From: Bacteroidales bacterium
GTDB taxonomy: Bacteria; Bacteroidota; Bacteroidia; Bacteroidales; JAADGE01
Reading direction: 5' to 3'
NCBI GenBank assembly: GCA_021648725.1
Contig: JAKISF010000030.1
Span: 1 to 40,301 of the forward strand
DNA: 40,301 nucleotides
Part shown: positions 1-40,301 of the stretch, in pieces
Layout of the letters: each line of letters starts with the position of its first letter
How positions within the stretch are numbered: the first letter of the stretch is position 1
Notes under the pieces: model-generated
The model's input: only the letters and a program-made list of their open reading frames with translations
Told to the model about the DNA's origin: nothing
Databases searched by the model: none
Program-made: the position numbers and the translations under genes

Positions 1-1
1 A

Positions 2-52
2 GCCTGTTATAACCTAAGACGGACACCTGCACTGGCTAGAGCTAGGAACTGA
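2..52 (+). other. Open frame running in from the left edge, possibly a transposase C-terminus
   Basis: A frame open from the window edge ends at a TGA at 50-52 and encodes a 16-residue tail containing CYNLRR. A Tyr-Asn-Leu-(Arg/Lys)-Arg run is common near the C-terminus of DDE transposases (IS1182/IS5/IS4-like), so this may be the end of an insertion sequence. The segment looks richer in G+C than the following 200 bases. It is too short to assign; it could equally be the end of another gene or non-coding. Confidence 0.2.
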
Positions 53-115
53 TACCAAAAGAACAAAAAAGAGAGAGATTGCGATACAAATCAGTAAAAA
101 ATAGAAAAATAGTCT

Positions 116-148
116 AAAAAATCACTTGAAAATTGAAAGTGAATTTTT
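116..148. terminator. Candidate bidirectional terminator hairpin
   Basis: TCACTT (122-127) pairs with AAGTGA (137-142) around a 9-base loop. After one mismatch the stem continues as five A:T pairs between the A-run at 116-120 and the T-run at 144-148. The A-tract/T-tract flanks are typical of a rho-independent terminator working both ways. It would separate whatever lies to the left from nadE. Confidence 0.45.
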
Positions 149-223
149 AAAATGCTAGAATATCAAAATCAAGAAGAATCAGCTGGCTTGTTCAGAGGGT
201 TCAGTTATTTGTTAAAGAATTTT

Positions 224-232
224 TGATATAAT
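224..232 (+). promoter_or_regulatory. Extended -10 promoter of nadE
   Basis: TGATATAAT matches the extended -10 consensus TGnTATAAT exactly and lies about 30 bases before the nadE start. Campylobacterota sigma-70 promoters typically show an extended -10 and little -35 conservation. The same nine bases recur upstream of the DUF2018 gene at 5212. Confidence 0.65.
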
Positions 233-263
233 ATTTTTTGTTAAAGTTACTTAAAGGTTAGTG

Positions 264-1070
264 ATGAAGAAATATGAGCAGATAACAACTTATCTGCAGC
301 ATTTTTTAGATAACGAAGTTCGTAAAACAGGGATTAGCTCAGTAGTTTTGGGGCTTAGTGGCGGAATTGACTCTGCTGTTGTGGCTGTACTGGCTCAAAG
401 AGTTTTTAAAGATAATCTTTTATGTGTAAAGATGCCATCACAATACTCTTCGCAGAGTTCAGTTGATGATGCAGATGAACTTTGTAAAGATTTTTCAATA
501 AACGTAATTACTTCCTCAATAAAACCAATATTGAAAATATATGAAGAATTGAATCCAAACATGAATAATCTTAGAAAAGGAAATCTTTCTTCAAGACTTA
601 GAATGACTACTCTTTTTGATATCTCTGCTAGAGAGAGTGCTTTGGTGCTTGGAACTAGTAATAAGAGCGAATTAATGTTAGGTTATGGAACTCTTTATGG
701 AGACCTCTCAAGTGCGATAAACCCGATAGGTGATTTATATAAGAGTGAAGTATATGAGTTGGCGGAGTACTTGGGTGTGTCAAAAAGTATTATTAAAAAG
801 CCACCTTCCGCAGATTTGTGGGATGGTCAGAGTGATGAGGCTGATTTGGGGTATACTTATGCCCAAATTGATAAAGTACTGAAGTTTTATGTAGAAGACA
901 GATTAAGCAAAGAAGATATTATTAAACAGGGATGTGACAGGGACATGCTCGATATGATTATTGGGCGAATATTTGCGAATCAGTTTAAGAGAAAGATGCC
1001 GGTAATTGCAAAATTGACATCTAGAACTATAAATCATGATTTTAATTATCCAAGAGATATAACTTTATAA
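264..1070 (+). CDS. nadE: NAD(+) synthetase, ammonia-dependent (NadE)
   Basis: Makes NAD+ from nicotinate adenine dinucleotide, ATP and ammonia, the last cytoplasmic step of NAD synthesis. The N-type ATP pyrophosphatase loop SGGIDS is at residues 32-37, and the family motif NKSELMLGYGTLYGD is in the centre. There is no glutaminase domain, and the length (268 aa) fits the short ammonia-using form. A GTG at 261 is also possible, but the ATG at 264 lies six bases after AAGG (254-257), the better spacing. An extended -10 box precedes the gene. The next gene starts ten bases after the stop, so nadE probably leads an operon with the aminotransferase, lpxK and argB. The gene is complete and Campylobacterota-like. 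Confidence 0.95.
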   Translation: MKKYEQITTYLQHFLDNEVRKTGISSVVLGLSGGIDSAVVAVLAQRVFKDNLLCVKMPSQYSSQSSVDDADELCKDFSINVITSSIKPILKIYEELNPNMNNLRKGNLSSRLRMTTLFDISARESALVLGTSNKSELMLGYGTLYGDLSSAINPIGDLYKSEVYELAEYLGVSKSIIKKPPSADLWDGQSDEADLGYTYAQIDKVLKFYVEDRLSKEDIIKQGCDRDMLDMIIGRIFANQFKRKMPVIAKLTSRTINHDFNYPRDITL

Positions 1071-1080
1071 AGGGTGAAGT

Positions 1081-2202
1081 ATGAAAGTTCCATTTAGTAG
1101 GTATGAAAGCAGCAGGCAAGCGCATTCAAATGTAAGTGATGTTTTAGATGGCGAAAAGTTAGACCAGGTTGCAGAGTTGGAGAGTGACTTTGTCTCTTAT
1201 ATTGGTGCGAAGTATGCACTAGCAACTTCACACGGCACTTCTGCACTTCATTTAGCAATGTTAGCTCTTGATTTAAAGCGTGGTGATAAGATAGTTTGTT
1301 CTGTCAACACTCATCCAAATGTACCGGAAGTTGTTCGTCATTTTGATGCAGAGCCGGTTTTCATAGATATAGATGCTGATACTTATAATATTAATCTTGA
1401 TAAACTTGAAGCATATTTAGAAGAAAATGTATCTAAAAAATTAAAAGCTGTTATAGTTACTCATATAGCTGGTCAATGTACGGATTTAGATAGACTTTAC
1501 GAGATGGCTAAAACATATGAAGTAAAAATTGTTGAAGATGCAAGTGAAGCTTTAGGTGCTACATATAACGGTAAAAAGATAGGCACAACAGGTGCAGATA
1601 TAACTTGTTTTGATTTTTCAGCCCATCTAAAAAAAGATGTTTGCAATGGTGGCATGCTTGTGTCAGATAATGAAGAGATTATTGAAAGAGCTAAACTTTT
1701 AAGTTCACATGCTATGAAAAAAGATGAGGATTCATTGGAATACATTTATGATATTGTAGATATCGGGTTTGATTACTCTATGAGTCAGCTAGATGCTGCA
1801 TATATTAGAGCACAAATACAAGAGCAAGATAAAAATCTACAAAGAGTTAAAGAGATTGCCGGCATGTACAGCGAAGCTCTAAAAACGGTTGATCATATAA
1901 CTATACCAAAAGCAATTAGTAGTGAACATCCATTTTCTCTTTATATAATTAAAGTAGATAAAAATAGAGACTCTTTTGCTCTTGAACTGAAAAAAGAGGG
2001 TGTTGAGGTCGGACTTCACTATATCCCACTACACTTTTTATCGTATTATAAGACAAAATATTCACTAAAAATAAATAATTTTCCTACCGCATTAACAATT
2101 TATCAGCAGGTTATGTCTCTACCAATTTATGCTAGTATGAGCGATCAAGAAGTTAAATTTGTTATAGATAAAATTAAAAGTGTTTCTTCAACAAGAGTTT
2201 AA
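1081..2202 (+). CDS. DegT/DnrJ/EryC1/StrS family PLP aminotransferase
   Basis: A fold-type I PLP enzyme of the sugar aminotransferase family, which usually transfers an amino group to a nucleotide-linked keto-sugar for surface polysaccharide or glycoprotein. Visible are the cofactor-binding HGTSALH (51-57), the PLP-ring aspartate in VEDASEALGA (D153), and the Schiff-base lysine region SAHLKKDVCNGGM (K184 or K185). The length, 373 aa, is normal. It starts ten bases after nadE with AAGGG just upstream, and lpxK follows 11 bases after its stop. The neighbouring lpxK agrees with a cell-envelope role. The sugar substrate cannot be read from the sequence, and it does not look like a typical PseC. 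Confidence 0.88.
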   Translation: MKVPFSRYESSRQAHSNVSDVLDGEKLDQVAELESDFVSYIGAKYALATSHGTSALHLAMLALDLKRGDKIVCSVNTHPNVPEVVRHFDAEPVFIDIDADTYNINLDKLEAYLEENVSKKLKAVIVTHIAGQCTDLDRLYEMAKTYEVKIVEDASEALGATYNGKKIGTTGADITCFDFSAHLKKDVCNGGMLVSDNEEIIERAKLLSSHAMKKDEDSLEYIYDIVDIGFDYSMSQLDAAYIRAQIQEQDKNLQRVKEIAGMYSEALKTVDHITIPKAISSEHPFSLYIIKVDKNRDSFALELKKEGVEVGLHYIPLHFLSYYKTKYSLKINNFPTALTIYQQVMSLPIYASMSDQEVKFVIDKIKSVSSTRV

Positions 2203-2213
2203 AAGCAAAGTTA

Positions 2214-3137
2214 TTGAAAAAAAATCTAGTTTTTTGGGTTGAAGGGTATTTCTACAGCCCAAGTTTTGTTCAAAAACTGCTCTCTATTTTACTTCTCCCT
2301 CTTAGTTGGATTTACTGTTTACTTATGTATCTTAGATTTAAGAGCAAAACTGCCCAAAACTTTGATGTAGATATTGTAAGTGTTGGAAATCTAAGTGTAG
2401 GCGGAAGTGGAAAAACACCGCTTGTTACAGCGCTGGCATCAAAATATGATGATGTTGCAATTGTTCTTCGTGGATATGGACGAGAGAGTAGTGGTTTGCA
2501 TGTCGTGAGTAATGAAGGCGAGATTTTAAAAGATGTAAACATTAGTGGTGATGAAGCTATGATCTATGCTCAGAAGCTTCCAAAGGCAATTGTTATTGTA
2601 AGTGAAGATAGAAAAGATGGAATTTTAAAAGCTAAAGAGCTTGGTGCAAAAATTATTTTTTTAGACGATGCCTACTCAAAGCACGATATAAAAAAACTTG
2701 ACTTGCTTATAGAAGTAAATTCAAGTAATACTTCCTGCTTGCCAGCCGGACCGTTTAGAGAGAGATTATGGGCTTCAAAAGAGGCTGTTACAGTAAAAGA
2801 TGGAAAAGATTTCAAAAGAGTGGTTGAACTTAAAAATAAAAGTGATAAAATGTCACTTGTAACTGCCATTGCAAGACCAAATCGTTTGAATAGTTTTATA
2901 CCACATGTGGTTAGTAAAAACTACTTTGAAGATCATCACTCATTTACAAAAAATGAGATAGAGGAGATACTTCAAAGAGATGGCTCAGATTCAGTTTTAG
3001 TAACTTATAAAGATTTTGTAAAACTAGAGTCTTTCGAACTTCCCCTTTCACTGTTAGATTTACATGTGGAAGTTGATGAAAATATATTTAAAACAATAGA
3101 TAATTATAGGAGGAATAACAGTGCAAAAAAAGATTGA
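2214..3137 (+). CDS. lpxK: Tetraacyldisaccharide 4'-kinase (LpxK)
   Basis: Phosphorylates the 4' position of the lipid A disaccharide precursor at the inner membrane (Raetz pathway). A hydrophobic N-terminal helix (about 20-41) anchors it. It is followed by the P-loop GNLSVGGSGKTP (58-69) and the DDAYSKHD motif that stands where other LpxK proteins have DDGFQH. The length of 307 aa is typical of the family. The start is a TTG at 2214 with only a weak purine-rich site ahead; no ATG fits better because the hydrophobic segment begins almost at once. The 3' end overlaps argB by 17 bases, and the argB ribosome site lies inside this gene, which suggests coupling. Confidence 0.92.
   Translation: MKKNLVFWVEGYFYSPSFVQKLLSILLLPLSWIYCLLMYLRFKSKTAQNFDVDIVSVGNLSVGGSGKTPLVTALASKYDDVAIVLRGYGRESSGLHVVSNEGEILKDVNISGDEAMIYAQKLPKAIVIVSEDRKDGILKAKELGAKIIFLDDAYSKHDIKKLDLLIEVNSSNTSCLPAGPFRERLWASKEAVTVKDGKDFKRVVELKNKSDKMSLVTAIARPNRLNSFIPHVVSKNYFEDHHSFTKNEIEEILQRDGSDSVLVTYKDFVKLESFELPLSLLDLHVEVDENIFKTIDNYRRNNSAKKD
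3108..3113 (+). promoter_or_regulatory. Shine-Dalgarno site that sets the argB GTG start
   Basis: A perfect AGGAGG ends seven bases before the GTG at 3121. It lies inside the 3' end of lpxK and is the reason for accepting a GTG start that overlaps lpxK by 17 bases. Confidence 0.8.
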
Positions 3138-3972
3138 AACAGTACAAACGCTACTTGAAGCTTTACCGTTTATAAAAGAGTTTAATAAAGAGATAGTAGT
3201 TATAAAATACGGTGGCTCAGCCCAAGAATCACCTCAGTTAAAAGAGAAGTTTGCTCAAGACATACTGCTTATGTACCTAGTTGGGATTAAACCTGTTATT
3301 ATCCATGGCGGCGGCAAGAAAATCAGTGACATGTTGGATGCTCTTAATATCGAAACAAAGTTTATTGACGGTCAGCGTGTAACTTCAAAAGATATTATGA
3401 GAATTGTAGAAATGGTACTAAGCGGAGAGATAAACAAAGAGATAGTTTCACTTCTTAACTCTCACGGTGTAAAAGCAATAGGTATCAGTGGCAAAGATGC
3501 ACATTTTATTACTGCAAAGCCAAAAGATTTTTCTAAGTGGGGACTGACAGGAAATATTACAAATGTTAAAGCTGAAGTCATTTCAAACCTTATAGCAGAG
3601 AAGTTTATTCCGGTAATCGCACCTATTGCTGCCGGTGAAGAGATGGGTCATCCTGGATACAATATAAATGCTGACCTTTGTGCCTCTTATGTTGCAAAAG
3701 CAATAGGCGCAAATAAGATTATATTTTTAACGGACACACCAGGTGTATTAAACAATGATAAAGAGCTTTTAGGCACTCTTACAAAAGCAGAAGTTGAAGT
3801 TCTAAAGGCTGATGGGACAATCCATGGAGGAATGGTGCCGAAAGTTGATGCTTGTCTAGAAGCCATAGAAGGCGGAGTACAAAAAGCGCACATAATCGAT
3901 GGCAGATTAGAACACTCTATGCTGCTAGAACTTTTTACATCCGCTGGTATTGGTACGCAGATAGTAAAGTAA
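3121..3972 (+). CDS. argB: Acetylglutamate kinase (ArgB)
   Basis: Phosphorylates N-acetylglutamate, the second step of arginine synthesis, in the cytoplasm. Amino-acid-kinase signatures are present: VIKYGGSAQ (residues 27-35), HGGGKKIS (62-69), DGQRVTS and GISGKDA, and the usual end GIGTQIVK. The 283-aa length is normal. The GTG start is fixed by AGGAGG seven bases upstream. It overlaps lpxK by 17 bases and is probably the last gene of the nadE operon. The gene on the other strand begins its stop codon only three bases after this one ends, a very tight convergent arrangement. Confidence 0.95.
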   Translation: MQKKIETVQTLLEALPFIKEFNKEIVVIKYGGSAQESPQLKEKFAQDILLMYLVGIKPVIIHGGGKKISDMLDALNIETKFIDGQRVTSKDIMRIVEMVLSGEINKEIVSLLNSHGVKAIGISGKDAHFITAKPKDFSKWGLTGNITNVKAEVISNLIAEKFIPVIAPIAAGEEMGHPGYNINADLCASYVAKAIGANKIIFLTDTPGVLNNDKELLGTLTKAEVEVLKADGTIHGGMVPKVDACLEAIEGGVQKAHIIDGRLEHSMLLELFTSAGIGTQIVK

Positions 3973-3975
3973 TAG

Positions 3976-5151
3976 CTAAACGGAGCTTTGCTCTGTTGGT
4001 GTTTTAAAGCACGCTTTCCTGGCCATTTTGTAAAAAAGTTTTTGGGTTGATAACTCTTTTGGTATTTGAGTTTTATTTATAATATTTTCACCTAAAATTT
4101 TTGCCAGATAAGGGCCAAATACAAAACCTCTTGAACCAAGTGCATTTACGACATACAGATTCGGGTAGTACTCCAGTGAGTCTTCTGGAATTTTGGTTCC
4201 ATTCTTTATGGAGGGGTGTTTTTTGATAGAATTTTCATAATCTATGATTTTGCCAATAACAGGGAAGTAACTCTTGCTTGTTGCTCTTGCGCCTTTATAT
4301 ATTTTTACAACTTCTACGTCTTCTAACCTAATTAGTTCATCCGCCTGTTTTAAAAGAGTTTTGATCTGTTCTCCATCTGTATTTATATAAAATGCACATT
4401 TATCACATGTAGTCTCACATGTCATATCTTGTGTGTCATGCCTCTGCCCAGTAGCACCTATTGATACAGTGTCATTATGTTTATTAGCTGAGACAGAGAT
4501 GGATTTATGAATATTAAAAGGGATATTGGTTGTTGTTTTAACATCAATTCTAAGTCCAAATATTGGAGATATATTCATATATGGCAGTTCAACTAAAGAG
4601 TTGCTTACTCCTTGAGCTAAAATAATATTTTTTGCTTTCAATTTTCCTGCTTCATATAGGCCGTTTTTAAAGGTTAACCCCTTTATATCTTCAACAAAAA
4701 AATCACAGCCCTCAAGCAGCTTATCACAAATCATTTTAGGCTCTAAAACAGCTGCATTTTCATAAAAATATCCATCAACATCTCTAAAGTTTTTTGAAAT
4801 ATTATGAAGTTTTTTGGTGTCAAAATACTCATTCTTTATATGATTGTTTTGTAGTTTTTCATTATTGAAATTATCATTTGGAACCCGCAGTACACCAAAT
4901 TTATCCATCGCATCAGGAATTAATTTTTGATAAAAATTTATTGAGAAATTTAGAGCAACATTTACAAAAGTGTTGTAAATATTTTTTTTACCGGGAAGAG
5001 GGGAGAGAAATGCTCCTGCTGCCCCACTTGCCCCGCCAGCAATCCCTTCTCTGTCAACGACTGCCACTGTTTTGCCATGTTGCTTTAAAAAGTAAGCACT
5101 GTTGCATCCGGCACTCCCCGCTCCAATAATTAAATAGTCATATATTTTCAT
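3976..5151 (-). CDS. FAD-dependent oxidoreductase resembling the C-terminal half of MnmC
   Basis: A D-amino-acid-oxidase-fold flavoenzyme of 391 aa. The dinucleotide loop GAGSAG is at residues 10-15, followed by GGASGAAGAFLSPLPGK (39-55), which matches the GASGnpAG block of MnmC. Near the end are GARATSKSYFPVIG (287-300) and LGSRGFVFGP (338-347), the FAD-binding blocks of that family. MnmC's oxidoreductase domain removes the carboxymethyl group from cmnm5(s2)U34 in tRNA; here it stands alone with no methyltransferase domain. Three cysteines in C-x3-C-x2-C spacing (245, 249, 252) might bind metal. The gene converges on argB and diverges from the DUF2018 gene. Substrate assignment is by family resemblance only. 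Confidence 0.75.
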   Translation of the reverse strand: MKIYDYLIIGAGSAGCNSAYFLKQHGKTVAVVDREGIAGGASGAAGAFLSPLPGKKNIYNTFVNVALNFSINFYQKLIPDAMDKFGVLRVPNDNFNNEKLQNNHIKNEYFDTKKLHNISKNFRDVDGYFYENAAVLEPKMICDKLLEGCDFFVEDIKGLTFKNGLYEAGKLKAKNIILAQGVSNSLVELPYMNISPIFGLRIDVKTTTNIPFNIHKSISVSANKHNDTVSIGATGQRHDTQDMTCETTCDKCAFYINTDGEQIKTLLKQADELIRLEDVEVVKIYKGARATSKSYFPVIGKIIDYENSIKKHPSIKNGTKIPEDSLEYYPNLYVVNALGSRGFVFGPYLAKILGENIINKTQIPKELSTQKLFYKMARKACFKTPTEQSSV

Positions 5152-5195
5152 TGTTGTATTATAGAAAAATAAGACTTAATGTCAGGTGTTAAGCC

Positions 5196-5220
5196 ATCAT
5201 TATTATAGTAATGATATAAT
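5196..5220 (+). promoter_or_regulatory. Extended -10 promoter of the DUF2018 operon, overlapped by an inverted repeat
   Basis: TGATATAAT at 5212-5220 is an exact extended -10 box, 31 bases before the next start codon. The arms ATCATTA (5196-5202) and TAATGAT (5209-5215) form a 7-bp inverted repeat with six bases between them that runs into the -10 box. It could be an operator, but in DNA this AT-rich it could also be chance. Confidence 0.5.
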
Positions 5221-5251
5221 CGCAAAATATTTAATAAAAAGGAATTGATAA

Positions 5252-5539
5252 ATGAAATACAGTGCTTTATTTGAAGATGAAGATGATGTTTTCTTAGGTT
5301 CTCCAGAGAGTAAACTTATGGACATTGTATTTACTGCTAACAATGATGTTGTAAGATTTGATTTAGCTAATTTTATAAGAAAAACAGCAGCCTTGGAAAT
5401 GCTTCTTAATGAACACTTAGGAGATGATTTTCATGAAAAAGTCAAAATGCTAATGCTTGAAGAGCGTGATGGCGTTGAAACTAAGATGAAAAGTTTATGT
5501 ATTGAACTAATGGGTGAAATCGTTTCAAAAAGCGAATAG
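5252..5539 (+). CDS. DUF2018 family protein (HP0242-like)
   Basis: A small acidic helical protein of 95 aa. It matches the Campylobacterota-restricted DUF2018 family, whose Helicobacter pylori member HP0242 folds as an intertwined helical homodimer of unknown function. No catalytic motif, signal peptide or membrane segment is visible. The start is set by AAAAGGA (5237-5243), eight bases before the ATG, and a clear -10 box is upstream. A secreted-protein gene follows six bases later, probably in the same transcript. It is useful mainly as a lineage marker for this part of the window. Confidence 0.82.
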   Translation: MKYSALFEDEDDVFLGSPESKLMDIVFTANNDVVRFDLANFIRKTAALEMLLNEHLGDDFHEKVKMLMLEERDGVETKMKSLCIELMGEIVSKSE

Positions 5540-5545
5540 ATAAAA

Positions 5546-5959
5546 TTGAGAAATTTTTTACAGGTTTTTACTCTTTTACTCTTTAGTTTTAGTTCCATTT
5601 TTGCCAATGATTTTAGAGAAATCAATAAAATAACACTAAAAAAAGATGAGCAAAAGAAAATTCTTGTAAAATACAACGACAAAGAAAAACTTTTTAAATT
5701 TAGCTGGACACTGTACAAGAATGGTGGACTCGTAGTATTTAGGTCTTACGATAAAATTGTTGCTCAAAATGTACTATATTTAAGACATAAAAATCAAAGT
5801 TTTAGGCTTGAATTGAAGCCTAGAGGAGCTGATTTTTATAATGTGCCATATATATTAGTTAAATTTAAAGAATTTAATGACAAGAGAGGCGAAGCAGAGT
5901 TTGAACTTTTGTTGTCTGATAAAAATTTCCAAATAATGTTAAAAGATTTAAAAAAATGA
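5546..5959 (+). CDS. Exported protein of unknown function
   Basis: I do not recognise this 137-aa protein. It begins with a signal peptide: a basic start, a hydrophobic stretch LQVFTLLLFSFSSIFA, and likely cleavage after Ala20. The remainder is lysine-rich with alternating hydrophobic residues suggesting a small beta-rich periplasmic domain, and it has no cysteines. The start is a TTG at 5546, chosen because the signal peptide begins directly there. It sits between the DUF2018 gene (six bases before) and the polyprenyl synthase gene (13 bases after), so it is probably co-transcribed with them. Confidence 0.7.
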   Translation: MRNFLQVFTLLLFSFSSIFANDFREINKITLKKDEQKKILVKYNDKEKLFKFSWTLYKNGGLVVFRSYDKIVAQNVLYLRHKNQSFRLELKPRGADFYNVPYILVKFKEFNDKRGEAEFELLLSDKNFQIMLKDLKK

Positions 5960-5972
5960 TTAAAGAGAGATA

Positions 5973-6860
5973 ATGCAGAGAGTTGAGAAAGAGATAGCAA
6001 GACTTATTGATGAGTGTGATTATGATGAAGTAACTCGCCTTTTTGGAATGCTCTCTGGAGGAAAAAGACTTCGCGCCAAATTAATTTTAAAGATAGCAAG
6101 TGAGCATGAAGAAGCTCCTCTTCTTGCGGCTATTGTAGAGCTTATTCATGGGGCAAGTCTCTTACATGATGATGTAATCGATGAAGCAAGTCTTAGACGC
6201 GGTATTCCCTCTGTAAATGCAACAGATGGTAGTAAAACAGCTGTAATGCTTGGAGATATTCTCTACTCAAAAGCCTTTACTGAACTGGTTTCTTTTGATA
6301 AGAAAATCGCTAAAATAATCGCTTCTTCTGTTACTGCACTCTCTAAGGGTGAAATGATAGATGTAAAGATGGCTGATGAGTTTAACTCGGACGAAGAAAA
6401 ATACCTTGACATGTTATATCTCAAAACTGCTACCTTAATAGAAGCCGCTGCTGAAGCTAGTGCTATTTTGACCGGTAAAGACTCTGTCTCACATGCTCTT
6501 TACGGAAAAAATCTTGGTCTATCTTTTCAAATTATTGATGATATTTTAGATATTACTGCTGATGCAGCGACACTTGGTAAACCTGCTATGAATGATTTTG
6601 TAGAGGGTAAGTGTACACTGCCATATATTTATCTCTATAAAGTTTTGAATGAAGAGGATAAAAAAAGGTTGGTTTCTCTGCATGGGAAATTGTTGGGCGA
6701 GCAAGAGAGTGCTTGGATCAAGCAGAAGATGCAAGAGCACAAAACTATTGAAAAGTCTTTTGAGTTAGCGCAGAAACTTTCAAATGAGGCAATGAATGCC
6801 ATGAAAGATGATGTTGAGCTCATAGGTATTTTACATACAATGATAAAAAGAAGTTACTAA
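5973..6860 (+). CDS. Polyprenyl diphosphate synthase
   Basis: A trans-isoprenyl diphosphate synthase that condenses isopentenyl diphosphate onto allylic diphosphates. The first aspartate-rich motif DDVID is at 66-70 (in LLHDDVIDEASLRRG) and the second DDILD at 189-193 (in QIIDDILD). The GGKRLR substrate-binding block is at 29-34. The 295-aa length and the residues before the first motif suggest a long-chain (octaprenyl-type) enzyme supplying the quinone side chain rather than farnesyl synthase, but chain length cannot be fixed by eye. Its stop codon overlaps the hemA start by one base (TAATG), so the two are translationally coupled. Confidence 0.88.
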   Translation: MQRVEKEIARLIDECDYDEVTRLFGMLSGGKRLRAKLILKIASEHEEAPLLAAIVELIHGASLLHDDVIDEASLRRGIPSVNATDGSKTAVMLGDILYSKAFTELVSFDKKIAKIIASSVTALSKGEMIDVKMADEFNSDEEKYLDMLYLKTATLIEAAAEASAILTGKDSVSHALYGKNLGLSFQIIDDILDITADAATLGKPAMNDFVEGKCTLPYIYLYKVLNEEDKKRLVSLHGKLLGEQESAWIKQKMQEHKTIEKSFELAQKLSNEAMNAMKDDVELIGILHTMIKRSY

Positions 6861-8152
6861 TGCACTATTTACTTATAAGTTTTACACATAAAAATTCAAC
6901 TATGGAAGTTAGAGAGAAATTGTCCTATCCGGATGATAGTCATAAAATGAAATTACTGACGCAGCTAAATAGCCATGAAGCTATTAATGAAAGCATGCTT
7001 TTGTCAACTTGTAATAGAATGGAAGTATTTTGTAGTTCCAATGATGTTACCAGTGCTACGGAATATATATTTGAGTTATTAACACAAAACTCGAATATTG
7101 ACATGTGCAAACTTAAAGAAAGACCAGATGTGTTTGATGACAGTAGTGCCGTGCATCATCTTTTTAGTGTTGCATCTTCCATTGACTCTATGGTAGTTGG
7201 TGAGACTCAAATTGCCGGTCAGTTAAAAGATGCTTATAGGTTTGCATATGATAATAGTTTTTGTGGTCAAAAGATTGCGAGAGCTGTTCATCATGCTTTT
7301 AAGTGTGCAGCAAAAGTTAGAAATGCTACAGATATATCTTCTAAACCAGTCTCTATTGCCAGTGTAGCAGTTTCAAAACTAAAATCAGTCCTCAATAATG
7401 TTGAGGGTAAAAGAGCCCTAGTTATTGGTGTTGGAGAAATGTCAGAGATTACAGCTAAGCATCTTGTATCAAATGGTGCTGATGTTTATATTATAAACAG
7501 AACAAAATGTAGAGCCTCTGAACTAGCCAAGGAGTGTGGAGCAAAAGTCTTAGATATGGACCAGCTTGCAACTGCTGTAAATGAGTTTGAGATTCTTTTT
7601 ACTGCAACTTCTGCCCCAAAACCAATCATTACAAATGAAATTGTCAAACCTTGTGATTTTGACAGATACTGGTTTGATATGGCACTTCCAAGGGATATAG
7701 ATTCTCATGGGGATGAGCGCATAAATCTTTTCGTTATAGATGATTTAAAAACTATTGTAGATGAAAATATAGGTTTACGTGAAGATGGAGCAAGAAAAGC
7801 TCATGGTATTATTGGTAGAAGTACTGTAGAATTTTTTGAGTGGCTGGATACTTTAAATGTTGAACCGGTAATAAAAGAGATATATGAAAAAGCTTTTAAA
7901 GCGGCAAAAGAAGAGAGTGACAGAGTCATGAAAAATGGCTATATTCCAAAAGAGTATGAGGCACAGGTTCATAAGATGAGTGAACAAGTTATGAAAAGAT
8001 TTTTACATGAAATGACTTCTAAGATGAGAGGTGTTTCAGAAGATGCAAAATCAGATACAGTAACAGGTGCCTTACAGTTTTTAATAAAAGATAATGATGA
8101 AATGCCAGAGAAGTATAGACGTGAACACGCTTCTGATAGTAAACGAGGATAA
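6860..8152 (+). CDS. hemA: Glutamyl-tRNA reductase (HemA)
   Basis: Reduces glutamyl-tRNA(Glu) to glutamate-1-semialdehyde, the first committed step of the C5 haem pathway. The catalytic cysteine is in [11 protein letters not shown] (C51), the substrate region is [16 protein letters not shown], and an NADPH-binding loop is in [15 protein letters not shown]. The C-terminal helical dimerisation domain is present, and the 430-aa length is normal. It overlaps the polyprenyl synthase gene by one base, and proS starts two bases after its stop. The hemA-proS order is what I expect in Sulfurimonas-type genomes, where hemC would follow but is missing here because of the junction. Confidence 0.96.
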
Positions 8153-8154
8153 AA

Positions 8155-8994
8155 ATGAGAAGAAGTAGAGCGTTTATTCCAACAACAAAAGAAGCACCGT
8201 CAGATGCAACTCTGCCTAGTCATCAATTTCTAGTAAGAGGCGGTTTTATAAACAGCCAAGGTGCTGGGCTTTATAACTTTATGCCACTTGGAAAAATTGT
8301 ATTAGAAAAGATTAGATTTATCGTAAAAGAAGAGTTGGACAGGGCAGGTTGTAATGAAGTACAGCTTAGCTTTGTGACTCCTATTAGTTTATGGGAAAGA
8401 AGCGGTCGTTCTGAGACAATGGGAAAAGAGATGCTTCGTATTAAAGATAGACATGAAAATGATTTTGTACTGAGTCCTACAAATGAAGAGGCTATGGTAG
8501 AACTAGTAAAAAACAGAATAACTTCTTACAAAGATTTACCTCTAAATTTATATCAGATTAATACAAAATTTCGTGATGAAGCAAGACCTAGGTATGGACT
8601 TTTACGAGGTCGTGAGTTTTTGATGAAAGATGGATACTCTTTTCACTCTTCTAAGGAAGACATGGTCAGAGAGTTTGACTTGATGCAAGTGACGTATAAA
8701 AAGATATTCACTAGACTTGGGCTTGATTTTAGAGTGGTTGAAGCTGATAGTGGAGCTATTGGTGGAGATGGAAGTAAAGAGTTCCATGTTTTGGCAAATA
8801 GTGGTGAAGATACTCTTGTTGTGTGTGAAGCATGTGATTACGGTGCAAATATTGAAACTATCTTTGACAATGAAGAAGTTGATGCCTTAAATGAAAAATC
8901 TTACGAAGAGCTAAAAGAACAAAAAATTGATAAGCAGTGTTCTTGTGGAGCTGACCTTCACTTTAAAAAAGGGATTGAAGTTTTTTCTTGTTAA
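8155..8994 (+). CDS. proS: Prolyl-tRNA synthetase (ProS), N-terminal half only, cut at the junction
   Basis: Charges tRNA(Pro) with proline. The class II N-terminal features are intact: the start [18 protein letters not shown], the ATP-site block [21 protein letters not shown], and the beginning of the insertion domain with paired cysteines. The family is normally about 570 aa, but this frame ends after 279. The last family-like residues are KKGIEV (to 8982), which normally continue GHIFQLG; the final F-S-C and stop come from the DNA beyond the junction. The rest of the catalytic domain and the anticodon-binding domain are absent from the window. The break coincides with a change of organism, so it is best explained by misassembly rather than mutation. 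Confidence 0.92.
8962..8982. other. Junction between Campylobacterota and Bacteroidota sequence, with about 20 bp shared
   Basis: Read on the plus strand these bases complete the ProS block FKKGIEV. Read on the minus strand they complete the GT9 block NFNPFFK. Beyond 8982 ProS makes no sense, and below 8962 the glycosyltransferase makes no sense. A shared stretch of about 20 bases joining two broken genes in opposite orientation is what a short-overlap assembly error produces. Promoter and ribosome-site styles and gene families also switch here. Confidence 0.85.
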
Positions 8995-9099
8995 AAGAAA
9001 TATTTGCTCATCGGGATATTGTTCCGATAACGCTTTTAATACGGGAACACATAAGGCAACATCGCCCATTGCCGATAATCTGATAACTAAAATCTTCAT
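8962..9099 (-). CDS. Glycosyltransferase family 9 (heptosyltransferase-like), N-terminal fragment
   Basis: The first 46 residues are a clear GT9 N-terminus: [16 protein letters not shown] with the glycine-rich GD turn, then [22 protein letters not shown]9 enzymes transfer heptose or similar sugars to lipopolysaccharide core at the inner membrane. The family is around 340 aa, so some 290 residues are missing. The open frame continues to 8911, but those residues are antisense proS and not part of this protein. It lies 43 bases downstream of the DUF4254 gene on the same strand, a pairing common in Bacteroidota. Confidence 0.8.
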
Positions 9100-9142
9100 T
9101 TTTAAAGAGCAATGATGAAAACCGAAAAATTACATTAAAAAA

Positions 9143-9745
9143 TTATTCCGAGTTTCTTAATATCGGATTAAGCTTAGGATCATTATACATTTTCATTTGC
9201 TTGTATGTTTTAATAATCGCTTTTCCCGTTTTAATATTTTTAAAAAGTTGATTTATTGCCAAAGATAAATCTTCTCGTTGTTGAAGCAAAATTTTTAATT
9301 TAAAAGAACATTTTTCTTTATGTTCCGAATCGGCATCTTCTCTTTCGGCTTCTTCACGCATATGGTAAATTTTCAAATTTAAGATAGACAATCTGTCAAT
9401 TGCCCATGCAGGAGTTTCTGTAGCAATAAATGCACTCGAATTTGCTTCGACATTTTTTAATTCATTGAAATAGTAATCATCAATAAGTTCAACAAGGTCT
9501 GTTCTGTCTTGATTTGATTTATCAATTGCACGTTTAAAAATAAGAGCTTTTTCGGGCTCAATAGCCGGTTCTCTTATTATATCTTCAAGATGCCATTGAA
9601 CAGTATCAATCCAATTTTTTTTATCAAGAAGAAATTCAATGCTGTCTTCTTTATATTCGGATGAATGTTTTAAAGTTATATCATTCTTGATATGATATTT
9701 TTTTATGCTTTCTTCAAAAATCTTGTTGAATAATTTGCTGTCCAT
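9143..9745 (-). CDS. DUF4254 domain protein
   Basis: A 200-aa soluble, helix-rich protein matching the Bacteroidota DUF4254 family: an opening TVQWHLEDIIREP region, a central AIDRLSILNLKIYHMREE helix, and QQREDLSLAINQLF near the end. No signal peptide or membrane segment is seen. No biochemical function is established to my knowledge, but the gene commonly precedes a family 9 glycosyltransferase, as here, which suggests a role linked to lipopolysaccharide core synthesis. A TAnnTTTG promoter box lies 23 bases upstream of the start. Confidence 0.82.
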   Translation of the reverse strand: MDSKLFNKIFEESIKKYHIKNDITLKHSSEYKEDSIEFLLDKKNWIDTVQWHLEDIIREPAIEPEKALIFKRAIDKSNQDRTDLVELIDDYYFNELKNVEANSSAFIATETPAWAIDRLSILNLKIYHMREEAEREDADSEHKEKCSFKLKILLQQREDLSLAINQLFKNIKTGKAIIKTYKQMKMYNDPKLNPILRNSE

Positions 9746-9768
9746 TTATTGTTTTTAGTTTAGGGATG

Positions 9769-9776
9769 CAAATGTA
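9769..9776 (-). promoter_or_regulatory. Bacteroidota -7 box for DUF4254/GT9
   Basis: On the minus strand this reads TACATTTG, matching TAnnTTTG, 23 bases before the DUF4254 start codon. No convincing -33 TTTG is seen at the usual distance. The rest of the 255-base gap up to 10001 holds only the pump-operon terminator; no gene is seen. Confidence 0.45.
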
Positions 9777-9943
9777 AAAAAAAAAGGCAAAGGCATATAT
9801 TATTTTATTTTTTGTTTCAGGAATTTAACATTTAAACTTAGAATACCGAATCGGGAATTACAAGGAATTGATGAAAATATCAAATTAATTGCTAAATGAC
9901 GAATAAAAATATCTTACAGAACAAAGACCTTAATGCTTTAAGT

Positions 9944-9980
9944 AAAAAGTTGCAGAGCTCTTCAAAAGTGCTTTGCAACT
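9944..9980 (-). terminator. Rho-independent terminator of the RND efflux operon
   Basis: AGTTGCA (9948-9954) pairs with TGCAACT (9974-9980), and the stem continues through a wobble pair to about 12 bp around an 11-base loop. On the minus strand it is followed by a T-run from the A-tract at 9944-9948. It lies about 20 bases beyond the stop codon of the pump gene. Confidence 0.7.
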
Positions 9981-10000
9981 AATTTATCTGTACTGTTTCT

Positions 10001-13000
10001 TTATTTATTAAATTTCAATTTTACTTTATTACCAATCATATACATAACGGGAACAAGTATTAATGTAAGGAATGTGGCAAATGTAAGTCCGAAAATAACT
10101 GTCCAAGCCATAGGTCCCCAAAAAACTGCATTATCGCCGCCGAAATATATGTTGGGTTTAAAATCGCTGAGCAAAGCTGCAAAATCAATATTTAAACCGG
10201 TTGCCATCGGCAACAAACCGAGTATAGTAGTAATTGCGGTTAATAATACCGGTCGTAATCTGGTTTGTCCGCCTTTTACTATTATGTTCACAATTTCATC
10301 AAAAGGAAGATTTGCGTCTTCTTCAAGTCCTAATTCTTTTCTTCTCAGCTGTTTTAGATAATCAATATAATCAATAAGAACAATGCCGTTGTTAACGACA
10401 ATTCCGGCAAGAGAAATAATTCCTACGCCTGACATAATTATCACAAAATCCATTTTAAAGGTAGCAATTCCGCCGAACACACCTATTGTGCTGAAAATAA
10501 CTGTTGCAATAATAATAAACGGTTTTATTATTGAGTTGAATTGTGTAACCATAATCAGAATAATCAAAGCAACTGCAATTAACATTGCTTTCATCATAAA
10601 ATCTTCTGTTTCTTTTTGTTCTTCCTGTTCTCCGGTTAGTTCATATTTATACCCGTCTTTAAATTCAAAATTGTCGAGTATTTTTCTTAACTTATTATTA
10701 ATCTCTGTTCCGTTTGCACCTTCAATTATATTTGAGTATAATGTTATAACACGCTTGTTGTCAATTCGTTTTATTGCACTGAATGAACTTGTATATTCAA
10801 ATTTTGCAACCGAAGAAACCGGTACGTGAACAAATTTTCCGGTTGAGGGGTTTCTGAAGGTGATTATTTGATTTAACAAAGTTGAAATGTTATTTCGATA
10901 TTCGGGAGCAAGTTGAATTTGTATCGGATATTCTTCATCACCTACTTTTAAATCGGATATTTCTTTTCCGAATAATGCAGTTCTTATTGTTGCTGCAATT
11001 TGTCCGGTTGCCATTCCGAATCTTCTAACGGCATCTCTGTCAACTGTTATCAACAATTCCGGTTTGTTGAGGTCTAAATCCGGTTTAAGTCCTTCGATTC
11101 CTGAAATTCCGGAATGATTAATTATTTGAGTAACTGTATCGGCATAAATCATTAATTGATTAAAATCTTCGCCCGAAAGTTCTATGTTTATCGGTTTTCC
11201 CGTGGGCGGTCCCATAGTATTTTTTTCAACAGAAATAGTTACTCCCGGATATTTTCCGATAAGAGAATCGCTGACAATACGCATTAGATTTGATGTATTC
11301 CTTCCCATTCTGAATTCAAAATCGACCATATTTACCGTTGTAATAGATTTGTTGGGTCGGTTATCCGTTGCTCGTTCATTTTCTCCGACAGCACCTTTTC
11401 CTATTGTGGTAACCATTGATTCTACGATTGAATCTTTAAAATAGTCTTCATTTGTAAGTATTTCTTTCAGGTCTTTTTCAATCTCTTTTGCAATACTGTC
11501 AGTTGCCGTAATATCTGAACCAATAGGGAGCTCAGATTTTACCATAAAGAATTTGGGTTCATTCAAGGGAAAAAGGTTAACTTTCGGACTTCTTAATTTC
11601 ATAAAGCCGATTGTTCCGAACATCAGCAGTATTGTTCCGAGAAGAAATAATGTAGGTTTTCTCCCTTTTAAGGCATATTTTAAAAAGTTAAGGTAGAATT
11701 TCTCTAATTTAATAAGCAAAACTTCCTGAAACCAAATTGAGATTTTAAAAAAGATATAAAAGTTTAATATTGTGACGATTGCAATAACCATTAATAAGTT
11801 TGCCGCAATCATTAATTTTGTAATGTAAAAGATGATTGCAAAAGCTGTTAAAACTCCGGTAATAATGAGGGTTCTTTTTTTGGGCGGTTTTTCGCCTCCT
11901 TTTGATTTGAAAACTAATGTAAATGCCGGTATTATTACAAGAGCAACAAATAATGAAGATGACAGAACAATAATTAATGTTTTTGGCAAAAAGCCCATAA
12001 AAGAGCCCATCATTCCGGGCCAAAAAAGAAGCGGAACAAATGCTGCAAGAGTTGTTGCCGTTGAAGCAATAATTGCCCATGCAATTTCGCCTACACCGAG
12101 TTTTGCGGCTTCAAATGCCGAATACCCTTGTTGCCGGAAGCGATAGATGTTTTCTACTGCAACAATTCCGTTATCAACAAGCATTCCCAGAGCTAATATT
12201 AAGCTGAAAAGAACAATCAGGTTAATGGTTGAACCGATTGCTCCGAGAATTACAAATGAAATAAACATTGACATAGGAATTGCAATACCTACAAACATTG
12301 CATTTCTTGTTCCGAGAAAGAAAAACAGAACCCACATTACAAACAGTATTCCCATTATAATGCTGTTTTCCAGGTTTTTAATCATTTTCCTGACCATGTC
12401 TGATTGGTCGTTTGTAACGGTTACGGTTAAACCTTCGGGGAGTATTGTTTTTTCGGCATTTTCGATAATTTCAAAAATTTGCTCGGAAGTTCGAATAAGA
12501 TTTTCTCCGCTTTTTTTAATAACCTGAAGTGTAACAACTGTTTCACCGTTTAATCGCGATATGCTTTGTATGTCTTCGTATCCGTCAATTACTTTTCCTT
12601 CTTTTAAAACATCTTTTAAGTAAACAATATTTCCTTTTTCACTTTTTACAATTATGTTATTAAGTTCTTCGATATTTTTAAATTCGCCCTCAGTTCTTAC
12701 TGAACGCCTTGTGTTTCCTATTATTAAATCTCCGCCTGACATACTCATGTTTTCATACGCAATTGCGTTTTCAATATTATCAAATGAGATATAAAAGGCA
12801 TCCATTTTTTGTTTGTCAAGATTAATTCTGATAAGTTTTTCTTCAGCGCCGTTTATATTTACTTTTGAAACTTCATTGATTTCTTCAATTTTTTCTTCGA
12901 GATATTCTGCATACATTTTTAGTTCATCGGTTGAGAAATCTCCTGATAAATTGATGTTTATTACAGGGAATTCAGACGGGTCAATATCAAGAACAACAGG

Positions 13001-13393
13001 GTCAACGGGCAGGTCGTCAGGCAGTTCGCTTTTTGCTCGATCAACAGCATCTTTAACGTCTTGTAAAGCTGTTTTAATGTTTACATCTGAATTCATATCT
13101 AACATAATCAATGAATTATCTTGCGAAGATGTTGATGTCATGTTTTTGATTCCGTTTACGGTAAATACCTCTTTTTCAAGAGGTTTGGTTACAAGGTTTT
13201 CAATGTCGGAAGGAGCATTTCCGGGATATGGTGTTTGAATCATAACCATGGGCAAGGCAACTTCGGGATACATTTCTTTCGGAAGGTTTTTGTATGTTAA
13301 TCCGCCGGCAATTGCCAAAATAGCAATTAAAAGATATACCGTGTTTTTATTTTTTAGAGATGCTGTTGTTATGTTAAATTCTCGTCGTTTCAT
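10001..13393 (-). CDS. RND efflux pump, inner-membrane permease (AcrB/HAE-1-like)
   Basis: A proton-driven exporter that forms a trimer in the inner membrane and passes substrates to the adaptor and outer-membrane channel. The 1130-aa protein has the usual layout: TM1 near residue 20, a large periplasmic loop, TM2-6, a second loop and TM7-12. The TM4 relay motif reads LALGMLVDNGIVAVEN, so the first of the two AcrB aspartates is kept and the second is Asn. The TM10 lysine position is Asn in GIVVNNGIVLID. Between TM6 and TM7, around residues 505-560, there appear to be two extra hydrophobic segments. It is the last gene of tetR-tolC-adaptor-pump and ends before a terminator. The substrate is unknown. 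Confidence 0.93.
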   Translation of the reverse strand: MKRREFNITTASLKNKNTVYLLIAILAIAGGLTYKNLPKEMYPEVALPMVMIQTPYPGNAPSDIENLVTKPLEKEVFTVNGIKNMTSTSSQDNSLIMLDMNSDVNIKTALQDVKDAVDRAKSELPDDLPVDPVVLDIDPSEFPVININLSGDFSTDELKMYAEYLEEKIEEINEVSKVNINGAEEKLIRINLDKQKMDAFYISFDNIENAIAYENMSMSGGDLIIGNTRRSVRTEGEFKNIEELNNIIVKSEKGNIVYLKDVLKEGKVIDGYEDIQSISRLNGETVVTLQVIKKSGENLIRTSEQIFEIIENAEKTILPEGLTVTVTNDQSDMVRKMIKNLENSIIMGILFVMWVLFFFLGTRNAMFVGIAIPMSMFISFVILGAIGSTINLIVLFSLILALGMLVDNGIVAVENIYRFRQQGYSAFEAAKLGVGEIAWAIIASTATTLAAFVPLLFWPGMMGSFMGFLPKTLIIVLSSSLFVALVIIPAFTLVFKSKGGEKPPKKRTLIITGVLTAFAIIFYITKLMIAANLLMVIAIVTILNFYIFFKISIWFQEVLLIKLEKFYLNFLKYALKGRKPTLFLLGTILLMFGTIGFMKLRSPKVNLFPLNEPKFFMVKSELPIGSDITATDSIAKEIEKDLKEILTNEDYFKDSIVESMVTTIGKGAVGENERATDNRPNKSITTVNMVDFEFRMGRNTSNLMRIVSDSLIGKYPGVTISVEKNTMGPPTGKPINIELSGEDFNQLMIYADTVTQIINHSGISGIEGLKPDLDLNKPELLITVDRDAVRRFGMATGQIAATIRTALFGKEISDLKVGDEEYPIQIQLAPEYRNNISTLLNQIITFRNPSTGKFVHVPVSSVAKFEYTSSFSAIKRIDNKRVITLYSNIIEGANGTEINNKLRKILDNFEFKDGYKYELTGEQEEQKETEDFMMKAMLIAVALIILIMVTQFNSIIKPFIIIATVIFSTIGVFGGIATFKMDFVIIMSGVGIISLAGIVVNNGIVLIDYIDYLKQLRRKELGLEEDANLPFDEIVNIIVKGGQTRLRPVLLTAITTILGLLPMATGLNIDFAALLSDFKPNIYFGGDNAVFWGPMAWTVIFGLTFATFLTLILVPVMYMIGNKVKLKFNK

Positions 13394-13436
13394 ATTTTTT
13401 GAATTGCTGTATTTTTTTATCTTTCAAAAGAAAAGT

Positions 13437-14543
13437 TTATTTTACAATTTCAACTGTTGTTCCTGAATTGATTAGGTTATAACCTTCTGCAATTATTTTT
13501 TCGCCTTCATTTATTCCGGATTCGACAATGGTGTTATTTCCGGTATGCATTCCTGTTTTGATATATCTTTTTTCGGCTTTAAATTTTCCGTTTTCTTCTT
13601 TTGCAATAAAAATGTAGTTTCCTTTTCTGTCACTTTTAATAATTATCGAAGGGATTGCATAATTTTCGCCTGAATAATCTGATAAAATGATTTTTGCAAT
13701 CATATTCGGTTTAATTTTTTTGTCTTTGTTTTCAATTTTAACAACAACTTTAAATGTTCTGTTTGCACGGTTAATAATATTTCCTGTTCTGTTAATTGTT
13801 GCAATTTTTATTAAATCGGGGTAGGTCGGAAATTTAACGGTAACAGAATCTCCTTTTTTGATATACGGTAAGTATTTTTCGGATATATCTGCTTCAACTT
13901 CCATAATGTTAAGGTTTACTAAGTCAATAACTTGTCTGCCGGGCATAGCCATTTCACCTTTTTTGAAATAAATTTCATCAACAATACCTGAGAACGGTGC
14001 AGTTATTATGCTCATTTGATATTGTGCATTAACGGTTGCAAGTTTTGCTTCAAGACTTTCTTTTTGGTTTTTTGCTTGTAAATAATCTATTTCTTTGCCT
14101 ATTTTTTGCTCCCAAAGTGTTTTTTGCTTTTCATACAGAACTTTTGCAAGTTCTAAACCTGTTTTCAGTTCTTTTATACTGCTTAATATTACATCTGAAT
14201 TAAGTGTAACCAGTAATTGTCCTTTTTTTACAAATTGTCCTTCTTTAACATAAATTCGTTTAATTTGCCCGTTCATTTCAGGAGAAATAAATGCCATATT
14301 TACGGCTTTTGCGGTTCCGGTTGAAGAGAATGAATGTTTAACCTTGGTTTTTTTTGCCTCAATAATTTTAACTTTTATACTGTTTTCAAAAACAGCATCC
14401 GGATTTTTATGCAGTTCTTTTTCAAGTAATTTAATTTTTTCTTTATACTCGAAAATCTCATTTTTAATATCTTCGGTTGATCTTTCAGAACTGCATGCTC
14501 CGAAGAAAAGTGCGGTTATTAGGATGATGCTGATTTTTTTCAT
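13437..14543 (-). CDS. RND efflux periplasmic adaptor (membrane fusion lipoprotein)
   Basis: Links the inner-membrane pump to the outer-membrane channel. A lipoprotein signal with lipobox FFGAC (Cys17) anchors it in a membrane. A short coiled coil (about 25-45) precedes the lipoyl half-motif VKEGQFVKKGQLLVTL. A helical hairpin (about 120-180) and the second lipoyl half ITAPFSGIVDEIYFKKGEMAMPG follow, then beta-barrel and membrane-proximal domains ending in GINEGEKIIAEG. The 368-aa length is typical of HlyD/AcrA adaptors. It lies 43 bases upstream of the pump gene and 72 downstream of the tolC-like gene. Confidence 0.92.
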   Translation of the reverse strand: MKKISIILITALFFGACSSERSTEDIKNEIFEYKEKIKLLEKELHKNPDAVFENSIKVKIIEAKKTKVKHSFSSTGTAKAVNMAFISPEMNGQIKRIYVKEGQFVKKGQLLVTLNSDVILSSIKELKTGLELAKVLYEKQKTLWEQKIGKEIDYLQAKNQKESLEAKLATVNAQYQMSIITAPFSGIVDEIYFKKGEMAMPGRQVIDLVNLNIMEVEADISEKYLPYIKKGDSVTVKFPTYPDLIKIATINRTGNIINRANRTFKVVVKIENKDKKIKPNMIAKIILSDYSGENYAIPSIIIKSDRKGNYIFIAKEENGKFKAEKRYIKTGMHTGNNTIVESGINEGEKIIAEGYNLINSGTTVEIVK

Positions 14544-14615
14544 TTTATATATTTTAAAATACTTTGTTTATTGTAATTTGTGAACTTCATTTAATCAGTT
14601 AAAAGATTTTTGTTT

Positions 14616-16025
14616 TTACAATTGATTCATTAATCTTTTTAAACTTATGTGTTTGTCAATAAGTTGGTTTAATGCTTGATAATATGATGTTAATGCTTGA
14701 AAATATTGTGTTTGGTAGAGTGCCAAGTTAAAACTTTGCTCGGTTCCTATTTTGAATTTTTTATATGAGTTTTCATAAATCTTTTTTGCCAGATGTCTTT
14801 GCTCAGATGTATTCCTTACCGTATTTATTGCTGTTAAAAAATCTGCTTTTGTTTGTTCTGTTTCTAACATTAGTGCTTGCTTTGTTTGGCTTTTTAGGTT
14901 TTGCATTTTTTCCAAATCAAATTGTGCTTGTTTAATTTTTGCATAACGTTGCCCGCTGCTGAAAATAGGTATGGAAACTTTGATTCCCCAAACAGAAGTC
15001 GGATACCATTCAGCATCTTCGGAAAAGAAATTTAAAGAATCCAGCATTGCTTTTTTCTGATATGAGTAAAATCCTACAACAGAAGGTAAGGTTTTTGTTT
15101 TTTCGCGTTGCAGACTTAAATCAGCAAGGCTTTCTTGCACTTGAATTAGTTGATAATCAATATTTTGATTAATGTTAAATTCTTCCGCAAATAAATTATT
15201 TTCTTCAATTTCTTCAATAGCGTCACTTAGTTTTCCTGAAATATTTATTTTTTGATTGTAATCAATTCCTGATTGAAATTTAAGAAGCCTGTATAAAATT
15301 TCTTTTTGCTTTTTGAATGATATAAGTGAGTTCTCTGTACTTTTTAGATTTAATTTTAATTGTTCAACATCTGTTTCTTCTAAAAAGCCGGCTTCATATA
15401 ACTTTTCATTTTCACCTAATAATTTAGCAATACTTGAATATACAGAATCTAAAGCGATAATGCTTTCTTCGGTAATCAAAATTAAATAATATGTTTTTTC
15501 AATATTTTCTTTTACTTCAATTATGCTTTTATCTTTTGATTTCTCAGATAAATTCATATATATTTTTGATGCTCGCAAACCGACAATATATTCTCCGCTG
15601 AAAATAATTTGAGATACTGAAACACCCCAGTCGGCATTGTACTTGTTTCCGAATTGAATCGGTATCTTATTACCTTCGGTAAACGGAGCAAGCGGTGTTA
15701 AACCGAATGCATTTGTATTAACGTCATAAACTGCGGGAGCAATGAAATTGGGCATTAATTGAGTAGGGATTTCAGTGAAATTTTCATATTGCAATGAGCC
15801 TGAAACCTGAGGTAAGCCGATCGCTGTTGTTTCCCATTTTATTGCTTTTGATTTTTTAATATCCAACTCTGAATTTTGAATTTGGTAGTTATGTTCAATT
15901 GCATAGTTTTTTAATTCTTCTAAAGAATAGTTTGCGGAACTGTCGGAAGAATTATTTTGAGCACTTGAAAAATTAACTAATAAGATAAGTAAACTTAACA
16001 GAATTGTGTTTCTAATTTTTAACAT
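14616..16025 (-). CDS. TolC family outer-membrane efflux channel
   Basis: The outer-membrane and periplasmic tunnel of the tripartite pump. A signal peptide ends near FSSAQ (about residue 23). The mature protein is a repeat of long helices with strands, including SGEYIVGLRASKIYMNLSEKSK and a C-terminal LYQTQYFQALTSYYQALNQLI, the pattern of the outer-membrane efflux protein domain. The 469-aa length is normal. It lies between tetR (10 bases upstream) and the adaptor gene. Confidence 0.9.
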   Translation of the reverse strand: MLKIRNTILLSLLILLVNFSSAQNNSSDSSANYSLEELKNYAIEHNYQIQNSELDIKKSKAIKWETTAIGLPQVSGSLQYENFTEIPTQLMPNFIAPAVYDVNTNAFGLTPLAPFTEGNKIPIQFGNKYNADWGVSVSQIIFSGEYIVGLRASKIYMNLSEKSKDKSIIEVKENIEKTYYLILITEESIIALDSVYSSIAKLLGENEKLYEAGFLEETDVEQLKLNLKSTENSLISFKKQKEILYRLLKFQSGIDYNQKINISGKLSDAIEEIEENNLFAEEFNINQNIDYQLIQVQESLADLSLQREKTKTLPSVVGFYSYQKKAMLDSLNFFSEDAEWYPTSVWGIKVSIPIFSSGQRYAKIKQAQFDLEKMQNLKSQTKQALMLETEQTKADFLTAINTVRNTSEQRHLAKKIYENSYKKFKIGTEQSFNLALYQTQYFQALTSYYQALNQLIDKHISLKRLMNQL

Positions 16026-16035
16026 TTTATTATTT

Positions 16036-16647
16036 TTAGTCTAATTCTTTAATTTTTTGGTTTAATAATTTTATTCCTTTCGGGCTGCAAATTGCTCTGA
16101 GGTGGTAAATAAACATTTGCTTCATTGCATGCGGTTTTGTAAATTCTTTAAATGAAACAATTGAGTTTTCAATTTTTTGCACTTGAAGTATAACTCTTTG
16201 TTTTGCAATTAGTTCTATATCAATATCGTTATAGTATAAACCTTCTTTAATTCCTTTCTTAAGATTTTTAAGCATCATTTGATAAACTGAAAATGATTTT
16301 TTTTCTTTTAATTCTTTGTCAACTACAGGATAATATTTATGCATATCATATTCTACCGAAGGATTATGCGTTTTCAGCATATTTATAAGGTTTTTATGTA
16401 TTTCAAGAACTTCTTCTACGGCATTTAATTTCTTTTTTGTTATGGCTTCAAAACGTTTACTTTGTATGCCGAATTCGTAACGGAATGCTTCTGTCAGTAA
16501 ATCAATTTTATCATTAACATATTTATATAATGTTTTTTTTGAAATCATACATTCTCTGGCAACATCATCCATGGTAACACTTTTGATTCCGAACTTTTTA
16601 TATAAAGAAGTTGCGGTTTCTATTATTTTTTGTTTAATGTCTTCCAT
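16036..16647 (-). CDS. TetR family transcriptional regulator
   Basis: A 203-aa repressor with an N-terminal helix-turn-helix: IIETATSLYKKFGIKSVTMD followed by DVARECMISKKTLYKYV (about residues 9-45). The C-terminal ligand-binding part is specific to the protein. As first gene of the efflux operon it very likely represses its own operon and is released by a pump substrate. An inverted repeat and promoter box lie immediately upstream. The -7 box ends only four bases before the ATG, so the mRNA may be leaderless. It is followed by the tolC-like gene after ten bases. Confidence 0.92.
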   Translation of the reverse strand: MEDIKQKIIETATSLYKKFGIKSVTMDDVARECMISKKTLYKYVNDKIDLLTEAFRYEFGIQSKRFEAITKKKLNAVEEVLEIHKNLINMLKTHNPSVEYDMHKYYPVVDKELKEKKSFSVYQMMLKNLKKGIKEGLYYNDIDIELIAKQRVILQVQKIENSIVSFKEFTKPHAMKQMFIYHLRAICSPKGIKLLNQKIKELD

Positions 16648-16651
16648 GTCG

Positions 16652-16702
16652 CAAACATATAAAACATTTTACACATAGAAACGAAAAGAGTAAAAAATGT
16701 TT
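16652..16702 (-). promoter_or_regulatory. Promoter and candidate TetR operator of the efflux operon
   Basis: On the minus strand TATGTTTG (16659-16652) matches the TAnnTTTG -7 box and ends four bases before the tetR ATG. The plus-strand arms AAACATTTT (16662-16670) and AAAATGTTT (16694-16702) make a perfect 9-bp inverted repeat with 23 bases between. The arms lie where a -33 element and its spacer would be, a sensible site for autorepression. Confidence 0.5.
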
Positions 16703-16767
16703 CCTTGTTTTTAATGAAATGCTGTTTTTGTGTGATGAAAGGTTTTTACTGAAGAATAAAATGCAAC

Positions 16768-17451
16768 TTATTGCTCCAAAATACGAACTTCGGTTCTTCT
16801 GTTTTTTTGTTTTCCTTCGTTTGTGGAGTTAGATTCAACCGGTTGGGTTTCTCCGTAGCCTACTGCTGTTAATCTATCGGGAGAAATACCTTTTTTTATA
16901 AGATAATTCCTTACGGTTTCTGCACGTCTTTGAGAAAGGTCAAGGTTCATGTCTGCTTCTCCGTCGCTGTCGGTATGACCTGCAAGTTCAATTTTAAGTG
17001 TTGTTTTATGCTTCATAAATTCGGCAAGTTCGTTTAAAGATTTAAAAGAAACAGATTTAAGGCTTGCTTTATTTGTATCAAAATGAACATCTTTTAACGT
17101 ATATGTTTTCGGAAGTTCATACGAAATTCCTACATCAAATTCCATATCGTAATCGGCTTCTGCAATATCAACAGCGGTATAGTTCATGTCTTGGTCAAAG
17201 GATTTTATTTTGATTTGATAAACAGAGCCGTTTGGTAATGTAATTTTAAATTTTCCGGTTTTATCGGATATTTCGGAATAAACTTTGCCGGTTTTTTTGC
17301 TTACAAAAAATATCTTATCTCCGGGACTAATATTTTTTTCCATATCAGTTACCGTAACATTTAATACAGAATGGTAAATTGTGTCTTGGGAAAAACTGTT
17401 TAGTGTTGTGAATAGAACCAGTATTGCAGAAATGTATTTTATTATTTTCAT
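16768..17451 (-). CDS. OmpA-family protein with N-terminal beta-sandwich domain
   Basis: An exported envelope protein of 227 aa. A signal peptide ends near LNSFSQ (about residue 22). Residues 25-115 look like a carboxypeptidase-regulatory/CNA-B type beta-sandwich (SDKTGKFKITLPNGSVYQIK). Residues 118-227 are an OmpA C-terminal peptidoglycan-binding domain with VHFDTNKASL, LAGHTDSDGEADMNLDLSQRRA and GYGETQPVESN, including the Asp and Arg that contact diaminopimelate. It probably ties the outer membrane to the wall. A -7 box lies 20 bases upstream of the start, within the gap to the helicase gene. Confidence 0.88.
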   Translation of the reverse strand: MKIIKYISAILVLFTTLNSFSQDTIYHSVLNVTVTDMEKNISPGDKIFFVSKKTGKVYSEISDKTGKFKITLPNGSVYQIKIKSFDQDMNYTAVDIAEADYDMEFDVGISYELPKTYTLKDVHFDTNKASLKSVSFKSLNELAEFMKHKTTLKIELAGHTDSDGEADMNLDLSQRRAETVRNYLIKKGISPDRLTAVGYGETQPVESNSTNEGKQKNRRTEVRILEQ

Positions 17452-17471
17452 AGTTCTAAGTTTGATTTTTT

Positions 17472-17479
17472 CAAAGTTA
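17472..17479 (-). promoter_or_regulatory. Bacteroidota -7 box for the OmpA-family gene
   Basis: On the minus strand this reads TAACTTTG (TAnnTTTG), 20 bases before the start codon and just after the helicase stop codon, so the OmpA gene has its own promoter. No -33 element is obvious. Confidence 0.45.
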
Positions 17480-17485
17480 CAAAAT

Positions 17486-20209
17486 TTATTTCAAATCTTT
17501 CATCAGTTCAAAAAAACAATTCTGCTTATCACTTACCCAACGTGTATATGATAAAGGTATTGTTTTTAAGCCGGCTCTTTGCAACATTTTATATCTTTCG
17601 ATTGTAAAGGCACCTTCAAATTCACCGGGATAACCGATAAGGTCAATTCCGTATGTTGTATCTTTTATTTTTACAATGATGTCTATTTTTAATCCGGCAA
17701 CCGGAAATGCTTTCCATGTTTTTAAACCTTGCTTATGAAGTTCTTCCGTAACTTCTTCAATGAATTTATCTTGAATTTTATTTGTTTTTTCTTCTTTGTT
17801 AAGGTCACTAAAACTTTCAAGATATTCCCTTAGTAGTGAGTTGGTTGTTACGGATTTGATGTTTAATGAATGATAAATATATTGCATTGATTTTGCACGA
17901 GTTATCGAAACATTAAATACATTGGGCTTATTGATATGCCTGAATGCCGTAGGATGAGAATTGTTATCCAAAACAAATGTAAGAAACATAATGTCTCGTT
18001 CATCGCCTTGAAAACCATATGCTGTTGAGACTCTGATATTGTGCTTTTTAATTTCATTAAGAGTAAACTTTTTTTCAATTAAATCGGAAATATATTCTGC
18101 CTGATTTCTGAAAGGAGAAAGAATACCAATTGAATTGCAGGTTTGTTCGTTTAATTCTTTTTCGGTTTCAATAATTTCGGTAAGTTTTTTAATTATGCAA
18201 TCAGCTTCTTCGATATTGTATCCTTGCTTAGTTCTTACTCCTTTGCAAAAGATAACTTGGCTTCCTGCATTTTTTGAAATGTCAGGTCTGGAATTCATAA
18301 TTCGCAGAACTCCGGAGTAAAATTTTTCATTACTGAAACGAATAATCGAAGGAAAACTTCTGTAATGTTCATTTAGGAAGAATATTTGTTCTTGATTTGA
18401 AATATTATTGCTGACAATATCCAATATGCTGTTATGCCGGTAATCAAGGGTTTCGGAATTATAATTTTCAAGATTAAATTTTGTGATAAGATTATTGCTC
18501 ATTGCCTTCGACAGAAAAGAAACGTGCCTTAATTGGCTCGGGTCGCCGGTAAAAACTGCGTGTTTTGCTCTTTGAATAATCGGGATACTGCTTGCAATAT
18601 CGCATTGTGTGGCTTCATCGATAATTGCAATGTCAAACAACTCCGTATTTAAGGGCAACACTTTATTTATATCGCTCATCTTCACAAGCCAAATAGGGAA
18701 AACTTTCAGAATATGCTTAAAGTCAGCTGTTTTGAAATATTCTTCTTGTTTGGTTCCTTGTCTTGCTCTTAATGCTTTCAATAAATTCATTAAGCTTTTT
18801 CGATGCTTGATAATTGCAATTTCAATATTTTCGGAATGTTTTTCTTCAATGTATTTAACAGTATCTGCATTTAACTTATGAAGTGCTTTGTCGAGTTCCG
18901 AAATAAGTTCAGGATGTGTTTTTAACTTTTCGTTTCTCCAATTAATATATTTCTTTTTCAAGTTTGTAAAGAAACCTTTTTCATATTGTTTTTCGGCAAT
19001 AAATTTCCCCCAATTCATTTCATCGTCAATTCTTTTTAAAAATTCGTTCTCAATTTTTGCAATTTTTTTGTCTAATCTTTTTAAATCGCTTTCAAGTTCC
19101 TTTGAACTTATTGAATCATCTTTTTTATAGATTCCGTTTAAAATATTTTGCAAATACTTTTTTAAATCTCTGAGGTATTGACTTCTTCCGCCTCTTACAA
19201 TAATGCCTTTTATTCCGAGTTGTTTTTCAATTTTGTCGGCAATAACGTCAACAGCTTGGTCGGTTCTTGATGCAATTAAAATTGATTTTCCTTTTGTAAT
19301 TTGTTCGATTGCAAGTGTTGCAACGGTATATGATTTTCCGGTTCCGGGGGGTCCTACAATGAGGCTTGCCGGGAACAAAGGAGCATTTTGAAGAACTTTT
19401 TTTTGCGTTGCACTTAAAATTCCGGGAACTCTTCCGAGTTTTTCGTGCGATTTTTTAATGTTTTCTCCGGAATTGAAAATAGCTTTTAAAGGTGCGGAAA
19501 AAACATTTGATTTTGAAATTTCGTTCAGTTCATTAATGATTCCTCTTGTGTTTATTGACTTTTTAATAATTCCCGCACCACTTGCCGGAATAATTTTATA
19601 GCCTTTAAGTTCATTTAATTGTTTTGCTTGCAAATGTTTTTTTACTTGTTTTTCAGATAAGAGTTTCGGAAATAAGTTGAGTTCTTCAATATCTAATTCA
19701 GGTATAAATGTTTTGAAAATATCTGCCAATCCGAATAAAGTTGTGTCGTCAATATCAAAACCGGTAACAATTTCTGTAATTCTTTCAAGGAAGATTTCGT
19801 TATCGCTTTCATCTTCACGAATTCTGTTTAAAAGCGGATAATTTATTCTTCTTTGAGATTTGTCGATTTGAATAAAATATTCGTCTTCAGGTTTTACAAT
19901 TTTTGCAGGATGTATAATTAAAGGGGAGCAAATTTTTGTTATTCGATTACTGAAACTTACTGTTTTCCCGATAACGAATAATGAACAATACACAAATTCC
20001 TTTTCTTTTTCGTAGAGTTTGGCAATTTTATCTGTCTTTACGGCATAATCTTCTTCAACAGGGTAATAAGGTAACTTGCCGTTAATCAGATTTTCTTCGT
20101 CATCAAATATTAATCTGCTTTCAACCGATGCTCCGAAAAAATTGCTTACGGTTAAGCTGTTATTATCAGCTTGATAACAGGCATTGAAATATTTTATAAG
20201 GTTTTGCAT
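17486..20209 (-). CDS. UPF1/Dna2-like superfamily 1 helicase with a nuclease-like C-terminal domain
   Basis: A 907-aa cytoplasmic protein. Residues 1-260 form an accessory region with a beta-rich part (PLIIHPAKIVKP) resembling the DUF4011-type N-termini of large bacterial helicases. Helicase motifs follow: Walker A GPPGTGKS (286-293), Ia ASRTDQAVDV, a long charged insertion (about 365-490), Walker B IIDEATQ (529-535), GDPSQL (555-560), NEHYR (613-617), TAYGFQGDE (729-737) and motif VI VSITRAK (767-773). Residues 813-907 resemble a PD-(D/E)xK nuclease of the DUF559/Vsr type (KIDIIVK, YGIDLIG, ERYKMLQRAGLKTIPLSYTRW), but the usual E-x-D or E-x-K is not kept. It appears to be monocistronic. A repair, RNA or phage-defence role is possible; none is shown. 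Confidence 0.82.
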   Translation of the reverse strand: MQNLIKYFNACYQADNNSLTVSNFFGASVESRLIFDDEENLINGKLPYYPVEEDYAVKTDKIAKLYEKEKEFVYCSLFVIGKTVSFSNRITKICSPLIIHPAKIVKPEDEYFIQIDKSQRRINYPLLNRIREDESDNEIFLERITEIVTGFDIDDTTLFGLADIFKTFIPELDIEELNLFPKLLSEKQVKKHLQAKQLNELKGYKIIPASGAGIIKKSINTRGIINELNEISKSNVFSAPLKAIFNSGENIKKSHEKLGRVPGILSATQKKVLQNAPLFPASLIVGPPGTGKSYTVATLAIEQITKGKSILIASRTDQAVDVIADKIEKQLGIKGIIVRGGRSQYLRDLKKYLQNILNGIYKKDDSISSKELESDLKRLDKKIAKIENEFLKRIDDEMNWGKFIAEKQYEKGFFTNLKKKYINWRNEKLKTHPELISELDKALHKLNADTVKYIEEKHSENIEIAIIKHRKSLMNLLKALRARQGTKQEEYFKTADFKHILKVFPIWLVKMSDINKVLPLNTELFDIAIIDEATQCDIASSIPIIQRAKHAVFTGDPSQLRHVSFLSKAMSNNLITKFNLENYNSETLDYRHNSILDIVSNNISNQEQIFFLNEHYRSFPSIIRFSNEKFYSGVLRIMNSRPDISKNAGSQVIFCKGVRTKQGYNIEEADCIIKKLTEIIETEKELNEQTCNSIGILSPFRNQAEYISDLIEKKFTLNEIKKHNIRVSTAYGFQGDERDIMFLTFVLDNNSHPTAFRHINKPNVFNVSITRAKSMQYIYHSLNIKSVTTNSLLREYLESFSDLNKEEKTNKIQDKFIEEVTEELHKQGLKTWKAFPVAGLKIDIIVKIKDTTYGIDLIGYPGEFEGAFTIERYKMLQRAGLKTIPLSYTRWVSDKQNCFFELMKDLK

Positions 20210-20332
20210 TAATTTTTATTAGAATTCAAGGTAATAATTTAAAAGACTAAAGTAATATTTTTTATGATTTTGAATTATAATTGCATCACTTATCGTAATT
20301 TTAACGTATTAATTAATAGTAAAACAAAAAAG

Positions 20333-20821
20333 ATGAATCTTCACGAAAAATTGATTATCGTATTTTTAGTAATTATTACTTTTGCTTGTGATAACAAAAT
20401 AAGTACGGAAGACGGAAAATTGATAACACATTCGTTATGCAAAAATGGAAAGAACTTAGTGTATGAAACAAATGAAACATGTGTTGAATATTCTTATAAT
20501 ACAGAAAGTAAAACTCTGAATTTGAAACATATAAATACTGCTTTTAATTGTTGCCCGGGCAAATTGTATTGTGATATTTCCGTGAAAAACGATACAATTA
20601 TTCTTGAAGAAATTGAGCGGAAGCAAGATTGTAATTGCTTGTGTTTGTATGACATGGAAGCTGACGTTTATAATATTGAAGCGAAAAGTTATGTCATAAA
20701 ATACATTGAACCTTATATCGGATATTATGATGAACTGATTTTTGAAATTGATTTATCAGTAAATATTTCAGGTAATTATTGTCAGGAAAGAAATAATTAT
20801 CCTTGGGGGATTAATAATTGA
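20333..20821 (+). CDS. Cysteine-rich lipoprotein of unknown function
   Basis: I do not recognise this family. Starting at the ATG at 20333 gives a lipoprotein signal with lipobox ITFAC (Cys19) and a mature part of about 144 residues. The frame is open to 20264, but the upstream start would put 23 extra residues before the signal. The mature part has nine further cysteines, several clustered (NCCPGKLYC and DCNCLC), suggesting disulfides. It is first of three small lipoproteins preceding an ECF sigma gene and diverges from the helicase gene. Confidence 0.65.
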   Translation: MNLHEKLIIVFLVIITFACDNKISTEDGKLITHSLCKNGKNLVYETNETCVEYSYNTESKTLNLKHINTAFNCCPGKLYCDISVKNDTIILEEIERKQDCNCLCLYDMEADVYNIEAKSYVIKYIEPYIGYYDELIFEIDLSVNISGNYCQERNNYPWGINN

Positions 20822-20836
20822 TTTTTATATTGAATA

Positions 20837-21052
20837 ATGAAAAAAGGAAGGTTTTATTTATTTATAGTTGTACCAATAATATTTATGCTGGTAAGTGCTT
20901 GTGTAAAAGGTAAATGTGAAACTTGTACTAAAACAATTGGGGGTATAGCCGGAAGTATATTAATTGAAGAGAGAGTAGTATGCGATGAAAATCAAATAAA
21001 AGAATTAGAAGAATCTTCATCGGGAACTACTGTTTGGTCATGTGAAGAATAA
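20837..21052 (+). CDS. Small lipoprotein of unknown function
   Basis: A 71-aa predicted lipoprotein with a basic start, a hydrophobic core FIVVPIIFMLVSAC and lipobox LVSAC (Cys22). The mature peptide of about 50 residues has four more cysteines (C27, C30, C49, C68), including GKCETC. It begins 15 bases after the preceding lipoprotein gene, so the two are probably co-transcribed. No function can be inferred. Confidence 0.6.
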   Translation: MKKGRFYLFIVVPIIFMLVSACVKGKCETCTKTIGGIAGSILIEERVVCDENQIKELEESSSGTTVWSCEE

Positions 21053-21105
21053 ATGTTTATGATAACCGATGGAAATTGAATGGATTAAGCATACGTATAT
21101 ATTTT

Positions 21106-21113
21106 TACTTTTG
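21106..21113 (+). promoter_or_regulatory. Bacteroidota -7 box before the third lipoprotein gene
   Basis: TACTTTTG matches TAnnTTTG and lies 33 bases before the ATG at 21147. No TTTG is found 19-21 bases further upstream. This box could drive the lipoprotein together with the ECF sigma operon. Confidence 0.4.
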
Positions 21114-21146
21114 CAAAAACTATGTGACCTTTAATATTATAAACAT

Positions 21147-21515
21147 ATGAAAAAGATAATTACAATACTTACAATCTTTTTATTAATAAATACTTGTGAT
21201 TTAGATAAAAGTGATATAATCTGTACTGAAATTTTTGCAATGGTTACAATAAAAGTAACAGGCGGAGATTTAGATGAGTATTATACTGTCAGAACATCAA
21301 CAAATGATACAATTCGTCCTTATCAGTATGCTTTTAATGATGCATATACAGTGCTGGATGATAATTATTTGCCGGACTTAAGAAATGATAAAGATGACTT
21401 TATTTTTATCGGAATAATTAATAATCAAATTGTTATTTCAGAAAAATTTGTTATCAAGGCAGATGATTGTCATATTATTAAAGTAAGGGGACCGGATTTG
21501 GTTGACTTAAAGTAA
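21147..21515 (+). CDS. Small lipoprotein of unknown function
   Basis: A 122-aa predicted lipoprotein. The signal ends at a lipobox-like LINTC (Cys17), with Thr before the Cys, which is less usual. The mature part is acidic and beta-rich (MVTIKVTGGDLDEYYTVRTS), resembling a small Ig-like or DUF-type domain. Two other cysteines may form a disulfide. It ends 26 bases before the ECF sigma gene and may share its transcript. Function unknown. Confidence 0.62.
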   Translation: MKKIITILTIFLLINTCDLDKSDIICTEIFAMVTIKVTGGDLDEYYTVRTSTNDTIRPYQYAFNDAYTVLDDNYLPDLRNDKDDFIFIGIINNQIVISEKFVIKADDCHIIKVRGPDLVDLK

Positions 21516-21541
21516 AACAAAAATAATTTGTTGAAGAGCAA

Positions 21542-22123
21542 TTGCAAAACAAAAAAGAAGAAATAAACCCAAAAATCATAAAGGGTTGTGTGAAAGGCGA
21601 TATGAAGCATCAAGAGATGCTTTACAGACAATTCTATGCCTACGGAATGAGTATAACTTTACGATATACAAAGAGTAGAGAAGAGGCAATTGAAGTTTTA
21701 AACGACAGTTTTTTGAAAGTATTTAATAACATTAAAAAATTCGATATAAATAAGTCGTTTAAAAGTTGGTTCAGGCAAATTACGGTAAATACGTCTATTG
21801 ATTATTATCGTAAAAGCAAACGAATGATTTTAACCGATGATATTGAAAATTATGAATCAGCAACATTCGACACAACAGAAATTAACGAGCTGGAAGTTGA
21901 AGATATATTAAAACTGTTGAACTCAATACCCGAACATTATGCCGTTATATTTAATTTATACGAAATTGAAGGATTTGACCATAACGAAATTGCGGAAAAG
22001 TTAAATATTTCCGACAGTACGTCCAGAGCAAATTTATCCAGAGCAAAAAAAATGCTTCGAGAGTTATATGCAGAAAATTTTCATTATAAAGATAAAGAGT
22101 ATGTGAAAGTTTTAGTGAGTTAA
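21542..22123 (+). CDS. ECF-type RNA polymerase sigma factor
   Basis: A 193-aa sigma-70 family factor with only regions 2 and 4. Region 2 spans about 24-95 (EEAIEVLNDSFLKVFNNIKKFD, then FKSWFRQITVNTSIDYYRKSKR) and region 4 about 122-180 (LLNSIPEHYAVIFNLYEIEGFDHNEIAEKLNISDSTSRANLSRAK is the helix-turn-helix area, described here across positions 127-171). The start is the TTG at 21542; conserved sequence begins by residue 8, so an internal Met would cut into region 2. The next gene, 67 bases on, encodes a membrane protein likely to control it. Confidence 0.88.
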   Translation: MQNKKEEINPKIIKGCVKGDMKHQEMLYRQFYAYGMSITLRYTKSREEAIEVLNDSFLKVFNNIKKFDINKSFKSWFRQITVNTSIDYYRKSKRMILTDDIENYESATFDTTEINELEVEDILKLLNSIPEHYAVIFNLYEIEGFDHNEIAEKLNISDSTSRANLSRAKKMLRELYAENFHYKDKEYVKVLVS

Positions 22124-22190
22124 TGTTAGGTCGGCAGTTTAATTCAATAAAAAAGATTTAAATAATAAAGTTTAGATTATATATAAAAAA

Positions 22191-23450
22191 ATGCAGGAAT
22201 CGTTTGATGAAAAAATGAGCAATAAAATTCGCAGCACATTTGAGAACTATAATGAACCGTTCAATAATGATGCTTGGAAATTAATGCAAGAAAAACTAAC
22301 CGATAAAAAAAAGAAAAAAGCATTTATTTGGTTTATAGATATTGCAAAAGCTGCATCAATAATTTTATTTGTCGGGATTGGAGTTTTATGGCCTTTTAAA
22401 ACCAACCATCAATTTTCGAATACTGATAATTCAATTTTAGTAAATGACAGTACATTTAAAAATAAAGAAATAACGGATAAAAATAACATACTTAACATTG
22501 CCTATAACTCTAATAAAACAGATAAACAAGAATTTGTAAAAAAAGACAATTCAATTGTTAAACAGCCATTTAAAGAAATTCAAAATAATAATACTAAACA
22601 GAATTATATTACAGATAATAAGATTGAAATTAATATAAACAGAGTTTTAAATGATTCTGTTAAAAATGAAGAAGAACAAGAAAAAAAGATTTTTGCTGAT
22701 TTAGCAAAGGTCGTTGATAAAGACAGCATTAACAATAAAACATCAATTGATACGGTAAAAGATAACAGACCGATTTTAATGCCGGATGATAAGGATTTCT
22801 TTATTGAAAAAAAAACCGGTAAGAAGTTTAACTTCGGGCTGGCTGTTTCTTCGCATTTTAGTTCTTCCGAGATTGGGGCAACAGATAATATTAATATCGG
22901 CGGTGGTGTTTTAACTGAATATCGTATCTCAAAAAGAATTAGTATAAATTCCGGTTTATTGCTTACTAATCATCATATGAATACAGAAAGCAGCAGTTTA
23001 TTCGGAAGTTTAAAGTCTTATGATGCTGTAGAAACAGCATTTGCAGGAAGTTCTGAAACTGAAATATTATTAGTCGGATTAGATATTCCTTTAAATGTAA
23101 AATTCAATTTTGATAAAATGTATATTTCTACCGGTGTTTCTTCCTTGGTTTATTTAAAAGAAAGTTATTTTGAGAATTATTATGTTGAAAATACACAAGA
23201 AGTATATAACTCTCAAACGAATTCATATGAAACTCTATATCTTTACGATCAAGTAAGTGAAAATCAAGAATCCGGTGCATTTAAAACCTTTGATTTTGCA
23301 AAATTATTTAATTTTTCTGTCGGTTATAAAATTCCTTTAAAGAAAGGCAGTTTGATATTTGAACCTTATGCCAAAATTCCGATCGGTAACTTAACTTCCT
23401 ATAATATTTCTTACGGTTACGGCGGTTTGGCTTTGAAGTATGATTTTTAA
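22191..23450 (+). CDS. Membrane protein with anti-sigma-like N-terminus and outer-membrane beta-barrel-like C-terminus
   Basis: A 419-aa protein directly after the ECF sigma gene. Residues 1-42 are charged and would be cytoplasmic (FNNDAWKLMQEKL is typical of Bacteroidota ECF partners). One transmembrane helix is at about 45-67. A low-complexity Asn/Lys-rich linker spans about 70-200. The last 210 residues alternate hydrophobic and polar strands with a terminal aromatic (YGGLALKYDF), like a small porin-type barrel domain. Position and topology suggest a membrane-bound anti-sigma factor or sensor. How one chain could join an inner-membrane helix to a barrel-like domain is unclear. No exact family is assigned. 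Confidence 0.7.
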   Translation: MQESFDEKMSNKIRSTFENYNEPFNNDAWKLMQEKLTDKKKKKAFIWFIDIAKAASIILFVGIGVLWPFKTNHQFSNTDNSILVNDSTFKNKEITDKNNILNIAYNSNKTDKQEFVKKDNSIVKQPFKEIQNNNTKQNYITDNKIEININRVLNDSVKNEEEQEKKIFADLAKVVDKDSINNKTSIDTVKDNRPILMPDDKDFFIEKKTGKKFNFGLAVSSHFSSSEIGATDNINIGGGVLTEYRISKRISINSGLLLTNHHMNTESSSLFGSLKSYDAVETAFAGSSETEILLVGLDIPLNVKFNFDKMYISTGVSSLVYLKESYFENYYVENTQEVYNSQTNSYETLYLYDQVSENQESGAFKTFDFAKLFNFSVGYKIPLKKGSLIFEPYAKIPIGNLTSYNISYGYGGLALKYDF

Positions 23451-23573
23451 GCGAAACACACCATTAAACAATGCAAATAAACTAAAAAACAATTTCGTAT
23501 TTTAATTATCAATATTAACTTCGCCGGCTTAAACACATGCACATTTTGTATTTGTGTATGAAAAATATATAAT

Positions 23574-25511
23574 ATGATAAATATAACATTCCCCGATAAA
23601 ACAGTAAAGGAATTTGAAAGCGGTATCACCGGTTTAGAAATAGCAAAAGGAATCAGTAATCGTTTGGCAAAAGAAGCCGTAGCAGTAGGTGTAAACGGTA
23701 AAACTTACGATTTAACTCGCCCGATTACTGAGGATGCAGACTTCGCAATATACAAATTTGACGATGAACAAGGTAAAGATGCATTTTGGCATTCATCTGC
23801 TCACCTTATGGCGGAAGCTATTGAAGCACTATACCCGGGAGTGAAACTTTGGGTAGGTCCTTCTATTGATAACGGTTTTTATTATGATATTGACCTTCCG
23901 GAAGGGAAAACAATATCTGATAAAGATTTTCCGAGAATTGAAAAAAAGATGCTCGAATTGGCTCAACAAAAAAATGAGTATATCAGAAAAGATATGAGTA
24001 AATCTGAGGCATTAAAATATTATACCGAAAAAGGAGATGAATATAAAGTTGATTTAATCAGCGGATTAGAAGACGGTACAATTACTTTTTACGAGCAAGG
24101 AAACTTTACTGATTTATGCAGAGGACCGCATTTGCCGAATACCGGCTATATTAAGGCAATGAAAATAATGAGCATTGCCGGAGCCTATTGGAAAGGTGAT
24201 GAAAATAATAAACAATTGACACGTGTTTACGGAGTAAGTTTTCCGAAACAAAAATTATTAAGCGAATATCTTGTTTTACTGGAAGAAGCAAAAAAACGAG
24301 ATCACAGAAAATTGGGGAAAGAACTTGAATTATTTACCTTCTCAAGCAGAGTAGGACAGGGGCTTCCGCTATGGTTGCCGAAAGGTGCAAAATTAAGAGA
24401 ACGTTTAGAGAATTTTTTAAAGAAAGTTCAAACAGAATACGGTTATGAGCCTGTAATTACTCCGCATATCGGACAAAAAGAATTGTATGTAACATCCGGG
24501 CATTATGCAAAATACGGTGCAGATTCGTTTCAACCGATAAATACACCTGCCGAAGGCGAAGAGTTTTTGTTAAAACCGATGAATTGTCCGCATCATTGTG
24601 AAATTTATAAAGCAAAACCTCATTCATATAAAGATTTACCGATACGTTATGCAGAATTCGGAACCGTATACAGATATGAGCAAAGCGGTGAGTTACATGG
24701 ACTTACACGTGTTCGTGGTTTTACTCAAGACGATGCACATATTTTTTGCAGACCGGATCAATTAAGAGAAGAATTTATTAAAGTGATTGATATAGTTCTT
24801 TATATTTTCAAAACTCTTGATTTTGCTAATTTTACAACTCAAATTTCTTTAAGAGATAAAGAAGATAAAAGTAAATATATCGGTTCTGATGAAAATTGGG
24901 AAAAAGCAGAAGCTGCCATTATAGAAGCATGCGAAGAAAAAGGTTTAAATACTGTTATTGAATACGGTGAAGCTGCATTTTACGGTCCTAAGTTAGACTT
25001 TATGGTAAAAGATGCTCTCGGCAGAAGTTGGCAGTTAGGAACCATTCAAGTAGATTATAATTTGCCGGATCGTTTTGAATTAGAATATACCGGAAGTGAC
25101 GACAAAAAACACAGACCGGTAATGATTCACAGAGCCCCGTTCGGTTCAATGGAAAGATTTGTAGCCGTGTTAATTGAACATACCGCCGGTAAATTTCCGC
25201 TTTGGTTAACATCGGAACAAGCAGTTATTTTACCTATAAGCGAACGTTTTAATGATTATGCAAAAGATGTAATGAATCAATTAAAATTAACAGATGTTCG
25301 TGTAACCGTTGACAATCGAAATGAAAAAATAGGTAAAAAGATAAGAGACAATGAGATGAAGCGAATTCCTTATATGTTAATTGTCGGTGAAAAAGAAGTT
25401 GAAAATAACTTGCTTTCGGTAAGAAAACAAGGCGAAGGCGATATAGGAACAATGACAATTGAAGAATTCTCAAATTTTATTAATGATAGAGTTGCGAAAG
25501 AACTAAAATAA
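23574..25511 (+). CDS. thrS: Threonyl-tRNA synthetase (ThrS)
   Basis: Charges tRNA(Thr) and edits mischarged serine. The TGS domain is at residues 1-60. The editing domain has [11 protein letters not shown], and the class II catalytic core has [11 protein letters not shown] with the zinc-binding Cys, [26 protein letters not shown] and [13 protein letters not shown]. The anticodon-binding domain ends the 645-aa chain. The length is normal. thrS-infC-rpmI-rplT is a conserved order, although a promoter inside the 3' end of thrS suggests infC can also be read separately. The 123 bases upstream hold no recognised motif. Confidence 0.97.
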
Positions 25512-25523
25512 ATTATATCTTTG
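25492..25523 (+). promoter_or_regulatory. Promoter for infC-rpmI-rplT at the end of thrS
   Basis: TTG (25492-25494) and TATCTTTG (25516-25523, a TAnnTTTG -7 box) are 21 bases apart, as expected of a Bacteroidota sigma-A promoter. The -33 part lies inside the last codons of thrS. It would give a leader of about 40 bases before the infC start. Confidence 0.6.
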
Positions 25524-25567
25524 CAAATTGAATTTTTTAACTAACTAATAAATAGGAGGAATAAACA

Positions 25568-26116
25568 ATCAAAAAAAGGAAACCTTATAACAAAAGAAAA
25601 GAGAACTTAAAGTATAAGTTTAATACAGGTAAATATATCAGAGCCAAAACAGTAAGATTGGTAGGTGATAATGTAGAAACCGGAATTTTTTCTTTGGATG
25701 AAGCATTGAAACTGGCGGAAGAACAAGACTTAACACTTGTTGAAATTTCACCTAATGCAAATCCGCCTGTTTGTAAAGTAATTGATTTTCAGAAGTTTAT
25801 TTTTGAACAAAAAAAGAAACAGAAAGAACTGAAATCAAAACAACAGAAAGTTGTTATAAAAGAAATACGTTTCGGACCGAACATAGATGACCATGATTTT
25901 AATTTTAAATTAGACCATGCAAAAAAGTTTTTGGAAGCCGGAGCAAAAGTTAAAATTTTTGTATTTTTCAGAGGCAGAACAATTGTTTATAAAGACCAAG
26001 GAAAAATTAAATTATTAGAATTTGCACAAGCACTTGAAGAATACGGTAAAGTTGAATCAATGCCGAAATTGGAAGGGAAGAAAATGACAATGTTTATTAC
26101 ACCGAATAAAAAATAA
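25568..26116 (+). CDS. infC: Translation initiation factor IF-3, starting at AUC
   Basis: IF-3 binds the 30S subunit, prevents premature 50S joining and checks the start codon. The N-domain contains TVRLVGDNVETGIFSLDEAL and the C-domain VIKEIRFGPNIDDHDFNFK. The 182-aa length is normal. No ATG, GTG or usable TTG exists near the expected start. In-frame TAA lies at 25562-25564, and AGGAGGA (25554-25560) stands seven bases before ATC at 25568, so translation should begin there. The first TTG (25658) would remove 30 family-like residues. A rare start codon is known for infC in Escherichia coli (AUU), where IF-3 represses its own translation; the same control is likely here. Confidence 0.92.
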   Translation: MKKRKPYNKRKENLKYKFNTGKYIRAKTVRLVGDNVETGIFSLDEALKLAEEQDLTLVEISPNANPPVCKVIDFQKFIFEQKKKQKELKSKQQKVVIKEIRFGPNIDDHDFNFKLDHAKKFLEAGAKVKIFVFFRGRTIVYKDQGKIKLLEFAQALEEYGKVESMPKLEGKKMTMFITPNKK

Positions 26117-26163
26117 CACAAAATATTATAAATTTTTATTATTAATTTTAAAAGGAGAAAGTT

Positions 26164-26361
26164 ATGCCTAAAATGAAAACCAAAGGCGGAGCGAAGAAAA
26201 GGTTCAAATTAACAGGAACCGGAAAAATTAAACGAAAACATGCTTATAAAAGTCATATTTTGACTAAAAAATCCAAAAAAAGAAAAAGAAATTTGGGTTA
26301 CACAGCAATCGTTCACAAAGCTGACGACAGAAACGTAAGACAACTTCTGGCAATGAAGTAA
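26164..26361 (+). CDS. rpmI: 50S ribosomal protein L35
   Basis: A very basic 65-aa ribosomal protein with the family start [20 protein letters not shown] and the block [16 protein letters not shown] good Shine-Dalgarno sequence (AAAGGAG, about 26151-26157) precedes the ATG. It lies between infC and rplT, the conserved order. The 147-base gap to rplT shows no clear hairpin or gene. Confidence 0.96.
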
Positions 26362-26508
26362 GCAAAATTCGGTTTAAAAACCCGGTTCGGAATGTTAATA
26401 AAAAGAATCTTTAACAAGATCGCATCCGCCAAAAACAAACAAGTATTAACCTGAATAAAGGCTTTAAGAGTTAAAAAAACCGCCGATATTCAAAAAAAAT
26501 TAAAAAGT

Positions 26509-26853
26509 ATGCCGCGTTCAACAAACAAAGTTGCATCAAGAGCAAAAAGAAAAAAAATTCTTAAACAAACAAAAGGTTACTTCGGAAGAAGAAAAAATGT
26601 TTGGACAGTTGCTAAAAATGCACATGAAAAAGGTTTGCAATATGCTTACCGAGACAGAAAAACTAAAAAAAGAAATTTCAGAGCACTTTGGATTCAAAGA
26701 ATTAATGCAGGTGTAAGACAATATGATATGTCTTATTCCGAATTTATGGGAAAAATTCATAAAAAAGGAATTGAACTTAACAGAAAAGTTCTTGCAGACC
26801 TTGCAATGAACCATCCCGAAGCTTTTAAAGTAATTGTTGATTCAGTTAAATAA
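26509..26853 (+). CDS. rplT: 50S ribosomal protein L20
   Basis: A 114-aa rRNA-binding protein needed early in 50S assembly. It shows the family pattern [35 protein letters not shown] and [20 protein letters not shown]. In several bacteria L20 represses its own operon by binding the mRNA leader; no such leader structure could be recognised here. A strong terminator begins 22 bases after its stop, so it ends the translation operon. Confidence 0.97.
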
Positions 26854-26874
26854 ATGAAATTTCAGAATGATACT

Positions 26875-26900
26875 AAGCCCGATTATTTCGGGCTTTTTTT
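26875..26900 (+). terminator. Rho-independent terminator after rplT
   Basis: AAGCCCGA (26875-26882) pairs perfectly with TCGGGCTT (26888-26895) around a five-base loop, and T residues continue to 26900. The G+C-rich stem in such AT-rich DNA is a clear terminator. It also shows that the open frame reaching back from dapB to 26867 is not coding. Confidence 0.92.
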
Positions 26901-26917
26901 ATAAAAAAATCATAAAA

Positions 26918-27631
26918 ATGAAAATAGCAATAATCGGTTACGGGAAAATGGGTAAAGAAATTGAAAAAATTGCCGAAGAAAGAGGACATGAAGTAATATT
27001 TAAATTTGATGTAAACAGCAATAACTTTACAATTGAAAATTTGAAGAAAACTGATGTTGCGATAGAATTCACGCAACCAAGTTCTGCATACAAAAACTAT
27101 TTAAAATGTTTTAAAGCAAATATTCCGGTAGTTTCCGGAACAACCGGTTGGCTTGATAAATTGCCTGAAATAAAGTTGCAATGTGAACAAAATAAACAAA
27201 CTTTTTTCTATGCTTCAAATTTCAGTATAGGCGTTAATCTGTTCTTTAAATTAAACAAACAACTTGCAGAATTAATGAATAACTCGGAAGGATATAATGT
27301 TAATATTTCCGAAACACATCACACCGAAAAAAAAGATGCTCCCAGCGGAACAGCAATTACAATTGCCGAAGATTTAATCACAAATTATGACAAAAAAGAA
27401 ACTTGGGTAAAAGAAAATGCCGTTAATAATACGGAACTTGTAATTCGTTCGTACAGAGAGGGAAAAGTACCCGGGCTGCATACCGTAAAATACGAATCCG
27501 ACGTTGATTATATTGAAATTACACACAGTGCAAAAAGCAGAAAAGGATTTGCTCTCGGAGCAGTTTTCGCAGCTGAGTTTACACAAAACAATAAAGGATT
27601 TTTAACAATGGCTGATTTATTAGATTTTTAG
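26918..27631 (+). CDS. dapB: 4-hydroxy-tetrahydrodipicolinate reductase (DapB)
   Basis: Reduces the product of DapA to tetrahydrodipicolinate in lysine and diaminopimelate synthesis. The NAD(P)-binding start MKIAIIGYGKMGKEIEK, the SGTTGW loop and the active-site block ETHHTEKKDAPSGTA are present. From the ATG at 26918 it is 237 aa, usual for Bacteroidota. An upstream ATG at 26867 would translate through the rplT terminator and is rejected. In Bacteroidota dapB is often followed by lepB; here a toxin-antitoxin pair lies between them. Confidence 0.95.
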   Translation: MKIAIIGYGKMGKEIEKIAEERGHEVIFKFDVNSNNFTIENLKKTDVAIEFTQPSSAYKNYLKCFKANIPVVSGTTGWLDKLPEIKLQCEQNKQTFFYASNFSIGVNLFFKLNKQLAELMNNSEGYNVNISETHHTEKKDAPSGTAITIAEDLITNYDKKETWVKENAVNNTELVIRSYREGKVPGLHTVKYESDVDYIEITHSAKSRKGFALGAVFAAEFTQNNKGFLTMADLLDF

Positions 27632-27669
27632 ACTAAAAATTTGTTAATTTGAAAGTTGAAAATGGCATT

Positions 27670-27975
27670 ATGAATAAATTATTATCAGAAAATATAAACA
27701 AAATTATTGAATATTGCGAAAAGTATAAGGTGGAAGAATTGTATGCAATAGGTTCAGTTACAACTGAATATTTTACTGATGAAAGTGATGTTGATTTGTT
27801 AATTAAATTCAGTAATATTACGATTGAAGAATATACGGATAATTATTTCATTTTACATAAACTTTTTGAAAAGACTTTTAACCGAAAAATTGATTTAATA
27901 ACATACAAATCATTGAGTAATCCATATTTTATTAAATCAATAAATGAAAATAAGCAACTTCTTTATGCAGTATAA
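27670..27975 (+). CDS. MntA-like nucleotidyltransferase antitoxin
   Basis: A 101-aa minimal nucleotidyltransferase. The motif GS-x10-D-x-D is exact (GSVTTEYFTDESDVD), with hydrophobic residues after it. In characterised MntA/HepT pairs MntA adds AMP groups to a tyrosine of the HepT toxin and so neutralises it. The ATG at 27670 is preferred over a TTG at 27649 because it matches the usual length. It overlaps the hepT-like gene by 11 bases, as is common for coupled toxin-antitoxin genes. The pair sits between dapB and lepB, which suggests insertion into a housekeeping neighbourhood. Confidence 0.85.
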   Translation: MNKLLSENINKIIEYCEKYKVEELYAIGSVTTEYFTDESDVDLLIKFSNITIEEYTDNYFILHKLFEKTFNRKIDLITYKSLSNPYFIKSINENKQLLYAV

Positions 27976-28306
27976 AATTAAAAAACATTTATATGATATT
28001 TTGATTTCTGCAAATTCAATTTTTGAATATTTAGGAAATAAGAGAGATTTTATACATTATGAAAAAAATAAGTTGCTTCGCAGAGCTGTTGAAAGAGAAT
28101 TTGAGATTATAGGAGAGGCAACAAGCAGAATACTTAAAATAGATAAAAACTTCCCGATTAATAATGCAGAAAGAATTATTAGTTTAAGAAACTATGTGAT
28201 ACATGGTTATGATAAAGTTGATAATGTAATTATTGGGGGAATAATATCAAGAGATTTACCGAAGTTGAGAAAAGAAGTTAATATTTTATTAAATAAATAT
28301 AAATAA
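27965..28306 (+). CDS. HepT-like HEPN ribonuclease toxin
   Basis: A 113-aa helical HEPN protein. The catalytic motif R-x4-H-x-Y is complete (RNYVIHGY, Arg75, His80, Tyr82); the tyrosine is the residue AMPylated by MntA in studied systems. HepT toxins cleave RNA. The start at 27965 (MQYKIKKHLYDILISAN) fits family N-termini better than the in-frame ATG at 27944. It overlaps the antitoxin gene by 11 bases, and lepB starts five bases after its stop, so lepB could be transcribed with the pair. All motifs are intact, so the system may be active. Confidence 0.87.
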   Translation: MQYKIKKHLYDILISANSIFEYLGNKRDFIHYEKNKLLRRAVEREFEIIGEATSRILKIDKNFPINNAERIISLRNYVIHGYDKVDNVIIGGIISRDLPKLRKEVNILLNKYK

Positions 28307-28310
28307 CAGA

Positions 28311-29735
28311 ATGAGAACATTATTAAAAAACAAGTATTTCAAGTTTGTCTTTTGGACAATAGTTTTTTTACTGTTTGTACTTTGGATAGGAAGTTGGTGG
28401 CTTTTATTAGGAGTTCCCGTAATATTTGATTATTACATTTCTAAAAAAGTTAATTGGACTTTTTGGAAAAAAAGAGACCTGAAAGAAAAAAGTAAACTAA
28501 TAGAATGGGTTGATGCCCTGGTGTTTGCCGTAATTGCCGCAACAATTATCAGAATGTTTTTTATTGAAGCATATATGATTCCTACATCTTCGCTTGAGAA
28601 ATCATTATTGGTCGGTGATTATTTATTTGTAAGTAAAGTAAGCTACGGACCTAGAATGCCGAATACACCGCTTGCAATACCTTTTACACATACATTTCAA
28701 GGAAAAGAATTTGAGCCTTATCTTGATTGGATAAAATCACCCTATAAACGATTAGCAGGTTTTGGTGAAGTTAAACGAAACGACATTGTTGTTTTTAATT
28801 TTCCGGTAGGAGATACGGTTGCTCTTGAACGGTCAGCCGAAAGTTATTACAAAATTGTTCGGGAAGAAGCTCTAATGCTAAAATATACAGATGAAAGAAC
28901 AGGAATTGTAACTAAAGATGACAGTATATATTTGAACCAAGCAAGAAAAAGAGTAAAATCAAATTATACAATTGTTGACCGCCCTGTTGATAAAAAAGAT
29001 AATTATGTAAAACGTTGCGTTGCAATTGCCGGAGATATTCTTGAAATAAAGGAAGGCGAAGTTTATATTAACGGAGAAAAAGGTACAGAATTTAAACACA
29101 CACAATATAACTATCATATAGAAACTAAGCCGGGTAAATCGCTGAATAAGAAGACATTATCTGATATGGGTATAAGTGCCGAAGACTATGCTACATCAGG
29201 AAGAATTACAAGTTACGAAAGACTTCCCGGTTATGTTTTGCCTTTAACGAAAGGTTATGTTAAAAAGATATCAAAGTTCAGAAGTGTTGAAAAGGTTGTA
29301 ATTATTTTAGATGAACCCGGAGAAATTGATCTCGGCATTTTTCCGCATGACGAAAGGTATAAATGGAATAAAGATTACTTCGGGCCTCTATATATTCCTG
29401 AAAAAGGAAAAACCATAAAAATTGATACAAGCAATATTTCAATGTATAAAAGAATAATTGATGTTTATGAAAATAATGATTTTAAAATTGAAAACGGTAA
29501 AATTTTCATAAATAAAAAAGAAGCAACAGAATATACTTTTAAAATGAACTATTATTTTATGATGGGAGATAACAGAGGAAACTCTGCCGATTCAAGATTC
29601 TGGGGTTTTGTTCCCGAAGACCATGTTGTAGGAAAACCTGTATTTGTTTGGTTATCACTTGATAAAGACAGGTCATTATTTAACGGTAAAATTCGCTGGA
29701 ACAGATTATTGAAAATCGTAGATGAGGATTTATAA
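28311..29735 (+). CDS. lepB: Signal peptidase I (LepB), long Bacteroidota form
   Basis: Cleaves signal peptides from exported proteins at the outer face of the inner membrane. Hydrophobic segments lie at about 12-42 and 68-86. The nucleophile is Ser94 in MIPTSSLEKSLLVGD, the general-base lysine is Lys234 in YVKRCVAIAGD, and box E is MMGDNRGNSADSRFWGFVP. The 474-aa chain is longer than the Escherichia coli enzyme because of large insertions between the Ser and Lys boxes and before box E, a feature usual in Bacteroidota. A terminator follows, and a shorter paralogue lies beyond it. Confidence 0.94.
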   Translation: MRTLLKNKYFKFVFWTIVFLLFVLWIGSWWLLLGVPVIFDYYISKKVNWTFWKKRDLKEKSKLIEWVDALVFAVIAATIIRMFFIEAYMIPTSSLEKSLLVGDYLFVSKVSYGPRMPNTPLAIPFTHTFQGKEFEPYLDWIKSPYKRLAGFGEVKRNDIVVFNFPVGDTVALERSAESYYKIVREEALMLKYTDERTGIVTKDDSIYLNQARKRVKSNYTIVDRPVDKKDNYVKRCVAIAGDILEIKEGEVYINGEKGTEFKHTQYNYHIETKPGKSLNKKTLSDMGISAEDYATSGRITSYERLPGYVLPLTKGYVKKISKFRSVEKVVIILDEPGEIDLGIFPHDERYKWNKDYFGPLYIPEKGKTIKIDTSNISMYKRIIDVYENNDFKIENGKIFINKKEATEYTFKMNYYFMMGDNRGNSADSRFWGFVPEDHVVGKPVFVWLSLDKDRSLFNGKIRWNRLLKIVDEDL

Positions 29736-29757
29736 AAAGATTAAGAAAAGAAATATT

Positions 29758-29785
29758 AAACCGCTGAAATTAACAGCGGTTTTTT
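29758..29785 (+). terminator. Rho-independent terminator after lepB
   Basis: AAACCGCTG (29758-29766) pairs perfectly with CAGCGGTTT (29774-29782) around a seven-base loop and is followed by more T residues. It separates lepB from the signal-peptidase-like gene. Confidence 0.9.
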
Positions 29786-29792
29786 AATTTTG
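29785..29792 (+). promoter_or_regulatory. Bacteroidota -7 box for the signal-peptidase-like gene
   Basis: TAATTTTG matches TAnnTTTG, begins in the T-run of the lepB terminator, and ends four bases before the ATG at 29797. With the usual -7 geometry the transcript would start at the A of the start codon, that is, leaderless. No -33 TTTG is visible at 19-21 bases. Confidence 0.45.
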
Positions 29793-29796
29793 TATT

Positions 29797-30453
29797 ATGA
29801 AGAAACCTTTAAAGAAAATCATATTTTTCTCTTTGTCGGCAATAACATTAGTTTTTATTATTAAACTTTTTGTATTTGATTTTTATACGGTTGCGAATAT
29901 GTCTATGTATAAAACAATAAAAAAAGGAGATAAAATAATAGTAAATAAATTTTCAAAATTGAATGAAGGTAATATTATTGCTTTTGAAGATGATAAAACA
30001 GGAGATATAAAGGTAAGTAGGTTGGTTGCAAAAAACGGCAGTTTCGTTAAAATTATCGAGCAAGATTTATTTGTAAATAAAAAATTTATTGATTTTGAAG
30101 AAGTTGCATATTCATATTGCTTAAGGTATATTTCAAACGATGAAGAGGATTCTTTAAGAAATATTTATTTGCTTAAAAAGATAAATAATTCAGGCTTTTT
30201 TCAAGTTGAACTTACTGATAACGAGTTCAATAAAATATTAAAAGATACTTTGTCAAACTTAAAAGAAAAGTTGGTTGCTGTTAAAAAATGCAAATACAAT
30301 ATATTTTCCGAGCCCGATGATTTTCTTGAAATAACGGTTAAAAAGGATTCCGTTTTTTTACTGAATGATAACAGAAGTGATTTATTTGATTCTCGAATGC
30401 TCGGTCTTATTCCGAAAAATAAAATTATCGGAAAAGTTATTTATGTTTATTGA
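29797..30453 (+). CDS. Signal peptidase I-like paralogue lacking the catalytic lysine
   Basis: A 218-aa membrane-anchored S26-like protein. It has one transmembrane helix (about 8-27), the nucleophile box ANMSMYKTIKKGD (Ser36) and a box E-like NDNRSDLFDSRMLGLIP in which the usual Gly of GDNR is Asn. In the lysine box, where lepB has YVKRCVAIAGD, this protein has IKVSRLVAKNG, so Ser74 stands at the lysine position. Lys72 and Lys78 are nearby and might substitute. It has its own promoter box and converges on the TIR gene with an 11-base gap. It could be an inactive paralogue, a variant protease or a regulator. Confidence 0.78.
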   Translation: MKKPLKKIIFFSLSAITLVFIIKLFVFDFYTVANMSMYKTIKKGDKIIVNKFSKLNEGNIIAFEDDKTGDIKVSRLVAKNGSFVKIIEQDLFVNKKFIDFEEVAYSYCLRYISNDEEDSLRNIYLLKKINNSGFFQVELTDNEFNKILKDTLSNLKEKLVAVKKCKYNIFSEPDDFLEITVKKDSVFLLNDNRSDLFDSRMLGLIPKNKIIGKVIYVY

Positions 30454-30464
30454 AATTTTTGTCT

Positions 30465-31448
30465 TTATTGTTTCTGAAATGTAATCTTAGTCGTAACGGT
30501 TTCATCTCTTCCTTGAGCATCTTTAACAAGTTCGGTAACAACAATAGTCATTTCTGTTTCGGTTAAATTAAAGATATTGATTTTTTCTTTTTGATTAACA
30601 TTTTCCGGTATTAAATAAATTATTCTTTTTTTACTGTCATATTCCCAATATCCTTTTTGAATTTCAGGCGTAAAACCGACCCTTGCAAAAGTTCTGTCGG
30701 CATTATATGTTAATAACACTTGTTTTTTCATTGCTTCGATGTTCTGCTCAGTTATCTTTTTTTCTTCCGGAGTCATTGTTCTGCTGTCTTCATAATCAAT
30801 CATTCTCCAAGAACCTACAATTATTTTTTCATCGTCTTTTAAGTCTGAATTAACAAAAACAGGTGTTGTATTGTTATTTTGTATTAAGTTATTATTGTTT
30901 TGAGAAATATTATCAGATTTATTTGTTTCGGAATCGAATACCGTAAGATAAATTAAAATTGCAGCCAGTATAGAAATTATTGCATATAAATGTGTTTTTT
31001 TTATGTTAAAATCATTTCCTTCAGTTTGTCCTTTGTTTACTTGTTTTTTTGGCTTAATAATCCTTCCTTCCGATAATTCTTCAATAATTTCGAGTAAAAT
31101 CTCAAAGGCTTCATCAAAACCGTCGCCGTGTGCATCAACCCATTCAAGAGAATGAAGAATGTATTGCATTCCTAAGTTGTCATCAATATCCCCGACTTTA
31201 AAAGGAATAATATTGCAATTATTATTAACTGCAATCTTTAATTGATTAATAACTTCAGTTGATTGCTGTGAACTTTTTGATAAAATAAAAATAAAAATAC
31301 TGCTGTTCTCAATAAGCCCGGAAGTGTTTCCGGCTGCTTTATCTCTTGAAGAAACATAACACGGTATTCCTGACGATTCTAATTTAGAAACTAATTTTTT
31401 TGAAATGCTTTTATCATTTTTAGCATGACTTATAAAAATATTCTTCAT
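30465..31448 (-). CDS. TIR domain protein with transmembrane helix and lipocalin-like C-terminal domain
   Basis: A 327-aa protein in three parts. Residues 1-125 are a bacterial TIR domain: FISHAKNDK at the start, IFIFILSKSS, and Glu65 in SSQQSTEVINQL at the place of the catalytic glutamate of NAD-cleaving TIRs. WVDAHGDGFDEAFEILLEII closes it. A transmembrane helix is at about 153-170, with basic residues before it placing the TIR in the cytoplasm. After an Asn-rich linker, residues 210-327 resemble a lipocalin-like domain (VGSWRMIDYED, GYWEYDSKKRIIYLIPE) that would lie outside. This suggests an envelope sensor coupled to a TIR effector. A related lipoprotein gene lies upstream. Confidence 0.8.
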   Translation of the reverse strand: MKNIFISHAKNDKSISKKLVSKLESSGIPCYVSSRDKAAGNTSGLIENSSIFIFILSKSSQQSTEVINQLKIAVNNNCNIIPFKVGDIDDNLGMQYILHSLEWVDAHGDGFDEAFEILLEIIEELSEGRIIKPKKQVNKGQTEGNDFNIKKTHLYAIISILAAILIYLTVFDSETNKSDNISQNNNNLIQNNNTTPVFVNSDLKDDEKIIVGSWRMIDYEDSRTMTPEEKKITEQNIEAMKKQVLLTYNADRTFARVGFTPEIQKGYWEYDSKKRIIYLIPENVNQKEKINIFNLTETEMTIVVTELVKDAQGRDETVTTKITFQKQ

Positions 31449-31470
31449 TATAATTCATTTTATATAGAAA

Positions 31471-31515
31471 ACGCATGTAATTTACTCAAATTGTCTTTGT
31501 TTAAATTACATGCGT
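31471..31515. repeat. Perfect 14-bp inverted repeat between the lipoprotein and TIR genes
   Basis: ACGCATGTAATTTA (31471-31484) and its exact reverse complement (31502-31515) flank a 17-base spacer. Both neighbours are on the minus strand, so it could terminate the lipoprotein transcript or be an operator for the TIR gene, whose start codon is 23 bases away. No long T-run follows on the minus strand, which makes it a weaker terminator than others in this window. Confidence 0.75.
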
Positions 31516-31537
31516 AAAACTATTATGTTAAAAATTC

Positions 31538-31948
31538 TTATTTTGTTTTAATAAAAGAGGTTGTTATTAAAAACTCATCAAAATCTTCAATCAGAACCAA
31601 ACTGTCTTCTGTTAATGTTTCTATAACAAATTTATGCGGAGAGTACATATCGTCAACACCCCAATCAATTTTTAAGGTGTCTCCTGCTTCATCCATTTCC
31701 CAAGTTCCTTCTGTTGCTTCCGGAAACTTTTTGCTTATTTTTTTATCAGAAAATTCAAAAATTTCATTTTCTAATACTTCAGCATTCATTTCATTTAAAA
31801 ACTCAATGTCTGCAGCTTCTGTCATTGTTGAGTTTTCAATTTTATTAACATCCCATTTCCCGGATATTTTGTCATGAGGGGTTTTTTTACAAGAAGATGC
31901 AAAAACTACAAAAATTAACAGAATTGATAGAAGTTTAATTTGTTTCAT
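31538..31948 (-). CDS. Lipocalin-like lipoprotein
   Basis: From the ATG at 31948 this is a 136-aa lipoprotein with signal LLSILLIFVVFASSC (lipobox ASSC, Cys20). The frame is open to 32032, but that extension lies upstream of a promoter box and is rejected. The mature part has the lipocalin-like pattern ISGKWDVNKIENS, EGTWEMDEAGDTLKIDWG and a final strand. This resembles the outer domain of the TIR protein encoded downstream on the same strand. Such Bacteroidota domains bind unknown small ligands. Whether the two act together is an inference from position and shared fold. Confidence 0.72.
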   Translation of the reverse strand: MKQIKLLSILLIFVVFASSCKKTPHDKISGKWDVNKIENSTMTEAADIEFLNEMNAEVLENEIFEFSDKKISKKFPEATEGTWEMDEAGDTLKIDWGVDDMYSPHKFVIETLTEDSLVLIEDFDEFLITTSFIKTK

Positions 31949-31986
31949 GAGAATCGGATTTATATTTTTAATATTTATAAGAGGAA

Positions 31987-31994
31987 CAAATCTA
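31987..31994 (-). promoter_or_regulatory. Bacteroidota -7 box for the lipocalin-like lipoprotein
   Basis: On the minus strand this reads TAGATTTG (TAnnTTTG), 38 bases before the ATG at 31948. It supports the internal start over the upstream one at 32032. Confidence 0.45.
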
Positions 31995-32077
31995 CTAATA
32001 TTTAAACTTAAATACAAAATAATATCTTTCAAATATCAAAAAATGATTTTATTTTTATTATTTTGAAAAAAAAAGAA

Positions 32078-32848
32078 ATGCGTAAACTGATTAAACTACT
32101 TTTAAAATATATACCTCGGCCGTTTTTAATTAAAATGAGTATGTTGTTTAACAAACCTGTCAGTCTTTTTTATAAAGGAAATAGTGTAGAATGTACGGTT
32201 TGTAATAAACATTTTAAGAAATTTATGCCTTACGGCTACGGTGTTGCAAATAAAAGTAACAGACTGTGTCCTAATTGTTTATCGTTGGAAAGACATCGTT
32301 TGTTATGGCTGTATTTTCAAAATAAAACAGATTTGTTTAAAGAAGAAAAAGTTGTTTTACACATGGCACCGGAACAGCCTTTTATTAAACGTTTTAAGAA
32401 ATTTGAAAATTTGAATTACACAACTGCCGATTTATTTTCACCTATTGCCGACGTTAAAACCGATATCAGAAATATGGATTTTAAAGACAGCAGTTTTGAT
32501 GTTTTTATTTGCAACCACGTGATGGAACATATTGACGAGGAACAAAAAGCATTGAAAGAAGTTTTACGAATATTAAAACCTAAAGGTTGGGCAATTTTAC
32601 AAGTTCCGATTGATTATTCTCTTGAAAAAACCTTTGAGGATGATACTGTTACGGACAAAAAGGAAAGAGAAAAGATTTTCGGGCAATATGACCATGTAAG
32701 GCTATACGGAAAAGATTATTCTGAAAGGTTAAGAAAAGCCGGTTTTAAAGTTATTGAAGATGATTTTGTAAAAACATTTTCTGATGAAGAAATCAAAAGA
32801 TACAGATTTGACAAAAATGAAATAATTTATTTGTGTGTAAAGGAATAG
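32078..32848 (+). CDS. SAM-dependent methyltransferase with N-terminal zinc ribbon
   Basis: A 256-aa class I methyltransferase. A four-cysteine zinc-ribbon-like element comes first (CTVC near residue 40 and CPNC near residue 70, with RLCPNCLSLERHR). The Rossmann part has a modified motif I (VVLHMAPEQPF), an acidic TADLFSPIADVKTD and the type 11 block FDVFICNHVMEHIDEEQKAL (split here; about residues 155-175). LRILKPKGWAILQVPI follows. The substrate is unknown; related Bacteroidota genes often lie near polysaccharide loci, but none is here. The ATG at 32078 is used; a TTG at 32063 would add five residues. It converges on yebC. Confidence 0.8.
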   Translation: MRKLIKLLLKYIPRPFLIKMSMLFNKPVSLFYKGNSVECTVCNKHFKKFMPYGYGVANKSNRLCPNCLSLERHRLLWLYFQNKTDLFKEEKVVLHMAPEQPFIKRFKKFENLNYTTADLFSPIADVKTDIRNMDFKDSSFDVFICNHVMEHIDEEQKALKEVLRILKPKGWAILQVPIDYSLEKTFEDDTVTDKKEREKIFGQYDHVRLYGKDYSERLRKAGFKVIEDDFVKTFSDEEIKRYRFDKNEIIYLCVKE

Positions 32849-32929
32849 AAATTATATATTGCTCTCATTATTAAGGACTTGAATATTTTTTAAAATTGTA
32901 AGGTCTTGATGTCATTAGGAAAATAATAT

Positions 32930-33640
32930 TTAAACAATATTTGTATAAACAGCTTGAACATCATCATCTTCTTCCATTTTATCAATAAGAACTTCTATTT
33001 CTTCAAGTTGTTCTTCTGTAAACTCAACAGGAGAAGTCGGAATTCTCTGTAAACCTGATTTTGTAAGTTCAATACCTTTTTCTTCAAAAGCAGCGGCTAA
33101 TGTTCCGAAATTTTTGTAATCTCCGTAAACATATACAGTTCCGTCATGTTCTTCAATTTCCTCCAAACCGACATCAATTAATTCAAATTCAAGCTCTTCA
33201 AGGTCGATTTCATCTGTTTTTTCAAATTCCAGAACAGCCTTTCTGTTAAACATAAATTCTAAGGAGCCCGAAGGCACTAATCCGTTTCCGTATTTATTGA
33301 AATAGTATTTAATATTTGCAACGGTTCTTGTTGTATTATCTGTTGCACATTCTACAAATATTAATACACCGTGAGGTCCCTTGCCTTCGTAATTAACTTC
33401 AGTATAACTTGCGGCATCTTTGCCCGATGCTCTTTTTATTGCAGCCGATATATTATCTTTCGGCATATTTTGAGCCTTAGCATTTTGAATTGCAGTACGC
33501 AATTTTGCATTCATGTCAGGATCTTCGCCGCCTTCTTTTGCAGCAATAGTAATTGCTTTTGCAAGTTTCGGAAATATTCGGGACATTTTATCCCAACGTT
33601 TCATTTTTGCAGCTTTTCTGTATTCAAATGCTCTTCCCAT
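32930..33640 (-). CDS. YebC/PmpR family protein
   Basis: A 236-aa member of the YebC/TACO1 family with the conserved start [54 protein letters not shown] and the [15 protein letters not shown] block. The family was long annotated as transcriptional regulators. Later work ties many members to translation of proline-rich stretches on the ribosome, as for mitochondrial TACO1. The acidic C-terminus is typical. It diverges from the B3/B4-domain gene, with a promoter box for each in the 86-base gap. Confidence 0.93.
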
Positions 33641-33662
33641 ATTATTTCTTATTTATTTTATG

Positions 33663-33670
33663 CAAAAGTA
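33663..33670 (-). promoter_or_regulatory. Bacteroidota -7 box for yebC
   Basis: On the minus strand this reads TACTTTTG (TAnnTTTG), 22 bases before the start codon. No clear -33 TTTG is present. Confidence 0.45.
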
Positions 33671-33714
33671 AAAAAAACGAATAAATATGGCATTTAATAA
33701 ATGATTTTTATTTC

Positions 33715-33722
33715 TAAATTTG
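33715..33722 (+). promoter_or_regulatory. Bacteroidota -7 box for the B3/B4-domain gene
   Basis: TAAATTTG (TAnnTTTG) ends four bases before the ATG at 33727. With the usual geometry the mRNA would begin at the start codon and have no leader. Confidence 0.45.
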
Positions 33723-33726
33723 AAGA

Positions 33727-34383
33727 ATGAAAAAAATATCTGTATCAAATATAATAAAAAATGCTTGCCCTGATATTAAACTCGGGATAATTTATTCAAG
33801 CGTAGTTTATAATAAATACAATGAATTTTTATGGGCGGAAATTAAAGATGAAATAAATCGTATTTCAGAAATCAAAACAGAAGAAGTAAAAAACATTCCT
33901 CAAATTGCAAGCTCTCGAGAAGCATACAAAGCATTGGGCAAAGAGCCTGCAAGATACAGATTGTCGGCAGAAGCTTTGCACAGAAGAATTATTAACGGAA
34001 AAGGAATATATCAAATAAGCAATATTGTTGATGTTATAAATTTATCGTCTGTTAAAACCGGTTATTCAATAGGCGGATATGATTTTGATGAAATTCAAGA
34101 TGATATTATTTTCGGTATCGGAAAAAAAGATGAAGATTATGAAGCAATCGGCAGAGGAAAAATGAATATTGAAAGCCTTCCGGTTTTTTATGACAACAAA
34201 GGAGCATTCGGAAGTCCTACATCTGATTCGGTAAGAACTATGATAACGGCAAAAACTGTCGAAATTTTGTTAATTGTTATTAATTTCGGAGGGCATGATA
34301 ATTTTGATGCGGATTTGAAAATGATTTCCGAATTAATACAAAAATATTGTTTAGGAAGTGAAGTGAAAATCAAAGTTAATTAG
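33727..34383 (+). CDS. B3/B4 tRNA-binding domain protein
   Basis: A 218-aa stand-alone protein with the B3/B4 domain found in the beta subunit of phenylalanyl-tRNA synthetase, where it edits mischarged tyrosine. Visible are REAYKALGKEPARYRLSAEAL, INGKGIYQISNIVDVINLSS, GGYDFDE, and FYDNKGAFGSPTSDSVRT. Free-standing members are widespread and thought to hydrolyse or bind aminoacylated substrates, without settled function. The stop codon TAG (34381-34383) lies within the left inverted repeat of a mobile-looking element; removing the element would give TAA at the same place, so the protein is unchanged. Confidence 0.86.
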   Translation: MKKISVSNIIKNACPDIKLGIIYSSVVYNKYNEFLWAEIKDEINRISEIKTEEVKNIPQIASSREAYKALGKEPARYRLSAEALHRRIINGKGIYQISNIVDVINLSSVKTGYSIGGYDFDEIQDDIIFGIGKKDEDYEAIGRGKMNIESLPVFYDNKGAFGSPTSDSVRTMITAKTVEILLIVINFGGHDNFDADLKMISELIQKYCLGSEVKIKVN

Positions 34384-34622
34384 GGTTTGCTGAAAAGCTC
34401 ACAGGTGCATTAGATTTCAAGTTTCTCGTTTGAAGTCGTATATAAATACTGCGAAATAAGAGAAATTTGAAAGGTAGTGTGCCTGTGGGCAGCTAAAACA
34501 TTTTACACAAGTGCAGGGAAATAGGGCGAAATGAATTAAAAACCTTGCACTTGTATATGTAAATAATTTTATAAATGACTGAAAAATAAATATATTAGCG
34601 TTTTTCAGCAAACCCTAATTAA
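34376..34622. mobile_element. MITE-like element with 21-bp inverted ends and two internal hairpins
   Basis: Perfect 21-bp inverted repeats lie at 34376-34396 and 34602-34622; the core reads AGGGTTTGCTGAAAA inward from each end. The outer TAATTA is self-complementary and may be target sequence. Inside are two long imperfect hairpins. The first (34396-34494) pairs AGCT-CACAGG with CCTGTG-AGCT and then the 13-base arms 34415-34427 and 34460-34472. The second pairs ACAAGTGCA (34507-34515) with TGCACTTGT (34546-34554), extended by further pairs. No transposase is encoded. The ends resemble those of IS elements with GGGTTTGCTGAAAA termini, so it is probably moved in trans. It also fills most of the 303-base gap between genes. 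Confidence 0.75.
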
Positions 34623-34649
34623 ATGCTTTTATTGTAAAATTAAAACTGT

Positions 34650-34657
34650 TATATTTG
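34650..34657 (+). promoter_or_regulatory. Bacteroidota -7 box for the small lipoprotein gene
   Basis: TATATTTG (TAnnTTTG) lies 29 bases before the ATG at 34687, just outside the MITE-like element. A TTG at 34632-34634 is only 15 bases upstream, shorter than usual. Confidence 0.45.
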
Positions 34658-34686
34658 CACTTTAACAAATTATAAAATTATTTAAT

Positions 34687-35031
34687 ATGAAAAAATTATT
34701 ATTTATTGTAGGAGTTTTTTTTATGTTTTCTTGTGGAGATAAACCGGATGTAATGTTTACTGCACCTTCTTCGGCAGAGGTTAACAAAGAAATTATTGTT
34801 AAATTTACTAATCCTATCAGTTCAACTGAAAAGTCAAAATATTGGATTACAATAATTGAAAAATCTAAAGAAGATAAAGATTGGGGAAAATGGCAATATG
34901 TGAAAGATAATGCCGAATCAATAAAACTAATTTGTCCGAGCCAAGCAGGAGAATATGAAATAAGATTACATGATATGTATCCTTCAAAATCATTTCATGT
35001 AGTTGAAAGAGCATCCTTAACTTTAAAATAG
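34687..35031 (+). CDS. Small lipoprotein with Ig-like beta-sandwich
   Basis: A 114-aa predicted lipoprotein with signal KKLLFIVGVFFMFSC (lipobox MFSC, Cys16). The mature domain has a W-I-x-I-x-E pattern (KYWITIIEKSKEDKDWGKWQYV) and ends with PSQAGEYEIRLHDMYPSKSF, like small bacterial beta-sandwich domains related to SKICH/Ig folds. The function is unknown. It has its own promoter box and ends before a long bidirectional terminator. Confidence 0.68.
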   Translation: MKKLLFIVGVFFMFSCGDKPDVMFTAPSSAEVNKEIIVKFTNPISSTEKSKYWITIIEKSKEDKDWGKWQYVKDNAESIKLICPSQAGEYEIRLHDMYPSKSFHVVERASLTLK

Positions 35032-35146
35032 AAAGTTGTCAGATGCCTAAAGGTGTGAGTTTGATGTGAAATTTTCTCTCAATTACTTCCTTATATTTTT
35101 TTATATAATGCTTGTTTTTTTAAGACAAATATTATAAGAACTCACA

Positions 35147-35185
35147 TTAAAAAGAAGAATCAATAATATTGATTCTTCTTTTTAA
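35147..35185. terminator. Bidirectional terminator, 18-bp perfect hairpin
   Basis: An 18-bp perfect stem (35147-35164 with 35168-35185) around a three-base AAT loop. The outer stem is A-rich on the left and T-rich on the right, so it can end transcription from both the lipoprotein gene (plus) and the transporter-like gene (minus), which converge on it. The remaining sequence from 35032 to 35146 shows nothing recognisable. Confidence 0.9.
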
Positions 35186-35213
35186 AATCGGGTAAAAAAG
35201 GTGAAAAATTGAA

Positions 35214-35975
35214 TTAGTTTGTATCTATTAACCAAGCTAACCCCATAGCAACAAAATTCATGGGATGATTAATACCTGTTCCGAGAGAAAAATCAACTTG
35301 GAAATTCTTTTTAAGAAGGAAGAAAATACCGCTGTTTATACTTGCGGTATGTGTGCTGAATTCAGCTAAATTTCCGTACGGTTCAATAAAAAAACCGAAT
35401 TTATTATTTACGTTGTATCCTAAACCTATACTGTAAAGCATTGAGCTTTCTCCGTTTCCGTTATAAATATATCCTATATTATACCCTAAACCGAGTTTGT
35501 CGGTTAAAACATGAGAAACTGCAATTTTATTTATTGTTGCATACGTTCCGTTTGTATAAAGTGCTGAGCCGGTAGGTACGGAAAGGTGTGTTTCAAAAGC
35601 AATCTCTGTTTTTGCATTTTCTTTTTTAAAAATTTGAATTTTAGTCCCTACTTCAATATCACTGAATCCTACTGTTTTAGAAGAACTATAATAGGGATAA
35701 TCGTAAATGTCTTTTCTGTATTGGCTCAATAATCTCAATTCTACTCGTTTTGTAAGCCCGAACCTGAACAATGTTATCGGAGAAGTTACATTTATTACGG
35801 GGTACAAATCATTTCCCGAAATCTGTCTTACTATGCCTGTTTCTATTTGAAAACTTCCTTTCGGTAAAACAGAAGATGATTCTGATTGTGTTGGTCTTTC
35901 GGTAACTATTTGAGCATTAATGTTTATGCTGACAGCAGTGATGAGGAAGATAAGTGAAATTTTAAATTTTTGCAT
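35214..35975 (-). CDS. Outer-membrane transporter-like protein (phenol MetA-pathway family)
   Basis: From the ATG at 35975 this is a 253-aa exported protein with a signal peptide ending near SININAQ (about residue 22). It then has IVTERPTQSESSSVLPKGSFQIETG and many amphipathic strands (RFGLTKRVELRLLSQYR, ETHLSVPTGS, NNKFGFFIEPYG), the pattern of the 'MetA-pathway of phenol degradation' outer-membrane family. These proteins are predicted beta-barrels; most are of unknown substrate, and nothing here points to phenol. An upstream ATG at 36014 lies inside the likely promoter box and is rejected. Confidence 0.75.
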   Translation of the reverse strand: MQKFKISLIFLITAVSININAQIVTERPTQSESSSVLPKGSFQIETGIVRQISGNDLYPVINVTSPITLFRFGLTKRVELRLLSQYRKDIYDYPYYSSSKTVGFSDIEVGTKIQIFKKENAKTEIAFETHLSVPTGSALYTNGTYATINKIAVSHVLTDKLGLGYNIGYIYNGNGESSMLYSIGLGYNVNNKFGFFIEPYGNLAEFSTHTASINSGIFFLLKKNFQVDFSLGTGINHPMNFVAMGLAWLIDTN

Positions 35976-36011
35976 CTTTTTTATTTTAATAAGTAAAACG
36001 AAGTTTTCTTT

Positions 36012-36019
36012 CAAATATA
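36012..36019 (-). promoter_or_regulatory. Bacteroidota -7 box for the transporter-like gene
   Basis: On the minus strand this reads TATATTTG (TAnnTTTG), 36 bases before the ATG at 35975. It lies in the gap after the nucleotidase stop codon. Confidence 0.45.
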
Positions 36020-36024
36020 CTAAA

Positions 36025-37470
36025 TTATTTCATATTTTCAAAAACACGCTTAACTCCTTTATAGTTTATAGTTTTGTTTTTTTTAATAAAATTAATTGTG
36101 TTTTCAGCATCAATTATTGTATATTTTTTTCCGCCTTTTAAAAAATTCAAATTATATGATGTCGCCATATAATCATTAACGACAACGCTGTAAGTTTTTT
36201 TATCAAGTTCTGTTTTATCGGAAGTTAACAGTTTAACTTTTTTAAGTTTCTTTTTTTCTGAAACTGTTAAATTGATAATTAAACCGCTTACCTGTAATTC
36301 ATTGTTTTGATGAAATTTAAATGTGTATTTTATCAGTTTTTTTATTTGTTTGGGTGTTAAATTATATTCAACAAAAGTATTCCCGAAAGGTGAAAGTTCA
36401 AAGATTTGCTTAACGGTAATTTTTCCTTTCGGAAGTTGGTGTGTACGAATGCCTCCGTTATTTTGAAAAGCAATATCAACATTTAAGGTATCTCGCATTG
36501 CATCTGTCATCATTGAACCGAGTTCGTCTTTTCCGGTAATATCATCATCAGCATATCCGATAACTATGTAAAGACCGGGATTATTATTGTATTGTTTTAT
36601 TAATCCGGCAATTTCTTCATCGTATCTTGTTGCATCTCTTAAACCTATCATTGTATCTTTCTTAGAGATGAGTTCATGATTAACAACTTTTAAAGTCATT
36701 ACCCCGAAATAGTTAACATAAGACCCGGATTGTGTAACTAATGTATTTCCTTTTAAATCTCCTTGCTGAAGTTTTGTATGGGAATGACCTCCGATAATTG
36801 CATCAAAAACGGGAATCTTTTTTGCAAGTTTTAAATCTCTTTTATAGCCGAGGTGTGTAAGAGCAATAAAAATATCAGAAGAATCTTTGTAGCTTTTATA
36901 TTTTTTTGCAACTTCAATCGGGTCTTTAAAAGAAATGTTTTTTAATTTCATGGGGCTGCTGCTGGGAATACCTTGTTTGTTTGTTTGTGTAAGACCTAAA
37001 ATGCCAATTGAAATTCCGTTTTTTGTTTTCAATTTTATATAATCAACAGGTTTATTCAGTTCTGCATTATTATCAGGGAAAATATTTGCCGAAATAAACG
37101 GAAAGTCAGCTTCTTTTCTGTATATGTTAAAGTTTTTTTGACCGTAGTCAAATTCGTGATTTCCTATTGCAGAAGCATCATAAGAAATTTTATTCATTAA
37201 ATCAACCATTGGGTACCCGGGATTTTTATATTGGTCAACAACGGGGTTGCCGGTAAAATTATCACCTGCCGAAAGTAAAAAAACATTATTGTATTTACTT
37301 CTGTAATGTTTCACAAAGTATGCAAGTTTTGCCATATTATCAATTTTTGCGTGCATATCATTTGTATGCAGGATAATAATTTCGGTTGTATCATTCTGCC
37401 CTGTAACTTTTGAGAATAAAGTTGATGATACCAATAATATGCCGATAAATATTCTGTTCAGTTTCTTCAT
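36025..37470 (-). CDS. Exported 5'-nucleotidase / metallophosphatase (UshA family)
   Basis: A 481-aa periplasmic or surface enzyme that removes phosphate from nucleotides or related phosphoesters. A signal peptide (about 1-25) is followed by the two-metal phosphoesterase domain: IILHTNDMHAKI (Asp, His), LLSAGDNFTG (Asp), AIGNHEFDYG (Asn-His), ALTHLGY and GGHSHTKL. The C-terminal 5'-nucleotidase domain (about 300-481) binds the base through QNNGGIRTHQLPKG and LSPFGNTFVEYNL. It is a single chain of near-normal length. A promoter box and the ygeW terminator precede it, so it is separately transcribed from ygeY-ygeW, though purine nucleotide salvage could link them. Confidence 0.9.
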   Translation of the reverse strand: MKKLNRIFIGILLVSSTLFSKVTGQNDTTEIIILHTNDMHAKIDNMAKLAYFVKHYRSKYNNVFLLSAGDNFTGNPVVDQYKNPGYPMVDLMNKISYDASAIGNHEFDYGQKNFNIYRKEADFPFISANIFPDNNAELNKPVDYIKLKTKNGISIGILGLTQTNKQGIPSSSPMKLKNISFKDPIEVAKKYKSYKDSSDIFIALTHLGYKRDLKLAKKIPVFDAIIGGHSHTKLQQGDLKGNTLVTQSGSYVNYFGVMTLKVVNHELISKKDTMIGLRDATRYDEEIAGLIKQYNNNPGLYIVIGYADDDITGKDELGSMMTDAMRDTLNVDIAFQNNGGIRTHQLPKGKITVKQIFELSPFGNTFVEYNLTPKQIKKLIKYTFKFHQNNELQVSGLIINLTVSEKKKLKKVKLLTSDKTELDKKTYSVVVNDYMATSYNLNFLKGGKKYTIIDAENTINFIKKNKTINYKGVKRVFENMK

Positions 37471-37488
37471 AATTTATTATTTAAAGCC

Positions 37489-37496
37489 CAAAAATA
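37489..37496 (-). promoter_or_regulatory. Bacteroidota -7 box for the 5'-nucleotidase gene
   Basis: On the minus strand this reads TATTTTTG (TAnnTTTG), 18 bases before the start codon and directly after the ygeW terminator stem, overlapping its T-run. Confidence 0.4.
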
Positions 37497-37498
37497 AA

Positions 37499-37526
37499 AA
37501 ATCCTGCCAACTTACAGACAGGATTT
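37499..37526 (-). terminator. Rho-independent terminator after ygeW
   Basis: AAATCCTG (37499-37506) pairs perfectly with CAGGATTT (37519-37526) around a 12-base loop. On the minus strand it is followed by a T-rich run (37490-37500). It ends the ygeY-ygeW transcript 22 bases after the ygeW stop. Confidence 0.8.
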
Positions 37527-37548
37527 AGAATTGTTTTATTTGTATTTT

Positions 37549-38736
37549 TTATATTCCGAATCTTTTTTGATTTCTTTTCAGAATTTTATTTAAAGCTTTT
37601 GCAGGCTTTTTAAATTTATTTACAAACATCATTGAAGCAATAATGTACGGTTTATATCCTGCCTCTTTGTATGTTTCAATTCTGTATTTTTCAAAAACTT
37701 TGTCGGTTACTTCTCCTTCCTCGCAACTTAAACCTGAAATGTCAGCCGGAAGCGGATGCATATATAAAGCTTTTCCGTCTTTTGTGAGTTTAACTTTATC
37801 GTCATCAACTGTCCAATCTTTGAAGTTTGCATTTTCGGCTAATGCTTCTTTTTCAAGTTTTTTTAAACCTTCAGTATCTTTATTTTTAAGAAGTTCAGTT
37901 CTCTTTTCCATTACATGATAAGGAGCCCAACTTTTCGGGTAAATAATATCAGCATCTTTAAATGCCTCTTCCATATTGTCAACAATTTTAAACGAACCGC
38001 CGCTTTCTTTTGCTTGTTTTGCTGCAAGTTCTTCAACTTCGGGAATTAAATTATATCCTTTCGGGTAAGCAAGTTCTACATTCATTCCGAAGCGTGTCAT
38101 TAAACCTATAATTCCTTGCGGAACGGAAAGAGGTTTTCCGTAACTTGGTGAATATGCCCAAGAAACTGCAATTTTTTTACCTTTTAAGTTTTCTAAACTT
38201 CCGAATTTATCAATTAAATGTTGTAAGTCAGCCATTGATTGGGTAGGGTGGTCTATATCGCATTGAAGATTTACGATGCCGGGGCGTTTGGGTAAAACAC
38301 CGTTTTTATATCCGTCATCAAGTGCTTCACCGACTTCACGCATATATTTATTTCCTTCACCGAGATACATATCGTCTCTTATTCCTATGTAATCCGAAAG
38401 AAATGATATCATATTTGCGGTTTCTCTTACTGTTTCTCCGTGTGCAATTTGCGATTTTGTTTCATCAAGGTCTTGAATTTCCATTCCCAGCATATTAGAT
38501 GCCGATGCAAAAGAAAAACGAGTTCTGGTTGAGTTATCTCTGAATTGTGAAACTGCTAAACCGGAATCAAAAACTTTTGATGAGATATTGTTATCACGCA
38601 TATCTTTTAATATTTCAGCTACTTTTAAGACGGTTTTTAAATCGTCTTCACTTTTTTCCCACGTCAGCAGAAAGTCTTTACCGAATAATTCCGGTTTCAA
38701 TTTTTTAAGTTCTTTTATTTTGTCTTTTATATTCAT
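37549..38736 (-). CDS. ygeW: Knotted carbamoyltransferase YgeW
   Basis: A 395-aa member of the aspartate/ornithine carbamoyltransferase superfamily. The carbamoyl-phosphate loop is DNSTRTRFSF (STRTR), followed by HGETVRETANM, DIDHPTQSMADLQ and MHPLPAD. The length and the opening KDIKELKKLKPELFGKDFLLTWEK-type region (residues 4-27) match YgeW rather than ArgF (about 330 aa). YgeW belongs to gene sets linked to anaerobic purine and urate breakdown; its true substrate is not settled. It starts 18 bases after ygeY on the same strand and is followed by a terminator. Other members of the pathway are not in this window. Confidence 0.9.
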   Translation of the reverse strand: MNIKDKIKELKKLKPELFGKDFLLTWEKSEDDLKTVLKVAEILKDMRDNNISSKVFDSGLAVSQFRDNSTRTRFSFASASNMLGMEIQDLDETKSQIAHGETVRETANMISFLSDYIGIRDDMYLGEGNKYMREVGEALDDGYKNGVLPKRPGIVNLQCDIDHPTQSMADLQHLIDKFGSLENLKGKKIAVSWAYSPSYGKPLSVPQGIIGLMTRFGMNVELAYPKGYNLIPEVEELAAKQAKESGGSFKIVDNMEEAFKDADIIYPKSWAPYHVMEKRTELLKNKDTEGLKKLEKEALAENANFKDWTVDDDKVKLTKDGKALYMHPLPADISGLSCEEGEVTDKVFEKYRIETYKEAGYKPYIIASMMFVNKFKKPAKALNKILKRNQKRFGI

Positions 38737-38754
38737 AATTAATGTTTTTCAATA

Positions 38755-39954
38755 TTATTTGTCTTCGGAAATCATATAGGCAAATGCAGCGTAGAAAGCA
38801 CTTGCTTTTACAAGATGTTCAATCGGTACTTTTTCATCGGGAGCATGTGCTAAAACTTCATTTCCCGGACCGAAACCTATCATCGGAATATCATAATAAC
38901 CGTTAATGGTTACACCGTTTGTTGAAAAAGTCCATTTGTCAATTTTAGGTTCAGAATTAAATAAAGCTTTATATGCTTCTCTGCCTGTTTGCACAACTTT
39001 GTGGTTTTCAGGAATTTTCCATGTGGGATAGTATTTTTCCATTCCGTATTTTAAACCTGTGTATGCTTTTTCTTCATAATACAGTACTTCAACTTTTCCG
39101 CCGTGTTGAGAAACAACTTCTTCAACTTCTTTTACGGCACTTTCTTTTGTTTCTCCCCAAGTTAAGCGTCTGTCGAGATGCAAATGTGCATAATCAGAAA
39201 CAGCACAAAGGGAAGGACTGCCTGATTTGAATTCAGAAATAGTAACTGTTCCTTTTCCGAGGAATTCATCATCTTTTATTCTTTCGTTAAGTTTTTCAAT
39301 TTCTAATGCTGCTCTTGAAGCTTTATAAATAGCATTATCTCCTCTTTCGGGAGCAGAACCGTGACAAGAAATTCCGGCAAATGTTACACGCATCTCCATT
39401 CTTCCTCTGTGCCCTCTGTAAATATTTAAATTTGTAGGTTCGGTACTGATTGCAAAATCCGGTTTTATTTTTTCTTCTTCAACAATATATTTCCAGCATA
39501 AACCGTCGCAATCTTCTTCCATAACAGTTCCTGTAAAATAAATTGTCCAATCTCTGTCAAAACCGAGTTCTTTTAAAATTCTTCCGGAAGTTACAAAAGC
39601 TGCAGCTCCGCCTTCTTGGTCAACTGTTCCTCTCCCGTGAACAAAACCGTCTTTTATTTCACCGCCCAAAGGGTCGAATGTCCAATTGTCAAGATTTCCC
39701 AAGTCAACGGTATCCATGTGAGCATCGACAGCAAGTATTTTTTTTCCGTTACCGATTCTTCCGATAACATTTCCGAGCCCGTCAATACGAACTTCATCAA
39801 AACCGGCTTCTTCCATTTGCCTTTTTAGTTCAAGTTGAACATCTTTTTCTTCCATACTCACCGATTTAATTTTAACGAGTTTGGATAAATTTTCAGCTGT
39901 ATAGTTTTTATATTTTTCAGCTGCTTCATTAATTTTTTTAATATAGTTTTCCAT
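38755..39954 (-). CDS. ygeY: M20 family metallohydrolase YgeY
   Basis: A 399-aa zinc-dependent hydrolase of the M20 peptidase/deacetylase family. Metal-binding and catalytic residues are in VDAHMDTVD (His, Asp), GRGTVDQEGG (Asp), GTVMEEDCDG (Glu-Glu) and the late His in EVLAHAPDE. The dimerisation domain begins around RGHRGRMEMRVTFAG. The sequence follows the YgeY group ('selenium metabolism-linked hydrolase'), which accompanies YgeW in purine-degradation clusters, and its pairing with ygeW here supports that. The natural substrate is uncertain. It is first gene of the operon, 55 bases downstream of a complete promoter. Confidence 0.9.
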   Translation of the reverse strand: MENYIKKINEAAEKYKNYTAENLSKLVKIKSVSMEEKDVQLELKRQMEEAGFDEVRIDGLGNVIGRIGNGKKILAVDAHMDTVDLGNLDNWTFDPLGGEIKDGFVHGRGTVDQEGGAAAFVTSGRILKELGFDRDWTIYFTGTVMEEDCDGLCWKYIVEEEKIKPDFAISTEPTNLNIYRGHRGRMEMRVTFAGISCHGSAPERGDNAIYKASRAALEIEKLNERIKDDEFLGKGTVTISEFKSGSPSLCAVSDYAHLHLDRRLTWGETKESAVKEVEEVVSQHGGKVEVLYYEEKAYTGLKYGMEKYYPTWKIPENHKVVQTGREAYKALFNSEPKIDKWTFSTNGVTINGYYDIPMIGFGPGNEVLAHAPDEKVPIEHLVKASAFYAAFAYMISEDK

Positions 39955-40009
39955 ATATTTTAAATGTTGATTTTATTTTTTTGATTTATTGTTTTTTGAA
40001 AAAGGATGA

Positions 40010-40040
40010 CAAAGGTAATATCTTTGTATATTTAATCAAA
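40010..40040 (-). promoter_or_regulatory. Complete Bacteroidota promoter of ygeY-ygeW
   Basis: On the minus strand TTTG (40040-40037) and TACCTTTG (40017-40010) are exactly 19 bases apart, a full match to the Bacteroidota -33/-7 consensus. It is the best promoter in the window. Confidence 0.75.
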
Positions 40041-40301
40041 TAAATATTTTTTTCTTATTAAAATAGTAGTTTGACATATTGTTTTTACAGTTCGACAAAA
40101 TAATTATTTGCCCGGAATAATAAATTGTATATTTCGTTTCTAAAATCTAATTACAAACAAAAAATATTAATTATTTCTACTTTACGAAGTTAAAAAAATG
40201 CTCGAAATAATGAAAAAAAGTTGTTAGTTTGATTGTAAATTGTTAATTTAGAACAAATTATACAAGCTATTAATATCGCTGATTTTATTTGATAAACTTT
40301 C
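40041..40301 (+). other. AT-rich right end, no gene recognised
   Basis: No open frame, RNA gene or repeat can be supported in the last 261 bases. Two short related stretches, AGTTTGACA (near 40070) and AGTTCGACA (near 40089), lie upstream of the ygeY promoter and might be regulator half-sites, but this is weak. Confidence 0.4.

Follow-up and report, generated by a model that had tools for sequence, protein, structure and literature searches.

The window analysed here, the whole of contig 30 of the MAG (40,301 bp), is almost certainly, to judge from sequence comparisons, an inter-species assembly chimera in which Sulfurimonas-like and Bacteroidota-like DNA were misjoined, probably via a short shared k-mer, rather than a product of gene transfer. 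Alignments, codon usage and same-genus searches place the meeting of two parts of differing lineage at one abrupt boundary. This boundary falls in a short stretch shared by both sides, and the glycosyltransferase gene (GT9 family) cut there continues at the end of a second contig (C49), which together lead to the chimera reading. The MAG comprises 3.24 Mb in 66 contigs and is rated 98.1% complete and 0.36% contaminated. A first-pass annotation had proposed an assembly misjoin, and this is supported: the sides align to different lineages, and their alignments end in the same stretch from opposite directions. The features concerned are as follows.

1..8982: Sulfurimonas-like (Campylobacterota) part, from nucleotide alignments to Sulfurimonas loci and gene families
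8155..8982, plus strand: proS (family II), residues 1-276, cut at the joint (TIGR00409, 368 bits; alignment end at 8981-8982 in 10 loci)
8962..8982: joint, 21 bases fitting both proS and the GT9 gene (alignments give at least 8965-8982)
8962..9099, minus strand: GT9-family glycosyltransferase, first 46 codons, cut at the joint (later part at G000 C49:16421-17176, minus strand)
8962..40301: the MAG's own Bacteroidota-like DNA, from same-genus alignments (query 7500-16500 only) and codon usage of 28 of 28 scored ORFs
9143..9745, minus strand: DUF4254 gene, the neighbour of GT9 in relatives (PF14063, 189 bits)

The left part had been called Campylobacterota-like, which its alignment to loci of Sulfurimonas, a member of the Campylobacterota, bears out. 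Its genes (261-8994) are nadE, a DegT-type aminotransferase, lpxK, argB, an FAD oxidoreductase, a DUF2018 gene, an ORF without assigned family, a polyprenyl synthase, hemA and the first half of proS. Scanning species genomes with the 279-residue ProS ORF yielded at least 566 relatives, of which the best 80 loci were compared. Among these 80, the top nine ProS relatives were titled Sulfurimonas (83-89% protein identity) and the tenth was titled Campylobacterales; each of these ten matches ended at residue 276. Nucleotide matches to positions 1-9000 were present in 59 of the 80 loci and crossed the joint in none of them; every one of the ten loci with alignments extending past 8859 (nine titled Sulfurimonas) ended at 8981 or 8982. 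Aligned pieces of the Sulfurimonas loci had 71-78% nucleotide identity, and one locus (L014) aligned in a single piece from 222 to 8982 at 75% identity, so the left block reads as a housekeeping stretch in Sulfurimonas gene order. None of the compared loci came from a Sulfurimonas genome close enough to be the source, the best having ~78% nucleotide identity, a point that weighs against the chimera reading. Two loci (L061 and L069) also matched the window right of 9000, solely within yebC, a conserved gene. RNA genes that might explain the left contig end were sought, but the window had no Rfam match at the gathering threshold and contained no tRNA. As a separate observation, one locus (L023) lies on a MAG contig titled Helicobacter pylori PMSS1, a title that may be an automatic mislabel; its ProS ranks among environmental Campylobacterota, with 80% identity over residues 4-235.

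The right part had been assigned to a different lineage, and it does align to the MAG's own genus: all 13 same-genus genomes matched the query 7500-16500, with no match starting left of 8961. Alignments began at 8961-8965 in six of the 13 and further right, within or just before DUF4254, in another five, while the DUF4254 part was unmatched in the remaining two. We call the organism Bacteroidota-like because DUF4254 was found in one of 14 control genomes, Bacteroides ihuae, which is thin evidence. The interval separating DUF4254 from the RND gene (9746-10000) at first looked like another break, a reading that was rejected because an ordinary rearrangement is enough to account for what is seen there. 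In the window DUF4254 adjoins the RND efflux operon, but in the 10 same-genus genomes having both, the two are on separate contigs or, in the case of G003, ~47 kb from each other. A gene of 440-465 residues adjoins DUF4254 in four of five loci inspected (two shorter ORFs occupy its place in the fifth), its counterpart in the MAG lies well inside C1 (179031-180353), and codon usage is similar on both sides of 9746-10000. Elsewhere in the right part, a knotted carbamoyltransferase YgeW gene adjoins a gene for a YgeY-type selenium-metabolism-linked hydrolase (37549-39954, minus strand). The same part encodes a 327-aa TIR-domain protein (30465-31448, minus strand; PF13676) and a helicase of 907 aa (17486-20209, minus strand). 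The helicase has AAA_11 and AAA_12 domains, and its C-terminus matches the MTES_1575 nuclease weakly, below the cut-off.

Both genes at the joint are cut where the first-pass annotation had placed the breaks. ProS, said to break at residue 276 of about 570, starts at 8155 and is matched by relatives through residue 276 (base 8982), and the family II model (TIGR00409) has 568 positions; the ORF itself extends to 8994 in foreign sequence. The proS sequence agrees with the Sulfurimonas loci up to base 8982, after which the loci have a glycine codon and the window another codon. GT9, said to break at residue 46 of about 340, starts at 9099 on the minus strand, with residue 46 ending at 8962, and the intact same-genus copies examined have 339-341 residues. 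All 10 relatives compared share its codon 45 (Phe); the window's Lys at codon 46 recurs in one of the 10. The claim that one short stretch within 8962-8982 fits both genes also stood, with 18-21 bases doing so. Alignment ends put the overlap of the two sides at 18-22 bases, a range taken from comparison with relatives of the two source genes. Allowing up to one mismatch, the 21-mer of the joint occurs once in the MAG.

By itself the 46-residue GT9 piece had no Pfam match, and its identity is based on 18 of 19 relatives. The sole GT9 domain match in the MAG lies at 16505-17134 of the 17,177 bases of C49, in a 252-codon frame open at the contig end. The rest of the interrupted gene thus runs off a contig end in the same MAG, as a break at the same locus should. 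DUF4254 adjoins GT9 in 17 of 19 related loci (the exceptions being L093, which also lacks the GT9 start, and L102), and on this basis the two GT9 pieces most likely come from one broken locus. Same-genus genomes keep GT9 beside DUF4254 (10 of 11 same-genus loci) without the left part, which further supports the misjoin. Residue 3 of the C49 piece aligns to residue 91 of relatives, which leaves a gap of ~42 codons between this piece and the 46 in the window; these ~126 bases were found neither in the window nor at the C49 end. A simple misjoin does not call for such a loss, which counts against the best explanation, although discarded short contigs could account for the missing bases.

A comparison of composition on the two sides had also been suggested, and codon usage separates them. 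Training of the score contrasted 26 ORFs, from three stretches elsewhere in the MAG, with 69 ORFs from five Sulfurimonas loci. It was applied to ORFs of at least 100 aa after an overlap filter; these criteria left out argB (overlap) and the 95-aa DUF2018 gene (length). The score changes sign at the joint: all eight ORFs scored on the left are positive and all 28 scored on the right are negative, the weakest of the latter at -0.007 per codon (21147-21515). G+C content per kb (0.31-0.37 left, 0.28-0.36 right) does not discriminate. The motif differences reported earlier held only in part. Shine-Dalgarno-like 4-mers, described as a property of left genes, precede three of 10 left genes and none of 20 chosen right genes. 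The TGATATAAT boxes occur twice on the left but also once on the right. TAnnTTTG boxes, described for the right side, are equally dense overall (1.45 per kb left, 1.44 right), but within 120 bases upstream of genes they occur at one of 10 left versus eight of 20 right genes. Promoter and Shine-Dalgarno motifs are weak evidence of origin, separating the sides only slightly, and were set aside as proof of it.

In the preferred explanation, the sample would have contained both a Sulfurimonas-like species and a Bacteroidota-like organism, whose genomes would have had ~21 bases in common by chance, within proS in one and within the GT9 gene in the other. The assembler would have passed from one genome to the other via the shared k-mer, so that the remaining GT9 part was stranded where C49 breaks off; the binner would have kept the chimera since ~31 of its 40 kb are genuine. 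Of this account, the two origins, the place of the joint, the stranded GT9 end and the surplus proS and hemA are shown by the data. The cause, probably a short k-mer common to both genomes in the assembly graph, and the reason for the binning are inferred. Between 62 kb of MAG DNA and 173 kb of Sulfurimonas-like DNA we counted 26 shared 17-mers, four shared 19-mers and no shared 21-mers. Extrapolating this drop very roughly gives 50-60 shared 21-mers per Mb x Mb, or hundreds between genomes of this size, a figure that is an extrapolation and not a count and that compares with a few under a uniform random model. MEGAHIT and SPAdes commonly start from a k of 21. Against a k-mer misjoin, a shared stretch of 18-22 bases should normally be resolved by larger k in a multi-k assembler.

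Passages of PMC7299287 and PMC8201837 name misassembly as a source of chimeric contigs, and those of PMC7299287 name shared k-mers in the graph. The window resembles these chimeric contigs of metagenome misassembly in joining two genomes in one contig; it differs in that the passages stress closely related species, whereas here different phyla share ~21 bases. A passage of PMC8201837 also describes misassemblies as rarer than mis-binning, which counts against a misjoin.

One phylum's genes on another's contig are likewise what inter-phylum horizontal transfer would produce. On this reading, which we consider very improbable, at least 9 kb of housekeeping genes would recently have passed from a Sulfurimonas-like donor into a Bacteroidota-like cell. 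The fragment would have entered GT9 via ~21 bases of microhomology by illegitimate recombination, with ~42 codons deleted and C49 as the far flank. Such an event would explain both the ~126 lost bases and why GT9 is divided between two contigs, and, with the left part stopping at the contig end, its second junction could be outside the contig. However, of the two junctions that a transfer would leave, one is seen: the left end is the contig end, and the C49 end, where the cut gene continues, carries GT9 alone, with no Sulfurimonas DNA. Of the 13 same-genus genomes, 12 had no match to the left 8,961 bases and the other had a single chance match of 58 bases, so the block is present in none of them. 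Its uninterrupted Sulfurimonas gene order and native, Sulfurimonas-like codon usage also argue against transfer, and family searches named no mobility gene among its 10 ORFs. The block is redundant as well: elsewhere the MAG encodes a complete family I ProS on C34 (490 aa; TIGR00408, 555 bits) and a HemA on C22 (417 aa; TIGR01035, 335 bits), so the left copies of proS and hemA are surplus. The second proS half was not found in the bin, where it was sought by DNA search alone. A DNA search of the MAG with the 10 kb downstream of the proS half in L014 gave one match, ~0.5 kb long at 64% identity, which lay 7.7 kb from proS. We leave transfer its slight chance because ~42 GT9 codons are unaccounted for. 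Molecules joined before sequencing, as a chimeric library or amplification product, would yield the same two-lineage contig and likewise leave GT9 broken, and amplification chimeras can form at short homologies, but at ordinary depth such a molecule, being rare, should be outvoted, and we find this origin barely credible.

Read as an assembly chimera, the contig holds nothing biologically new, chimeric contigs being a familiar error of metagenome assembly. It nonetheless places ~9 kb from another phylum in one contig of a MAG despite the rating of 98.1% completeness and 0.36% contamination. Left uncorrected, it would introduce false Campylobacterota-type annotations (nadE, lpxK, argB, hemA and a second proS) and a spurious inter-phylum transfer. 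We recommend splitting the contig at 8962-8982 and dropping its left part from the bin; genes to the left and right of the joint should not be assigned to one organism.
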